NCBI RefSeq assembly: GCF_009687845.1
Contig: NZ_BLAD01000039.1
Coordinates: 62,001 to 126,000 of the forward strand
From: Acrocarpospora corrugata
GTDB taxonomy: Bacteria > Actinomycetota > Actinomycetes > Streptosporangiales > Streptosporangiaceae
Length of the DNA stretch: 64,000 nt
Reading direction: 5' to 3'
Position 1 is the first letter of the stretch; every line of letters begins with the position of its first letter. Position numbers and translations under genes: made by a program. Of the stretch, positions 1 through 64,000 are shown piece by piece. The notes beneath the pieces were generated by a model. That model saw only the letters and a list, made by a program, of their open reading frames with translations. It was not told the origin of the DNA and did not search any database.

Positions 1-52
1 TCGGGTAGGCGGGGTCGTTGACGGTCAGGTGCGCGTGCGCGTCGATCAGCAT
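1..52 (-). CDS. Amidohydrolase family protein, N-terminal fragment
   Basis: Only the first 17 codons are in the window; the gene runs off the left edge. The peptide begins MLIDAHAHL, and the HxH near the N-terminus is the usual first metal-ligand pair of amidohydrolase-2 type metal-dependent hydrolases or decarboxylases. The ATG overlaps the end of the upstream lipocalin-like gene by 7 bp, so it is the next cistron of the leftward catabolic operon. A second amidohydrolase of similar kind sits at 18,359-19,240. The specific reaction cannot be told from this fragment. Confidence 0.6.
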   Translation of the reverse strand, partial: MLIDAHAHLTVNDPAYP

Positions 53-465
53 GAGAGGCGTTCCCAGACGAGGACGGGGGTGGGGGGATCGCCGTGGCCG
101 CGTTCGGCGCGCAGGACCAGCCGGGATTCGGTCAGGACGGCCCGGCGGACCAGGGTGACGCCGATCCAGTTGGGGTAGAGGGCGGCTTCGATGTGGTGCA
201 GGACCAGGTCACCGCGCCATTCGTACCTGCCGCTGTAGGCGCCGTAGCCGCGGACCGCCTCAAGGCGTTCGGCGTCGGTCGCCCAGCGCCAGTTGGGGGT
301 GGCCAGCGGCGGCCGGTCTCCTGGCATGTACTGGACGGCCATGTAGCCGTCGGGGCCGTACAGGAGCCGGCCGAGCGGGGCGTCGCCGAGTGGCCGAGTG
401 CCGTCGGGGCCGTCGCTTTCCATGTAGTAGTCGTCGAGACGCCAGCTTCCGGTGATCGAGGTCAC
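46..465 (-). CDS. Lipocalin-like domain protein
   Basis: A 139-residue protein beginning TSITGSWRLDDYY. The G-S-W motif at the start, followed by short beta-strand-like segments with Gly/Tyr turns (LLYGPDGYMAVQYM), matches the small lipocalin-like family often found beside catabolic hydrolases in actinobacteria. It has no signal peptide and no obvious catalytic residues. GTG at 463-465 is chosen as start: it forms a GTGA overlap with the aldolase stop and has a GGAGGAG ribosome site just upstream. Its role is unknown; binding a small hydrophobic ligand of the pathway is a guess from the fold. Confidence 0.72.
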   Translation of the reverse strand: MTSITGSWRLDDYYMESDGPDGTRPLGDAPLGRLLYGPDGYMAVQYMPGDRPPLATPNWRWATDAERLEAVRGYGAYSGRYEWRGDLVLHHIEAALYPNWIGVTLVRRAVLTESRLVLRAERGHGDPPTPVLVWERLSC

Positions 466-1208
466 GGCTCCTCCTTGTGGAAGGAGTGGACCATCGTGCG
501 GGCGGTGCGGGCCAGCATGGTGACGTCGTTGCCCATGATCACGAACTGGTGGCCGAGGGCTACGGCCCGCGCGGCGGAGGCCGCGTCCACGCTGGCCGCG
601 CCGCAGGGCTTGCCCGCCCGTGCGGCAGCCGCCCTGGCCCTGCCCAGCAGCCCCTGCAGCTCGGGGTCGGCCATCTCCACGCCGAGGGCGAGCGACAGAT
701 CCCCCGCGCCCAGGAACACCGCGTCCACCCCGGGCACGGCCAGGATGTCGTCCGCCGCGGCCACCGCGGCGGGGCTCTCCAGCTGCGGGACACAGATCAC
801 GTCCTCGTTGCCGGCCCGCACGTACTCGGCCCGGGGAGTGAGCCCCCACCGCCCGGCCCTGCTGGTTCCGCCCGAGCCCCGGCTGCCGAGTGGCGGGAAC
901 CGCACGGCCGAAACCACCCGCCTGGCGTCCTCGGCCGAGTCCACCCGGGGAACCAGAATGCCCCTGGCCCCGGCGTCCAGCACCCGCTGGATGGAGGAGG
1001 GCTGGTGGTCGGGCACCCGGACCAGCGGAGCCACCCCGGATGCGGCGGCCATGCTGATCATCTGGGCGGTCAGGCCCAGGTCCAGCGGCGCGTGTTCGAG
1101 ATCGATGACCACGAAGTCGAACCCGGCGTGGGCCATGATCTCGACGCTCTCGACGGTGGCCAGCTTGATCCAGGTGCCCAGCCTGGGGGCGCTCCCGAAG
1201 AAGGTCAC
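462..1208 (-). CDS. HpcH/HpaI family aldolase
   Basis: 248 residues. Enzymes of this family are class II, metal-dependent aldolases that cleave 4-hydroxy-2-oxo acids to pyruvate and an aldehyde, a late step of meta-cleavage pathways. Visible family motifs are VVIDLEHAP (catalytic His39), PPLGSRGSGG (substrate Arg), VPQLESP and AGDLSL (metal-binding Glu and Asp). The GTG start overlaps the stop of the upstream cupin gene (GTGA), and the lipocalin-like gene starts in its stop codon, so all three are translationally coupled. An aldolase releasing a short aldehyde would fit the aldehyde and alcohol dehydrogenases at 9.2-11.8 kb. True substrate unknown. Confidence 0.87.
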   Translation of the reverse strand: MTFFGSAPRLGTWIKLATVESVEIMAHAGFDFVVIDLEHAPLDLGLTAQMISMAAASGVAPLVRVPDHQPSSIQRVLDAGARGILVPRVDSAEDARRVVSAVRFPPLGSRGSGGTSRAGRWGLTPRAEYVRAGNEDVICVPQLESPAAVAAADDILAVPGVDAVFLGAGDLSLALGVEMADPELQGLLGRARAAAARAGKPCGAASVDAASAARAVALGHQFVIMGNDVTMLARTARTMVHSFHKEEP

Positions 1209-2128
1209 CCAGGCTCCCCTGGCGCCGGGTACTCCCCGGCGTTGAGCACCCACCCGGCCTTGGCCGAGAAGTCCGCGCGCGGCGGGCTGAACACGTCGAT
1301 GAGCAGATGCCGCCCGGAGCCCACGGCCTGGCTGGTGTGCACGGAGGGCGGCGGGATGATCGCGGCCGACGGGCTGCCCACCCGGGCGTGCTCGTCCGCG
1401 CGCCACTGGGACAGTTTCGTCGTCCACGGAGTGCGGACGTGGTGGACGTAGTCGCCGGCCACGGTCAGCGAGCACTGCTCGAAGTCGTCGTGGTGGTGCG
1501 GGGAGAGCCGGTCGGGGTCGCGCGGCCCGTCGGCGGGGTCGCCGAAGTTGACCATGAAGGAGCTGGTCCGGAAGATCCGGCCGAACCTGCCCGGCTCCCT
1601 CGGGTGGTCGGCGGTGCGGTAGACGCGCAGCCGGTGCCCGGCGGGCGGGTCCGGCCACGGCTCCAGGAGGGCCACCCGCGGATGCGGCTCGGCGTAGGAC
1701 GCGGCGTTGACGCAGCGGGCCAGCACGTCGGTGCTGCGCGCGTCGAACAGCCGGAACAGCTGGGCGTCGCCGCGCGCGGTGATCTCGCTGTCCCCCGGCG
1801 GCACGACGACCAGGCCGCCGCCGGACACCGTCCGGCGTTCCGCGGAGGCCGTGACCTCGATGGTGGTCGCGTCGTCCGGCAGGATCACCAGGTACTCCTC
1901 GCGCTGCTCGGCGGCGGTGCGGCGGAGGGTGTCGCCGTCGGCCAGGAGGCTGTAGGCGATGGCCAGGTTCTGGCCGCGCGCGTACCAGGTCCTGCCGCCG
2001 CGTGCGGTGCTCTCCTGGGGCGGCAGGTCCAGGAACTCGAAGGTGGCCAGCTCGGCGATCGGCGCGTTCGGGTCGCCGGCCGGGCTCCCCGCGTCGAGCG
2101 CGGAGCGCGGGTCGGTTGCGCTGTACAT
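1205..2128 (-). CDS. Bicupin-like protein
   Basis: 307 residues with two cupin-like halves. The first half (about residues 60-150) lacks a clear metal-binding His set. The second half carries SPHHHDDFEQ (about residue 217 on) and a later SVHTSQ, the H-x-H...E...H arrangement of a metal-binding cupin. Such proteins can be dioxygenases, isomerases or decarboxylases acting on small acids. It lies 13 bp downstream of the DUF6282 gene and overlaps the aldolase gene by 4 bp. The exact activity is not recognisable; an isomerase or dioxygenase in the same pathway is an inference from context. Confidence 0.65.
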   Translation of the reverse strand: MYSATDPRSALDAGSPAGDPNAPIAELATFEFLDLPPQESTARGGRTWYARGQNLAIAYSLLADGDTLRRTAAEQREEYLVILPDDATTIEVTASAERRTVSGGGLVVVPPGDSEITARGDAQLFRLFDARSTDVLARCVNAASYAEPHPRVALLEPWPDPPAGHRLRVYRTADHPREPGRFGRIFRTSSFMVNFGDPADGPRDPDRLSPHHHDDFEQCSLTVAGDYVHHVRTPWTTKLSQWRADEHARVGSPSAAIIPPPSVHTSQAVGSGRHLLIDVFSPPRADFSAKAGWVLNAGEYPAPGEPG

Positions 2129-2141
2129 GCGGGTCCTTTCT

Positions 2142-3035
2142 TCAGTCGTCGAGACCGAGGAGATAGGAGGGATTGGTACGCACGATCCGCCGCAGGTCCT
2201 TCTCCGGCAGCCCGAGATCCAGCAGCGCGGCGCCGACCCGGAGGAAGGAGTCCACCGGCATCGGCCGCCCCTGCTGGCCGAGGTCGGAGGCGAGCACGGT
2301 GTGCTCGGGCCCGACCTGCTCGATCCAGTCGAGCAGCTGCCGGGGCGACCATCTCGCGTTGGCCACCTCGGGGTCGTACATGCTGGTCTCGTGCTCGATG
2401 TACGCGCCGAGCCCGATGAACTCGCGGCACTGCGCCGGATCCGAGCCGATCACGAAGTTCGGGTGGCTGACCACCAGCCGCCGCACGCCCCGGTCCCGCG
2501 CGGCGGCGAAGACCTCCAGGATGTCGCCAGGGGCCAGGTGCCCGGCGGAGAGCAGCGCCCCGGCTTCGGCGACCACGTCCAGCACCCGGCCGACCTCGGG
2601 GATCAGCGCGCCGCCGGGACCGCGCACGTCGACCTGGGCCACCGAGAGCGGGATGGTCGGCTTGGGGAAGCCGCCGCCGGAGTTGTGGTGGTCGATGTGC
2701 GCGCTGGAGGAGATGGTGGGGAACCACACACACCGCCCGCCCATCCGCAGGCACATCTCCACCGCGTACGGATTGATGCCGCCGACCTGGTTGTTGAGGG
2801 CGATCCCGCCGTACACCCGGGTGCTGAGCGGGGCCAGCAGGTCCCGCATGGCGAGCAGGTCCATCACCGTGTTGTGGTGGTGGGACTTGGCCAGCAGCGC
2901 CCGCATGCCCAGCCGCTCGCCGTCCCGGGCGGCGGCCACATGGTCGAACCGGCGCGGGAGCGGGTTGGGCCCGGAGTGGCAGTGCAGATCGACCAGCCCG
3001 TGCAGGGCGCGCTCGATCGCGGTGGGTCGCGTCAT
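2142..3035 (-). CDS. DUF6282-type amidohydrolase-like protein
   Basis: 297 residues. An N-terminal DLHCHSGPNP (HxH), a KSHHHNT cluster around residue 55, a VSHPNF segment and a late ASDLGQQG form the His/His/His/Asp pattern of a TIM-barrel metal hydrolase. The overall sequence looks like the DUF6282 family, whose reaction is not established. The start is ATG 3033-3035, with AGAGGAA seven bases upstream; longer in-frame starts would run through the regulatory region. It is the first gene of the leftward operon and is divergent from the CoA-transferase-like operon, with a palindromic operator between them. Confidence 0.72.
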   Translation of the reverse strand: MTRPTAIERALHGLVDLHCHSGPNPLPRRFDHVAAARDGERLGMRALLAKSHHHNTVMDLLAMRDLLAPLSTRVYGGIALNNQVGGINPYAVEMCLRMGGRCVWFPTISSSAHIDHHNSGGGFPKPTIPLSVAQVDVRGPGGALIPEVGRVLDVVAEAGALLSAGHLAPGDILEVFAAARDRGVRRLVVSHPNFVIGSDPAQCREFIGLGAYIEHETSMYDPEVANARWSPRQLLDWIEQVGPEHTVLASDLGQQGRPMPVDSFLRVGAALLDLGLPEKDLRRIVRTNPSYLLGLDD

Positions 3036-3074
3036 GTCGTTCCTCTTGACAGCGGCACCCGACACTTTGCAGGG

Positions 3075-3084
3075 TGTGTACACA
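3075..3084. promoter_or_regulatory. 10-bp palindrome TGTGTACACA
   Basis: A perfect 10-bp palindrome in the divergent region, four bases from the CGGAC-N5-GTACG element. TGT...ACA palindromes are typical of GntR-type sites, but no GntR gene is in the window. Its position next to the other operator suggests a second input, or simply an extended binding region. Function not established. Confidence 0.3.
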
Positions 3085-3087
3085 TTG

Positions 3088-3109
3088 CGGACTTGATGTA
3101 CGATAAATG
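3088..3109 (+). promoter_or_regulatory. Candidate operator, copy 1 of 3 (CGGAC-N5-GTACG + ATAAATG)
   Basis: An imperfect 15-bp palindrome CGGACTTGATGTACG followed directly by ATAAATG. The same element recurs at 9,034-9,055 (reverse) and 11,843-11,864. It lies between the divergent 2,142-3,035 and 3,146-3,940 genes, so one bound regulator could control both. A TTGACA at 3,046-3,051 could be a -35 box for the rightward operon. The IclR protein encoded at 20,780 is the only regulator gene in the island and the obvious candidate ligand. That assignment is inference. Confidence 0.6.
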
Positions 3110-3145
3110 CGAAATTTCATCATGGCAAGCTTCCATGGGGGTCAC

Positions 3146-3940
3146 GTGCCGGACACGACTTACACCTGGGCCGAGATGATGGCGATCTCCATCGCGCACG
3201 AGATGGCCGACGGCGACTTCGGCTCCGTGGGCGCCGCCTCGCACATCCCCGTGGCCGGGCTGCGGCTGGCGCAGCTCACCCACGCGCCGAACCTGTCCTT
3301 CTTCTGCGGCGGCAGCGGCGCGATGAACCCGAAGATGCGGCGGCTCACCGAGTCCTCCGCCGACTACCGCAACCTGGTGACCAGCGAGTACCAGTTCAGC
3401 CTGGACGACGTGGTGGACTTCGAGACCGCGATCAAGTTCGACTTCGCGTTCCTGGGCGGCATGCAGATCGACAAACACGGCAATCTCAACATGGCAGTGA
3501 TCGGCCCGTGGGAGAAGCCCAAGGTGCGCGGGCCCGGCACGATCGGGCTGATCTTCCTCGGCGGCTTCAAGACCAGCTACATCTACACCGAGCACCACAC
3601 GCCGCGAATCTTCGTCGACAAGGTGGACTTCGTCAGCGGGGCCGGCTGGCTGGACGGCGGCGACTCCCGGAGCAAGGTCTTCCGCCCCGAGTCCGACGGC
3701 CCCCGCCGGGTGTTCACCCCGCTGGGCGTGTTCGACTTCGAACCGGAGAGCCGCCGGATGCGACTGATCAAGGTGCACCCGTGGAGCGACGTCGAGCGGA
3801 TCCGGGCGGCCACCGGCTTCGAGTTACTGATCGCCGACGACGTGACCACCGTCGACCCGCCGACCGAGGAGGAACTGCGCCTGCTGCGGACCGAGGTCGA
3901 CACCGACGGCGTGCTGCGCCGCTACCCCGCCACGGCATGA
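3146..3940 (+). CDS. CoA-transferase-fold protein, beta subunit (IpdB/GctB-like)
   Basis: 264 residues from GTG 3146, which has GGGGG at the right distance; ATGs at 3107 and 3122 are in frame, but the first sits inside the operator. Family features include an N-terminal helix (YTWAEMMAISIAHEM), the G-x-x-x-x-P-x-A-G-L turn (residues 29-39) and LGVFDFEP near the C-terminus. In true class I CoA-transferases the beta subunit carries a catalytic Glu in a SENG-like motif; here that place reads CGGSGAMNP (residues 54-62), without Glu. Loss of this Glu is known for IpdAB-type enzymes, which open a cyclic beta-keto acyl-CoA by hydrolysis. The partner subunit is at 7,129-8,010. It overlaps the next gene by 4 bp. 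Confidence 0.8.
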   Translation: MPDTTYTWAEMMAISIAHEMADGDFGSVGAASHIPVAGLRLAQLTHAPNLSFFCGGSGAMNPKMRRLTESSADYRNLVTSEYQFSLDDVVDFETAIKFDFAFLGGMQIDKHGNLNMAVIGPWEKPKVRGPGTIGLIFLGGFKTSYIYTEHHTPRIFVDKVDFVSGAGWLDGGDSRSKVFRPESDGPRRVFTPLGVFDFEPESRRMRLIKVHPWSDVERIRAATGFELLIADDVTTVDPPTEEELRLLRTEVDTDGVLRRYPATA

Positions 3941-4755
3941 ACAGCCGCCGCCTCGTGGTGGACGGCTACCCCACCCACTACCTGGAGGCCGGCGACGGCC
4001 CCCCGCTGATCCTCCTGCACGGCGGCGAGTACGGCGCCGCCGCCGAGATCACCTGGGAACACTGCATCCCCGCCCTGGCGGCTCGCCACCGGGTCCTGGC
4101 CCTGGACTTCGTCGGCTACGGCCACAGCGCCAAGCTCCGCGACTTCGGCGGCCAGCGACGCCTGATGCTCCGCCAGATCACCGGCGTGCTGGGCGCCCTC
4201 GGCATCGACTCCGCGTACTTCGTCGGCACCTCGCTCAGCGGGCGGATGCTGCTCGACGTGGCCGGCCACCCCGCGCCGAGCTGGCCGATCCGGGCGATGG
4301 CCGTGGCCGGGATCGGCCTGGCCGCCCCCGCCGCGGACGCCCGGAAGGTCCTGGAGAACTTCGACGGCACCCTGGAGGGCCTGCGCCCGTCCATGGACGT
4401 GCTCTTCCACGACCCGCGCTGGCGGGACGACGAGGACTACCTGCGCCGCCGGTACGGCTTCGCCGCCATCCCCGGCGCGTGGGAGACGGCGGCGGCGGCG
4501 AACCTGCGCTCACCCATGCGGCGCGGCGACCGCCGCCCGCCCGCCCGCGACTATGGCGGCGTCGCCGTACCCACCTGCCTGATCCGCGGTGAGCACGACC
4601 GGCTGGTGCCGGACGGCACCTGGCGCGAACTGGCCGCCCAGATCCCCGGCGCGCGCACGGTCACCATCGCCGGCAGCGGCCACTACCCGCAGATCGAACG
4701 GGCCGCCGCGTTCACCGACGCGGTGCTGGACTTCTTCGCCCCGGAGGGATCATGA
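3937..4755 (+). CDS. Alpha/beta-fold hydrolase
   Basis: 272 residues. Oxyanion loop LLHGGEYG near residue 27, nucleophile elbow GTSLSG (Ser about residue 97), an acid in IRGEHDRLVPDG and a C-terminal GSGHYPQIE give a complete Ser-Asp-His triad. Members of this group include C-C hydrolases of meta-cleavage products, esterases and haloperoxidase-like enzymes. ATGA overlaps at both ends couple it to the CoA-transferase-like beta subunit before it and to a second hydrolase after it. In context it may hydrolyse a ring-opened intermediate. The substrate cannot be deduced. Confidence 0.83.
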   Translation: MNSRRLVVDGYPTHYLEAGDGPPLILLHGGEYGAAAEITWEHCIPALAARHRVLALDFVGYGHSAKLRDFGGQRRLMLRQITGVLGALGIDSAYFVGTSLSGRMLLDVAGHPAPSWPIRAMAVAGIGLAAPAADARKVLENFDGTLEGLRPSMDVLFHDPRWRDDEDYLRRRYGFAAIPGAWETAAAANLRSPMRRGDRRPPARDYGGVAVPTCLIRGEHDRLVPDGTWRELAAQIPGARTVTIAGSGHYPQIERAAAFTDAVLDFFAPEGS

Positions 4756-5540
4756 AAGTGGCGCGGGCCGGTTCAGGCATTCACCTGGAGTCCGGCGGTG
4801 GCCCTGGTCCGACGGTGGTGTTCCTGCACGGCTCCGCCGCCTCGGCGGCGGTCTGGAAGCCGCTCACCCGCGCGCTGGCCGGGCGCCGCCCCGACGCCGG
4901 CTGGCTCCTCGCCGACCTGCCCGGCCACGGCCGCTCCCGCTGGCAGCTCGACTACTCCCCGGCCGGCTACGCCGACTCGGTGGCCGCCGCGATCCGCGAA
5001 AACGCGGCCGACCACCCGGTGCACCTGGTCGGCCACTCCCTGGGCGCGATGGTCGCGCTGGCCCTCGCGGACGGCACCCGCGGGGTGACCCCGGCGTCCG
5101 TCCTGGTCCTGGCCATGAAGGTGAGCTGGACCGAGGCCGAACTGACCCGCCGGGCCGCCGCCGCGACCCGGCCGATCCGGATCCACCCCGGCCCGGAGCG
5201 GGCCCGCGAACTGTTCGGGCTGATCTCCGGGATGGGCGCGGGCTTCACCGAGGAGGACCTGGACAGCGGGATCACCGTCGCCGAGGGCGGCTACCGGCTG
5301 TCCGGCGACCCCCGGATCACCGCCGCGCCCCCGGCGACCGCCGCCGAACTGGCCGCGCTGGCCGCCCGCGCCGGCTGCCCCGTCCGGCTGGCCTGCGGCG
5401 ACCGCGACCCCGGCATCCGGTACGGGGACCTGGCCGACGCCCTCGGCCGCCCGGTCACCGTGCTGCCGGACACCGCGCACAACGCGCACATCGAACACCC
5501 CGACCTGGTCGCCGAGCTGGTGGAACAGGCACTGCGCTGA
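4752..5540 (+). CDS. Alpha/beta-fold hydrolase
   Basis: 262 residues. VVFLHGSAAS (about residue 22) provides the oxyanion loop, VGHSLGAM (Ser about residue 97) the nucleophile elbow, CGDRDPGI a likely acid and DTAHNAHIEHP the catalytic His. It follows the previous hydrolase with a 4-bp ATGA overlap but is clearly different from it in sequence, so this is not a recent tandem duplicate. It ends 26 bp before the acyl-CoA synthetase. Probably an esterase, lactonase or C-C hydrolase of the same pathway; no closer assignment is possible. Confidence 0.82.
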   Translation: MKVARAGSGIHLESGGGPGPTVVFLHGSAASAAVWKPLTRALAGRRPDAGWLLADLPGHGRSRWQLDYSPAGYADSVAAAIRENAADHPVHLVGHSLGAMVALALADGTRGVTPASVLVLAMKVSWTEAELTRRAAAATRPIRIHPGPERARELFGLISGMGAGFTEEDLDSGITVAEGGYRLSGDPRITAAPPATAAELAALAARAGCPVRLACGDRDPGIRYGDLADALGRPVTVLPDTAHNAHIEHPDLVAELVEQALR

Positions 5541-5566
5541 CGAGAGCCGACGAGAACGGAATCTTC

Positions 5567-7132
5567 ATGCGAATCGAGACCCTGCTGCGGCAGAACGCGG
5601 TCCGGCGCGGCGACCGGCTCGCCGTCATCTGCGACGAGCGGCAACTGACCTGGGCCGAACTCGACCACGAGAGCGACCGCCTGGCCAACGCGCTGTCCGC
5701 GCTCGGCTACCGCGCCCAGGAACGAGTGGCGCTGGTGCTGGGCAACAGCCACCCCATCGTGACCGCCTTCTACGGCCTATGGAAGATCAACCTGGTCGCC
5801 GTCGGGATCAACCCCCGGATGACCGCACCGGAGATCGCCCGCATCTTGGCCCACTCGGGCGCGTCCGCGGTCATCTGCGACACCCCCGCCGCGGTCGAGG
5901 CCGCCGCCGCGCTGCCCGGCGTGCGCGCGGTGTTCACCGTCGGCCTGGACGGCCCCGAAGGCGGCGGCCACCCGGCACTCGCCGACCTGATCGCCGCCGG
6001 CGACCCCACCCCGGCGCCGGAGACCGGCGGCGGCGGCGACCTGCGCTCGCTGCGCTACACCAGCGGCACCACCGGCGCGCCCAAGGGCTGCATGGCCACC
6101 CACGACCAGCAGCTCGCGCACACCGCCAACTACCTGGCCGAGGTCGACGTGCCGCGCGGCGGGCCGACCTGGCTCTCGGTGCCGCTCACCCTGGGCGTCG
6201 GCGCGTCCTACGTGACCACCACCGCCTACCTGGGCGTGCCGCTGCTGCTGCGCCGGCGCTTCGACCCCGCCGCCTTCGTCCGGGACATCGCCGCGTACGG
6301 CGTCGAGCACGCCTTCCTGGTCCCGACCATGCTGGTCGACCTGGTCCGCGCGTTACCCGGCCTGGACCTGCCCGCCGCCCGGCGGCTCAAGATGATCGGG
6401 TACGGCGGGGCGTCCATCTCCTGGAGCCTGATCAGATCCCTGACCGAGGCGCTCGGCGTGGACTTCTACCACGCCTTCGGCGCCACGGAGGCGGGCGGTT
6501 TCACCGCGCTGCTCACCCCCGACGACCACCGCAACTTCCTGGACGCCGGGGCCACCTCCATCGTCCCGGTCGGCCGCCCGGCCGCGTACGCCGAGGTCAG
6601 GATCTTCGACCAGGCCGACCGCGAGGTGGCCCCCAGGGAGACCGGGGAGATGCGGATCAGGGCGGCCAGCGTCTTCTCCGGCTACTGGAGCCAGCCCGAG
6701 CTGACCGGCCAGGTGCTCAAGGACGGCTGGCTCCGCCTGGGCGACATCGCCTGGCGGGACGCGCGCGGCTACATCTACCTGGCCGACCGGGCCCAGGGCG
6801 TGATCAGGTCCGGCGCCCAGAACGTGTACGCCGGCGAGGTCGAGGCGGTGCTCCAGGCCTGCCCCGGCGTGGCCAGGGCGGCGGTGATCGGCGTGCCGCA
6901 CGAGCGGTTCGGCGAGTCGGTCCTGGCGCTGGTGCAGCGGGTGCCCGGCGGCGACCTGACCGAGGAGCGGGTGCTCGGCTACTGCGCCGAGCGGCTGGCC
7001 GGATACAAGCGTCCCCGCGGGGTGGAGTTCGTCGCCGGCCTGCCGGTGGACGAGGGCGGAAAGATCAGAAGGTCCGAGCTGAAGCGCCTGACCGGCGCGC
7101 TGCTCGGCGAGGCGACCGAGGAGGCGCGATGA
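5567..7132 (+). CDS. Acyl-CoA synthetase (AMP-forming)
   Basis: 521 residues, full length for the ANL superfamily. The P-loop-like A3 motif is YTSGTTGAPKG (about residue 163), the A5 motif AFGATEAGG, and the A8 region WLRLGDIAWRD followed by the hinge DRAQGVIRSGAQNVY. The conserved C-terminal Lys of motif A10 lies in VDEGGKIRRSEL. It would activate a carboxylic acid to its CoA thioester at cost of ATP to AMP. It sits between two hydrolases and the CoA-transferase-like alpha subunit and overlaps the latter by 4 bp. It is one of two CoA ligases in the island (the other at 15,923). Confidence 0.88.
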   Translation: MRIETLLRQNAVRRGDRLAVICDERQLTWAELDHESDRLANALSALGYRAQERVALVLGNSHPIVTAFYGLWKINLVAVGINPRMTAPEIARILAHSGASAVICDTPAAVEAAAALPGVRAVFTVGLDGPEGGGHPALADLIAAGDPTPAPETGGGGDLRSLRYTSGTTGAPKGCMATHDQQLAHTANYLAEVDVPRGGPTWLSVPLTLGVGASYVTTTAYLGVPLLLRRRFDPAAFVRDIAAYGVEHAFLVPTMLVDLVRALPGLDLPAARRLKMIGYGGASISWSLIRSLTEALGVDFYHAFGATEAGGFTALLTPDDHRNFLDAGATSIVPVGRPAAYAEVRIFDQADREVAPRETGEMRIRAASVFSGYWSQPELTGQVLKDGWLRLGDIAWRDARGYIYLADRAQGVIRSGAQNVYAGEVEAVLQACPGVARAAVIGVPHERFGESVLALVQRVPGGDLTEERVLGYCAERLAGYKRPRGVEFVAGLPVDEGGKIRRSELKRLTGALLGEATEEAR

Positions 7133-8010
7133 CCGCGAACAAGGTGACGACCCCGGAGGAGGCGGTCGCGGACATCCCCGACGGGGCCGTGATCGCGCTC
7201 GGCGGAGTGCACTCGCACAACAGCCCGATGGCCCTGGTCAACGCGCTGATCCGGCGCGGGGTCCGGGACCTGGAACTGATCCCGACCCCCAGCGCGGGCG
7301 CGCCGGTGGACATGCTGATCGCGGCCGGCTGCGTACGGCGGCTGCACGTCTCCTACGTCGGCCTGGAGTTCCTCGGCCTGGCCCCCAACTACCGCAGAGC
7401 CGCCGAGAACCAGACCATCGACATCGTCGAGGGCGACGAGGCCTACATCGTGTACGGCTTCCGGGCCGGCGCGAGCCGCCTGCCGTTCCTGCCGCTGCCC
7501 CCGCTGTACGAGGGCACCGACCTGCCCAAGGTCAACCCGGCCATCCGCACCACCACCGACCCCTACACCGGGCGCACGGTCACCACCGTGCCCGCGCTCC
7601 GCGCCGACTACGGCCTGTTCCACGCCCAGGTCACCGACCAGAAGGGCAACGCCCAGATCTTCGGTCAGCGCCGCTTCGAGGACGTCATGGCCAAGGCCTG
7701 CGACCACGTCGTCATCAGCTCCGACGAGATCCTGGACGAGTACGCCCCCGCGCCGGACCCCCGCCTGGTGTCCATCCCCGGGGCCATCGTGGACCGGGTG
7801 GCGCACGCGCCGTTCGGGGCGTACCCGCTCTCCTCCCCCGGCCACTACGGCTATGACCGGGATCGCCTGGTGGAGTACCGCGACCTGGCCGCCCAGGACC
7901 GCACCAAGGAGTACCTGGAAACCTTCGTGCATTCGGTCGCCGACCACCAGGAACACCTGGAGAAGATCGGCACGCGACGGCTGCTCGCCCTGCGGCAGAC
8001 CTTCCGCTGA
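7129..8010 (+). CDS. CoA-transferase-fold protein, alpha subunit (IpdA/GctA-like)
   Basis: 293 residues, close to the length of steroid-pathway IpdA proteins. Family features are the N-terminal GAVIALGGVHSHNSP segment, SYVGLEFLGLAPNYRRA (about residues 75-91), and LPFLPLPP with a later ADYGLFHAQ strand. It should pair with the beta subunit at 3,146-3,940. Unusually, 3.2 kb holding three other genes separates the two subunits, while in most genomes they are adjacent. It overlaps the acyl-CoA synthetase (ATGA) and ends one base before the convergent reductase gene. Because the beta subunit lacks the usual catalytic Glu, the pair may be a hydrolase or ring-opening enzyme rather than a transferase. 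Confidence 0.83.
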   Translation: MTANKVTTPEEAVADIPDGAVIALGGVHSHNSPMALVNALIRRGVRDLELIPTPSAGAPVDMLIAAGCVRRLHVSYVGLEFLGLAPNYRRAAENQTIDIVEGDEAYIVYGFRAGASRLPFLPLPPLYEGTDLPKVNPAIRTTTDPYTGRTVTTVPALRADYGLFHAQVTDQKGNAQIFGQRRFEDVMAKACDHVVISSDEILDEYAPAPDPRLVSIPGAIVDRVAHAPFGAYPLSSPGHYGYDRDRLVEYRDLAAQDRTKEYLETFVHSVADHQEHLEKIGTRRLLALRQTFR

Positions 8011-8011
8011 G

Positions 8012-9013
8012 TCACCAGGAGTAGGCCTCGGGCGCGGGGCCGGGACCGGGGAAGATCTCGTCGAGCCCGGCCAGCGTCGCCTCGTCCAGGGCCACCTTGA
8101 AAGCCCGCACGGCGGCGTCGAGCTGCGCCGTCGTGCGGGGTCCGATGATGGGCGCGGTGACCCCGGGCCGCCCCAGCAGCCAGGCCAGGGCCACGTCCGC
8201 GGGATCCTCGCCCAGCTCCGCGCACAGGTCCTCGTACGCCTGGACGGCGGCGCGGTGCCGGTCCAGCTTGACCAGGCGGCGGCCCCGGTGCGGAGCCAGG
8301 CCGGCACCGGGCAGCGGCGCGCCCAGCTGGTTCTCGCGCTCCTTGCGCAGGATGCCGCCGAGCAGCCCGGCGTCCAGCGGGGACCACGGCATCATGCCCA
8401 CGCCGTAGTGCCGGCAGGCGGGCAGCACCTCCAGTTCCGCGGTGCGTTCCAGCAGGTTGTAGATGGTCTGCTCGCTGACCAGGCCGAGATGGCCGCGCCT
8501 GGCCGCGCTCTCCTGGCCGCCGGCGATGTGCCAGCCGGGATGGTTGGATGAGCCCACGTAGACGATCTTGCCCTGGGTCTTCAGGATCTCCATCGCCTCC
8601 CAGATCTCCTCCCACGGCACGCTCCGGTCGATGTGGTGCGGCTGGTAGAGGTCGATGTGGTCGGTGCCCAGGCGGCGGAGCGAGTCCTCGCAGGCCCGGC
8701 GGATGTGCAGCGCGGACAGGCCGGAGTGGTTGGGCCAGTCGGCCATCCGGCCGTACAGCTTGGTGGCGAGCACGGTCCGGTCCCTGCGCCCGCCGCCGAG
8801 GGCCAGCCAGCGGCCGATGATCTGCTCGGTCAGGCCCTCGCCGAACCGCCAGCCGTACACGTTGGACGTGTCGATCACGTTGATTCCGAGCTCGTGGGCC
8901 CGATCCATGATCGCGAAGGCGTCCGCCTCGGTGGTCTGGGTGCCGAAGTTGTCGGTGCCGAGGACCAGTCTGCTGATCGTCAGACCGCTGCGGCCGAGGT
9001 TCGCGAACTCCAC
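8012..9013 (-). CDS. Aldo/keto reductase
   Basis: 333 residues. The AKR catalytic tetrad is visible: Asp and Tyr in NVIDTSNVYGWRF, Lys in VLATKLYG and His in YQPHHID. A C-terminal segment (GVTAPIIGPRTTAQL) supplies the NADPH-binding loop. It resembles the YajO/Tas-type AKRs that reduce aldehydes and ketones with NADPH. The start is GTG 9011-9013 with AAGGAG six bases upstream; frames open further upstream would cross the operator. It is a single-gene leftward unit, divergent from the aldehyde dehydrogenase, with the shared operator about 20 bp upstream of its start. Confidence 0.87.
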   Translation of the reverse strand: MEFANLGRSGLTISRLVLGTDNFGTQTTEADAFAIMDRAHELGINVIDTSNVYGWRFGEGLTEQIIGRWLALGGGRRDRTVLATKLYGRMADWPNHSGLSALHIRRACEDSLRRLGTDHIDLYQPHHIDRSVPWEEIWEAMEILKTQGKIVYVGSSNHPGWHIAGGQESAARRGHLGLVSEQTIYNLLERTAELEVLPACRHYGVGMMPWSPLDAGLLGGILRKERENQLGAPLPGAGLAPHRGRRLVKLDRHRAAVQAYEDLCAELGEDPADVALAWLLGRPGVTAPIIGPRTTAQLDAAVRAFKVALDEATLAGLDEIFPGPGPAPEAYSW

Positions 9014-9033
9014 GGAGACTCCTTGAGCAGTTT

Positions 9034-9055
9034 CAATTATCGGACGATAAGTCCT
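9034..9055 (-). promoter_or_regulatory. Candidate operator, copy 2 of 3
   Basis: Read on the minus strand this is AGGACTTATCGTCCG followed by ATAATTG, differing from copy 3 at only a few positions. It lies 21 bp upstream of the reductase start and within the 172-bp divergent region shared with the aldehyde dehydrogenase gene. A further GTCCGAT at 9,067-9,073 on the plus strand may be a half-site facing the dehydrogenase. Recognition by the island's IclR regulator is inferred. Confidence 0.62.
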
Positions 9056-9185
9056 ATATCTAAGAGTCCGATGGTAACGTTGCCGGATAGCTGAGGCAAA
9101 AGTGCACGTTGCGGTCCCTTCGTAGCGGAACAGGCGGCGGATGCTCTTGGGCCCTGGCACAGAATTCGCCTGAGGAGAGCAGTCG

Positions 9186-10679
9186 TTGAGCACAAACCTC
9201 ACCGCGCACCTAGCCACCGCCGCCCTTCCGGCGGCCCACAGTCACCTCTCGGGCACGCTCTGCCAGGGCGGCGGGCGGGAGTTCGTCACCAGCCACCCCG
9301 GCGACGGCACCCCGCTGGCCACCGTCCAGGAGGCCACGCCGGAGTTCGTGGACGCGGCCGTACGCGAAGCCGCCGGCGCCCAACCGGCCTGGGCCGCCAC
9401 CGCACCGCACCAGCGGGCCCGGGTCCTGCGCGCCGCCGCCGATCTGCTGGAGGCCCAGGCCGTACGGCTGGCGCACCTGATCACCCTGGACAACGGCAAG
9501 ACGCTGGCCGAGGCGTACGGCGAGGTGGCGGTGGCCGCGGCGCACCTGCGCGCGGCGGCGGGCTGGGCCGCCACCCTGGAGGGCAGCACGCTGCCCATGG
9601 ACGGCGGCACGCTCCGGATGGTCTTCCGCGAGCCGGTCGGCGTGGTCGCCGCGATCATCCCGTTCAACAGCCCGCTCGTGTTCGCCGCCCAGAAGGTCGG
9701 GCCCGCGCTGGCGGCCGGCAACGCGGTCCTGCTCAAGTCGCCCGAGCTCAGCCCGCTGGCCGCCCCCGTGTTCGCCGGGCTGCTCACCGACGCGGGCCTG
9801 CCCGCCGGACTGCTCCAGGTGCTCCAGGGCACCGGCGAGGTGGGCCGCCGGCTGGCCGGGCACCCGGCGGTGACCATGGTGTCCTTCACCGGCAGCACCG
9901 CGGTCGGCCGCCAGGTGATGCGCTCGGCCGCCAACGACATGAAACGGGTGCTGCTCGAACTGGGCGGCAAGTCCGCGAACATCGTGTACGCCGACGCCGA
10001 CCTGGACGCCGCCCTGCACGCCACGGTCGGCGGCATCTTCCGCAACGCCGGGCAGCGCTGCTTCTCCGGCTCCCGGCTGCTGGTCGAGGAGCCGATCGCG
10101 GCGGAGTTCACGGCCAGGGTGGTGGAGCTCGCCCGCTCGATCAGGGTGGGCCCGCCGTTCGACCCGGACAGCCGGCTGGGCACGCTGATCTCGGCCGCCG
10201 AGGCCGAACGGGTGCACGTGATGGTCGAGGAGGCCGTCGCCCAGGGAGCCAGGGTGCTGGCCGGGGGCGACCGCCCGCCGGGGCTGCACCCGGACGGCGC
10301 CTACTACGCCCCCACCGTGCTGGAGATCGCGGAACGGCCGCCCGACATCGTCTACCAGGAGGTGTTCGGCCCGGTCCTCACCGTGCAGCGGTTCAGCGGC
10401 GCGGCGGAGGCGGTGGCGCTGGCCAACGACTCGCCGTTCGGCCTGGTGGGCGGCTGCTGGACCCGTGACCTCGACCGGGCGCTGACCACCGCCCGGCAGG
10501 TCAGGTCCGGATATTTCTGGATCAACTCCTACGGCGCGCTCGCGCTGGACGCGCCCATCGGCGGCGTCGGCCTGTCCGGCGTCGGCCGGGAGCTGGGCCG
10601 CATCGGCCACGAGGCCTACACCGAGACCAAGACCGTGCTCATCGACACCGCCCCGGCCGACGCGCCGCGCTGGCACTGA
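9186..10679 (+). CDS. NAD(P)+-dependent aldehyde dehydrogenase
   Basis: 497 residues, full length for the ALDH superfamily. Catalytic motifs are LLELGGKSANIV (general-base Glu) and GQRCFSGSRL (catalytic Cys); the cofactor segment IIPFNSPLVF and the C-terminal QEVFGPVL are also present. It oxidises an aldehyde to a carboxylic acid, possibly the aldehyde freed by the aldolase or made by the alcohol dehydrogenase next to it. The start is TTG 9186, with GAGGAGAG eight bases upstream. It lies 30 bp before the alcohol dehydrogenase, so the two are likely co-transcribed. Confidence 0.92.
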   Translation: MSTNLTAHLATAALPAAHSHLSGTLCQGGGREFVTSHPGDGTPLATVQEATPEFVDAAVREAAGAQPAWAATAPHQRARVLRAAADLLEAQAVRLAHLITLDNGKTLAEAYGEVAVAAAHLRAAAGWAATLEGSTLPMDGGTLRMVFREPVGVVAAIIPFNSPLVFAAQKVGPALAAGNAVLLKSPELSPLAAPVFAGLLTDAGLPAGLLQVLQGTGEVGRRLAGHPAVTMVSFTGSTAVGRQVMRSAANDMKRVLLELGGKSANIVYADADLDAALHATVGGIFRNAGQRCFSGSRLLVEEPIAAEFTARVVELARSIRVGPPFDPDSRLGTLISAAEAERVHVMVEEAVAQGARVLAGGDRPPGLHPDGAYYAPTVLEIAERPPDIVYQEVFGPVLTVQRFSGAAEAVALANDSPFGLVGGCWTRDLDRALTTARQVRSGYFWINSYGALALDAPIGGVGLSGVGRELGRIGHEAYTETKTVLIDTAPADAPRWH

Positions 10680-10709
10680 CCCCCATGAACCCATGAACAA
10701 GGAGACGCC

Positions 10710-11795
10710 ATGCCCGCCTACTACCGAGGCGCCGTCGCCAGGGCCGCGCACGGGCCGCTGCGCATCGAGGACATCCCCGTCCGCGAGCCGGCGGGCGACG
10801 AGGTGCTGATCGAGGTGACCGCCTGCGGCCTGTGCCACAGCGACGTGCACTTCATGCACGGCACGTCGGGCACCGACTTTCCCTACCTGGTGGGGCACGA
10901 GGTGGCCGGGCGGGTGGCCGGGCTGGGGCCGGCGGCGACCGGCCTGAGCGTCGGCGACAGCGTGGTGGTCGCCCCGATGGTCGCGTGCGGGACGTGCAGG
11001 CAGTGCGCGGCCGGGCGCCCGCGGGGCTGCCCCGACCGGCTGCCCCGGCGGCCCAGGGTGCGGCTCGGCGACGGCGCGGAGGCGACCGCCGTGCTCGGGG
11101 TGGGCGGTCTGGCCGAGCGGGTCATCGTGCCGGCCAGGCAGGCCGTGGCGATCGATCCCCGGGTGCCTTCGCGGGTCGCGGCGCTGCTCGGGTGCGGGGT
11201 GCCGAGCGGGTTCGGGGCCGCCGTCAACACCGCCGAGGTCGGCCCGGCCGACGACGTGGTGGTGCTCGGGTGCGGCGGGGTGGGGGTCGCGGCCGTCGCC
11301 GGGGCGGCCTACGCGGGCGCGCGGCGGATCATCGCGGTGGACGTCAACCCCGCCAAGCTCGACGCGGCCCGGCGTTTCGGCGCCACCCACGTGGTGGACG
11401 CGTCCCGGGAGGAGACCGTGGCCCAGGTGCGGGAGCTGACCGACGGCCAGGGCGCGGACGTGGTGCTCGACGCGGTCGGCGGCCCCGGCTCCTTCAGCAC
11501 CGCCGACCAGCTGCGCGGCCCCGGCTCCCGGCTGGTGGTGGTGGGCGCGCCCCGGCAGGGCGATACGGTCGAACTGCCGCTGCGCCGCCTGTTCCTGACC
11601 GGCGGCTCGATCCGGGTCTCGATCTGGGGCGACTGCGTGGCCGCCAGGGACCTGCCGCTGCTGGCCGGGCTCTTCCTGGCCGGGCGGCTGCCGCTGGAGG
11701 AGTACGTGAGCGGCGCCTACCCGCTGGACGAGGCCCAGGCGGGCTACGACCGGCTGATCGCCGGCGACACCCTGCGCGGCGTCGTGGTGCTGTGA
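10710..11795 (+). CDS. Zinc-dependent alcohol dehydrogenase (MDR family)
   Basis: 361 residues. The catalytic zinc site is seen in CGLCHSD (about residue 39) and GHEVAG. Four structural-zinc cysteines are in CGTCRQC and the following RGCPD. The Rossmann motif VLGCGGVGVAA (about residues 190-200) binds NAD(P). It interconverts an alcohol and an aldehyde or ketone. AAGGAGA precedes the ATG. Together with the upstream aldehyde dehydrogenase it can take an alcohol group to a carboxylate. Confidence 0.9.
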   Translation: MPAYYRGAVARAAHGPLRIEDIPVREPAGDEVLIEVTACGLCHSDVHFMHGTSGTDFPYLVGHEVAGRVAGLGPAATGLSVGDSVVVAPMVACGTCRQCAAGRPRGCPDRLPRRPRVRLGDGAEATAVLGVGGLAERVIVPARQAVAIDPRVPSRVAALLGCGVPSGFGAAVNTAEVGPADDVVVLGCGGVGVAAVAGAAYAGARRIIAVDVNPAKLDAARRFGATHVVDASREETVAQVRELTDGQGADVVLDAVGGPGSFSTADQLRGPGSRLVVVGAPRQGDTVELPLRRLFLTGGSIRVSIWGDCVAARDLPLLAGLFLAGRLPLEEYVSGAYPLDEAQAGYDRLIAGDTLRGVVVL

Positions 11796-11800
11796 CCCGG

Positions 11801-11830
11801 TTGACAGATCGGCACGAATCGCCACACAAT
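11801..11830 (+). promoter_or_regulatory. Possible promoter of the 11.9-20.8 kb operon
   Basis: TTGACA at 11,801-11,806, an 18-bp spacer and CACAAT at 11,825-11,830 resemble a housekeeping sigma promoter. The candidate operator begins 13 bp downstream, so a bound protein would cover the start of transcription, as expected for repression. Assigned by eye only. Confidence 0.4.
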
Positions 11831-11842
11831 CAAAACATATTT

Positions 11843-11864
11843 CGGACTAGTTGTCCGATAAATG
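11843..11864 (+). promoter_or_regulatory. Candidate operator, copy 3 of 3 (perfect palindrome)
   Basis: CGGACTAGTTGTCCG has perfect 5-bp arms around a 5-bp centre and is followed by ATAAATG. It is 18 bp upstream of the first start codon of the large catabolic operon and just downstream of the possible -10 box. It is the best-formed of the three copies. The 15-bp size matches what is known for IclR-family sites; binding by the regulator at 20,780 is inferred. Confidence 0.65.
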
Positions 11865-11881
11865 AACAAGATCGAGGAGTG

Positions 11882-12385
11882 ATGATGGCGACAGCCGCTC
11901 TGCGCGCACCGCGCTCGCTCAACCACATCGCCTACCCGACCTGGAACTCGCAGGTCACGCACGACTTCTACACCGAGGTGCTGAAGTGCGAGTTCCTGGC
12001 CGCGATCCAGCTGGACGTGGTGCCCTCCAGCGGTGCGCGCACGCCGTACCTGCACACGTTCTTCGGGCTGCACGACGGGGGCGCCATCGCCTTCTTCGAG
12101 GTGGAGGGCCTGCCCGAGCCGAAGCCCGACGGGGTGCCGTCCTGGATCCGGCACATCGCGCTCAACGTGGACTCGATCGAGGAGCTCCACGCCTGGCGGG
12201 AGCACTTCGCCGCCAAGGGCGTGGAGAGCGTCGGCATCGTCGACCACGACGGGGTGTGGGAGTCGCTCTACATCTTCGACCCCAACGGCGTACGGATCGA
12301 GCTGACCGTTCAAGCCCGCGCGCTGACCTCGGCCGACGCCCGCGAGGGCGTGGAAACCCTGCGGAAGTGGAACGCGCGCGAGTAG
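11882..12385 (+). CDS. VOC-family (glyoxalase/extradiol dioxygenase-like) protein
   Basis: 167 residues forming a single vicinal-oxygen-chelate unit. Likely metal ligands are His in LNHIAYPT, His in IRHIALNV and Glu in VRIELT, the 2-His-1-carboxylate set. It is about half the length of classical two-domain extradiol dioxygenases, so it could be a one-domain dioxygenase, an isomerase or an epimerase. ATG 11882 is preceded by GAGGAG; a second ATG follows immediately. As first gene of a long operon with a flavin hydroxylase and a hydrolase, ring cleavage is a reasonable but unproven role. Confidence 0.78.
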   Translation: MMATAALRAPRSLNHIAYPTWNSQVTHDFYTEVLKCEFLAAIQLDVVPSSGARTPYLHTFFGLHDGGAIAFFEVEGLPEPKPDGVPSWIRHIALNVDSIEELHAWREHFAAKGVESVGIVDHDGVWESLYIFDPNGVRIELTVQARALTSADAREGVETLRKWNARE

Positions 12386-12431
12386 CGCGAGGCCCCCGTC
12401 CCGATCGCGAACCGACCTTCAGGAGCCGCCC

Positions 12432-13553
12432 GTGCTGACCCGCGAACTACTTCCCGTACCGATGACGCCGGGCGGGCGCCTCGACATCAACTCGGGCGTC
12501 GCCCGGCTGAGCGGGAAGATCTGGGCCACCCTCTGGAAGGACGACCGGCGCCCGGCCGGCACCGCGGTGCTGATCGTGCACCCGTCCTCCAACTTCATCG
12601 GCCACTACGCGCTGGAGGAGCTGGCGTCCCGGGGGGTGGCCGCCGTCGGCCTGGCCACCCGGTACGTCGGCAACGACTCCGCTTTGATCATGGAGAACTG
12701 CGTCCTGGACGTTGGCGCGGCCATCCGCCACCTGCGTGAACTCGGCTATGACCGGATCATCCTGGTGGGCAACTCCGGTGGCGGCGGGCTGGCCGCGCTG
12801 TACCAGGCGCAGGCCGAGACGCCCACCATCACCCACACGCCCGCCGGGGATCCCGCGGATCTGACCGCCGCCGACCTGATTCCGGCCGACCGGCTCGTCC
12901 TGGCCATGGCCCATCCCGGCCGTGCGGTGGTCTACACCGAAGGGCTCGACCCGGCGATCACCGACGAGCATCAGCCGTTCGGTCGGGATCCGGAACTCGA
13001 CATGTTCGAGCCCGCCAACGGGCCGGCGTACGGGCCCGAGTTCGTGACCCGCTACCGCCGGGCGCAGATCGCCCGCAACCGCCGGATCACCGGCTGGGCC
13101 GTCCAGCAGATCGAGGCGCTGCGCGCTCTGGACGGCCCCGACGACCTGCCCTTCGTCGTCCACGGCACCGCCGCCGACCCGCGCTTCCTGGACCTGACCC
13201 TGGACCCCTCCGACCGGGTCGCCGGCACCCTGTGGGGCAGCCCGTGGGCGGCCAACTACCAGCCCGCCTCGCTCGGGCACCTGACCAGCCTGCGCTCCTG
13301 GCTCAGCCAGTGGAGCTACGACCACAGCCGGGCCAACGCCTACCGGGAGCTGCCCGGCGTCAAGGCCCCCGTCCTGGTCGTGTCCGGCTCCGCCGACTGC
13401 GCGGCCTTCCCCAGCCACGCCCGCGGCATGTACGACGCCGTCGGCCACGACCAGCGCGAACTGGTCGAGATCAAGGGCGCCGACCACTACTTCCAGGGCC
13501 GCCCCGACCTGGCCGCCGCCATGTGCGACCACATCGTCGAATGGGCCGGGTGA
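12432..13553 (+). CDS. Alpha/beta hydrolase family protein
   Basis: 373 residues. The nucleophile elbow is ILVGNSGGGG (Ser about residue 116), an acid may lie in VSGSADCAAFPSH, and GADHYFQGRP supplies the catalytic His. A long insertion (about residues 140-280) between nucleophile and acid makes it bigger than the other hydrolases of the island. The start is GTG with CAGGAG upstream. Its stop overlaps the start of the flavin monooxygenase by one base (TGATG). Probably an esterase or C-C hydrolase acting on a pathway intermediate. Confidence 0.8.
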   Translation: MLTRELLPVPMTPGGRLDINSGVARLSGKIWATLWKDDRRPAGTAVLIVHPSSNFIGHYALEELASRGVAAVGLATRYVGNDSALIMENCVLDVGAAIRHLRELGYDRIILVGNSGGGGLAALYQAQAETPTITHTPAGDPADLTAADLIPADRLVLAMAHPGRAVVYTEGLDPAITDEHQPFGRDPELDMFEPANGPAYGPEFVTRYRRAQIARNRRITGWAVQQIEALRALDGPDDLPFVVHGTAADPRFLDLTLDPSDRVAGTLWGSPWAANYQPASLGHLTSLRSWLSQWSYDHSRANAYRELPGVKAPVLVVSGSADCAAFPSHARGMYDAVGHDQRELVEIKGADHYFQGRPDLAAAMCDHIVEWAG

Positions 13554-14773
13554 TGGGCGTGCTCGACGTCGCCGTGGTGGGGGCCGGTCCGGTCGGGCTC
13601 ACCGCCGCGCTGGCGCTGGCCGGACGCGGGATCGCGGTCACCGTCTTCGAGGAGGAGGAGCGGCTCAGCACCGAGTGGCGGGCCTCCACCTTCCACCCGC
13701 CGACCCTGGAGATCGCCTGCGACCTCGGCATCGCCGACGCGATGCTGGCCGAGGGCCTGATCGCGCGGACCTACCAGATCAGGGACCGGCGGGACGGTCT
13801 GATCGCCGAGTTCGACTTCGGCCTGCTGGCCGACGAGACCGACTACCCGTTCCGGCTCCAGCTGGAGCAGTACAAGTACACCCAGATCATCAGTGACGTC
13901 CTGGGCGGGCGGCACCCGGAGGTCGGGATGCGGATGGGCGAGGGCATCACCGGGGTGACCCAGCACGCCGACGCCGCGGTGCTCACCACCGCCGCCGGGG
14001 AGCGGGTCGAGGCCCGCTGGGTGCTGGCCGCCGACGGCGCGCGCAGCATCGTGCGCAAAGCCCTCGGCACCAGCTTCGAGGGCCTCACCTACGACCACCG
14101 CTACCTGGTGCTGAGCATCGACTACCCGGTGGAGACCCTGCTGCCGGGCATCTGCGACGTCAACTACATCGCCGACCCCGGCGAGCACCTGCTCATCCTG
14201 CGGGTCCCGGACGTGTGGCGGATCGTCGTCGCGGTCCGGCCCGAGCTCGGCGCGGCGGAGGCCCTGACCGACGCGTACGTGGCCGGGCGGCTGCGCGCCC
14301 TGTTCGGCGACCACCCGGAGCTGCCGCTGCGGGAACGGAAGATCTACTCCGTGCACCAGCGGGTCGCGGGCAACTTCCGGCACGACCGGGTCCTGCTGCT
14401 CGGCGACGCCGCGCACGTCAACAGCCCGATGGGCGGCATGGGCCTCAACGGCGGCATCCACGACGCGTTCGACCTGTCGGTCCAGCTCGGCAAGGTGCTG
14501 CTGGACGGGGCGGGCCCCGAGGTGCTGGACGCCTGGGCGCACCGCCGCCGCAAGGCCGCCATCGAGGCGGTGCAGGAGCTCACCCACCGCACCACCACCG
14601 AGATGGCCGAACAGGACGAGACGGAACGGCTCGGCTTCCGGCGGCGGATGTCGCAGATCGCGGCGGACCCGGCGCTGGCGAAGGCGTGGATGCTGGACGC
14701 GGCGATGATCTCCAACGTGCGCGCCCACGGCCTGCCGCCACGCCCGGCCGGTCGCGGCCCTGGGGCGAGCTGA
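13553..14773 (+). CDS. FAD-dependent aromatic-ring hydroxylase-like monooxygenase
   Basis: 406 residues of the PHBH/MhpA class A flavin monooxygenases. VVGAGPVGLTAAL is the FAD Rossmann fingerprint, AADGARSIVRKALG the DG motif and LLGDAAHVNSPMGGMG the GD motif. Such enzymes use NAD(P)H and O2 to hydroxylate an aromatic or cyclic ketone substrate. Start ATG overlaps the previous stop by one base (a GTG three bases earlier is also possible), and the stop overlaps the acyl-CoA dehydrogenase start in the same way. It argues for an aromatic or cyclic substrate of the island. Confidence 0.88.
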   Translation: MGVLDVAVVGAGPVGLTAALALAGRGIAVTVFEEEERLSTEWRASTFHPPTLEIACDLGIADAMLAEGLIARTYQIRDRRDGLIAEFDFGLLADETDYPFRLQLEQYKYTQIISDVLGGRHPEVGMRMGEGITGVTQHADAAVLTTAAGERVEARWVLAADGARSIVRKALGTSFEGLTYDHRYLVLSIDYPVETLLPGICDVNYIADPGEHLLILRVPDVWRIVVAVRPELGAAEALTDAYVAGRLRALFGDHPELPLRERKIYSVHQRVAGNFRHDRVLLLGDAAHVNSPMGGMGLNGGIHDAFDLSVQLGKVLLDGAGPEVLDAWAHRRRKAAIEAVQELTHRTTTEMAEQDETERLGFRRRMSQIAADPALAKAWMLDAAMISNVRAHGLPPRPAGRGPGAS

Positions 14774-15930
14774 TGGACTTCCAGCTCACCGACGAGCAGC
14801 GCGACATCCGCGACACCGCCCGAGCCTTCGTCACCAGGGAACTGCTGCCCCTGGAGGAGGACTTCCTCCGCTCCGGCGCGGCCCGCCTGCCGAGAGAGCA
14901 GGAACGTTCCCTCCAGGCCAAGGCCAGGAAGTTCGGCTTCTGGGGGATGAGCGCCCCCGAGCGGTACGGCGGAATGGCGCTGCCCGCCCTCACCCAGTCC
15001 CTCATCCACATCGAGGTGGCCAGAACCTGCGTGCCGTTCCGCTTCGGCGGCGAGGCCGACAACATCCTGTACGGCGCGGACGCCGCCCAGCAGGAGGAGT
15101 ACCTGCTCCCGACCATCGAGGGCCGCCGGCTCGGCTGCTTCGCCCTCACCGAACCCGGCGCGGGCTCCGACGCCGCGGCGATCCGCACCAGCGCGCGGCG
15201 GGACGGCGCCGACTGGGTGATCAACGGCCAGAAGACCTTCATCAGCAACGGCGACGACGCCGACTACGCCATCGTCATCGCGGTCACCGACCGGGACGCC
15301 CGCCACGGCTCGACCGCGTTCCTGGTGGACCGCGACGCCGGCTGGACCTCGACCCCGATCCCGACCATGGGCAGCTGGCACCAACCGGCCACCCTCTTCT
15401 TCGACCAGGTCAGGGTCCCGGCCGGGAAAGTGCTCGGCGACGTGGGCGCGGGGTTCGACCTGGCCAAACGCTGGATCGGCAAGGGCCGGCACGTGATCTC
15501 CGCCCACTGCGTCGGCATCGCGGAACGCTGCCTGCGGATGGCCGTGGACTACGCCAACCTGCGCGAGACCTTCGGCCGCAAAATCGGCGCGAACCAGGCC
15601 GTGCAGTGGATGATCGCCGACTCGGAGACCGAACTGGAGGCGGCCCGCTGGCTCGCCCTGCGCGCCGCGTGGGACGTGGACCGGGGCGCCGACGCCCGCC
15701 ACTCCGTGGCCATGGCCAAACTCTTCTGCTGCCAGATGGTGGGCCGGGTCGTGGACCGGGCCCTGCAGATCCACGGGGGGATGGGCTATTCGAAGGAACT
15801 CCCGCTGGAGGGCTGGTATCGCGCGGTCCGCGCGATGCGGATCTTCGAGGGGACCGATGAGATCCAGAGACTCATCCTGTCGCGAGACCTACTACGTGGA
15901 TTCACCCGGATAGGAGGCCACCTTGCCTGA
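14773..15930 (+). CDS. Acyl-CoA dehydrogenase
   Basis: 385 residues with complete ACAD features. An N-terminal helical domain is followed by CFALTEPGAGSDAAA (FAD/substrate loop) and the WVINGQKTFISNG strand. The C-terminal MRIFEGTDEIQRL carries the catalytic base Glu. It would introduce an alpha,beta double bond in a CoA thioester, passing electrons to ETF. It sits directly before a CoA ligase and two hotdog hydratases, so ligation, dehydrogenation and hydration are encoded side by side. The next gene begins 8 bp inside it. Confidence 0.92.
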   Translation: MDFQLTDEQRDIRDTARAFVTRELLPLEEDFLRSGAARLPREQERSLQAKARKFGFWGMSAPERYGGMALPALTQSLIHIEVARTCVPFRFGGEADNILYGADAAQQEEYLLPTIEGRRLGCFALTEPGAGSDAAAIRTSARRDGADWVINGQKTFISNGDDADYAIVIAVTDRDARHGSTAFLVDRDAGWTSTPIPTMGSWHQPATLFFDQVRVPAGKVLGDVGAGFDLAKRWIGKGRHVISAHCVGIAERCLRMAVDYANLRETFGRKIGANQAVQWMIADSETELEAARWLALRAAWDVDRGADARHSVAMAKLFCCQMVGRVVDRALQIHGGMGYSKELPLEGWYRAVRAMRIFEGTDEIQRLILSRDLLRGFTRIGGHLA

Positions 15931-17566
15931 GCCGACAATGAGCGTGGCCGCCGCACTGCGTGCGGCGGCGCTGGCGGCGGGCGACCGGCCCGCCATGATC
16001 AAGGGCGACCGGCAGCGCGGCTACCGCGAACTGGAGGCCCGCGCCGAACGCGTGGCCGCGGCACTCGCCGAACGGGGCGTGCGGGCCGGCTCGACGGTGG
16101 CCATCGCCCTCTTCAACTCCTTCGAATACGTGGAGGCCGTGTACGCCGCGTTCAAACTCGGCGCCCAGCCGGTCAACGTCAACTACCGCTACCGCGAGCA
16201 GGAACTGCGGTACGTCCTCGAATACACCGGCGCGGCGGCACTCGTCTACGACGTCAGCCTGGCCGAGCGGTTAGGCGGGGTCGTCTCCGAACTGGCCGCG
16301 CCGATCGCCCTGGTTGAGGTCGGCGGGGGTGCGTCGTTACCGGAGGCGCTGCCGTACGAGCACGCGGCCGGGTCCGGAGCCACCGGCTTCGCGCCCACCG
16401 AGGACTCCCCGCACGGCATCATCCTGCTCACCGGCGGCACCACCGGCACGCCCAAGGGCGTGATCTGGGACCGCGACGGACTGCTCGGCATTTTCACCTC
16501 GATCTTCCGGCAGCACGGCCTCGCCACTCCCCGGACGCCGGCGGAGGTCGGCGCGGCGGTCCGCGCGCTTCAGGCCGGCGACCAGGTCCCCGTGGTGCTG
16601 CCGATGTCGCCGCTGATGCACGGCACCGGCTTCTTCAACTCGATGCGCACCCTGATGGGCGGGGGCGTGCTCTGCTTCAGCGCCTCCCGGTCCCTGGACG
16701 CCGACGAGGTGTGGCAGACCGTGCAACACCACGCGGTGACCGAGATGGTCATCGTCGGTGACGCCTTCGGCCGCCCGTTGACGGCGGCGCTGGAGGCGGC
16801 CGAGCGCGACGGGCGACCGTACGAGCTGGGAAGTCTGCGGCGGATCACCAGCTCTGGGGTGCTGTGGAGCGCGGAGGTGAAACGCGAGTTGCTGCGCCGG
16901 GGCCGGAAGCTGACCCTGGTCGACAACATCTCCGCCTCGGAGGGCGGCCCGTTCGGGCTGGCCGAGGTGAGTTCGGAGGCCGAGGTGGCCGACGGGCGGT
17001 TCTCGCTGGCCTCGGTGGCCCGGGTGCTGGACGAGCACGACCGGGATGTCGAGCCGGGCAGCGGGCAGGTGGGCGTGCTGGCCAGTGCCGGTCCGCAGCC
17101 GGTCGGCTACCTGCACGACCCCGACCGGACGGCCAGGATCTGGCGGACGATCGACGGGGTGCGCTACGCCGTGCCCGGTGACCTGGCCTCGCTGGACGCG
17201 GACGGCCGGTTGATCCTGCTGGGCCGGGGTGACGGCGTGGTCAACACCGGCGGGGAGAAGGTCTTCCCCGAGGAGGTTGAGCAGGCGCTGATCACGCATC
17301 CCGCCGTGGACGACGCGATCGTGGTCGGGATCCCCGACCCGCGCTGGGGTCAGATCGTGACCGCGGTGGTCGCCCCGGCGGGCGCGCTGGGCGAGGTGCC
17401 GGACGACGAGCTGATCCAGCACGTACGCGATCGGCTGGCCGCCTACAAGAGCCCGCGCCGGATCATTCGGGTGGCCGTGGTTCCGCGCACGCCCGCGGGC
17501 AAGGCCAACCGTTCGCTGGCCAGGCAGCTGGTGACCGACCGGACTTCCACCGAGGAGACAGCGTGA
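15923..17566 (+). CDS. Acyl-CoA synthetase, FadD19/FadD17-like
   Basis: 547 residues. The A3 motif is LLTGGTTGTPKGVIWDRDG; this GGTTG-x-PKGV-x-W form is what is seen in actinobacterial FadD19/FadD17 ligases of branched or steroid side chains, rather than YTSGTTG. Other motifs are DNISASEGGPFG, VPGDLASLD and NTGGEKVFPEEVE, with PAGKANR at the C-terminus. The start is TTG with AGGAGG six bases upstream, inside the end of the previous gene. It activates a pathway acid for the neighbouring acyl-CoA dehydrogenase. The FadD19 likeness is judged from motifs only. Confidence 0.87.
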   Translation: MPEPTMSVAAALRAAALAAGDRPAMIKGDRQRGYRELEARAERVAAALAERGVRAGSTVAIALFNSFEYVEAVYAAFKLGAQPVNVNYRYREQELRYVLEYTGAAALVYDVSLAERLGGVVSELAAPIALVEVGGGASLPEALPYEHAAGSGATGFAPTEDSPHGIILLTGGTTGTPKGVIWDRDGLLGIFTSIFRQHGLATPRTPAEVGAAVRALQAGDQVPVVLPMSPLMHGTGFFNSMRTLMGGGVLCFSASRSLDADEVWQTVQHHAVTEMVIVGDAFGRPLTAALEAAERDGRPYELGSLRRITSSGVLWSAEVKRELLRRGRKLTLVDNISASEGGPFGLAEVSSEAEVADGRFSLASVARVLDEHDRDVEPGSGQVGVLASAGPQPVGYLHDPDRTARIWRTIDGVRYAVPGDLASLDADGRLILLGRGDGVVNTGGEKVFPEEVEQALITHPAVDDAIVVGIPDPRWGQIVTAVVAPAGALGEVPDDELIQHVRDRLAAYKSPRRIIRVAVVPRTPAGKANRSLARQLVTDRTSTEETA

Positions 17567-17976
17567 CCGGCATACCGTTCCCGATCGAGCGAGGCCACGT
17601 GCTGGCCTTCGCCCGCGCCCTGGGCGAGGAGACGGCGGCCGTCCCGCCCACCTTCCCGATCGCGTTCGCCCAGTTCGACCCGGACTGGCCGCTGCGGATG
17701 CAGCCGGGAAAGCCCTGGAACGGCTCAGGGGCAGGACCGGGCGTGTCCTCGAACGGCACCGGCGGGCTCCACGCGGAGCAGGAGTTCGAGTACTTCCGGC
17801 CGATCCGGGTCGGGGAGACCCTGTCCGCGCGGCGCGGCGACGGCCGCACCTGGCAGAAGCCGGGCAGCCGGGGCGTGCTCCACTTCACCGAGCGCCACTT
17901 CGAGTTCTACGACGCCGACGAGAAGCTCGTCGCCCGATCGACCACGGTGTCGGTGCGGGTCGAGGAGGCACGATGA
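17563..17976 (+). CDS. MaoC/FAS1-like dehydratase subunit (hotdog fold, non-catalytic half)
   Basis: 137 residues, GTG start overlapping the ligase stop. It begins GIPFPIERGHVLAFARALGE and has LHAEQEFEYFRPIRVGE, typical of the N-terminal hotdog of FAS1-type hydratases. It lacks the D-x-x-x-x-H catalytic pair. Its neighbour at 17,973 has that pair, so the two probably form a heteromeric (R)-specific enoyl-CoA hydratase, as known for HtdAB- or ChsH-like systems. The genes overlap by 4 bp, ensuring matched synthesis. Confidence 0.8.
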   Translation: MTGIPFPIERGHVLAFARALGEETAAVPPTFPIAFAQFDPDWPLRMQPGKPWNGSGAGPGVSSNGTGGLHAEQEFEYFRPIRVGETLSARRGDGRTWQKPGSRGVLHFTERHFEFYDADEKLVARSTTVSVRVEEAR

Positions 17977-18362
17977 CCCAGGTCACCCGGGTGGTGGTCA
18001 CCGACCTGAAGCGCACCCAGATCGTCATGTACGCCGGGGCCTCCGGCGACTACAACCCCCTGCACACCGACGAGCCGTACGCCACCGAGATCGCGGGGAA
18101 CCCCACCGTGATGGCCCACGGCATGCTCACCATGGGCCTGGCCGGGCGGGTGCTCACCGACTGGTTCGGGCACGAGAACATCCTCCGCTACCGGGCCAGA
18201 TTCAAGGCCCCGGTCTGGCCTGGCGACACCCTCACCGTCACCGCCAACGTAACCAGCATGGCCGAGGGACGTGCCGAGATCGCTCTCGTCGCGGTCAACG
18301 CCGCCGGAACCGCGGTCCTCACCGGCACCGCGACCGCGCTGGTCACCGGAGAGACGGAATGA
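17973..18362 (+). CDS. MaoC-like (R)-enoyl-CoA hydratase, catalytic subunit
   Basis: 129 residues. GASGDYNPLHTD contains the hydratase-2 Asp and His catalytic pair, and the following VMAHGMLTMGL helix is the usual hotdog helix end. It would add water to a 2-enoyl-CoA made by the acyl-CoA dehydrogenase upstream. Overlaps by 4 bp with both neighbours. On its own it is a single hotdog, so pairing with the 17,563 product is expected. Confidence 0.87.
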   Translation: MTQVTRVVVTDLKRTQIVMYAGASGDYNPLHTDEPYATEIAGNPTVMAHGMLTMGLAGRVLTDWFGHENILRYRARFKAPVWPGDTLTVTANVTSMAEGRAEIALVAVNAAGTAVLTGTATALVTGETE

Positions 18363-19240
18363 GCGGCCCGATCATGGACGTGGCCGCGCTGACGGCGATC
18401 GACGTGCACACCCACGTGCAGGCGTCCGTCCTCGACGACCAGGCCGCCGACGGCGACGGCTTCGCCGCCATGGCCGAGTACTTCAAGGCGGGCCAGGTCA
18501 CCAGGTTCACGATCCCGATGATCGCCGACTACTACCGGCAGCGCCGGATGGCCGCGGTCGTCTTCACCGTGGACACCATGCACGTCAGCGGACGCGAACA
18601 GCACCCCGCCAACGAGGAGATCGCCGAGCAGGCGGCACTCCACGCCGACGTGCTGATCCCCTTCGCCAGCATCGACCCCCACCGCGGCGCGGCCGGCGCC
18701 AGAACCGCCCGCCGCCTGATCGAGCGGTACGGCGTCCGCGGCTTCAAGTTCCACCCCACGTCGCAGGGCTTCTACCCGAACGACCGCATGGCCTACCCGT
18801 TGTACGAGGTGCTCGCCGAGCACGGCCTGACCGCCCTGTTCCACACCGGCCAGACCGGCGCGGGCGCGGGCACCCCGGGCGGCGGCGGACTGCGCCTGAA
18901 GTACTCCAACCCGATGCACGTCGACGATGTGGCGGCCGACTTCCCCGATCTCCAGATCATCCTGGCCCACCCGTCCTTCCCCTGGCAGGACGAGGCCCTC
19001 GCGGTCGCCCTGCACAAGCCGAAGGTGCACATCGACCTGTCCGGCTGGTCCCCCAAATACTTCCCGCCGCAGCTGGTGCAGTACGCCAACACCCTGCTGA
19101 AGGAGAAGGTGCTGTTCGGCTCCGACTTCCCGATGATCACACCCGATCGATGGCTGGCCGACTTCGACAAGCTGGATATCCGCGACGAGGTCCGCCCGAA
19201 GATCCTCAAAGAGAACGCGGCCCGCCTGCTCGGCCTCTGA
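18359..19240 (+). CDS. Amidohydrolase-2 family metal-dependent hydrolase/decarboxylase
   Basis: 293 residues. AIDVHTHVQ gives the HxH ligands, VRGFKFHPTSQGF a conserved Lys/His segment, LFHTGQTGAG the next His, LAHPSFPWQ another, and LFGSDFPMITP the final Asp. This set is shared by the ACMS/gamma-resorcylate decarboxylase clan and by hydrolases of cyclic intermediates. In a CoA-thioester pathway it may hydrolyse or decarboxylate a ring-derived acid. ATGA overlap with the hydratase upstream; 14 bp to the next gene. Confidence 0.82.
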   Translation: MSGPIMDVAALTAIDVHTHVQASVLDDQAADGDGFAAMAEYFKAGQVTRFTIPMIADYYRQRRMAAVVFTVDTMHVSGREQHPANEEIAEQAALHADVLIPFASIDPHRGAAGARTARRLIERYGVRGFKFHPTSQGFYPNDRMAYPLYEVLAEHGLTALFHTGQTGAGAGTPGGGGLRLKYSNPMHVDDVAADFPDLQIILAHPSFPWQDEALAVALHKPKVHIDLSGWSPKYFPPQLVQYANTLLKEKVLFGSDFPMITPDRWLADFDKLDIRDEVRPKILKENAARLLGL

Positions 19241-19254
19241 CCAAGGAGATCGCG

Positions 19255-20751
19255 ATGTACCACTCCGGGCCGTTCGACCGGACCGTAGACGTCCTCGTGC
19301 TCGGCTTCGGCGACGCCGGCGCGGTCGCCGCCATGACCGCGCACGACGAAGGCGCTGAGGTCCTCGTCGTCGAGAAGCAGCCGTCCCACGACCACCGGCC
19401 CAACAGCAGGTACGCCGCCGGCTTCTTCCTGGTGCCCACGGACGTCGAGCGCGCGGTCGAATACCTCACCGCGCTCTACGCCGTCAACGGCGAGACCGTC
19501 GACCCCGAGCTGATCCGCACCTGGGCCGTCGAAACCGCCGCCAACCCCGCCTGGCTGGAGCGCCACGGCGGCGGCTTCACCGAAACCGGCATCCTCGGCG
19601 AACACCACACCATCCCCGGCCACGACGCGATCACCGTCTACAAGACGAAACCGGGCCCACGCCCCCCGGGCTACACCGGCTGCCCGATGCACGGCTTCCT
19701 GCGCCACCTCGTCGCCGAACGCGGCATCGAGGTCCAGTACGGCACCGCCGCCCGCTGGCTGCTCACCGACGAGCGCGGCGCGGTGACCGGAGTCCTGCTC
19801 GAAGGGGACGAACGCATCGGCGTACGCCGGGGCGTGGTGCTCTCCGTCGGCGGCTTCGAGGCTAGCGAGCGGCTGAAGACGCAGCACCTGCCGGTCACCC
19901 CCGTGCACTTCTACGGCACAGAACACAACACCGGCGACGGGATCGCGATGGGGGTGGAGGCGGGCGCCGAACTCTGGCACATGAACGTCTGGCCCGGCCA
20001 CTTCGTGGCCCGCTTTCCGGACAGCGGGTACGGCGGAGGCACCGCCGTCGACCTGTGGGGTTCGGGCAGATTCGGGCCCGCCGCGGACCGGCGCCCACCC
20101 GGTTCGATCTTCGTGGACGCCTCCGCGCGCCGGTTCCTCGGCGAGCCGGGCCCGCAGCACGCCGCCCACCTGGAACTCCTCGCCATGGACGCGACCCGGC
20201 TCACCCATCCCCGCGTACCGACCTGGTGGATCTTCGACCAGGCCAGGTTCGACGCGGCCACCCTGGTCCCGACCTACTCCGGCCCCACCGGCCCGGTCGG
20301 CGACCTCGCCTGGAGCCCTGACAACACCGAGGAGCTACGCCGCGGCTGGATCCTGTCCGCGGACTCCCCCGCCGAACTGGCCGGGCGATGCGGCCTGAAC
20401 CCCGCGGCGCTGGAGACGACACTCACCCGCTACAACGCCTGCTGCGCGGCCGGGACGGACGCCGACTTCGGCCGGGACCCGGCCACGCTGACGCCGATCA
20501 ACGGTCCCCGGTACTTCGCGCTGCCGCTGTGGCCTGGCGGCTCCCACACCCTGGGCGGCCCACGCCGGGACGCGCGAAGCCGCGTGGTCTCGGTCCGGGG
20601 CGGATTCGTGGAGAATCTGTACTCCGCCGGTGAGCTAGGATCCTTGCACGGATTGCTCTATCCGGCCGGCGGGGGCAGCATCGCGGAATGCCTCGCGTTC
20701 GGCCGGATCGCGGGGCGCGACGCCGCGGCCAACAAGGTCATCGGAGCATGA
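19255..20751 (+). CDS. FAD-binding dehydrogenase (fumarate reductase/KstD-like)
   Basis: 498 residues. LVLGFGDAGAVAA is the N-terminal FAD motif with VVEKQP as the ribose-binding acid. The C-terminal YSAGELGSLHGLLYPAGGGS is the second FAD segment of the FrdA/KstD superfamily. Members desaturate cyclic ketones (3-ketosteroid Delta1-dehydrogenase, 4-oxocyclohexanecarboxylate dehydrogenase) or reduce C=C bonds. AAGGAGA precedes the ATG. As last structural gene before the regulator, it likely works on a cyclic ketone intermediate. Which direction it runs in cannot be seen. Confidence 0.85.
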   Translation: MYHSGPFDRTVDVLVLGFGDAGAVAAMTAHDEGAEVLVVEKQPSHDHRPNSRYAAGFFLVPTDVERAVEYLTALYAVNGETVDPELIRTWAVETAANPAWLERHGGGFTETGILGEHHTIPGHDAITVYKTKPGPRPPGYTGCPMHGFLRHLVAERGIEVQYGTAARWLLTDERGAVTGVLLEGDERIGVRRGVVLSVGGFEASERLKTQHLPVTPVHFYGTEHNTGDGIAMGVEAGAELWHMNVWPGHFVARFPDSGYGGGTAVDLWGSGRFGPAADRRPPGSIFVDASARRFLGEPGPQHAAHLELLAMDATRLTHPRVPTWWIFDQARFDAATLVPTYSGPTGPVGDLAWSPDNTEELRRGWILSADSPAELAGRCGLNPAALETTLTRYNACCAAGTDADFGRDPATLTPINGPRYFALPLWPGGSHTLGGPRRDARSRVVSVRGGFVENLYSAGELGSLHGLLYPAGGGSIAECLAFGRIAGRDAAANKVIGA

Positions 20752-20779
20752 CTCGGATGCAGCGAACTGCTCCGGGCGG

Positions 20780-21520
20780 ATGGACACCGACAGCGGTAGG
20801 GGTGACTTCGTTTTGGGCGCAGGTGATCACGCCGTCGAGGGCGCGACTCCGGTCAGCGGTTCACAGACCCTGGATCGGGGCCTGAAACTGCTCGAACTGC
20901 TCGCCGCCGAAGACCGGGACATGACCGTGGCCGAACTGGCCGCCGCGCTCGGCATGCACCGGCAGGCCGTCTACCGGCTGCTGACCACTCTGCGCAGCCA
21001 CCGCCTGGCCGCAGAAGGCAGCTCGGGCCGCTACCGGCTGGGCCTCGGCGTCATCCAGCTGGCCCGCCAGGCCAACCCCCACCTGCGCCGGGCCGTCCTC
21101 CCCCACCTGCGCACCCTGGCGGAGGAACTCGGCGTCACCGCCCAGTGCGTGGTGGCCGAAGGCGACGACGCGGTCGTCCTCGCCGTGGTCGAACCCTCCG
21201 ACGCGGTCTTCCACCTCTCCCAGCGCAGCGGCGCCCGCCACGCCCTGGCGCAGGGCGCCAGCGGCATCGCCATCATGATGTCCCGCGACCCGCAACCGCG
21301 AGACTCCGAAGCCGTGCTCGAAGCCAGATCCCGCGGCTACGCCGTCTCCCGCGGCACCCTGACCCCGGGCGCGGTCGGCATCGCCGTCCCGCTGTACGCC
21401 TCGGAGGGCCACGCGATGGACGCCAGCCTGGGCATCGTCTCCATGATCGACCTGGACGTGGACCGCACCGCCAGCCGCCTGATCGCCGCCGCCGACCAGA
21501 TCACGGCCACCGAACTCTGA
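20780..21520 (+). CDS. IclR-family transcriptional regulator
   Basis: 246 residues. A winged helix (about residues 27-85: QTLDRGLKLLELLAAE, then TVAELAAALGMHRQAVYRLL as recognition helix region) is followed by an IclR effector domain. GARHALAQGASGIAI and GAVGIAVPLYA are characteristic of that domain. IclR proteins bind about 15-bp palindromes and usually respond to a pathway intermediate. It is the only regulator in the island and follows the last structural gene by 28 bp. The operators at 3,088, 9,034 and 11,843 are its likely targets. No copy of the element is seen before its own gene. The ribosome site is weak, so a later start is possible. Confidence 0.88.
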   Translation: MDTDSGRGDFVLGAGDHAVEGATPVSGSQTLDRGLKLLELLAAEDRDMTVAELAAALGMHRQAVYRLLTTLRSHRLAAEGSSGRYRLGLGVIQLARQANPHLRRAVLPHLRTLAEELGVTAQCVVAEGDDAVVLAVVEPSDAVFHLSQRSGARHALAQGASGIAIMMSRDPQPRDSEAVLEARSRGYAVSRGTLTPGAVGIAVPLYASEGHAMDASLGIVSMIDLDVDRTASRLIAAADQITATEL

Positions 21521-21528
21521 ACTCGAAG

Positions 21529-21557
21529 ACCCCAGCGCACATGTCGTGAGCTGGGGT
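21529..21557. terminator. Bidirectional hairpin terminator
   Basis: ACCCCAGC at 21,529-21,536 pairs with GCTGGGGT at 21,550-21,557; CAC/GTG inside the loop extends the stem. TTT follows on the plus side. It lies between the convergent IclR and DUF1707 genes and marks the right end of the catabolic island. Confidence 0.75.
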
Positions 21558-21566
21558 TTCCTCAAT

Positions 21567-22010
21567 TCACGACCGGTTGGGCCGGGTCATCGTGACGGCG
21601 TAGCTGAGGGCCAGGAGGGCCGCGCCCGGCGGGATGAAGACCCACATCGGCCAGAAGTAGAGAAGTTCGCCCTCCGTGATGCTGAGCAGGACCCAGATGG
21701 CCAGGTTGAGGGCGACCTTGGCGGCCCACAGGACCCAGACGACCTTGAGCCAGCGCGGCAGCGCCCCCGTCGACACGGTCAGTGTCCTGGTCTGGGTGGC
21801 GGTGGCGGCGGGAGTCGCGCTGGGGGCGGTGCTGGGCAGGTCGAAGAAAAGGTTGTCCAGGTCGGCGTAGGTGACCGAGGTGTAGGCGCGGCCCATCCGG
21901 TCGTTGTACTCGTCCAGGCTGAGGCGGCCCTCGTCCACGGCGGCCAGGAGCCTGGCGACTGCGGCCTCGCGATCGCCGTCGGATACCCGAACTTCACGTC
22001 GATCTTCCAT
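21567..22010 (-). CDS. DUF1707 domain membrane protein
   Basis: 147 residues. An N-terminal DUF1707 signature (VRVSDGDREAAVARLLAAVDEGRL, about residues 6-30, then LDEYNDRMGRAYTS) precedes a Ser/Thr/Ala-rich linker. Two hydrophobic segments follow (about residues 85-105 and 112-135) and should span the membrane. The start is ATG 22008-22010, with AGGAGG six bases upstream. It begins 17 bp inside the end of the kinase-like gene, so the two are coupled. The family is common in actinobacteria and its function is unknown. Confidence 0.82.
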   Translation of the reverse strand: MEDRREVRVSDGDREAAVARLLAAVDEGRLSLDEYNDRMGRAYTSVTYADLDNLFFDLPSTAPSATPAATATQTRTLTVSTGALPRWLKVVWVLWAAKVALNLAIWVLLSITEGELLYFWPMWVFIPPGAALLALSYAVTMTRPNRS

Positions 22011-22698
22011 TGGTTGCCTCCTCAAGGGGCGTGCCGCTCACGAGGTGTTCGCGGGCGAGGAGGCGGTCGATGCCGGCCGTCTCCGCATTGTCGGCGTTTC
22101 GGTCGGTACGGCGGCGCTCCGCCATCACGTTCAGGTACGGCCGGGCCGCCTCCCGGTCGACCCGATCGAGGAAGGCCGCCAGCATGACGGCGCGGCCATG
22201 ACGCAGATCGGGATCGGTCAGCGGAGCGGACGCGAGGGCCAGCCAGGTCGAGGCGACATCCGCCGCGGAGGCGCCACGCCCGGCGGTGGCCCAGTCGATG
22301 ACCTTGGGGCCGTCCCGGGTGAGCAGGACATTGTGGGGGTGCAGGTCCAGGTGGAGCAGCTGGCCGCCGCCGCAGACCGCGGGGAGCCAGCCGGGGGCGC
22401 GTAAGACCGACAGCTTGCCGAGCAGGTCGGCGAGGAGCGCGCCGTGTTCGGATCTCCGGCACGGATGGGCGGCGGCGGACTGGAAGAGGCTCGGGCCGTC
22501 GATGCGCTCCATCAGGATGTCGGGGCCTTCCGCGTCGTACACCCGGGGCGCGGGAAAGCCGCCACGGGCGGCGTGCCGCATGACGGACGCCTCGCGTTCC
22601 AGGCTCCGCCCGTTCTTGGACCGCCGGATGACCTTGCCCGCTCCGGCCTCGTATATGTCGCAGTCGCGTCCCGACCCGATCAGACGACCTACACGCAT
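21994..22698 (-). CDS. Aminoglycoside phosphotransferase-like kinase
   Basis: 234 residues. The kinase-like core is recognisable: a Gly-rich start (RLIGSGRDCDIYE), a Lys in KVIRRSKNG, the catalytic loop HLDLHPHNVLL (H-x-D-x-x-x-x-N) and the metal-binding VIDWATAGRG in place of DFG. APH-fold proteins phosphorylate antibiotics, choline, homoserine or other small molecules. No resistance can be claimed; this one sits in a housekeeping-like spacer with a DUF1707 gene. It might still serve the adjacent antibiotic-type cluster. Confidence 0.75.
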   Translation of the reverse strand: MRVGRLIGSGRDCDIYEAGAGKVIRRSKNGRSLEREASVMRHAARGGFPAPRVYDAEGPDILMERIDGPSLFQSAAAHPCRRSEHGALLADLLGKLSVLRAPGWLPAVCGGGQLLHLDLHPHNVLLTRDGPKVIDWATAGRGASAADVASTWLALASAPLTDPDLRHGRAVMLAAFLDRVDREAARPYLNVMAERRRTDRNADNAETAGIDRLLAREHLVSGTPLEEATNGRST

Positions 22699-22731
22699 GC
22701 CGCCAGGCTAAGTCGTCGGGAGCCGCGATTG

Positions 22732-22745
22732 ACCGGGCGCCCGGT
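22732..22745. promoter_or_regulatory. Perfect 14-bp palindrome upstream of kinase-like gene
   Basis: ACCGGGCGCCCGGT lies 34 bp upstream of the kinase-like start and 32 bp downstream of the preceding gene's stop. It could be an operator, or a small hairpin ending the GT39 transcript. No T-run follows it. Function undecided. Confidence 0.35.
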
Positions 22746-22776
22746 GGCAGCTTCTGCCCGCTCATAGGTGTCACCA

Positions 22777-24288
22777 TCACGTGCGCCGGAGGATCGGCCA
22801 GAGGGTGGACCAGGGGACGGGAGCGGCGCCGCAGAGCTGGACGACCTGCTCGCCGACCTGATTGTCGAGGTCGTAGCCGGTGTCGACCGCGCCGAGGAGG
22901 CGGCAGTCGGTGAACCGGGAGGCGAGGCGGCGATTCTCGGCGGCGTGGATCAGCAGGACGGGGCCGTTGGCGGTGTCCGGGGGCGGACCCCAGTCGGCGT
23001 AGCTCATGTGTCCTGAATACGCGTGGGGGAGGCCGTGGCCGGGGCCGTACCGCGCGATCGCGGCGGCCTCGCCATAGTTCTGGGCGAAGATGACGGCGCG
23101 GGCTCGGTCCGGCTCGGGGATCTGGTTCCAGGCTCCCGCGACCGACCCGGCGAACTCCGGCCACCCGATCTGCTCCCCCACTTCGCCGTTCAACGCGTTC
23201 GGGAACCCCGCGAGGGAGGGGGGCAGGACCGGAAGGGCGATGACGACGTTGACGACCGCCGCGACCGCGACGGCCGAGACGAGAACGGGCGGGCGCGCCC
23301 AGCCGGCGATGGGCGCCACCCCGGCGGCCATCGCCACCAGCAGCAAGGGCAGCACGTAGTACGACTTGCCGCCCGTGAACTGAACGATCGCGACGAGCAG
23401 GAAGGTGGCCACCGGGAACAGCCGGGCCCAGCGGATCGACGGGTCCCGCCACAGCCGGATCAGGCCCGCCACCCAGATCGGGACGAAGATCGGCGAAAGC
23501 TGCACGATCAGCAGCGGGAGGAACATCGAGCGGTTCTCGTCGCCGTCGTGCTCGCTGATCCCGGCCGCGACCGCGAACTGCGGCCAGCCGTGCGCGGCGC
23601 TCCAGATCAGATTGGGGGCGGCGATGACCAGCGCGACCAGCGCGCCGATCGGCAGCCAGCGGGTGCGCAGCACGTGCCTCGGCCCGGCCAGCAGGAGCGC
23701 CGCGAACAGGCTCACCACCAGCAGCGCCATCAGCTGCTTGTTCTCCATGCCGACGCCGATCGCGACGCCGATCGCCAGGAACCAGCGGCCGTCGCCGGTG
23801 CGGAGCAGGCGCAGCGTCAGCAGGCTGATCAGCAGCCAGGCGAACATGTCGAAGGTCGCGGTGGCGAGCAGATGGCCCAGGCCCAGGACGATCGCGGACG
23901 TGGCCGCGCAGCAGGCGGCGACGGACTGCGTACGGCGGTCGCCGCCGAGTTCGCGGGCGATCAGGGCGACGGTCACGACCGTGGCCACGCAGAGCAGTGT
24001 GGCGACGACGCGGAGCGCGAACGGGGTGTCGCCGAGCAGGGCGGTGCTCGCGCGGGCGAGCAGCGGGGTCAGCGGCGGCTGGTCGACGTATCCCCAGTCG
24101 GGGTGGTCGCCGGCGACCATGAAGTAGAGCTCGTCCCGATGGAATCCGTACCGGCTGGACAAGGCGGTCAACAGGAGTGCGAGCAGCGCCGCGACCGCGG
24201 CGATCGGGCCTGCCGCGAACGATGGCAGCCCCCCACGGCGACTTTCGCCTTCCTCCGGCAACTTCGTGTCAGAGCGTTCGATAGTCAC
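22777..24288 (-). CDS. GT39-type membrane glycosyltransferase
   Basis: 503 residues with about ten hydrophobic segments. Near the N-terminus FHRDELYFMVAGDHPDWGYVDQPPLTP holds the Asp-Glu and the following Asp-Gln-Pro-Pro loop typical of PMT/ArnT-like glycosyltransferases, which use polyprenyl-phosphate sugars. A C-terminal soluble part (from about residue 400) follows the last membrane span. The GTG at 24,286-24,288 is preferred because translation from ATG 24,348 would add a non-hydrophobic tail; a weak ribosome site leaves this open. It is likely involved in cell-envelope glycosylation; a link to the polyketide is not evident. Confidence 0.8.
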   Translation of the reverse strand: MTIERSDTKLPEEGESRRGGLPSFAAGPIAAVAALLALLLTALSSRYGFHRDELYFMVAGDHPDWGYVDQPPLTPLLARASTALLGDTPFALRVVATLLCVATVVTVALIARELGGDRRTQSVAACCAATSAIVLGLGHLLATATFDMFAWLLISLLTLRLLRTGDGRWFLAIGVAIGVGMENKQLMALLVVSLFAALLLAGPRHVLRTRWLPIGALVALVIAAPNLIWSAAHGWPQFAVAAGISEHDGDENRSMFLPLLIVQLSPIFVPIWVAGLIRLWRDPSIRWARLFPVATFLLVAIVQFTGGKSYYVLPLLLVAMAAGVAPIAGWARPPVLVSAVAVAAVVNVVIALPVLPPSLAGFPNALNGEVGEQIGWPEFAGSVAGAWNQIPEPDRARAVIFAQNYGEAAAIARYGPGHGLPHAYSGHMSYADWGPPPDTANGPVLLIHAAENRRLASRFTDCRLLGAVDTGYDLDNQVGEQVVQLCGAAPVPWSTLWPILRRT

Positions 24289-24417
24289 CCAGCGAGCATG
24301 ACAGCTGTTCGTCAATAGGAACAGACCACTCCTGTCAAGGGCCGACATGGCGTCTTCACAGGTCAGACTGCCCGGCCGCGGTTGAACGCGCGACCCCTGT
24401 TTTTCCGGGGCGGCGCC

Positions 24418-24434
24418 TAGGGGGGTGACCCCTA
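24418..24434. promoter_or_regulatory. Inverted repeat TAGGGG-N5-CCCCTA
   Basis: Perfect 6-bp arms around GGTGA, about 175 bp upstream of the ABC transporter start. Candidate binding site for a regulator encoded elsewhere, as no regulator gene lies in the PKS part of the window. Confidence 0.4.
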
Positions 24435-24488
24435 TCCGTTGGCCTGTTGTCCCCGGCCACTTCTTGCCAATAGCGGCCGGGCCGCCCG

Positions 24489-24503
24489 CCGCTACTGTAG
24501 CGG
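24489..24503. promoter_or_regulatory. Perfect palindrome CCGCTACTGTAGCGG
   Basis: 7-bp arms around a single T, about 100 bp upstream of the first gene of the rightward PKS operon and next to the start of the AT-richer promoter stretch. The form suits a dimeric repressor such as a TetR-type protein that could respond to the exported product. No such gene is in the window, so this is inference. Confidence 0.45.
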
Positions 24504-24606
24504 TAACTCGATTTCATCGGCCAATCGTATTCAACCCGAATTAACAATTCGCGAGACACGCGAAAAGCACTGTCTTTTCGATGTGAATACTCAAGGAGGT
24601 GACACG

Positions 24607-25443
24607 TTGCTGCAAGCCATCGATCTTGTCAAGCGATATGGCTCGGTCCTCGCATTGGACGGATTCAGCCTGAGTGTGGCGGCCGGTGAAATCGTCGGCC
24701 TGGTCGGGCACAACGGCGCGGGCAAGACGACCTTCGTGGAGATCGTGTCGTACCTGATCCGTCCGGACAGCGGTCACGTGACCATCGACGGCCGTCCTCC
24801 GTCGGCCAACAAGGGCAAGGTCGGCATCGCGCCGCAGCACATCGCCCTCTACCCGTCGATCACCGTGCGCGAGCATCTCGTCCTGTTCGGGAAGCTGGCC
24901 GGCCTGCGCCGCGCCGCGCTGGACAGCGCCATCGAGGAGCTGACCGTCGCGCTGCGGCTCGGCGCGTTCATCGACAGGCGGGAGGCGGGGCTGTCCGGCG
25001 GGCAGCAGCGCCGCGTTCAGGCGGCCACCGCGCTGATCAACCGGCCCGGTCTGCTGCTGCTGGACGAGCCGACCGCGGGCGCCGACCTGGAGACCCGCGA
25101 GGCGATGCTGGACGTGGTCAAGCAGCGCGCCGGCGACGGCGCGGCCATCGTCTACACCACGCACTACCTGCCCGAACTGGTGGAGTTGCAGGCCACCATC
25201 GCGGTCGCCCGCAGCGGCCGGATCATCGCGCGGGGGACCTACGAGGAGCTGGTGGACGGGCTGCCCGGCGAGGTGCGCCTCATCCACGACAACGAGGAGG
25301 AGGTCCGCGTCTCCACCACGCAGCCGGCCGCCACCCTGATCGACCTGCTCAGCCGGGCAGAGCGCCCGATCAGCACGATCGAGGTCCACAACCCCTCCCT
25401 GGACGACCTCTACCGATCCCTGGCGGTCAGCGATGCTTCTTGA
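24607..25443 (+). CDS. ABC transporter ATP-binding protein (drug-export type)
   Basis: 278 residues. Walker A GHNGAGKTT (about residue 37), signature LSGGQQRRVQ, Walker B LLLLDEPTAG and a switch His in TTHYLPEL are all present. A C-terminal extension of about 70 residues matches DrrA/NatA-type exporters. The start is TTG 24607, placed by a near-perfect AAGGAGGTGA six bases upstream. It overlaps the permease gene by 11 bp. Leading the PKS operon, it most likely powers export of, and self-resistance to, the polyketide. Confidence 0.9.
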   Translation: MLQAIDLVKRYGSVLALDGFSLSVAAGEIVGLVGHNGAGKTTFVEIVSYLIRPDSGHVTIDGRPPSANKGKVGIAPQHIALYPSITVREHLVLFGKLAGLRRAALDSAIEELTVALRLGAFIDRREAGLSGGQQRRVQAATALINRPGLLLLDEPTAGADLETREAMLDVVKQRAGDGAAIVYTTHYLPELVELQATIAVARSGRIIARGTYEELVDGLPGEVRLIHDNEEEVRVSTTQPAATLIDLLSRAERPISTIEVHNPSLDDLYRSLAVSDAS

Positions 25444-26227
25444 CACCGGCTACCGCGTCGGGCCGATCGCCGCGCTGCGCGAATCCGTGTACCGGATCCG
25501 CGCGCTGTCGAACCACAACACCATCATCCGGCTCCGCGACCCCGGCCAGACGATCAGCTACGTGGTCATGCCGATGGTCCTGATGCTGGTCCTGAAGCCG
25601 CTCTACGTGCGGGCGGTCGACGGCGGCACCACCAAGGTGGTGACCGGGCTGCTGGTCATGTTCTCGGTGTTCGCGATCTCCATCGCGGGCAACGCGATCC
25701 TGGCCGAGCGGACCTGGAAGACCTGGGACCGGCTCCGGGTGAGCCGGGCGCCGGCCGCCGAGCTGCTGATCGGCAAGACCCTGCCGATGTATCTGGTGAT
25801 GGTCCTGCAGCAGATCATCCTCCTGACGTACGGCTGCCTGGTCATCGGCCTGCCCATCCCCGGCAACATCCCGCTGGTCCTCATGTCCATCCTGGTCTGG
25901 GCGTTCACGCTGCTGGCCATCGGCGCGCTGCTGGCCGCGATCGTGCGCAGCCACGGCGAGCTCAGCGTGATCTCGGACGTGGGCGCGCTGACGCTCAGCT
26001 CACTCGGCGGGGCGCTGGTGCCGCTGAGCCTGATGCCGGACTGGGCGCAGGTCGCCGCGCAGCTGTCGCCCGGCTACTGGGCCCTGCAAATGCTCCAGGC
26101 CGCCGTCGCAGGCGACACGGCCGGCACCCTGCTGCCCGCGGCGATCCTGCTGGGGATCGCGCTGGTCGCCGGCGCGTTCGCGGTTCGCCGGCTCACCCGC
26201 GGCTGGGGCCGCGGCGGGCTGCTCTGA
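25433..26227 (+). CDS. ABC-2 type permease
   Basis: 264 residues with about six membrane spans. A cytoplasmic N-terminal segment with SNHNTIIRLRDPGQTI resembles the coupling region of DrrB-like permeases, and ILAERTWKTWDRLRVSRAP is the conserved intracellular loop. It forms the exporter with the ATPase upstream (11-bp overlap). A 66-bp gap follows before the first PKS gene, so PKS transcription is probably continuous from here. Confidence 0.88.
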   Translation: MLLDTGYRVGPIAALRESVYRIRALSNHNTIIRLRDPGQTISYVVMPMVLMLVLKPLYVRAVDGGTTKVVTGLLVMFSVFAISIAGNAILAERTWKTWDRLRVSRAPAAELLIGKTLPMYLVMVLQQIILLTYGCLVIGLPIPGNIPLVLMSILVWAFTLLAIGALLAAIVRSHGELSVISDVGALTLSSLGGALVPLSLMPDWAQVAAQLSPGYWALQMLQAAVAGDTAGTLLPAAILLGIALVAGAFAVRRLTRGWGRGGLL

Positions 26228-26293
26228 CCTCAATCGGCACCATCGATTTCTCCAGAATAGATTCGGTGATCAGTAGTGAATAGGGGCATGTTG

Positions 26294-29200
26294 ATGAATC
26301 AGCAACATCCACCTGGTGACTCGCAACACGCCGCGGACGAGTCCGATATTGCGATCATCGGCATGGCCGGCCGATTCCCAGGCGCCAATGACGTCGAAAC
26401 GTTATGGCGGAACATCAGCACCGGCGTCGAATCCTTCACGCGATTCTCCGACGCGGAACTGATCGAGGCGGGCGTCCCGGCGGGGACGTTCTCGAAACCG
26501 AACTACGTCCGGAGCCGGCCGATTCTCGATGAGGTCCGCGGCTTCGACGCGGCGTTCTTCGGCTACAACCCGCGCGAGGCCACGCTGGCCGATCCGCAGC
26601 AGCGTCTCTTCCTCGAATGCGTGTGGGAGGCGCTGGAGTCGGCCGGTTACGGCTCGTCCGGCAACCGCGGCACGGTCGGCGTGTTCGCCGGCATGAACAT
26701 CAGCGGTTATCTGCTGACCCGGCTGCAGGCGTTCGCGATGGGCATGGATCCGTCCGCGCTGATGATCGGCAACGACAAGGACTCGCTGGCCACGAACGTG
26801 TCGTTCCGGCTGGACCTGTCCGGGCCGAGCGTGAGCGTGCAGACCTTCTGCTCGACCTCGCTGGTCGCGCTGCACCTGGCCAGCGAGGCGCTGCGCCGGG
26901 ACGAGTGCGACATGGCGCTCGCGGGCGGGGTGTCGATCCGGGTTCCGGACCGGACCGGTTACCTCTGGGAGGAGGGCGGCCAGGAGTCGCCCGACGGCCA
27001 TGTCCGGACCTTCGACGCCGAGGGCCGGGGCAGCATGTTCGGCGACGGCGCGGCCGTGGTCGCGCTGAAGCCCCTGGGCCGGGCGATGGCCGACCGGGAC
27101 ACGGTGCTCGCGGTGATCCGCGCGTCGGCGATCAACAACGACGGCGCGATGAAGTTCAGCTACCTGGCCCCCAGCATCGACGGCCAGCGCCGCTGCGTGT
27201 CCAAGGCGATCGAGAAGGCGGGCGTGGACCCGGCCCGGATCTCGTACGTGGAGGCGCACGGCACCGCCACCGAGGTCGGCGACCCGATGGAGGTCGCGGC
27301 GCTGACCCGGGCGTTCGGCCAGACCGAGAAGAAGCAGTTCTGCATCCTCGGATCGATCAAGCCGAACGTCGGCCACCTGGACCGCGCCTCCGGCGTGACC
27401 GGCCTGATCAAGGTCGTCCAGTCGCTGCGGCACGAACTGATCCCGGGGACGCTGCACTACAACGCGCCCAACCCCGAGATCGACTTCGACACCAGCCCGT
27501 TCTACGTGACGGCCCAGCCCACCCCCTGGCCGCGCGAGGCCGACCGGCCGCGGATCGCCGGGATCAGCTCGCTGGGCATGGGCGGCACCAACGCGCACGC
27601 CATCATCTTCGAGGCCCCCCTCCCGGCCCCGCGCCCCGCGCGCCCGCGCCGCTGGCAGATCCTCCCGGTGTCGGCCAGGTCGGCCGCCGCCGCCGAGCGG
27701 GCGCTGACCCGGCTGGGCGCGGGCCTCACCGCCGAACCCGGCCTGGACCTGGGCGATGTCGCCTACACCCTGCAGGTGGGCCGCAAGGTCTTCAACCACC
27801 GCAAGGTCGTCATCGCGGACGGCAACGCCAAGGCCGCCGCGGTGCTCGCGGACCCCGCTGGACCGCTGGGCCGTACCGACACGACGGTCGGCCGCAAGAC
27901 CGGGTTCCTGATCGCCGGGGTCGGCGAGCAGTACCCGGGCATGGTCGCCGCGCTGTACCAGGAGGAGCCCGGCTTCCGGGCGGACGTGGACGAATGCGTC
28001 AGCGTGCTGGGCCTCACCGAGGCGTCCCAGCTGTCCGACATCTTCGTCCCGGCCGCATCCGGCGGGAAGGCCCCCGACCTGGCCGCCCTGCTCGGGCGGA
28101 CCGGCGACGCCGCCCCCGAGGCCACCCCGAACGCGCATCTGATCCAGCCCGCCGTGTTCGTCGCCGAGTACGCGCTGGCCCGGCTGCTGATGAGCTGGGG
28201 CGTCAAGCCGGAGATCATGGTCGGCTACAGCCTCGGCGAGTACGTCGCGGCCTGCCTGTCGGGGGTGCTGTCGCTGGCCGACGCGCTCCGGCTGGTCGCC
28301 TACCGGGCCAAGCTGATCACCTCCCAGCCCGAGGGCGCGATGCTGGCCGTGGCCGCCGACGAGAAGCGGCTGAAGGCGGTGCTGGGCGACCTCGATCTGG
28401 ACGTCGCGGTCCGCACCGGCTCGCAGCTGGTGCTGGCCGGTCCCGAGGAGACCGTCACGGCCGCCGCCGCGCTGCTCAGGGCGGCCGAGATCGGCTGCCG
28501 CCGGCTCCAGACCACGCACGCGTTCCACTCCAGGATGCTCGCCCCGATCGCGGCCGAGCTGACCTCCTGGATCAACGCCAACGTGACGCTGAACCCGCCG
28601 GTCATCCCCTACGTCAGCAACGTCACCGGCGCGATCGCCACCGCCGAGGTCGTCACCGACCCCGGCTACTGGGCCCGCCACATGTGCGAGACGGTCGAGT
28701 TCGGCGCCGGGCTCGCGCACGTGCTGCACGGCGGTGACCTGGCCCTGGCCGAGATCGGCCCAGGGCAGTCGCTCGGCGCGCTGACCCGCGGCCACCCCGA
28801 CTGCGACCGGAACCAGTGGCCGCTGATCGTCACCACCCTGCCCGGCCAGGGCGACCAGGTCGAGACGCTCGCCGCCACCGCGACCGCGGTCGGCAAGCTC
28901 TGGCTGGCCGGCGTGCCGGTCGACTGGGAAGCCCTGCACACCGGTACGGACAGCGACTGGACACCCGGCCGGGTGCCGCTGCCCACCTACCCGTTCGAGC
29001 GCCAGGACTACTGGCTGGAGATCGACCAGTCGGCGCTGGGCACCGGCGCGCCGATGCTGGACGAGAGCGACCCCACCAGCATCGCGACCGCGCTGCCGCG
29101 CCTGCCGGACGAGCGGTGGATCAACATCCCGGTGTGGCGGCAGACCGCGCCGCAGCTGGTCCGCGAAGAAGAGCTCACCAAGTGGCTGATCTACGCCGAC

Positions 29201-31030
29201 GCCGGCCTGGCCGACACGCTGACCGCGTCGGTCCACCGCGCGCTGGACGCGCTCGGCCACGAGATCGTCCTGGTCCGGCCCGGCGAGGCCTACCAGGACG
29301 GCCCTGACGGCATCGTCGTCCGGCCGGGTTCCCAGGAGGACGTCGTCGCCGCGCTGCGCGCGCTCGGCGGCCGGGGCTTCCAGCCGGAGCGAGTGGTGCA
29401 CCTGTGGACCGCCGACCCGGCCCCGGCCGAGGGCGACGCCACCCAGGAGTGCCTCAAGCGCGGCCTGCACACGCTGGTCTCCTTCGCCCGCGCGGCGGTC
29501 GACCTGGGCCTGCCGGCCTGGGCGCTGGACATCGTCACCGTCGGCAGCCAGAAGGTGCTGACCGGCGACCCGATCCTGCCCGAGCGCAACACGATGCTCG
29601 GCCCGACCAGGCTCATCCCGGTCGAGTACCCGAGGGTCAAGACCCGCCTGATCGACATCGACGCCGACACCGGACCTGCCGCCCTGCGGGGGCTGCTGGC
29701 CGAGCTGCGGGCCGACCCCGTCGACCAGGTCGTCGCGCTGCGCGAAGGCCGCAGGTGGACGCCCGGCTACGAGGTGCTGGACGCGGCCACCATCGACAGG
29801 ACGAACCCGACCGTGGCGGTACGGCGCGGCGGAACCTACCTGGTGACCGGCGGCCTGGGCGGCATCGGCCTGGGCATGGCCGAACTGCTGGCCGAGAAGT
29901 ACCAGGCCAACCTGGTCCTGATGGGCCGCACCCCGGTCCCGCAGAAGGACCAGTGGAGCCAGATCCTGGCCGCCCCCACCACCGCCGACGAGGTACGGCG
30001 GCGCGTCGAAGGGCTGCGCCGGTTGGAGGGCAACGGCACCAAGGTCATCACGGTGGCCGGCGACGTGTCCCAGGTGGCGGACGTCCGGCGGGCGGTCGAC
30101 GCCGCGATCGAGACGTTCGGCGAGCTCAACGGCGTCCTGCACTGCGCCGGCGTACCGGCCGTCGGCCTGATGCAGTTCAAGACGGTGGCCGACATCGATC
30201 GGACGCTGGCGCCGAAGGTCGCCGGTTCGCTGGCCCTGGCCGAAGTGCTGAAGGACGTGCCGGTCGACTTCGTCGCCCTGTACTCCTCCACCACCTCCGC
30301 CACCGGCGGCGGCGCCGGCCAGGTCGACTACTGCGCGGCCAACGCCTTCCTGGACTCCTTCGCGCTCAGCGACCCGCTGCCCGGCACGCTGGTCACCTCG
30401 GTCGACTGGTGCGAGTGGACCTGGAACGGCTGGACCGAGGGCCTGGAGAACTACGACGAAGGCTCCAAGCAGTACTTCACCTGGTACCGGGGCCTGTTCG
30501 GGCTCAGCTACGAGGACGGCTTCGAGACCCTGATGCGGGTGCTGGGCAGCGGCGAGCGGCATGTCGTCGCCTCCACCCAGGACTTCGCGCCGCTGGTCGC
30601 GATGAGCCGCAAGTCCTCGATCGAGAGCCACCAGGCGACGGTCAAGAAACTCAGGGACGCGTTCGGACGGCACCCACGGCCCGACCTGTCGACCGCGTTC
30701 GTCGAGCCGCAGAACGAGACCGAGGAGAAGATCGCCGAGGTGTGGACCGAGGCGCTCGGCCTGGAGTCGGTCGGCGTGCACGACAACTTCTTCGAGCTCG
30801 GCGGCAACTCGCTGCTCGGCATGGAGATCATCACGGAGGTCCGGAAAGCGCTTGAGCTGTCCTACCTGCCGCCGCACATCCTCTACCAGTCGCCCACGAT
30901 CTCATCGCTCGCCGAAGCGGCCACCGCGGGCGAGGCCAAGGAAGAGCAGACGGCCGACGTACGCGAACAGCAGCGCTCGTCGCGCATCGAACAGCGGCGC
31001 AACATGCTCCGGAGCGGGAGGACGTCATGA
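26294..31030 (+). CDS. Type I PKS, one module: KS-AT-KR-ACP
   Basis: 1,578 residues from ATG 26294 (AGGGG seven bases upstream; GTG 26276 and ATG 26288 are alternatives). KS occupies about residues 15-440, with Cys186 in [10 protein letters not shown] and His in VEAHGTAT and NVGHLDRAS. AT spans about 520-870, with Ser646 in GYSLGEY and HAFH at 742-745, pointing to malonyl-CoA. A KR (NADPH site VTGGLGGIGLG, Tyr1346 in QVDYCAAN) follows, then an ACP with Ser1506 in LGGNSLL. The C-terminus is a short Arg-rich tail instead of a helical docking domain. Predicted to add a C2 unit and leave a hydroxyl. It is closely alike in order and sequence to the second module of the 40,770-50,654 protein. Confidence 0.93.
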   Translation: MNQQHPPGDSQHAADESDIAIIGMAGRFPGANDVETLWRNISTGVESFTRFSDAELIEAGVPAGTFSKPNYVRSRPILDEVRGFDAAFFGYNPREATLADPQQRLFLECVWEALESAGYGSSGNRGTVGVFAGMNISGYLLTRLQAFAMGMDPSALMIGNDKDSLATNVSFRLDLSGPSVSVQTFCSTSLVALHLASEALRRDECDMALAGGVSIRVPDRTGYLWEEGGQESPDGHVRTFDAEGRGSMFGDGAAVVALKPLGRAMADRDTVLAVIRASAINNDGAMKFSYLAPSIDGQRRCVSKAIEKAGVDPARISYVEAHGTATEVGDPMEVAALTRAFGQTEKKQFCILGSIKPNVGHLDRASGVTGLIKVVQSLRHELIPGTLHYNAPNPEIDFDTSPFYVTAQPTPWPREADRPRIAGISSLGMGGTNAHAIIFEAPLPAPRPARPRRWQILPVSARSAAAAERALTRLGAGLTAEPGLDLGDVAYTLQVGRKVFNHRKVVIADGNAKAAAVLADPAGPLGRTDTTVGRKTGFLIAGVGEQYPGMVAALYQEEPGFRADVDECVSVLGLTEASQLSDIFVPAASGGKAPDLAALLGRTGDAAPEATPNAHLIQPAVFVAEYALARLLMSWGVKPEIMVGYSLGEYVAACLSGVLSLADALRLVAYRAKLITSQPEGAMLAVAADEKRLKAVLGDLDLDVAVRTGSQLVLAGPEETVTAAAALLRAAEIGCRRLQTTHAFHSRMLAPIAAELTSWINANVTLNPPVIPYVSNVTGAIATAEVVTDPGYWARHMCETVEFGAGLAHVLHGGDLALAEIGPGQSLGALTRGHPDCDRNQWPLIVTTLPGQGDQVETLAATATAVGKLWLAGVPVDWEALHTGTDSDWTPGRVPLPTYPFERQDYWLEIDQSALGTGAPMLDESDPTSIATALPRLPDERWINIPVWRQTAPQLVREEELTKWLIYADAGLADTLTASVHRALDALGHEIVLVRPGEAYQDGPDGIVVRPGSQEDVVAALRALGGRGFQPERVVHLWTADPAPAEGDATQECLKRGLHTLVSFARAAVDLGLPAWALDIVTVGSQKVLTGDPILPERNTMLGPTRLIPVEYPRVKTRLIDIDADTGPAALRGLLAELRADPVDQVVALREGRRWTPGYEVLDAATIDRTNPTVAVRRGGTYLVTGGLGGIGLGMAELLAEKYQANLVLMGRTPVPQKDQWSQILAAPTTADEVRRRVEGLRRLEGNGTKVITVAGDVSQVADVRRAVDAAIETFGELNGVLHCAGVPAVGLMQFKTVADIDRTLAPKVAGSLALAEVLKDVPVDFVALYSSTTSATGGGAGQVDYCAANAFLDSFALSDPLPGTLVTSVDWCEWTWNGWTEGLENYDEGSKQYFTWYRGLFGLSYEDGFETLMRVLGSGERHVVASTQDFAPLVAMSRKSSIESHQATVKKLRDAFGRHPRPDLSTAFVEPQNETEEKIAEVWTEALGLESVGVHDNFFELGGNSLLGMEIITEVRKALELSYLPPHILYQSPTISSLAEAATAGEAKEEQTADVREQQRSSRIEQRRNMLRSGRTS

Positions 31031-34000
31031 CGGAAACCGACTACGACTCGGCGGTGGCGCTGATCGGCATGTCCGGTCGATTCCCCGGCGCGGACAGCGT
31101 CGCGGAACTGTGGCGCAACGTACTGTCCGGGATCAAGGGACTGCGCGAGATCACCGACGCGGAGCTGCGCGAGACCGGCGTCGAGCCGGGGCAGATCGCC
31201 GACCCGCGCTACGTGCGGATCGGCGGCCCGCTGGCCGACCTGGACAAGTTCGACGCGACGGTCTTCGGGATCAACCCCCGCGAGGCCGAGATGATGGACC
31301 CGCAGCACCGGCTGTTCCTGGAGTGCTCGTGGGAGGCGCTGGAGAGCGCCGGCTACTGTCCCACCGACGTGCCTGGACAGGTCGCGGTGTTCGGCGGGTG
31401 CGGGTTCCCCGACTACGTCGTGCAGAACATCGCCCATCTGGCCCGCCAGCCCGGCGGGGCGATGCTGATCGCGATCGGCAACGAGCGTGACTCGCTGGCC
31501 TCGCTGGTGTCGTACAAACTGGGTCTGCGCGGCCCGGCCGTGTCGGTGCAGACGTTCTGCTCCACCTCGCTGGTGGCGGTGCACCTGGCCTGCCAGAGCC
31601 TGCTCACCTACGAGTGCGACATGGCGCTGGCCGGCGGCGCGTTCACGCCGCTCCCCCAGCCGGCCGGCTACCTGTACGAGCAGGGCGGCATCATGTCGCC
31701 GGACGGGAAGGTCCGCAGCTTCGACGCCGAGGCGGGCGGCACCGTGATGGGCAGCGGCGTCGGCACGGTGGCGCTCAAGCGCATGTCGGACGCGATCGCC
31801 GACGGCGACGTGATCCACGCCGTCATCCTCGGCTCGGCCGCCAACAACGACGGCCGGATGCGGGCCGGCTACACCGCGCCGGGCGTGGACGGCCAGGCCG
31901 AGGTGATCGAATCGGCGCTCGGCGTGGCCGGGGTCAAGCCCGACACCATCGGGTACGTCGAATGCCACGCCACCGGCACCATGCTGGGCGACTCGATCGA
32001 GCTGGCCGCGATGAACCGGGTGTTCACCCAGCCGCGCGAGATCCCGGCCGTGCTGGGTTCGCTGAAGCCGAGTCTGGGCCACCTGGACCGGGCGTCCGGG
32101 GTGACCGGGCTGATGCGGGCCGCGCTGAGCCTCAAGCACGAGCTGCTGCAGGGCGTGCCGGACTACGTCCAGCCGAACCCGGCGCTGGCCACGGCGCAGG
32201 ACCGGTTCACCGTGCTGACCGAGCACCGGCCGTGGCCCGAGGGTCCGCACCCGCGCCGGGCCGGGGTCAGCTCGTTCGGCCTCGGCGGCACCAACGCGCA
32301 CGTCGTCCTGGAGCAGGCCCCGCCGCGCGAGGTACGCCAGGCCAGGCCGGGCCCGCACCTGCTGACGTTCTCCGCGGCCGACGAGAACGCGCTGAACGAG
32401 CTGGGCGAGAGGCTCGCCGGCCATCTGGCCGGCGAGTCCGGCGAGGACCTCGCGGACGTGGCGTTCACGCTGCAGATGTCACGCGGCGGCTTCGCCCGGC
32501 GGCGCGCGGTCGTGGTCGCCGACCGCGACGACGCGGTCCGGGCGCTGGCCGACTCCTCCCGCTGGATCAACGCCAAGACCCAGCGCCGCAACCCGAAGGT
32601 CCGCCTGGTCACGCCGGACGGCGTGCCGGAGACCTGGTGGCCAGAGCTGCTCGCGGCGGTCGACGCCGTGTTCGGCATCGAGGACGGCACCGACCGCCAC
32701 GACGCGCTCGGCGCGCTGTCGGACGGGCTGCGCCGCCTGGGCGTGCAGATTCCGCGCGAGGACCCGGGCCCGGCCACCGGCGTCGAGGAGATCACCGTCG
32801 CCCCCGCCGAGGGCGTGCCCGCGGCCGAGTGGCTGCTGGCCACGCTGGCCCGGCTGTGGCAGGCCGGCAGCACGATCGACTGGACCGCGCTGCACCGCGG
32901 CGCGGGCCGCCGGGTCGAGCTGCCCACCTACCCGTGGCAGCGGCGCCACTACTGGGTCAAGGCCAACCCGAACATGCAGGCCGCCCCGGTCAGCAACGAC
33001 AAGACCTTCGACCGGTCGAAGTGGACCTACCTGCCGACCTGGAAGCAGCGCCCGTTCGCGGTCGCCGACCTGGACGAGCGGCTGCGGGCGGGCGGCCCCT
33101 GGCTGGTCTTCGCCGACGACGCCAGGGGCGAGGCCCTGATCGACCGCCTGAACACGGCGGGCGCCGAGGTCACCGCGGTACGGCGCGGCCCGGCCTTCAC
33201 CCAGGACGACGCCGGAGACTTCACCCTCCAGCCGGACAAGCCCGACGACATGGCCGACCTGCTGTACTCGCTGGTGGTCGCGCCACGCGCGATCGTCCAC
33301 GGGTTCAGCCTGGCCGGGGTCACGCCGGAACCGGGCCAGGACCCGGTCGAGCACTTCGACGCCGAGCAGCGCCGCGGCTTCCTGTCGGTGCTGGCGCTGG
33401 CCAGGGAACTGGTCGACAACACCGGCTCCGCGCCGCGCGCCGAACTCGCCCTGCTCACCTCGCAGGCCGTCGGCGTGCTCGGCTCGGACCTGCGCCACCC
33501 CGAGCAGGCCACCCTGGCGGCGCTGGCCCCCAGCCTGTCCCAGGAGAACCCCCGGATCCGGGCCAGGACGATCGACGCCGACACCGTCGAGCCCGGCGAC
33601 GAGGCCGCGCTCGGGCAGCTCACCACCCAGCTCCTGGCCGCGATCCTCACCCCGCACGAGGGCCCGGTCGCGGTCCGCGCCGGCGAGACCTGGCTGCGGA
33701 CCTACGAGCAGTTCCCGATCGACGAACTGACCGACGAGACCCGCCCGATCAGGAACGGCGAGACCGTGCTGATCACCGGCGGCCTCGGCGACGTCGGGCT
33801 CGTGCTGTCGCGGCACCTGGCCGGCGCGTACGGCTGCAACCTGGTGCTCACCGCCAGGTCGCCGCTGCCGCCCCGCGAGGAGTGGGACGCGTTCCTGGCC
33901 GAGACTCCCCCAGGCGGGGAGCGCACCGCCCGGCACATCGGCAACATCCTGGACCTGGAGAGCCGGGGCGCGGCCGTGCTGTGCCTGTCCGCCGACGTGG

Positions 34001-34845
34001 CGGACGAGGAGCGGATGGCGGCCGTCGTCGCGGCCGCGGTCGAGCGGTTCGGCGGGATCGACGTCGTGGTGCACGGCGCGGGCGTGCAGGACGGGGCGTA
34101 CTTCAACTTCGCCCACCTGATGGACCGCGACCAGTGCGACGCCCACATGGCGGCCAAGGTCAAGGGCTTCCACGTGCTGCAGAAGGTGCTCGGCGGGCAG
34201 GCCCCCGACCGGCGGATCACGCTGTCGTCCATCGCGGCGGTGCTGGGCGGCATGACGCTCGCGCCGTACGCGGCGGCCAACGCGGCGCTGGACGCCTACA
34301 TCCGGCAGGCCAGGGTGGGCGACCGGGGCCGCTGGGTGACCGTCGACTGGGACACCTGGAGCATCGACGCCGGCCGCCTGGAAGGCCACAGCGAGGCCGT
34401 CGTCGGCTTCGCGATGGCCCCGGCGGAGGGCGTCGACATCTTCGAGCGGGCCCTGTCGGCCACCGACAGGGTCGGGCACCTGGTGATCTCGACAGGACCG
34501 CTGGAAGGCCGGCTGACGCAGTGGGTCACCGGCGACATCCACAGCGTGGACGACGCCTTCGACGACCAGGAGCGCCACCCCCGGCCGGACCTCAACAACC
34601 CGTACGTGGAGCCGAAGGAGGGCACCGAGGCGGCGCTGGCCGACATCTGGTCGCGGGTGCTGGGCATCGAGCCGATCGGCGCCACCGACAACTTCTTCGA
34701 GCTGGGCGGCCACTCGCTGCTCGCGATCGAGCTGACCACCAGGATCCGCAAGGCGCTGAACGCGTCGGTCCCGGTGACCGGCCTGCTGGAGTGCCCGACG
34801 GTGCGCCTGCTGGCCGAGCTGCTCGACGACCGGGAGGCGGAGTGA
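31027..34845 (+). CDS. Type I PKS, one module with deleted AT: KS-(AT remnant)-KR-ACP
   Basis: 1,272 residues, ATGA overlap with the previous PKS. KS about residues 9-430 (Cys178 in [17 protein letters not shown] and SLGHLDRAS His motifs). The linker strand [10 protein letters not shown] (479) and the post-AT linker [13 protein letters not shown] (632) are only 153 residues apart, against 405 in the neighbouring PKS, and no GxSxG is present: the AT core is gone while its flanks remain. The KR looks intact ([11 protein letters not shown]; Ser and Tyr1081 in APYAAAN) and so does the ACP (Ser1230 in LGGHSLL). Extension here would need an AT acting in trans, or the module does not elongate. The acyl-CoA dehydrogenase gene overlaps its stop. 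Confidence 0.92.
32463..32934 (+). other. AT deletion scar inside PKS module
   Basis: The stretch between the KS-AT linker strand and the post-AT linker of the 31,027 gene. It encodes about 150 residues with no catalytic Ser, no HAFH/YASH motif and little similarity to AT cores. The last part ([17 protein letters not shown]) matches the region just after an AT. About 250 residues are missing relative to the 26,294 module, and the frame is kept. Confidence 0.85.
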
Positions 34846-36002
34846 AGCAACCGGAGTACCTGCGGGCGGTCCAGGCGTTCGCCCGCAGGGAACTGGTCGG
34901 CCAGGACGCCTACCTCGACTCGCTGGCCGAGGCCCCGCTCCCGCTGTACGAGCGGTTCGCCGACACCGGCCTGGCGAACTGGTGGGTGCCGAAGGAGCAC
35001 GGCGGCCCCGGCCTCAGCCTGGAGGAGAGCGTCCGGATCGTCGCCGAACTCGCCTACGCCGACGCGGGCGCCGCCTTCACCCTGTTCATCCCGGTCCTGA
35101 CGACCAGCATGCTCTCCTGGTACGGCTCCCCCGAACTCCGGGACCACTACCTGGGCAAGCTGGTCGCCGGGAACGGCTTCTGCGCCACGCTCGGCAGCGA
35201 GCACGCGGCCGGCAGCGAGCTGGCCCGGATCACCACGACCGCCAGGAGCGAAGGCGACCACATCGTCCTGAACGGGGAGAAGGCGTTCTCCACCAACGCC
35301 GACTTCGCCGAGTTCCTGGTGGTGATCGCCCGCGCCGAGGACGACCCGGCCGGCTACCTGGCCGTGCTGGTCCCCCGGGACACGCCGGGCGTCCGGATCG
35401 ACAGACGGTGGGACGTGCTGGGGCTGCGCTCCTCGGCGACCTACCAGGTGACGCTGGCCGACTGCCGGGTGCCGGCCGCCAACGTGCTGCGCGGCAACGG
35501 GCTGCGGCTGCTGGAGGTGGGCCTGAACGCCAGCCGCATCCTGATCGCCACGACCGCGCTCGGCATCTCCCGCCGGATCCGCGACGTGTGCCTGGAGTAC
35601 GGCAGGTCCAAGCAGGTCAAGGGCTCCGCGCTGGCCAACAACGCGGTGTTCGCGGCCAAGCTGGGCCAGTTCGAGGTGCAGATCGACGTGATGGCCAACC
35701 AGTGCCTGGCCGCGGCCCGCCGGTACGACGAGATCGCGGCCCGGCCCGACGCGGGCGAGGAGTTCCTCCGGGTGGGCACGCTGAAGGCGGCGCTCACCAC
35801 GAAGATGTTCTGCGGCCAGACCGGCTGGCAGATCGCCTCGGCCGCGTCGGAGATGTTCGGCGGCGTCGGGTACACCCACGACGCGGTGATCGGCAAGCTG
35901 CTGCGCGACGTGCGGTACGTGTCCATCGTGGAGGGCGGCGACGACGTGCTGCGGGACCTGGTGTTCAGCCGGTACGTGGTGCCGGTGTCGAAACGGTCGT
36001 GA
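34842..36002 (+). CDS. Acyl-CoA dehydrogenase family protein of the PKS operon
   Basis: 386 residues; GTG start in a GTGA overlap with the AT-less PKS gene. The ACAD fold shows an N-terminal helical part, [16 protein letters not shown] (FAD loop), [15 protein letters not shown] and a C-terminal [15 protein letters not shown] with the Glu at the catalytic position. It differs clearly from the FkbI-like protein at 38,460. Coupling to the PKS suggests it oxidises a carrier-bound intermediate, or an alternative acyl-ACP precursor. It could also take part in extender-unit synthesis. Its 3' end overlaps the convergent PPTase gene by 38 bp. Confidence 0.83.
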
Positions 36003-36609
36003 CAGCGGTCGTAACGACGGCGCCCGCATAACCGGGCGCCACGTCCAGCCAGCGAAGGGAACGCGACGAACCCACCGTCGCGTTCCCTTCCGGCGTCACC
36101 AGCGTGTCCCGCAGGCCGGCCAGGCCGACCCCGACCGCTTTGACATACGCCTCCTTGGCACACCAGAACCGGAAATATCCCTCTACGGGGGACGCGGCCC
36201 GGGTCAGGTGGTCGACCTCGGCGGGCTGGTACAGGTGCCGGGCCATGGCCAGGTGGTCCAGGTTGTGGCGGACGCGCTCGACGTCGACGCCCACCCGCAG
36301 GCCCGGCGGAGCCACCCCGATCAGCGCCCACTCCTCCGAGCGCGACAGGTTGAAGTCGATCGGATGGCCGACCAGATACGGCCGGCCGTTGTCCTCCGCG
36401 CCGAACACCAGCCCGGCCGGCGGCACGCCGCCGAGCCGGCCGAGCACCGCGCGCAGGACGCCGTGCGCGACCGTGAAGCGGCGGCGCTCGACCGGGTCGG
36501 CCAGCGCCGCCGCACGGGCCCTTTCCTGGGCGGAAAGCAGCGGGGCCCACCTCGCGCCGTCAGGCCGATCGAGGTGAACCCGCCACACGCAGGGTTGCCT
36601 CACATCCAT
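35965..36609 (-). CDS. Sfp-type 4'-phosphopantetheinyl transferase
   Basis: 214 residues. GVDVERVR (Mg-binding Asp and Glu) and [16 protein letters not shown] (W-x-x-K-E-A-x-x-K) are the two hallmark motifs; [15 protein letters not shown] corresponds to the substrate-binding N-x-S-H-S strand. It installs the phosphopantetheine arm on the ACPs of the cluster, using CoA. The ATG overlaps the thioesterase end by 10 bp. Last gene of the leftward operon; its 3' end overlaps the convergent dehydrogenase gene and includes an 8-bp-stem hairpin. Confidence 0.92.
36019..36040. terminator. Hairpin inside the 3' end of the PPTase gene
   Basis: GGCGCCCG at 36,019-36,026 pairs with CGGGCGCC at 36,033-36,040 around a CATAAC loop, 17 bp downstream of the rightward operon's last stop codon. 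It has no T-run. It could end or slow the rightward transcripts where the convergent operons meet, yet must be read through as coding sequence for the PPTase. Confidence 0.45.
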
Positions 36610-37391
36610 TTGAGCAGGGCTTTGGAGATGAGCTTGTGCGTCAGCGCGGCCTGCTCGAACACGGCGAAGTGGCCGCCGACGAACGGCTGGAGCTCGTACT
36701 CCTTGGTGGTCTGCTCGCCCCACGGCGTCACGGTCTCGGCTTTGATCCGGGAGTCGTCGGTGCTGGGCATGGCCGTGATGGGCAGGTTGAGCGGCTTCTC
36801 CTGGCGGTACTCGTAGGTCTCCTTGACGGTGAAGTCGGCGACCACGGCCGGGAGGATCATGTCCAGCACGCCGGGGTCGGCCAGCAGCCACTCCGGCGTG
36901 CCGCCCAGCTCACGGAGCATGGCCACCACCTCGGGCCTGCTCATCTGCCCGACCGGCTTGCCGTCCTCGTAGGCGAGCTGCGGGGCGACCGAGCCGGACA
37001 CGAACAGGTGCACCGGCGGCGGGCCGCCGCGGCGGCGGATCTCGCGGGCCAGCTCGAACACGACGAGCGCGCCGAGGCTGTGGCCGTACAGGGCGTATCT
37101 GCGGTCGACCGAGCCGAGCGAGACGTCGGCCAGGATGATCTCGGCCAGGTCGGCGACCAGCGGGCCCATCCGGTCGTAGGCGGGTTCCCTGAGCCTGCTG
37201 TCCCGGCCGGGGAGCTGCATCGGCTGGACGGCCACCCCGGGCAGGACGCGCTGCCAGCTCCGGTAGGTGGAGGCGGCGCCGCCGGCGTGCGGCAGGCAGT
37301 ACAGCGCGAGCGCGCCGGGGCCGGCCCCGGTCTGGCTCGCGAACGGCATCCAGCGGCCGATCAGATCGTCAACGCTCATCGCCAGCCCCAT
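36600..37391 (-). CDS. Type II (editing) thioesterase
   Basis: 263 residues from ATG 37391 (GGAG seven bases upstream; ATG 37379 also possible). CLPHAGGAAS near residue 32 is the hallmark N-terminal motif of type II thioesterases. The nucleophile is Ser in YGHSLGAL, an acid follows in the TPEWLLADP region or later, and the His is in FVGGHFAVFE. It removes stalled or wrong acyl groups from PKS ACPs. It is encoded between the extender-unit cassette and the PPTase. It is the only thioesterase seen for the cluster. Confidence 0.92.
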   Translation of the reverse strand: MGLAMSVDDLIGRWMPFASQTGAGPGALALYCLPHAGGAASTYRSWQRVLPGVAVQPMQLPGRDSRLREPAYDRMGPLVADLAEIILADVSLGSVDRRYALYGHSLGALVVFELAREIRRRGGPPPVHLFVSGSVAPQLAYEDGKPVGQMSRPEVVAMLRELGGTPEWLLADPGVLDMILPAVVADFTVKETYEYRQEKPLNLPITAMPSTDDSRIKAETVTPWGEQTTKEYELQPFVGGHFAVFEQAALTHKLISKALLKWM

Positions 37392-38460
37392 CGACGATCT
37401 CCAGGTGGACGTACGGCGGGGGCGGCTGGACAGTGGTCAGGTCGGCCTCCAGCACCACGTGCACGCCGTCCCTGCTGACCTCGCGGAACCCGGCGAAGGC
37501 GTAGGTGATCTGCATCATCCGGTTCCGGCCGGTCTCCACGAAGTCGGCCCGTACACGCGCGCCGGCCGCCTGGGCCAGCCGCATGATGTGGTTGAGCAGC
37601 ACCATGCCGACGCCGCGGGACATCACCCGGCAGGACATCAGCATCATGTTGAGCCGCCAGACCCGCTCGCCCTTCTCCACCAGGGCGAGGCCGATCTTGC
37701 CGTACCCGCCGAACCTGTCGGTCAGGGAGGCGACCAGCAGCAGGTGGCCGGGGGACTCGCGGAGCTCGTCCAGCTCCTCGTAGGAGTAGGTGCGGCCGGT
37801 CGAGTTGAGCTGGTTGGTGCGGACCGTCAGCTCCTCGGCCCGCTGCAGGTCGTCCCGTACGGCCGGGGCGATGGTGAACCGCATCTCCAGCCCGGCCAGG
37901 AACTCCTCGTTGGTGCCGACGAAGCCGGCCTCCAGCTCGTCCCTGGCGGCCTGGCCCTGGTACATGATGCGGCGCTGGGCGGACTCGTCGGTGACGAACC
38001 GGGGGATGAACTCCGGCCGGGCCAGCGCCTCCTCCAGGTCCAGGATGTCGACCAGGGTGACCTCGGGCAGGCTGTGGCCGACCTCGCCGCGCTCGAACTC
38101 CTGGTCGTCGATGAACGCGAACGCGTCCAGGCCCAGGTTGAGCGCCTTCGCGAGGCGCGCGATCGAGTCGGATTTGGCGTTCCAGTTGATCTGCGGGTGC
38201 AGGAACATGTCCTCGATGCCGAACTCGCGGAGTTTCTCCAGCGCGGCGTCGCGGTCGTTCTTGCTGGCGATCGAGTGCAGCACGCCCATCTGGTCGAGCC
38301 GGTGGATGTGCGCCACCACCGCGGGCCGCAGGGTGACGTCGCCGTCCTCCAGCAGCACGCCGTCCCAGAGGGTGTTGTCCAGGTCCCAGACCACGCACTT
38401 GATCCGGCCCCGAACCGGCTTCTCCGGGAGGACAAAGGGGGTTTCGTCGACCACGGTCAT
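37369..38460 (-). CDS. fkbH: FkbH-like HAD-family glyceryl-ACP loading protein
   Basis: 363 residues. The HAD nucleophile motif VVWDLDNTLWDGVLLEDG (about residues 22-39) and FIDDQEFER (acidic motif) lie in the N-terminal domain. A C-terminal acyltransferase-like domain has LVASLTDRFGGYGKIGLAL. FkbH proteins load 1,3-bisphosphoglycerate onto a stand-alone ACP as a glyceryl thioester, the first step to hydroxy- or methoxymalonyl-ACP. ATGA overlap with the dehydrogenase before it, and the thioesterase starts within its end. The adjacent ACP and two dehydrogenases complete the set up to hydroxymalonyl-ACP. Confidence 0.93.
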   Translation of the reverse strand: MTVVDETPFVLPEKPVRGRIKCVVWDLDNTLWDGVLLEDGDVTLRPAVVAHIHRLDQMGVLHSIASKNDRDAALEKLREFGIEDMFLHPQINWNAKSDSIARLAKALNLGLDAFAFIDDQEFERGEVGHSLPEVTLVDILDLEEALARPEFIPRFVTDESAQRRIMYQGQAARDELEAGFVGTNEEFLAGLEMRFTIAPAVRDDLQRAEELTVRTNQLNSTGRTYSYEELDELRESPGHLLLVASLTDRFGGYGKIGLALVEKGERVWRLNMMLMSCRVMSRGVGMVLLNHIMRLAQAAGARVRADFVETGRNRMMQITYAFAGFREVSRDGVHVVLEADLTTVQPPPPYVHLEIVDGAGDER

Positions 38461-39608
38461 CAGATGATCTCCCGTTCTGCCTGGCCAGCGATGGTGATCC
38501 GCTGGATCTCGTTGCTGCCTTCGATGATCTCCATCACCTTGGCGTCCCGGTACAGCCGCGCCACCGGGTAGTCGTGGCCGCATCCGTTCGCGCCGTGGAT
38601 CTGGACCGCCTCGGACGCGTGCCTGGCGGCGGCGGTGGAGGCGAAGTACTTCGCCACCCAGGTCGCCATGATCGTGGACGCCTCGCCGGCGTCCTTGAGC
38701 CGACCGGCCTCCGCGACGAGCAGGCGGGCCGCCCGCGCGTCGGTGACCATGTCGGAGAGCTTCGCCTGGATCAGCGGCAGCTCCTTGAGCAGCGTCCCGC
38801 CGACGGTGCGGCGGGACGCGTACGCGGCGCACGCCTCCAGCGCGGCCTGGATGATGCCGACGGAACCGGTCGCCACGCTGTAGCGGCCGAGGTCCAGGGT
38901 GCCGGTCAGCACCATGCCGGCGGTGAAACCGCTCGGGCCGAGCAGCGCGTCCGGGCCGAGCACGACGTCCCGGAAGGAGACCTCCGCGATCATCGACGCC
39001 CGGGTGCCGAGCATGTCCTCGATCGGGGCGACATCCACGCCGGGGCTGTTCCTGGGGACCAGGAACGCGCCGATGCTGGTGGCCGTGCGGGCGAACACCA
39101 GGAACAGGTCGGCCCGCTGGCCGTTGGTGATCCACTTCTTGACGCCGTTGAGCACCCACCCGCCGTTCTTGGCCACGACGTTGCTGGAGATCCCGGAGGC
39201 GTCACTGCCGGCGCCGGGCTCGGACAGGCAGAACGCGGCGAGCACGTCCCCCCGGCTGAGGGCCGGCGCCCACTGCTCGCGCTGGGCCGGGCTGCCCCAC
39301 CGCTGCACCGCCCACGACACCATCGTGTGCACGGTGAGCAGGCTGCGGACCGAGGAGCAGCCCCGGCCCACCTCCTCGTGGACCTCGCCGAGGGTGACCA
39401 GGTCCATTCCCGCGCCGCCCACCTCCGGGGGGAGGAAGGGGGCCCAGAGCCCGGCGGCGGTCATCCGCTCCAGCAGTTCCTCGGGCACCCGGCCCTGCCG
39501 GTCGTACGCGTCCGCGTACGGCACGATGTGCGTGTCGACGAACGCGCGGGCGGACTTCCGGTCGGTGACCCGAAGCGTGTCCGGCGCGCTCTCAGCCAGG
39601 ATCGCCAT
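38460..39608 (-). CDS. fkbI: FkbI-like acyl-CoA dehydrogenase (extender-unit cassette)
   Basis: 382 residues. FCLSEPGAGSDASG (FAD loop), WVLNGVKKWITNG and the C-terminal VMEIIEGSNEIQRI with the catalytic Glu identify an acyl-CoA dehydrogenase. In FK520- and ansamitocin-type cassettes such a protein oxidises the glyceryl-ACP derived intermediate toward 2-hydroxymalonyl-semialdehyde/malonyl-ACP together with FkbK. It lies between FkbH and the ACP, as in those cassettes. A second dehydrogenase at 34,842 could share this role, but gene position favours this one. Confidence 0.88.
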   Translation of the reverse strand: MAILAESAPDTLRVTDRKSARAFVDTHIVPYADAYDRQGRVPEELLERMTAAGLWAPFLPPEVGGAGMDLVTLGEVHEEVGRGCSSVRSLLTVHTMVSWAVQRWGSPAQREQWAPALSRGDVLAAFCLSEPGAGSDASGISSNVVAKNGGWVLNGVKKWITNGQRADLFLVFARTATSIGAFLVPRNSPGVDVAPIEDMLGTRASMIAEVSFRDVVLGPDALLGPSGFTAGMVLTGTLDLGRYSVATGSVGIIQAALEACAAYASRRTVGGTLLKELPLIQAKLSDMVTDARAARLLVAEAGRLKDAGEASTIMATWVAKYFASTAAARHASEAVQIHGANGCGHDYPVARLYRDAKVMEIIEGSNEIQRITIAGQAEREII

Positions 39609-39609
39609 G

Positions 39610-39858
39610 TCAGACCCGCGCGGGGGAAAGCCGGCCCACCAGCTCCGCCATGGTGTTGGCGGTCCGGAAGTTGTCGATCTTCAGCTCGTCGTTGGGGATG
39701 GCGATCGCGAACGTCTTCTCGATGAACATCACCAGCTCCATCGCGAACAGCGAGTTCACGAAACCCAGGGCGAAGATGTCCTGGGACTCGTCGATCTCCG
39801 CCTGCGGGTAACGGGAGCGGACGAAGTCGAGGATCTGGTCCTTGGTGCTGCCGGACAT
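39610..39858 (-). CDS. fkbJ: FkbJ-like discrete acyl carrier protein
   Basis: 82 residues. The phosphopantetheine site is Ser in GFVNSLFAMEL; the F-V-N-S-L form, in place of the usual G-x-D-S-L, is typical of FkbJ/Asm14-type carriers that hold the glyceryl and hydroxymalonyl unit. One base separates it from the dehydrogenase gene. It is the scaffold on which FkbH, FkbI and FkbK act. Confidence 0.92.
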   Translation of the reverse strand: MSGSTKDQILDFVRSRYPQAEIDESQDIFALGFVNSLFAMELVMFIEKTFAIAIPNDELKIDNFRTANTMAELVGRLSPARV

Positions 39859-39882
39859 GGCTGACTCCTTAAGGGGGTGCGC

Positions 39883-40728
39883 TTAGTTGGCGTAGGTGTA
39901 GAAACCGCGGCCCGACTTGCGGCCGTGCAGGCCCGCGTCGGTCATCTGCTTGAGCAGCGGGCAGGGGCGGTACTTGCTGTCGGCGTAGTGCTCGTAGAGC
40001 ACCTCGACGCTGTAGAGGATGGTGTCGACGCCGATCAGGTCGGCCGTCTCCAGCGGGCCCATCGGGTGGCCGAAACAGCTGCGGAACACCTCGTCGACGG
40101 ACTCGGCGGTGGCGACGCCCTCGTGCACGAGGAACGCGGCCTCGTTCACGGTGAGCATCAGGACCCGGTTGGACACGAAACCGCAGGCGTCCTTGACGTC
40201 GATCGCCTTCTTGCCCATGGCGGTCAGCAGGTCGCGGGTGCGCTCGACGGTCTCGGCGGTGGTGTGGAAGCCGGGGATCAGCTCGCAGGCCGGCTTGGCC
40301 GGGACCGGGTTCATGAAGTGCACCCCGACCACCTTGTCGGGGCGGCCGGTGACGGCGGCGACCTTGGTGATCGGGATCGCGGAGGTGTTGACGATGAAGA
40401 TGGTGTCGGGCCCGCAGACCGCGTCCATCGTCTCGTACACCGACCGCTTGACGTCCCAGTTCTCCGTCACGTTCTCGATGACGACGTCGGCCTTGGCGAC
40501 CGCCTCGGCGCCCACCGCGGTGGTGATCCGGGACAGCACGTCGTCGGGGTCCAGGGCCGGGCCGCCCATCAGGCGGCTCATCCTGGCGTTGCGCCAGATG
40601 GTGGCACGGGCCGCCGCGAGGATCTCCTCGTTGGTGTCCACCAGCACCACGTCGTGGCCGGTCTGGGCCAGGTTCTGGGCGACGCCGACTCCCATCACGC
40701 CAGCGCCCACTACACCGATTACCGTCAT
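39883..40728 (-). CDS. fkbK: FkbK-like 3-hydroxyacyl-CoA dehydrogenase
   Basis: 281 residues. VIGVVGAGVMGVGVAQ is the NAD Rossmann motif, VHFMNPVPAKPACELI carries the catalytic His, and CGFVSNRVLMLTVNEA is the conserved dimer/active-site helix of 3-hydroxybutyryl-CoA dehydrogenases. In the extender cassette it oxidises the glyceryl-ACP hydroxyl. GGAGAGG precedes the ATG. It starts 41 bp after the PKS gene at 40,770 and opens the cassette. Confidence 0.92.
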   Translation of the reverse strand: MTVIGVVGAGVMGVGVAQNLAQTGHDVVLVDTNEEILAAARATIWRNARMSRLMGGPALDPDDVLSRITTAVGAEAVAKADVVIENVTENWDVKRSVYETMDAVCGPDTIFIVNTSAIPITKVAAVTGRPDKVVGVHFMNPVPAKPACELIPGFHTTAETVERTRDLLTAMGKKAIDVKDACGFVSNRVLMLTVNEAAFLVHEGVATAESVDEVFRSCFGHPMGPLETADLIGVDTILYSVEVLYEHYADSKYRPCPLLKQMTDAGLHGRKSGRGFYTYAN

Positions 40729-40769
40729 GACCTCTCCGTTTCTCTGGTTTGTCGTGCTGTCGGTGGTGC

Positions 40770-50650
<9,881 letters not shown>

Positions 50651-50654
<4 letters not shown>

Positions 50655-53600
50655 TTCCGCGTCCCCGAGCGGGCGCGGCGGCGCCGCGACCCCCGTGCCG
50701 AGCTGGTGTCCAGGGCCTGGCGGGCGCCTTCCGCGGCGTCGCCGGCCACCGCCGAGGCGAATTCCGCCACGGTCGGGTGTTCGAACAGCACGGCGGGCGC
50801 GATCGGCACGCCGAGTTCCTTCTCGATGGCGAGCACCATGGCCATCCCGACCAGGGAGTTGCCGCCGAGGTCGAAGAACGGGTCGTGCACGCCGACCCGG
50901 TCGATGCCGAGGTAGGCGCCCCAGATTTCCGCGATGGCGGCCTCTGACTCGGTCCTGGGGGCGGCGTAGTCGGTGCGGAGTTCGGGGCGCGGGAAGCGCT
51001 CGCCGAGGGAGACGGCCGTGGCCGCGCCGACCAGCGCGTCGAGGTCGACCATGGCGGACCAGTCGCGGAGCACCTCGCGGAGCGGCTGCCGGACCGCGAG
51101 GACGCTGCCGTGCCCGCCGGCCACGATCCGGTCCAGGAGGGCGCAGCCGGCGTCGTCGGCGAAGCCGTACCGCTGGCGGTAGGCACGCACGCGTTCGGCC
51201 AGGGCGGTGGCGGATTTGAGGCTTTCGCTCTGCCAGTCGTCGTGCTGCCAGGGGCCCCAGGCGATCGACACGACTCGCGTGGTGGGGGCCGAGGCGGCGA
51301 GGGCCTCGCCGTACGCGTCCAGGACGGTGTTGGCGGCGCAGTAGTCGGCCTCGCCGATGCCGCCGAACGCGGTGACGGCGGAGGAGTACAGGACGAGCAG
51401 TTCCGGCCGCAGGTCGGCGGGGGTGCCCGCGCCGACCAGTTCGGCCAGCGGGCCCATCGCGAGCATCTTCGGCGCCAGTACGGCTCCCGCGTCCGCGAGC
51501 GACCTGCGCTGCGCCATCCCGCCGGCGGGGAGGCCGGCGGCGTGGACGACGCCGGTGAGCGTGCCGAAGTGCTCGCGGCAGCCGTCCAGCGCGGCCCGCA
51601 GCTCGGCGGGGACACCGGCGTCGGCGGCGAGCAGCAGCACCTCGGCGCCGGCGGCCTCCAGTTCGGCGATGTCCCGCAGGCTGCGCCCGGCCTTGCTGTC
51701 GGGGTCGGTCCCGGCGTCGCGGGACAGCGCGGTCCTGCCGACCAGCGCGAGCCTGCGCACCCCGGCTCGGACCAGGTGCCTGGCCAGCGCCATCCCGAGC
51801 CCGCGGGCGCCGCCGGTGATCAGGTACACCCCGTCGGCCCGCCACGGCACCGGCGGATCGGGGACCTCGGGCACCTCGCCCCAGCCGCGCAGCCAGCGCC
51901 GGCCGCGCCGCCAGCCGGACACCCGGTCGTGGGGGGCGGCGGCGTCGTCGCGATCGGCGTCAAGCAAGAGCTCCCGGCCGATCTGCGCGGCGGCGTCGCC
52001 GTCGGCCCTCGGGTCGGGGTCGAGGTCGACGCCGGTCCAGTCCAGGCCCGCGTACTCGTGCCGGACCGCGCGCCCCAGCCCGTGCGTCACGGCCCGGTAC
52101 GGAGCCGTCGCGTCGTCCCCGAGGATCTCGGCGGCCCCCCGGGTGACGGTCAGCAGCCGCACCCCCCGCTGGGCGGGCAGGTCGCCGAGTGCCTGGACGG
52201 CCAGCAGCAGACTGTCGAAGCCATGCCCGACGGCCGCACGAAGCTCCTCGTCGGAGGGGTGGCCGGAACCGGTGGCGGCGGGGACGGCGGTGGCGGCGAG
52301 GACGGGGGTGGCGGCGGTGGCCGTGGCCGTGGCCGTGGCGAGCAGGCTCCACAGGTGGGCCACCCGCACCGGCCCGTCCCCACCGGCGGCGGCGAATACC
52401 TCGGCGTAGTGCGCGGGGTCGCGGGGGTCGATGACCAGGCGGCGTCCTTCGCGGCGGAGCGCGGTTCCCGCGACCACTTCCAGCACCGGCGTCCCCGCGG
52501 CGGCGGCGCGGTCGGCGAGCGCCGTACCGATGCCGTCCGCGTCGGCGAACACGATCAGCGGCCCGTCCAGCCGCAGCTCGGCGGGTGCGGCGCCGCGCGC
52601 CGGGTCCTGCTGCCAGGCGGGCGCGAAGCAGAGGTCCGCGGGCTCGGCCGGCTGGGCGGCCGGCACCGGCGGCTGGCCGCCGTCAACGAGTTCGGGCCAG
52701 TATCGGGTCCGCTGGAACGGGTACGTAGGCAGGCTGACGATGCGGCCGGGACCCGGCTGGACGCGCTCCCAGTGCACGCTCGCGCCGCGCTCCCACAGCC
52801 GGGAGCAGGTCTCCAGCAGTTCGACCCTGGCGTCGCGCGGCTCCCCGCCGGCCCAGCTGGGCGACAGCGTGCCGAGGACCGCGACGCCGGACCCGCCGTC
52901 GAGGTTCTGCCGCACCAGGCCGCCGAGCGTCTGCCCCGCGCCGAGCTCGACGAACACGTCGATGTCCTGCTCGACGCAGTGCCGGACCGCGTCCGCGAAC
53001 CTGACCGTGCCGACCAGCTGATCGGCCCAGTACGCGCTGCTGGTGGCCTGTTCCGCGGTCATCGGCAGCCCGGTGAGGTTGCACACGATCGTGGTGACGG
53101 GGGCCTGCCGGGGCACCGAGTCGATCAGCGCGGCCAGTTTCTCCCGCGCGGGTTCGAGCAGCGAGGAGTGGAAGGCGTGCGCCGATCGCAACGGGCGGCA
53201 GGCGATGCCGTCGCCCAGCAGCCTGGCGGTGACGGCGTCGATCTCGGCGGGCAGGCCGCTGAGCACGGTCATCGTCGGGCCGTTCAGCGCGGCGACGTCG
53301 ACGTCGGCGCCGAGGAAGGCCCGGACCCGGTCCGCGTCGGCGGCGACCGCGACCATCTTGCCGGTCGGGGCTGAGCTGATCAGGCGGGCGCGTTCGGTGA
53401 CGACGCGGAGGGCGTCCTCCAGGGTGAACACCCCGGCCAGCGTGGCGGCGACGTACTCGCCGAGGCTGTAGCCGAGCAAGGCGTCGGGGCGGACGCCTCG
53501 GTGTGCGAGCAGCTGGGCCAGCGCGTACTCGACGGTGAACAGGAACGGGTGGGAGAACCTGGCGTGCTCCAGCGGGTCGCCGGCCGCCGTGGGCGTGGCC

Positions 53601-55456
53601 GTCCGGCCGAGCAGCGCGGCCAGGTCGCCGGAGGCCGGGGCGGCCCGCTCTGCGGGGAAGAACAGCGGGCGCAGGTCGACGTCCTCGACGAGTTCGACGC
53701 AGCGGTCGACCGCTTCTGCGTAGACGGGTTCTGCCTGGTAGAGCTCCCGGCCGAGGCCCGGGTACTGGTCGCCGACGCCGGGCAGCAGGAACGCGACGCG
53801 CGGCCGTCCCTTGACCCGGTTGGCGGCACCGGACGAGGCGGCGGCGCGGAGTCCGCGGACGGCCTCGGCCGGGTCGGCGCAGACCAGGGCGCGGCGATGG
53901 TCGTGCGCGGCGCGGCCGATCCGCAGCGTGTGCGCGACATCGGCCAGGTCGGCGTCGGGGTGGTCGCCGAGCCAGGACGCGAGCCGGGCCGCGTGCGCGC
54001 GGAACGCCGCGTCGGTGGCGGCCGAGATCGGCAGCACCTGCGGACCCGCGGGTGCCGCCGCCTCGTCCGGCGGCGGCGCGGTTTCGAGCACCAGGTGGGC
54101 GTTACTGCCGGACAGGCCGAACGAGCTGACCCCGACCAGGCGCGGCGTGCCCTCGCCGGGCAGCGGCACCGCGCCGGCGACCGGCAGGATCGAGCCGTCC
54201 GCGGGCACGGCGGCCGACGGCCGGGTCAGGTTGAGGGTCTTCGGGATGAGCCGGTTCTCCAGGATCAGCACCGACTTGATCAGCCCGGCGACTCCGGCGG
54301 CGGCCTGGGTGTGGCCGATGTTGGTCTTGGCCGAGCCGACCCGCAGCGGGCGTTCTGCGGACCGGCCGCCGAACACGTCGTGCAGCGCGCCCAGCTCGAT
54401 CGCGTCGCCGAGGTGGGTGCCTGAGCCGTGCGCCTCGACGTGGTCGATGTCGTCCGGCGACACCCCGGCGGCGGCCAGCGCGTTGCTGATCACGGTGACC
54501 TGGGCGCTCCGGCTGGGGGCGGTCAGGCCGTTGCTGCGGCCGTCCTGGTTGACGGCGGAGCCGCGCAGCACGGCCCGGATGCGGCGGCCGTTCGCGATCG
54601 CCTTGGACAGCGGTTCGAGCAGGACCAGGCCGGCGCCCTCGCCCATCACGTAGCCGTCGGCGTCGGCGTCGAAGGTCTTGCACTTGCCGTCGGCGCAGAG
54701 CATCGAACCGGCGCAGGCCTGGATGAAGTTGCTGGGGTGGATGGTCAGCGACGCGCCCGCCGCGATGGCCAGGTCGCATTCGCCGCGGCGCAGGCTCTCG
54801 GCGGCCAGGTGCACCGCGATCAGCGACGACGAGCAGGCGGTGTCGATGGTGAAGGTCGGGCCCGACAGGTTGAAGTGGTAGGCGATCCGCCCGGCCGCGA
54901 CGCTGGCGGAGGCGCCCTGGCCCAGGTACGGGTCCGACAGCGCGTCCCGGCCCTGGCGTTCGAGCTGGAGCCGGCCGTACTGGAGGGTGTCCATGTAGCC
55001 GACGATCACGGCGGTGCGGCTGCCGGCCATCCGGTCCGGGGACGCGCCGGCGTCCTCCAGGCCCTCCCAGGCCAGTTCGAGCAGGAGCCGCTGGTGCGGG
55101 TCCATCCGGAGCGCCTCGCGCGGGGACAGGCCGAAGAACTCGGCGTCCCAGCCGGTGATCTCCGGCAGGAACGCGCCGTACCTGGTGTACATGGCGGCCG
55201 GGGTGCGCGGGTCGGGGTGGTAGTAGTCGTCGATGTCCCACCGGGAGGCCGGCACCTCGGAGACCGCGCCGCGTCCCTGTGACAGCAGGTCCCAGTACCC
55301 TTCGACCGTTTCGCCGCCCGGGTAGCGGCAGGCCATGCCGATGATCGCTACCGGCTCGTGGGTCCGCTCCTCGGCCGCGGCGAGGCGGCGACGCGTCTGG
55401 GTCAGTTCGACGGTCACACGCTTGAGGTAGGCGCGGAGTTTTTCCTCGGTCCCCAT
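50651..55456 (-). CDS. Type I PKS, one module: KS-AT-KR-ACP
   Basis: 1,601 residues. It begins with a helical docking region (GTEEKLRAYLKR then VELTQTRRRLAAAEER). KS Cys208 lies in [11 protein letters not shown], with EAHGSGT and [10 protein letters not shown] His motifs. The AT has Ser664 in GYSLGEY, HAFH (malonyl) and a GVGDQYPGL entry motif. A KR (TGGARGLGMA, Tyr in EADYCAAN) and ACP Ser1534 (LGGNSLV) follow. It is a hybrid: KS and docking helix like the modules to its right, AT and KR like the modules to its left. An Ala-Thr repeat (about 52,265-52,345) sits in the region before the KR. Expected to add C2 with a beta-hydroxyl. Confidence 0.94.
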
Positions 55457-55496
55457 CTGTCGAGCCTTTCCAGTAGCGAGGGTGGTGGGTCGGCGG

Positions 55497-58400
55497 TCAG
55501 AGTTCGTTGTCGATGAGGGCGAAGATCTCCTCGTCGGACGCGGCACCGATCTTCGCCACCACTCCGGCCGCGCCGGTGGGAGTGGGCGCGAGCCTGGTCA
55601 GGCCGGTCTGGAGGATGGCTACGAGCTTGCTCCTGACCGCGTCCGCCTCGCCGTTGAGTGCGCTGAGCACGGCTTCGGCCCGGTCCAGCGCGCCGCGCAA
55701 GGCCTCCTCAGGCGAGGGTTCTGCGGGGGCGAGGCTCCTGAACAGGTAGTCGGTCAGCGCGGTGACGGTCGGGTGGTCGAAGACGAGCGTGGCCGGGAGC
55801 CGCAGGCCGGTCTCGGCGTTGAGCCGGTTGCGGAGTTCGACGGCGGTCAGCGAGTCGAAGCCGAGTTCGTTGAACGCCCGGTCCACGTCGACCCCGGTGG
55901 CGCTGCCGTGCGCGAGCACGGCGGCGACGTGGGCGCGCACGCCGTCGGTGAGCAGCCGCCTGGCCTCGGCCTCGGTCGTCCCGGCCAGCCGTCCCCGCAG
56001 GTCGCCGCCGGCGGGCGCGAGGGGCTTGCCGGACGCGGCGGGCCGGCGCGGGGCGCGGACCAGGCCGAGCAGGATCGGCGGCAGGTCGCCCAGTTCGGTG
56101 CGGGCGCGGAGCCCGCCGTTGTCCCAGTTCGTGGCGACGACCAGCGGTTCCGCGCTGCCGAGCGCGGCGTCGAACAGGTCGAGGCCGGCCTCGACGGTGA
56201 GCGGGGAGATGCCGGAGCGGGCCATTCTGGCCACGTCGCCGGCGGTGAGCGCGCCGGTCATGCCGGAGTCGGCGTCCCACAGCCCCCACGCGACCGACAC
56301 GCCCGGCAGGGCGACCGCGCGGCGGTGCGCGGCGAGGGCGTCCAGGAACACGTTCGCGGCGGCGTAGTTGGACTGTCCGGCGTTGCCGAGCACCCCGGCC
56401 AGCGAGGAGAACACCACGAAGGCGGAGAGCGGCCGGTCGAGGGTGAGTTCGTGCAGGTGCCAGGCGGCGTCGGCCTTGGGCGCGAACACGGCGTCCAGGC
56501 GGTCGCCGTTCATCAGCTCGACGGTCGCGTCGTCCAGGACGCCGGCGGTGTGCACGACGCCGGTCAGCGGCCGGTCGGGCGGGATCAGCGCGAGCGCGGC
56601 GGCCAGCGCGTCCCGGTCGGCGACGTCGCACGCGGCGACGGTGACCCGCGCGCCGAGCGAGCCCAGGCGGCAGACCAGTTCGCCCGCGCCGGGCGCGTCC
56701 AGGCCGCGCCTGGACAGCAGCAGCAGATCCCGTACGCCGTGCCGCTCCACCAGCCGCTGGGCGACCAGCCTGCCGAGGCCGCCGGTGCCGCCGGTGACCA
56801 GCACCGTGCCCTTGGCGAGTCCATCGGGTTCGGCGACCGGATCGGCGGTCCTGCGGGCCAGCCGGGGGACCGACAGCGTGCCGTCCCCGGCCACCAGCTG
56901 GGTCTCCCCCGCCGTAATCGCGCCGGCCACGGCCGCCCAGTCGGCGAACCCGTCCTCGGCCTCCAGCAGCACGAACCGGCCGGGATGCTCCGACATCGCC
57001 GCGCGGACCAGCCCGCGCACCGCCGCGCCGGCCAGGTCGCCCGGCCGGGTCACGAACACCAGGCGGCAGTCGGCCGTCCGCTCGTGGGCGACCCACCCGC
57101 GTACCAGGTCGAGCGCCCGGCCGGACACTTCGCGCAACGCGGTCGGCAGATCGGCAGGGACGGCGTCGACGGTGGCGACGACGAGGCCCTTCAGCTCCGG
57201 GGTGAGCAATCCGGCTCCCAGGAACACGACGCCGGACCCGTCCCCGGCCGGTACGGCCAGCTTCACCCAGTCCACCCCGTGCACGACGGGCCCCCGCGCG
57301 GCGGACGTCCGCGCCGAGGAGGCCCGCACCCGCAGGTTGTCGATGGCGAGCACCGAACGCCCGTCCGCGTCGGCCGCCTCGACACTCGCGTCGTCCCCCG
57401 AGGGAACCAGCCTGACCCGCAGCAGGGTCGCCCCCGACGCGCGCAGGCTGACGCCCCGGAAGGAGAACGGCAGGCGCGGCCCGCCGGGCCCGGCGGCCAG
57501 CACCATCGGCTGGAACGCCGCGTCCAGTACGGCCGGGTGGATGCCGAACCCGGTCACGTCCAGTGCGTCGTCCACCGCGATCTCGGCGAACAGTTCGGCG
57601 CCCCGGGTCCACATGGCGCGGACGCCCTGGAAGGCGGGGCCGTACTCGTAGCCGAGGTCGGCCAGCCGCGCGTACCCGCCGTCGATCGGAAAGGGCGCGG
57701 CGCCGGCGGGCGGCCAGACGGTCGCCCAGGCGCACAGGTCCGCCACGGCCGGCGAACCGGCGGCGAGAACCCCGGACAGATGCCGCACCCAGATCGCCCC
57801 GGCGCGGGAGTGCACCCCCAGATGGCGGCGGCCGTCGGCGTCGGGTGAGCCGACGATGACCTGAATGGGGACAGAGCCGCTCTCCGGCAGGAACAGCGGC
57901 GCCTCGATGACCAGCTCCTCCAGCTGGTCGCAGCCCGCGAGCCCGCCGCCTTCGAGGGCCAGCTCGACGAAGGCCGCGCCCGGCAGCAGCACGCCGCCGT
58001 CGACGGCGTGGTCGGCCAGCCAGGGCGTGACCGCCACGTCGAGCTCCCCGGTGAGCAGGAACCCGTCGTCGGCCATCGGCACCACGGCGGTGAGCAGCGG
58101 GTGGCCGGAGCCGTCGATCCCGGCGGGCGCGATCCCGGCCCGCTCGGCGTCGCCCAGCCAGTAGCGGCGGCGCTCGAACGCGTACGTCGGCAGGTCCACG
58201 TGCCGGTCCGGCCCGGGGGCGACGGCCGCGGCCCAGTCGACCTCGGCGCCGAGCACGTACGCGCCGGCCAGCGCGGTCAGGAACCTCGGCCAGTCGCCCG
58301 CGCCCCGGCGCAGGGTCGCGGCGACCCCCGCCGTGATCCCGGCGGACTCGCAGATCTCCCGCAGGTCGTGGCCGAGCACCGGGTGCGGGCTGACCTCGAT

Positions 58401-60872
58401 GAACAGCGGCGTGCCCGCGCCCGCGAAGGCGGTGACGGCCGACTCGATCAGGACCGGGTTGCGGAGGCTCTCGTACCAGTAGGCGGTGGTCAGCTCGGCC
58501 GGGTCGATGAACTCGCCGCGGTGCGCGGAGCTGAACGCGATGTCGGTCGGCTGCGGGGCGACCCCGTGCAGGGTGGCCAGCAGTTCGGCGCGGAGCGCTT
58601 CGATGTGCGGGGTGTGCGAGGCGTAGTCGACCCCGATCCTGCGGATCTGGACGCCGGCGGCGTGCGCGGCGGTGAACCCGTCCAGCGCGTCCGGCTCGCC
58701 GGCCACGACGCAGCTGGTGGGGCCGCTGCGGACGGCGATCCAGATCCGGTCCCGCCACGGCTCCAGCAGTTCGCTCACCTGGTCGGCGGGGAGCGACACG
58801 GCGAGCATGCCGCCGGTGCCGCTGAGCTGGACCAGGGCCTTGCTGCGCAGCGCGACGATCTTCGCGGCGTCCGCCAGGGAGAGCGCGCCGGCCACGCAGG
58901 CGGCGGTGATCTCGCCCTGCGAGTGGCCGACCACGGCCGTGGGGTCGACGCCGAGCGAGCGCCACAGCGCGGCCAGCGAGACCATCACCGCGAACAGGAC
59001 CGGCTGGATGACGTCGGTGCCCTCCAGCGGCGGCGCGCCCTCGTCCGCGCGGAGCACGGCGGCGACCGACCAGCCGGTGTGCGGGCGCAGGGCCTTGTCG
59101 CAGCGCTGCAACTGCGCGCGGAACGCCTCGTCGGAGTCGAGCAGGTCGACGGCCATGCCGGCCCACTGGGAGCCCTGCCCGGGGAAGACGAACACCGGCC
59201 GAACGTCGGCGGGGGCGACGCCGGTGATGACCGCGGCGTGCTGGGCGCCTTCGGCGAGTGCGGCCAGCGCGGCGACCAGTTCGGCGCGGCCCGCGGCGGT
59301 GACGACGGCGCGGTGGGGGAAGCCGGAACGGCGGGCCAGGACGCGGCCGGCGGCGGCGAGGTCGGCTTCCGGGGCGCTCCCGGCGAAGGCGCCAAGCCGG
59401 GCGGCCTGGCCGCGCAGCGAGGCGGCGGACTTCGCGGAGAGCACCCAGATGAGGCGATCACCCGTGGTCGTCTCGGTCGCGGCCTCGGCCTCGGGCGCTC
59501 CCTCCAGGATGACGTGCGCGTTCGTGCCGCTGATCCCGAAGCTCGACACGGCCGTCCGCGGCGTACGGTCGGCGGGCAGCAGGACCGTCTCAGTGAGCAC
59601 CCGCACCCCGCCTGAGGACCAGTCCACGTGCGGCGTCGGCTCGGCCACGTGCATGGTCACCGGCAGGGTCCTGTGCTCCATCGCCTTGACCATCTTGATC
59701 ACGCCGGCCACGCCGGCGGCGGCCTGGGTGTGCCCGATGTTCGACTTCACCGAGCCGAGCCAGAGCGGCCGGCCGGCGGATCGGTTCCGGCCGTAGGTGG
59801 CCAGCAGGGCCTGGGCCTCGATCGGGTCGCCGAGCCGGGTGCCGGTGCCGTGCGCCTCGACGGCGTCCACGTCGCGGCTGTCCAGCCGGGCGTCGGCGAG
59901 GGCCTGCAGCACGACCCGCTCCTGGGCGGGGCCGTTGGGCGCGGTCATGCCGTTGCTGGCGCCGTCCTGGTTGACGGCGGAGCCGCGGACCACCGCGAGG
60001 ATCTTCCGGCCGTTGCGCCGCGCGTCCGACAGGCGTTCCAGCACGAGCATGCCGACGCCCTCGGCCCAGGCCGCGCCGTCGGCGGTCGAGCTGAAGGCCT
60101 TGCAGCGGCCGTCGGCGGAGATCGCCCGCTGCCGGGCGAACTCGATGAACGGCTCCGGCGTGGCCATCACGGTGACGCCTCCCGCCAGCGCCAGGGCGCA
60201 CTCCCCCTGCCGCAGCGCCCGCACCCCGAGGTGCATCGCCACCAGCGAGGAGGAGCAGGCCGTGTCGACCGAGATCGACGGGCCCTCCAGTCCGAAGGTG
60301 TACGAGACCCGTCCCGACAGCACGCTCGACGCGCTGGAGGTGAACAGGGTTCCTTCGACGGAGCCGGGGACCGTGCCGAGGAAGCGGTTGGCGTAGTGCT
60401 CGTACATGTTGCCGACGTAGACCCCGGTGCTGCTGCCGCGCAGGGCGACCGGGTCGATCCCGGCCCGTTCGAACGCCTCCCAGGAGGACTCCAGGACGAG
60501 CCGGTGCTGCGGGTCGGTGGCCAGCGCGTTGCGCGGGCTCATCCCGAAGAAGGCCGCGTCGAAGTCGGCCGCGTCGTAGAGGAAGCCGCCGTGCCGGGTG
60601 TAGGACTTGCCCGGGGCCTCCGGGTCCGGGTCGTACAGGTCGGTGGCCCAGCCGCGGTCGGCGGGGAACTCGCCGATCGCGTCCACGCCGCCGGCCACCA
60701 GGTCCCACAGCCCTTCCGGGCTGGTCACCCCGCCGGGGAAGCGGCAGGCCATACCGACGATCGCGATGGGCTCGTGCCGGCGTTCCTCAAGCTCCGCTAG
60801 GTGCTCGCGGGTGTCCTCCAGCTCGACGATGGCGCGTTTGAGATAGTCGCGGAGTCTGTCCTCAGTACTCAT
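55497..60872 (-). CDS. Type I PKS, one module: KS-AT-DH-KR-ACP
   Basis: 1,791 residues. N-terminal docking helices ([19 protein letters not shown]...), KS Cys206 in [13 protein letters not shown] Ser651 in GHSQGEI with YASH at 750-753, the methylmalonyl-CoA signature. DH His955 in [11 protein letters not shown] and Asp in [10 protein letters not shown] look active. KR with [10 protein letters not shown], an LDD motif (B-type, D-hydroxyl) and Tyr1503 in [11 protein letters not shown] Ser1674 in [13 protein letters not shown]-terminal docking domain ([20 protein letters not shown]... then [12 protein letters not shown]) follows. No ER. Predicted to add a propionate unit and leave an alpha-methyl trans double bond. 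Confidence 0.95.
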
Positions 60873-60903
60873 CGGTCCCGCCTTTCACTTCTAGGGCCAC
60901 GAG

Positions 60904-63900
60904 TCACCGCTCGTTGTCGATGAGCGCGAAAATCTCCTCATCGGAGGCCGAGTCGATCTTGTCTGCCACGTCGTCCGCGTCGTCCGGGGCAGCCGCGGCC
61001 GTGAAGCGGTTCAGGCCGCTCTGCAGGATCGCGACGACCTTGTTCCTGATCGCGTCGCCGGCGGCCGCTGTGATCATCGATTCGACGCGTTCCAGCGCGC
61101 CCCGCAGCATCTCCTCGGGCGAGGGGGTGGCCGGGGCCAGGCTCTTGAACAGGTAGTCGGTCAGCGCGTTCACGGTCGGGTGGTCGAACACCAGCGTCGC
61201 CGGGAGCAGCAGGCCGGTCTCGGCGTTGAGCCGGTTGCGGAGTTCGACGGCGGTGAGCGAGTCGAAACCGAGTTCGTTGAACGCCCGGTCGACGCCAATG
61301 CTGGCGGCGCTGCCGTGCGCGAGCACGGCGGCGACGTGGACCCGGACGGTGTCGGTGAGCAGGCGCAGCGCGTCCGCCTGGGTCATCCCGGCCAGCCGGT
61401 CCCCGAGCCCACCGGCCGGAGCCGATCCGGTGGAGCCGGCCGGCCCACCGGCCACGGCCCGGCGGGGGGCGCGGACCAGGCCGCGCGCCATCGGCGGCAG
61501 GTCGCCGGCCTCGGCCCTGGCCCGCAGCCCGGCGGTGTCCCACCTGACCGCCACGACGAGCGGTTCCGGGCTGCCGAGCGCCGCGTCCAGGAGGTCCAGG
61601 CCCTGCTCGACGCTGAGCGGGGCGATGCCGGAGCGGGCCAGCCGGGCCGTCTCGGCCTCGGTCAGCGTGCCGGACATCCCCGATTCGGTGTCCCAGAGCC
61701 CCCACGCGATCGACACGCCGGGCAGGCCCGCCTTACGGCGGTGCGCGGCCAGCGCGTCCAGGAACACGTTCGCGCCGGCGTAGTTGCCCTGCCCCGGGTT
61801 GCCGAGCACGCCCGCCAGCGAGGAGAACAGCACGAACGCCGCGAGCGGGGCCGCCAGCGTGAGTTCGTGCAGATACCAGGCCGCGTCGGCCTTGGGCGCC
61901 AGGACCGTGTCCAGCCGGGCGGGTGTGAGCCCTTCGACGGTGGCGTCGTCGAGCACGCCGGCCGTGTGGATGACCGAGGTGAGCGGCCGGTCGGCCGGGA
62001 TGAGCGCGAGCGCGGCGGCGAGCGCGTCCCGGTCGGACACGTCGCACGCGGCGACCATCACCCGGGCGCCGTAACTGCCCAGGTGCGAGACGAGCCGGCC
62101 GGCGCCGGGCGCGTCCAGCCCACGCCTGGAGACGAGCAGCAGATCCCGTACGCCGTGCCGCTCGACCAGCCGCCGGGCGACCAGGGCGCCGAGGGCCCCG
62201 GTGCCGCCGGTGATCAGCACCGTGCCCGACCCCAGTTCGGCCGGGGCCTGGATCGGGCGGCGGGCCAGCCGGGGCACCAGGATCGCGCCGTCGCGGACGC
62301 TGAGCTGCGACTCGCCCGCGCCCACCGCGGCGGCGACCTGGTCCCAGGCGGTGAAGCCGGGCCCGGCGTCCAGCAGGACGAACCTGCCGGGGTGCTCGGA
62401 CTGCGCCGCCCGTACCAGGCCCCACACGGCCGCGCCGGCCAGGTCGTCGACGCGGGTACGGAACACCAGCCGGGAACCGGAGAAGCGTTCGCCGGCCACC
62501 CAGGTCTGGATCAGGTTGAGCGCCTGGGTGGACAGCTCGCGTACGGTGGCGGGCACATTCCCCGAGGTGGCGGTCAGGGTGGCCACCACGAACCCGGGCA
62601 GGGGGTCAGGCGACTGGAGCAGGGCCGGGTCCAGGAACGCGAACCCGGAGCCGTCGCCGCCCGTCACGGACACCTCCACCCAGTCCACCCCGTGCGGCAC
62701 CGGGCCGGTCGAGGCGGCCAGCGCGGTCACCGGGACCGGCCGGACCCGGAGCGAGTCCATCGAGAAGACCGGCCGCCCCGCGTCGTCGGCCGCCTGGATG
62801 GCGCAGCCGTCCGCGCCGATGGGCGTGAGCCGTACCCGCAGGCGGGAGGCCCCGGCGGCGAGCAGCCGCACGCCGCGGAACTCGAACGGGAGGCGGAGTT
62901 CGCCGGGGGCGTCGCCGCCGGCCAGTAGCATGGGATGGAACATCGCGTCGAAGAGCGCGGGGTGGAGGCCGTAGCCGGTGACGTCCAGGTCGTCGTCGAC
63001 GGCGACCTCGGCGAGCAGGTCGTCGCCCTGCCGCCAGAGGGCGCGGACGGCCTGGAAGGTGGGGCCGTACTCGTAGCCGAGGTCGGCCAGCCGCTCGTAG
63101 CCGCCGTCGACGGCGACCGGGACGGCGTCGGCAGGCGGCCAGACGCCGGCCCAGGCGGCGACCGTTGCGGCGGGGGCCGCGGTGACGAGGCCGGAGACGT
63201 GCCGGGTCCAGGCGCCCTCGGGGTCGTCGGCGGGACGGGTGTAGACCCGGACCTGGCGGGGTCCTTCGGCGTGCCGGATGACGACCTGCACGTCGACCGC
63301 GCCCTTGGCGGGCAGGATCAGCGGGGCCTCGAACATGATCTCTTCGATCCGGTCGCAGCCGAGCCGGCCGCCCGCGTCCAGCACCAGGTCCACCAGCGCC
63401 GCGCCGGGCAGCACGGCCGAGCCGAGCATCACGTGCTCGCTCAGCCAGGGCGCGGACGCGGCGGAGAGCCGCCCGGTGAGGATCGTGGTGCCGTCGTCGG
63501 CGAGGTCGACGGCCGCGCCCAGCAGGGGGTGGCCGACGCCGCGGAGCCCGGCCGCGGCGACGTCGCCGGTGCGGCTCAGCGAGCTGAGCCAGAACCGCTC
63601 GCGGTCGAACGCGTAGGTGGGCAGTTCCACGTGCGTGCCGCCGCCGGACAGCGCCGCCCAGTCGACCGGGACTCCGGCGACGGCCACCCGCGCCAGGCAG
63701 GCGACGAGCGAGTCGGGCTCGGAGCGCTGCCGCCGGTACAGCGGGACGATCACCGCGTCCGGACCGGTGACGCAGTCGTGCGCCATCCCGGCCAGCACCG
63801 CCTCGGGCCCCACCTCCAGGAAGGCGCGGACGCCGTCCGCCTCCAGCCGGGCGATCATCGGCTGGAACAGGACCGCGTGCCTGATCTGGTCCAGCCAGTA

Positions 63901-64000
63901 CGCCGGATCCGTCCAGGTGGCGTCGCCGCCCAGGTTGGTGGCGGCCGGGAGCTGCGGCTCGGTGAACAGGACGGTGCGCAGTTCGGCCTCGAACGCGGCC
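60904..64000 (-). CDS. Type I PKS module, 5'-truncated: (AT)-DH-KR-ACP
   Basis: The reading frame stays open to the right edge, so the N-terminus is outside the window. The first residues in view ([18 protein letters not shown]) belong to the C-terminal part of an AT; its specificity motif is not visible. DH has His (codon 63,433-63,435) in [11 protein letters not shown] and Asp in [10 protein letters not shown]. The KR has [13 protein letters not shown] (B-type) and Tyr in QGNYAGAN. The ACP Ser is in [11 protein letters not shown] (61,258-61,260). The C-terminal docking domain ([15 protein letters not shown]... [12 protein letters not shown]) closely resembles that of the next protein. It should pass its chain to the 55,497-60,872 protein. 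Confidence 0.93.

Follow-up and report, generated by a model that had tools for sequence, protein, structure and literature searches.

Within the 64,000-nucleotide stretch of Acrocarpospora corrugata DNA that we analyzed (the window), the gene PKS2 encodes a module with KS, KR and ACP domains and no AT, although the other modules of its line do carry one. Ordinarily a cis-AT module is taken to load its carrier itself. We consider it probable that PKS2 is the terminal, hydroxymalonyl-extending module of this line and that its ACP is loaded in trans by a neighbouring embedded GYSLG AT. The AT-less state is shared by several families and is most likely old, the AT core having been lost in their common ancestor.

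No AT domain was found by Pfam over all 1272 aa of PKS2, in agreement with the sequence-only reading made earlier, and the upstream PKS1 does carry one (residues 544-830). The same reading described both linkers and the catalytic residues of KS, KR and ACP as kept. This held: Pfam recovers the three domains and places the KS C-terminal extension and KS-AT linker at residues 383-508, and the KS Cys178/His314/His352, the KR Ser/Tyr/Lys/Asn and the ACP Ser1230 are all present. Across 24 PKS2-type sequences (PKS2 itself, 22 loci of relatives and Streptantibioticus cattleyicolor) the KS Cys is invariant in the 18 rows covering that site, the KS His, Lys and His in the 23 covering rows, and the ACP Ser in 24 of 24. 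No covering row departs from the Cys or from either His, so the PKS2 KS is not a KSQ. The KR residues deviate in the counterparts of two Streptantibioticus relatives.

Table 1 Features of the PKS region (window positions; those prefixed C39 are contig positions)
Feature	Position	Strand	Basis or remark
ABC transporter ATPase and membrane subunits	24439..26227	+	beside PKS1/PKS2 in relatives too
PKS1, KS-AT-KR-ACP	26276..31030	+	Pfam, AT motif; AT (GYSLG/HAFHS) at about 27905-28765
PKS2, AT-less KS-KR-ACP module, 1272 aa	31027..34845	+	ORF, Pfam domains, orthologues
PKS2 KS domain, residues 8-374	31048..32148	+	Pfam; Cys178 (VQTFCSTS), His314 (VECHATGT), His352
PKS2 KS-AT linker, kept, CurL-like/RhiE-like, residues 444-508	32356..32550	+	Pfam
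PKS2 AT remnant, residues 518-600	32578..32826	+	profile comparison, structure model
PKS2 post-AT linker with LPTYP (starts 32920)	32827..32976	+	profile comparison
PKS2 KR domain, residues 913-1112	33763..34362	+	Pfam
PKS2 ACP domain, residues 1203-1266	34633..34824	+	Pfam; Ser1230 (GGHSLL)
Second acyl-CoA dehydrogenase	34842..36002	+	immediately 3' of PKS2
4'-phosphopantetheinyl transferase	35965..36609	-	
Type II thioesterase	36600..37391	-	
FkbH (glyceryl-ACP formation)	37369..38460	-	TIGR01686, 283 bits, cut-off 147
Acyl-CoA dehydrogenase, FkbI/ZmaE type by context	38460..39608	-	Pfam family and context
Discrete ACP, FkbJ/ZmaD type by context	39610..39858	-	Pfam family and context
3-hydroxyacyl-CoA dehydrogenase, FkbK/ZmaG type by context	39883..40782	-	Pfam family and context
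PKSe, two KS-AT-KR-ACP modules	40770..51845	-	ATs at about 47934-48806 and 42957-43841, both GYSLG; open frame given, true start inside it, upstream of first KS (begins about 50564)
PKSd, KS-AT-KR-ACP	50651..55546	-	AT (GYSLG) at about 52931-53791
PKSc, module with CoA-type AT	55497..60872	-	GHSQG
PKSb, module with CoA-type AT	60904..64000	-	GHSVG; continues to C39:128312
Discrete AT in adjoining type II block	C39:153828-154616		28 kb right of window; GHSVG and NAFHS, CoA-type by motif

The distance from the FTLQ motif to LPTYP is 152 residues in PKS2, one fewer than first counted (153), and 405 residues in PKS1 as stated, where the upstream motif reads YTLQ instead of FTLQ. Profile comparison (hhalign) of the PKS2 remnant with four AT-bearing modules of its own line found no AT core; only the post-AT linker aligned. 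A structure model of the linker region alone (an earlier 717-residue model had a poor KS, with mean pLDDT 46) predicts a compact beta-alpha-alpha-beta element with the post-AT helix after it. Based on Pfam, hhalign and the small size of the predicted element, a hidden AT in the remnant was ruled out, and the possibility that a folded AT with a GxSxG motif might lie there is not borne out. The best fold match of the modelled region is OzmQ KS1 (4oqj; E 3.5e-14, 249 columns, rmsd 8.6, TM 0.61 on query), and 4oqj also gives a single continuous profile match spanning the linker, remnant and post-AT linker of PKS2 (E 5.9e-30). PKS2 thus has the vestigial-AT feature of OzmQ KS1, both linkers around a reduced AT; in the oxazolomycin protein the partial AT-like segment is likewise too short for a whole AT, although longer than the PKS2 remnant. 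We take OzmQ (4oqj) to be AT-less, in agreement with its short spacing in the alignment. Structure chains labelled 'AT-less polyketide synthase' also match both PKS2 linkers, and the earlier premise that the linkers differ in classical trans-AT systems is not general. According to a passage of PMC6164871, the oxazolomycin line has a discrete AT, OzmC.

The source assembly is a draft of 170 contigs, which would favour an assembly error or a recent deletion in this strain only; we consider the chance of this negligible. The remnant region was matched in 31 of 345 genomes of the order, own genome included (E <= 1e-26), and the AT-less PKS2-type gene was found in 29 other genomes of this set. The two halves flanking the missing AT adjoin, with no room for an AT, in 30 of the 31 matching genomes and are split over two contigs in G193. 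Of 79 loci listed from named genomes, at least 22 are relatives over this region, Streptomycetaceae and Pseudonocardiaceae included. Linker spacing in the 24 aligned sequences runs from 79 to 183 residues and never leaves space for an AT; the AT-less layout is identical in the 23 others, and the passages of PMC4599437 covered here give the KS/KR/ACP string for all five Herbidospora type strains. Assembly error was rejected on this recurrence and the short spacing. One module of a cis-AT line has lost its AT, as the sequence-only reading proposed, but the deletion is common across families rather than particular to this genome.

The line holds eight embedded ATs for nine KSs and thus does not lack AT throughout, as a trans-AT line would. 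It has a loading module with a KSQ, then three more CoA-type modules. The AT motif is GYSLG in PKSd, PKSe1, PKSe2 and PKS1 (12 of 12 PKS1 orthologues read) and GHSxG in PKSa to PKSc; in the tables of PMC4207774, GYSxG belongs to ATs that take ACP-bound units and GHSxG to ATs that take CoA units. The best PDB sequence match of the PKS1 AT is ZmaA-AT of zwittermicin (4qbu, 8.4e-49), with a second PKS chain, 8xjy, very close behind (2.2e-48). ZmaA-AT is specific for hydroxymalonyl-ACP and has the motif GYSFG; unlike what we propose here, the sections of PMC4207774 covered make no mention of its serving an AT-less module. An FkbH/I/J/K-type (ZmaN/E/D/G) gene set for hydroxymalonyl-ACP lies beside the PKS genes. 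The genes scanned from PKS2 to PKSe and rightward include no O-methyltransferase (FkbG, methoxymalonyl-ACP pathway).

In a tree of 52 KS rows, PKS2 joins the terminal AT-less KS (M11) of the related S. cattleyicolor pSCATT cluster (100/99), PKSd groups with M8 (99/97), PKSe1 with M9 (100/99) and PKSe2 with M10 (98/92). A second tree of 58 rows gave 100/99, 100/99, 100/100 and 94/85 for the same pairs; M8 and M11 are long branches in both trees and are flagged as unsure. The PKS2 KS lies inside one large clade with PKSe1, PKSe2 and PKS1 in both trees, from which trans-AT KSs were left out, and is thus not unrelated to its cis-AT neighbours. Our line has the run of GYSxG KS-AT-KR-ACP modules with an orthologous AT-less module that is typical of the butyrolactol-type hydroxymalonyl polyol PKS. 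In Saccharothrix and Labedaea, PKSe has a third module; by the KS tree these are lineage-specific duplicates and not PKS1 orthologues.

The pSCATT cluster is related to the butyrolactol line, whose product carries published labelling. Butyrolactol A of Streptomyces sp. TP-A0882 has 11 labelled extension units, with C1-C8 from hydroxymalonyl (PMC5355916), and its domain table lists 11 extension modules, the 8th and 11th written without AT (PMC5932044). Because 11 modules match 11 extensions, both AT-less modules must extend. Since PKS2 is orthologous to the terminal module of S. cattleyicolor and C1-C2 of butyrolactol are labelled as hydroxymalonyl, PKS2 most likely extends with hydroxymalonyl. 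The producer is represented in our data by S. cattleyicolor and a second genome, G531, as putative stand-ins linked through the order and size of their genes; the 71-76% identity to S. cattleya in print concerns orf11, 14 and 15 of the butyrolactol cluster, not orf16-18. The AT predictions in print disagree with the structure in places: AT(mm) stands on the first extension module but the labelled propionate is the 7th unit, and the ATs of butyrolactol 10-17 are written AT(m) (PMC5355916, PMC5932044). The butyrolactol cluster shares the FkbH, ACP, acyl-CoA dehydrogenase, 3-hydroxyacyl dehydrogenase and thioesterase genes and a hydroxymalonyl module run that closes with an AT-less module. It differs in that its hydroxymalonyl modules number four, with the first of them AT-less as well, and that PKS1 is absent, whereas the window has five, only the last AT-less. 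In print, the butyrolactol line starts from AT/ACP loading and has seven modules ahead of the AT-less 8th (PMC5932044); its loading and upstream modules differ from ours, and our line has a KSQ loading module and an adjoining type II block.

We propose the module order PKSe - PKS1 - PKS2. The PKS2 KS would be handed the chain by PKS1, or by PKSe where a line has no PKS1 of its own. Hydroxymalonyl would be built on the discrete ACP by the FkbH, FkbK-type and FkbI-type enzymes and moved in trans onto the PKS2 ACP by an embedded GYSLG AT of PKSe, PKS1 or PKSd, after which the PKS2 KR would reduce the beta-keto group. The AT core would have been gone since the common ancestor, leaving a short folded plug behind the KS-AT linker.

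PKS2 is the sole AT-less module of its own line, as claimed earlier, but relatives have other hydroxymalonyl-type modules without AT. Such modules have lost the AT at no fewer than three positions: at the terminal M11, where the loss would be ancient, at M8 on the butyrolactol side and, in S. parmotrematis, at M9. The degenerate M8 AT has the motif GHGVG. Every loss seen falls on a module for which an ACP-bound unit is inferred. S. cattleyicolor has two GYSxG ATs for four hydroxymalonyl-type modules, as does G531; every cluster read keeps at least two, and all ACP-type ATs of the clusters examined lie inside neighbouring modules. It is possible, and we suggest it tentatively, that hydroxymalonyl modules in a row share a loading pool, single ATs being dispensable and repeatedly lost because the unit comes on a diffusible ACP and like ATs adjoin; loading directly from the discrete ACP with no AT would be the extreme. 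Among ATs without a standard motif that were re-read, three have GQSQG with the serine kept, and the first AT of S. cattleyicolor L123:35587-43425 has GHCLG.

The search of the cluster for a discrete AT did yield one, of CoA type by motif (Table 1). That it loads malonyl-CoA on PKS2 in ordinary trans-AT style, making malonate the last unit, ranks second among the readings and is unlikely. In all four further genomes checked a relative (76-87% identical) lies 16-17 kb past PKSa, as in the own genome, but the gene sits among FabF-like KS, FabZ, FabG, GcvT-like and ACP genes, and serving those would be simpler. One of four other cluster carriers, Saccharothrix, has a close relative (62%), on a contig other than that of the PKS cluster; in Labedaea, S. 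parmotrematis and the S. cattleyicolor plasmid (the chromosome lay outside the search) the best matches by E-value reach 35-37% and lie in long PKS frames. The CoA-type motif and the butyrolactol labelling of C1-C2 also argue against it. A housekeeping FabD-like AT from elsewhere in the genome, where further short AT frames occur (C58, 363 aa; C57, 329 aa), is a very improbable source, being expected to yield malonate and having no genetic link to the cluster.

The position of PKS2, terminal by the proposed order, without AT and with a thioesterase and an additional acyl-CoA dehydrogenase nearby, together with the KR deviations in the two Streptantibioticus counterparts, would fit a non-extending module whose role is confined to reducing, holding or releasing the finished chain. 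We regard this as rather improbable, as the KS is not a KSQ and butyrolactol requires all 11 modules, the PKS2 counterpart included. It is quite improbable that no AT is required, with the PKS2 KS taking hydroxymalonyl into condensation while it is still on the discrete ACP, or with the unit passing from ACP to ACP: confinement of AT losses to ACP-bound units is consistent with this, but the invariant ACP serine and the GYSxG ATs retained in every cluster point the other way. Borrowing of an AT is the best supported of the options that the sequence-only reading offered; its interpretation overall is partly supported.

With a conserved AT-less module inside a run that draws on one ACP-bound unit, the line amounts to a natural experiment in AT sharing. 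It hints at which ATs are dispensable, and that sharing may be easier for ACP-delivered units than for CoA-delivered ones, which is of use in polyol polyketide engineering; the step from cis-AT to AT-less can be tested within one orthologous set that holds intact, decaying and absent ATs. The KS/KR/ACP string itself has been published without comment: in the passages of PMC4599437 covered here (Komaki 2015), Herbidospora 'pks-1' has the gene sizes and domain strings of the window's line, with KS/KR/ACP of 1261-1265 aa beside KS/AT/KR/ACP of 1567-1575 aa in five of five type strains. Those passages do not discuss the missing AT, hydroxymalonyl or a mechanism; they derive the product from malonyl/methylmalonyl predictions and compare it to antifungal polyenes. 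The new part is the shared-AT reading. We found no discussion of AT-less hydroxymalonyl modules in the abstracts and passages of open-licence literature surveyed, a scope outside which fall the FEMS 2015 butyrolactol genome paper and PMC4611616 (AT-less KS structures). In the haliamide PKS, modules 2 and 5 also miss the AT while other modules of the line bear one; a passage of PMC6274090 proposes a standalone malonate AT there, whereas for PKS2 the candidate loaders are embedded ATs that handle an ACP-bound unit.

Domain reading of PKS2 and of the gene before it (PKS1, in which KS, AT, KR and ACP are all present) confirms what the sequence-only reading had claimed, an AT-less module that retains both linkers. 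The linker-to-linker distance is 152 residues in PKS2 versus 405 in PKS1, bearing out the earlier spacings to within one residue. Active-site residues were checked in 24 sequences (our PKS2, 22 relatives and Streptantibioticus cattleyicolor). The KS cysteine is kept in 18 of 18 covering rows, the KS His, Lys and His in 23 of 23 covering rows, and the ACP serine in all 24; the checked KR residues are intact except in two Streptantibioticus sequences (L058 and L059). Judged by residue conservation, PKS2 is under constraint as an enzyme. In L058 and L059 the KR of the AT-less terminal module deviates at active-site residues, and their last keto group may be left unreduced. The first KS histidine is preceded by Cys and followed by Ala (ECHA...) in all 23 covering PKS2 orthologue rows; most other KSs of the line have EAHG there instead.

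Locations of the PKS2 region and of the loci compared (window numbering unless a contig, C, or locus, L, is named; C39 is the whole contig of the window; G, genomes compared)
Feature	Location	Details
PKS2: KS, KR and ACP, both linkers, no AT	31027-34845 (+)	single open frame, 1272 aa
First KS histidine of PKS2	31957	
PKS1: extra hydroxymalonyl-type module	26276-31030 (+)	
Genes beside PKS2: PPTase, type II thioesterase, FkbH, acyl-CoA dehydrogenase, discrete ACP, 3-hydroxyacyl-CoA dehydrogenase		minus strand
PKSe, PKSd, PKSc, PKSb, PKSa		next after the extender gene set, in this order; PKSe to PKSb on the minus strand
Second acyl-CoA dehydrogenase	34842-36002	
Discrete AT	C39:153828-154616	
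Block around the discrete AT	C39:137290-165427 (L011-L012)	right of the window
S. cattleyicolor gene with the M8 module	L123:422-10750	
S. cattleyicolor gene with GHCLG in its first AT	L123:35587-43425	
G531 gene with the M8 module	G531:C24:2-9610 (L165)	
S. parmotrematis M9	G346:C45, ~266527-275496 (L143)	
Distant match to the AT-less region	G140:C51:126058-126744	

We screened 345 genomes of the order with a 212-aa query spanning the remnant (the shortened segment between the KS-AT and post-AT linkers of PKS2) and the linkers on either side. Hits at E <= 0.001, most of them weak and partial, came from 283 genomes; at E <= 1e-26 there are 31 genomes, counting our own. In 30 of these 31 the query aligns at a single site that leaves no space for an AT; G193 has the two halves on separate contigs. 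The 26 regions that were aligned are 54-89% identical to the window and have blocks in common at [10 protein letters not shown] and at ARLWQAG..IDW. A pattern scan of named genomes matched at least 592 stretches, at least 519 of them encoding some relative. Among the matches listed, 79 loci were kept, of which 22 (L044-L061, L085, L089, L096, L098) are relatives over the region, from Herbidospora, Acrocarpospora, Nonomuraea, Microbispora, Saccharothrix, Labedaea, Streptantibioticus, a Streptomyces and a Catenulisporales MAG; the remaining 57 match only weakly, chiefly in the post-AT linker. For all five Herbidospora type strains, the available part of Komaki 2015 (PMC4599437) lists the orthologue as KS/KR/ACP. 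On the sequences compared, we conclude that the AT-less state is old and not an accident. G140 also holds, beyond its orthologue on C45, a second and more distant match to the AT-less region (44-52%).

Because the linker-motif spacing runs from 79 to 183 residues across 24 sequences, the remnant resembles a spacer of variable length. No other part is less conserved in the 15 rows compared: in the 12 distant rows it has 45-57% and the KS-AT linker 63-76%, and the KS half has 82-89% in 11 of these rows, L030 being misaligned over that half. In a profile comparison of the remnant region with four modules of this line that have an AT, the alignment covered the post-AT linker alone and not the AT core. 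The AlphaFold model of linker, remnant and post-AT linker (23 input sequences) has a mean pLDDT of 82, with ten-residue blocks over the remnant at 77-95. In model numbering, the predicted remnant fold comprises a strand (97-101), two helices (110-122 and 130-143) and a strand (159-163), then the post-AT helix. Foldseek ranks OzmQ KS1 of oxazolomycin (4oqj) first among PDB matches to the model (E 3.5e-14, though with an rmsd of 8.6), with many KS-AT didomains behind it. In the PDB profile search the highest score goes to 7zma, which, like most of the other chains, aligns piecewise over the two linkers or over just one of them; 4oqj gives one continuous match across the linker, a partial AT-like segment and the post-AT linker (E 5.9e-30). 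Given the Foldseek result and this continuous match, the PKS2 module looks like a further-reduced version of the partly deleted AT known from the solved KS 4oqj.

FkbH and its companion genes beside PKS2 are read together as a hydroxymalonyl-ACP gene set, and the genes scanned include no O-methyltransferase. The second acyl-CoA dehydrogenase is also present after PKS2 in the Streptosporangiaceae loci, Saccharothrix, Labedaea and a Catenulisporales MAG; L058 and L061 have just ~30% matches to it, and the L059 sequence ends early there. On S. cattleyicolor pSCATT (L123), a 1154-aa AT-less module comes immediately after a gene with two KS-AT-KR-ACP modules. Next to it come genes related to those for the FkbI-type dehydrogenase (56%), thioesterase (37%) and ABC membrane protein (42%), the gene order being that of the butyrolactol table in the available part of PMC5355916. 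The same part gives orf18 as 1,169 aa and S. cattleya proteins as the closest homologues of three butyrolactol PKSs (orf11, 14, 15; 71-76% identity).

In a KS tree of 52 rows, PKSd pairs with M8, PKSe1 with M9, PKSe2 with M10 and PKS2 with M11, each pair starred (PKSe1 and PKSe2, the two modules of PKSe; M8-M11, modules of the butyrolactol-type line, M11 terminal), with PKS1 as an additional relative of the M10 type. Three changes of the 'noAT' label are required on this tree; one of them (G161_23258) is an artefact, caused by a frame in which KS and AT are separated. A second tree of 58 rows, with Labedaea, S. parmotrematis and Saccharothrix included, retains the terminal AT-less clade at 100/99, and the M10 fork falls to 94/85. 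In place of PKS1, the PKSe of Labedaea and that of Saccharothrix contain a third module, which seems to have arisen by duplication in each lineage separately. Because the extra modules vary in this way, the hydroxymalonyl-type run seems readily able to vary in its number of modules.

The ATs of PKSa-c carry the CoA-type GHSxG, and those of PKSd, PKSe1, PKSe2 and PKS1 carry GYSLG, as do 12 of 12 PKS1 orthologues read; GYSxG is read as the motif of ATs for ACP-bound units. Two zwittermicin ATs for ACP-bound units carry GYSxG according to the available part of PMC4207774. The best PDB sequence hit of the PKS1 AT is ZmaA-AT, a hydroxymalonyl-ACP AT, just ahead of 8xjy. Every cluster read retains at least two GYSxG ATs: four each in our own, Labedaea and Saccharothrix, two each in S. 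parmotrematis, S. cattleyicolor and G531, and three each in the scanned stretches of G042, G161, G170 and G198, outside which PKS1 lies.

The M8 AT of S. cattleyicolor is degenerate, with GHGVG at the nucleophile and pieces missing, and no GxSxG was found in that of G531; PKSd, the orthologue of M8 in the window, has an intact GYSLG AT. S. parmotrematis M9, the PKSe1 equivalent, has a shortened AT with GHGTG for GYSxG, a loss that is apparently independent. As these motifs read, AT loss has struck M11, M8 and M9, three events in a handful of clusters, which is a count and not a statistical test. In CoA-type modules of the clusters read, every AT hit bar one keeps the GHSxG or GQSQG serine. The exception is the first AT of an S. 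cattleyicolor gene, where cysteine replaces the nucleophile serine (GHCLG).

The available part of PMC5932044 gives butyrolactol 3 + 1 + 2 + 2 + 2 + 1 = 11 extension modules, with the second module of 10-16 as KS/KR/ACP and 10-18 as KS/DH/KR/ACP, both without AT. Labelling, in that of PMC5355916, gives six acetate pairs, one propionate and four hydroxymalonyl pairs, 11 units, with C1-C2 and C7-C8 derived from hydroxymalonyl. Since 11 modules face 11 labelled units, both AT-less modules add hydroxymalonyl by our own count from these excerpts. This count, rather than the published AT predictions, carries the argument for extension, because the predictions disagree with the labelling in places. 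What is new is the reading of AT-less modules as hydroxymalonyl extenders that share embedded ATs, of which we found no discussion in the available portions of the open-licence literature. Loading of PKS2 by the discrete AT is our second choice. Among 14 AT hits in the genome, one is a free-standing gene, ~17 kb beyond PKSa; however, its motif is CoA-type (GHSVG with NAFHS), and a search of four other cluster carriers yielded a single close relative, in Saccharothrix (62%), which lies on a different contig.

We looked for nine genes from the block that surrounds the discrete AT in four further genomes. The discrete AT, a 744-aa FabF-like KS protein, the GcvT-like and FabZ-like proteins, an ACP, both condensation-domain proteins and the class V aminotransferase lie in the same region in all four; the AMP ligase is clear only in G042 (83%) and stands at about 30% in the other three. 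Because eight of the nine genes recur there in all four genomes, the block probably belongs to the same supercluster as the PKS line. It further holds ABC genes, a beta-helix protein, FabG and a SARP regulator, and may supply the polyol with a second acyl chain.
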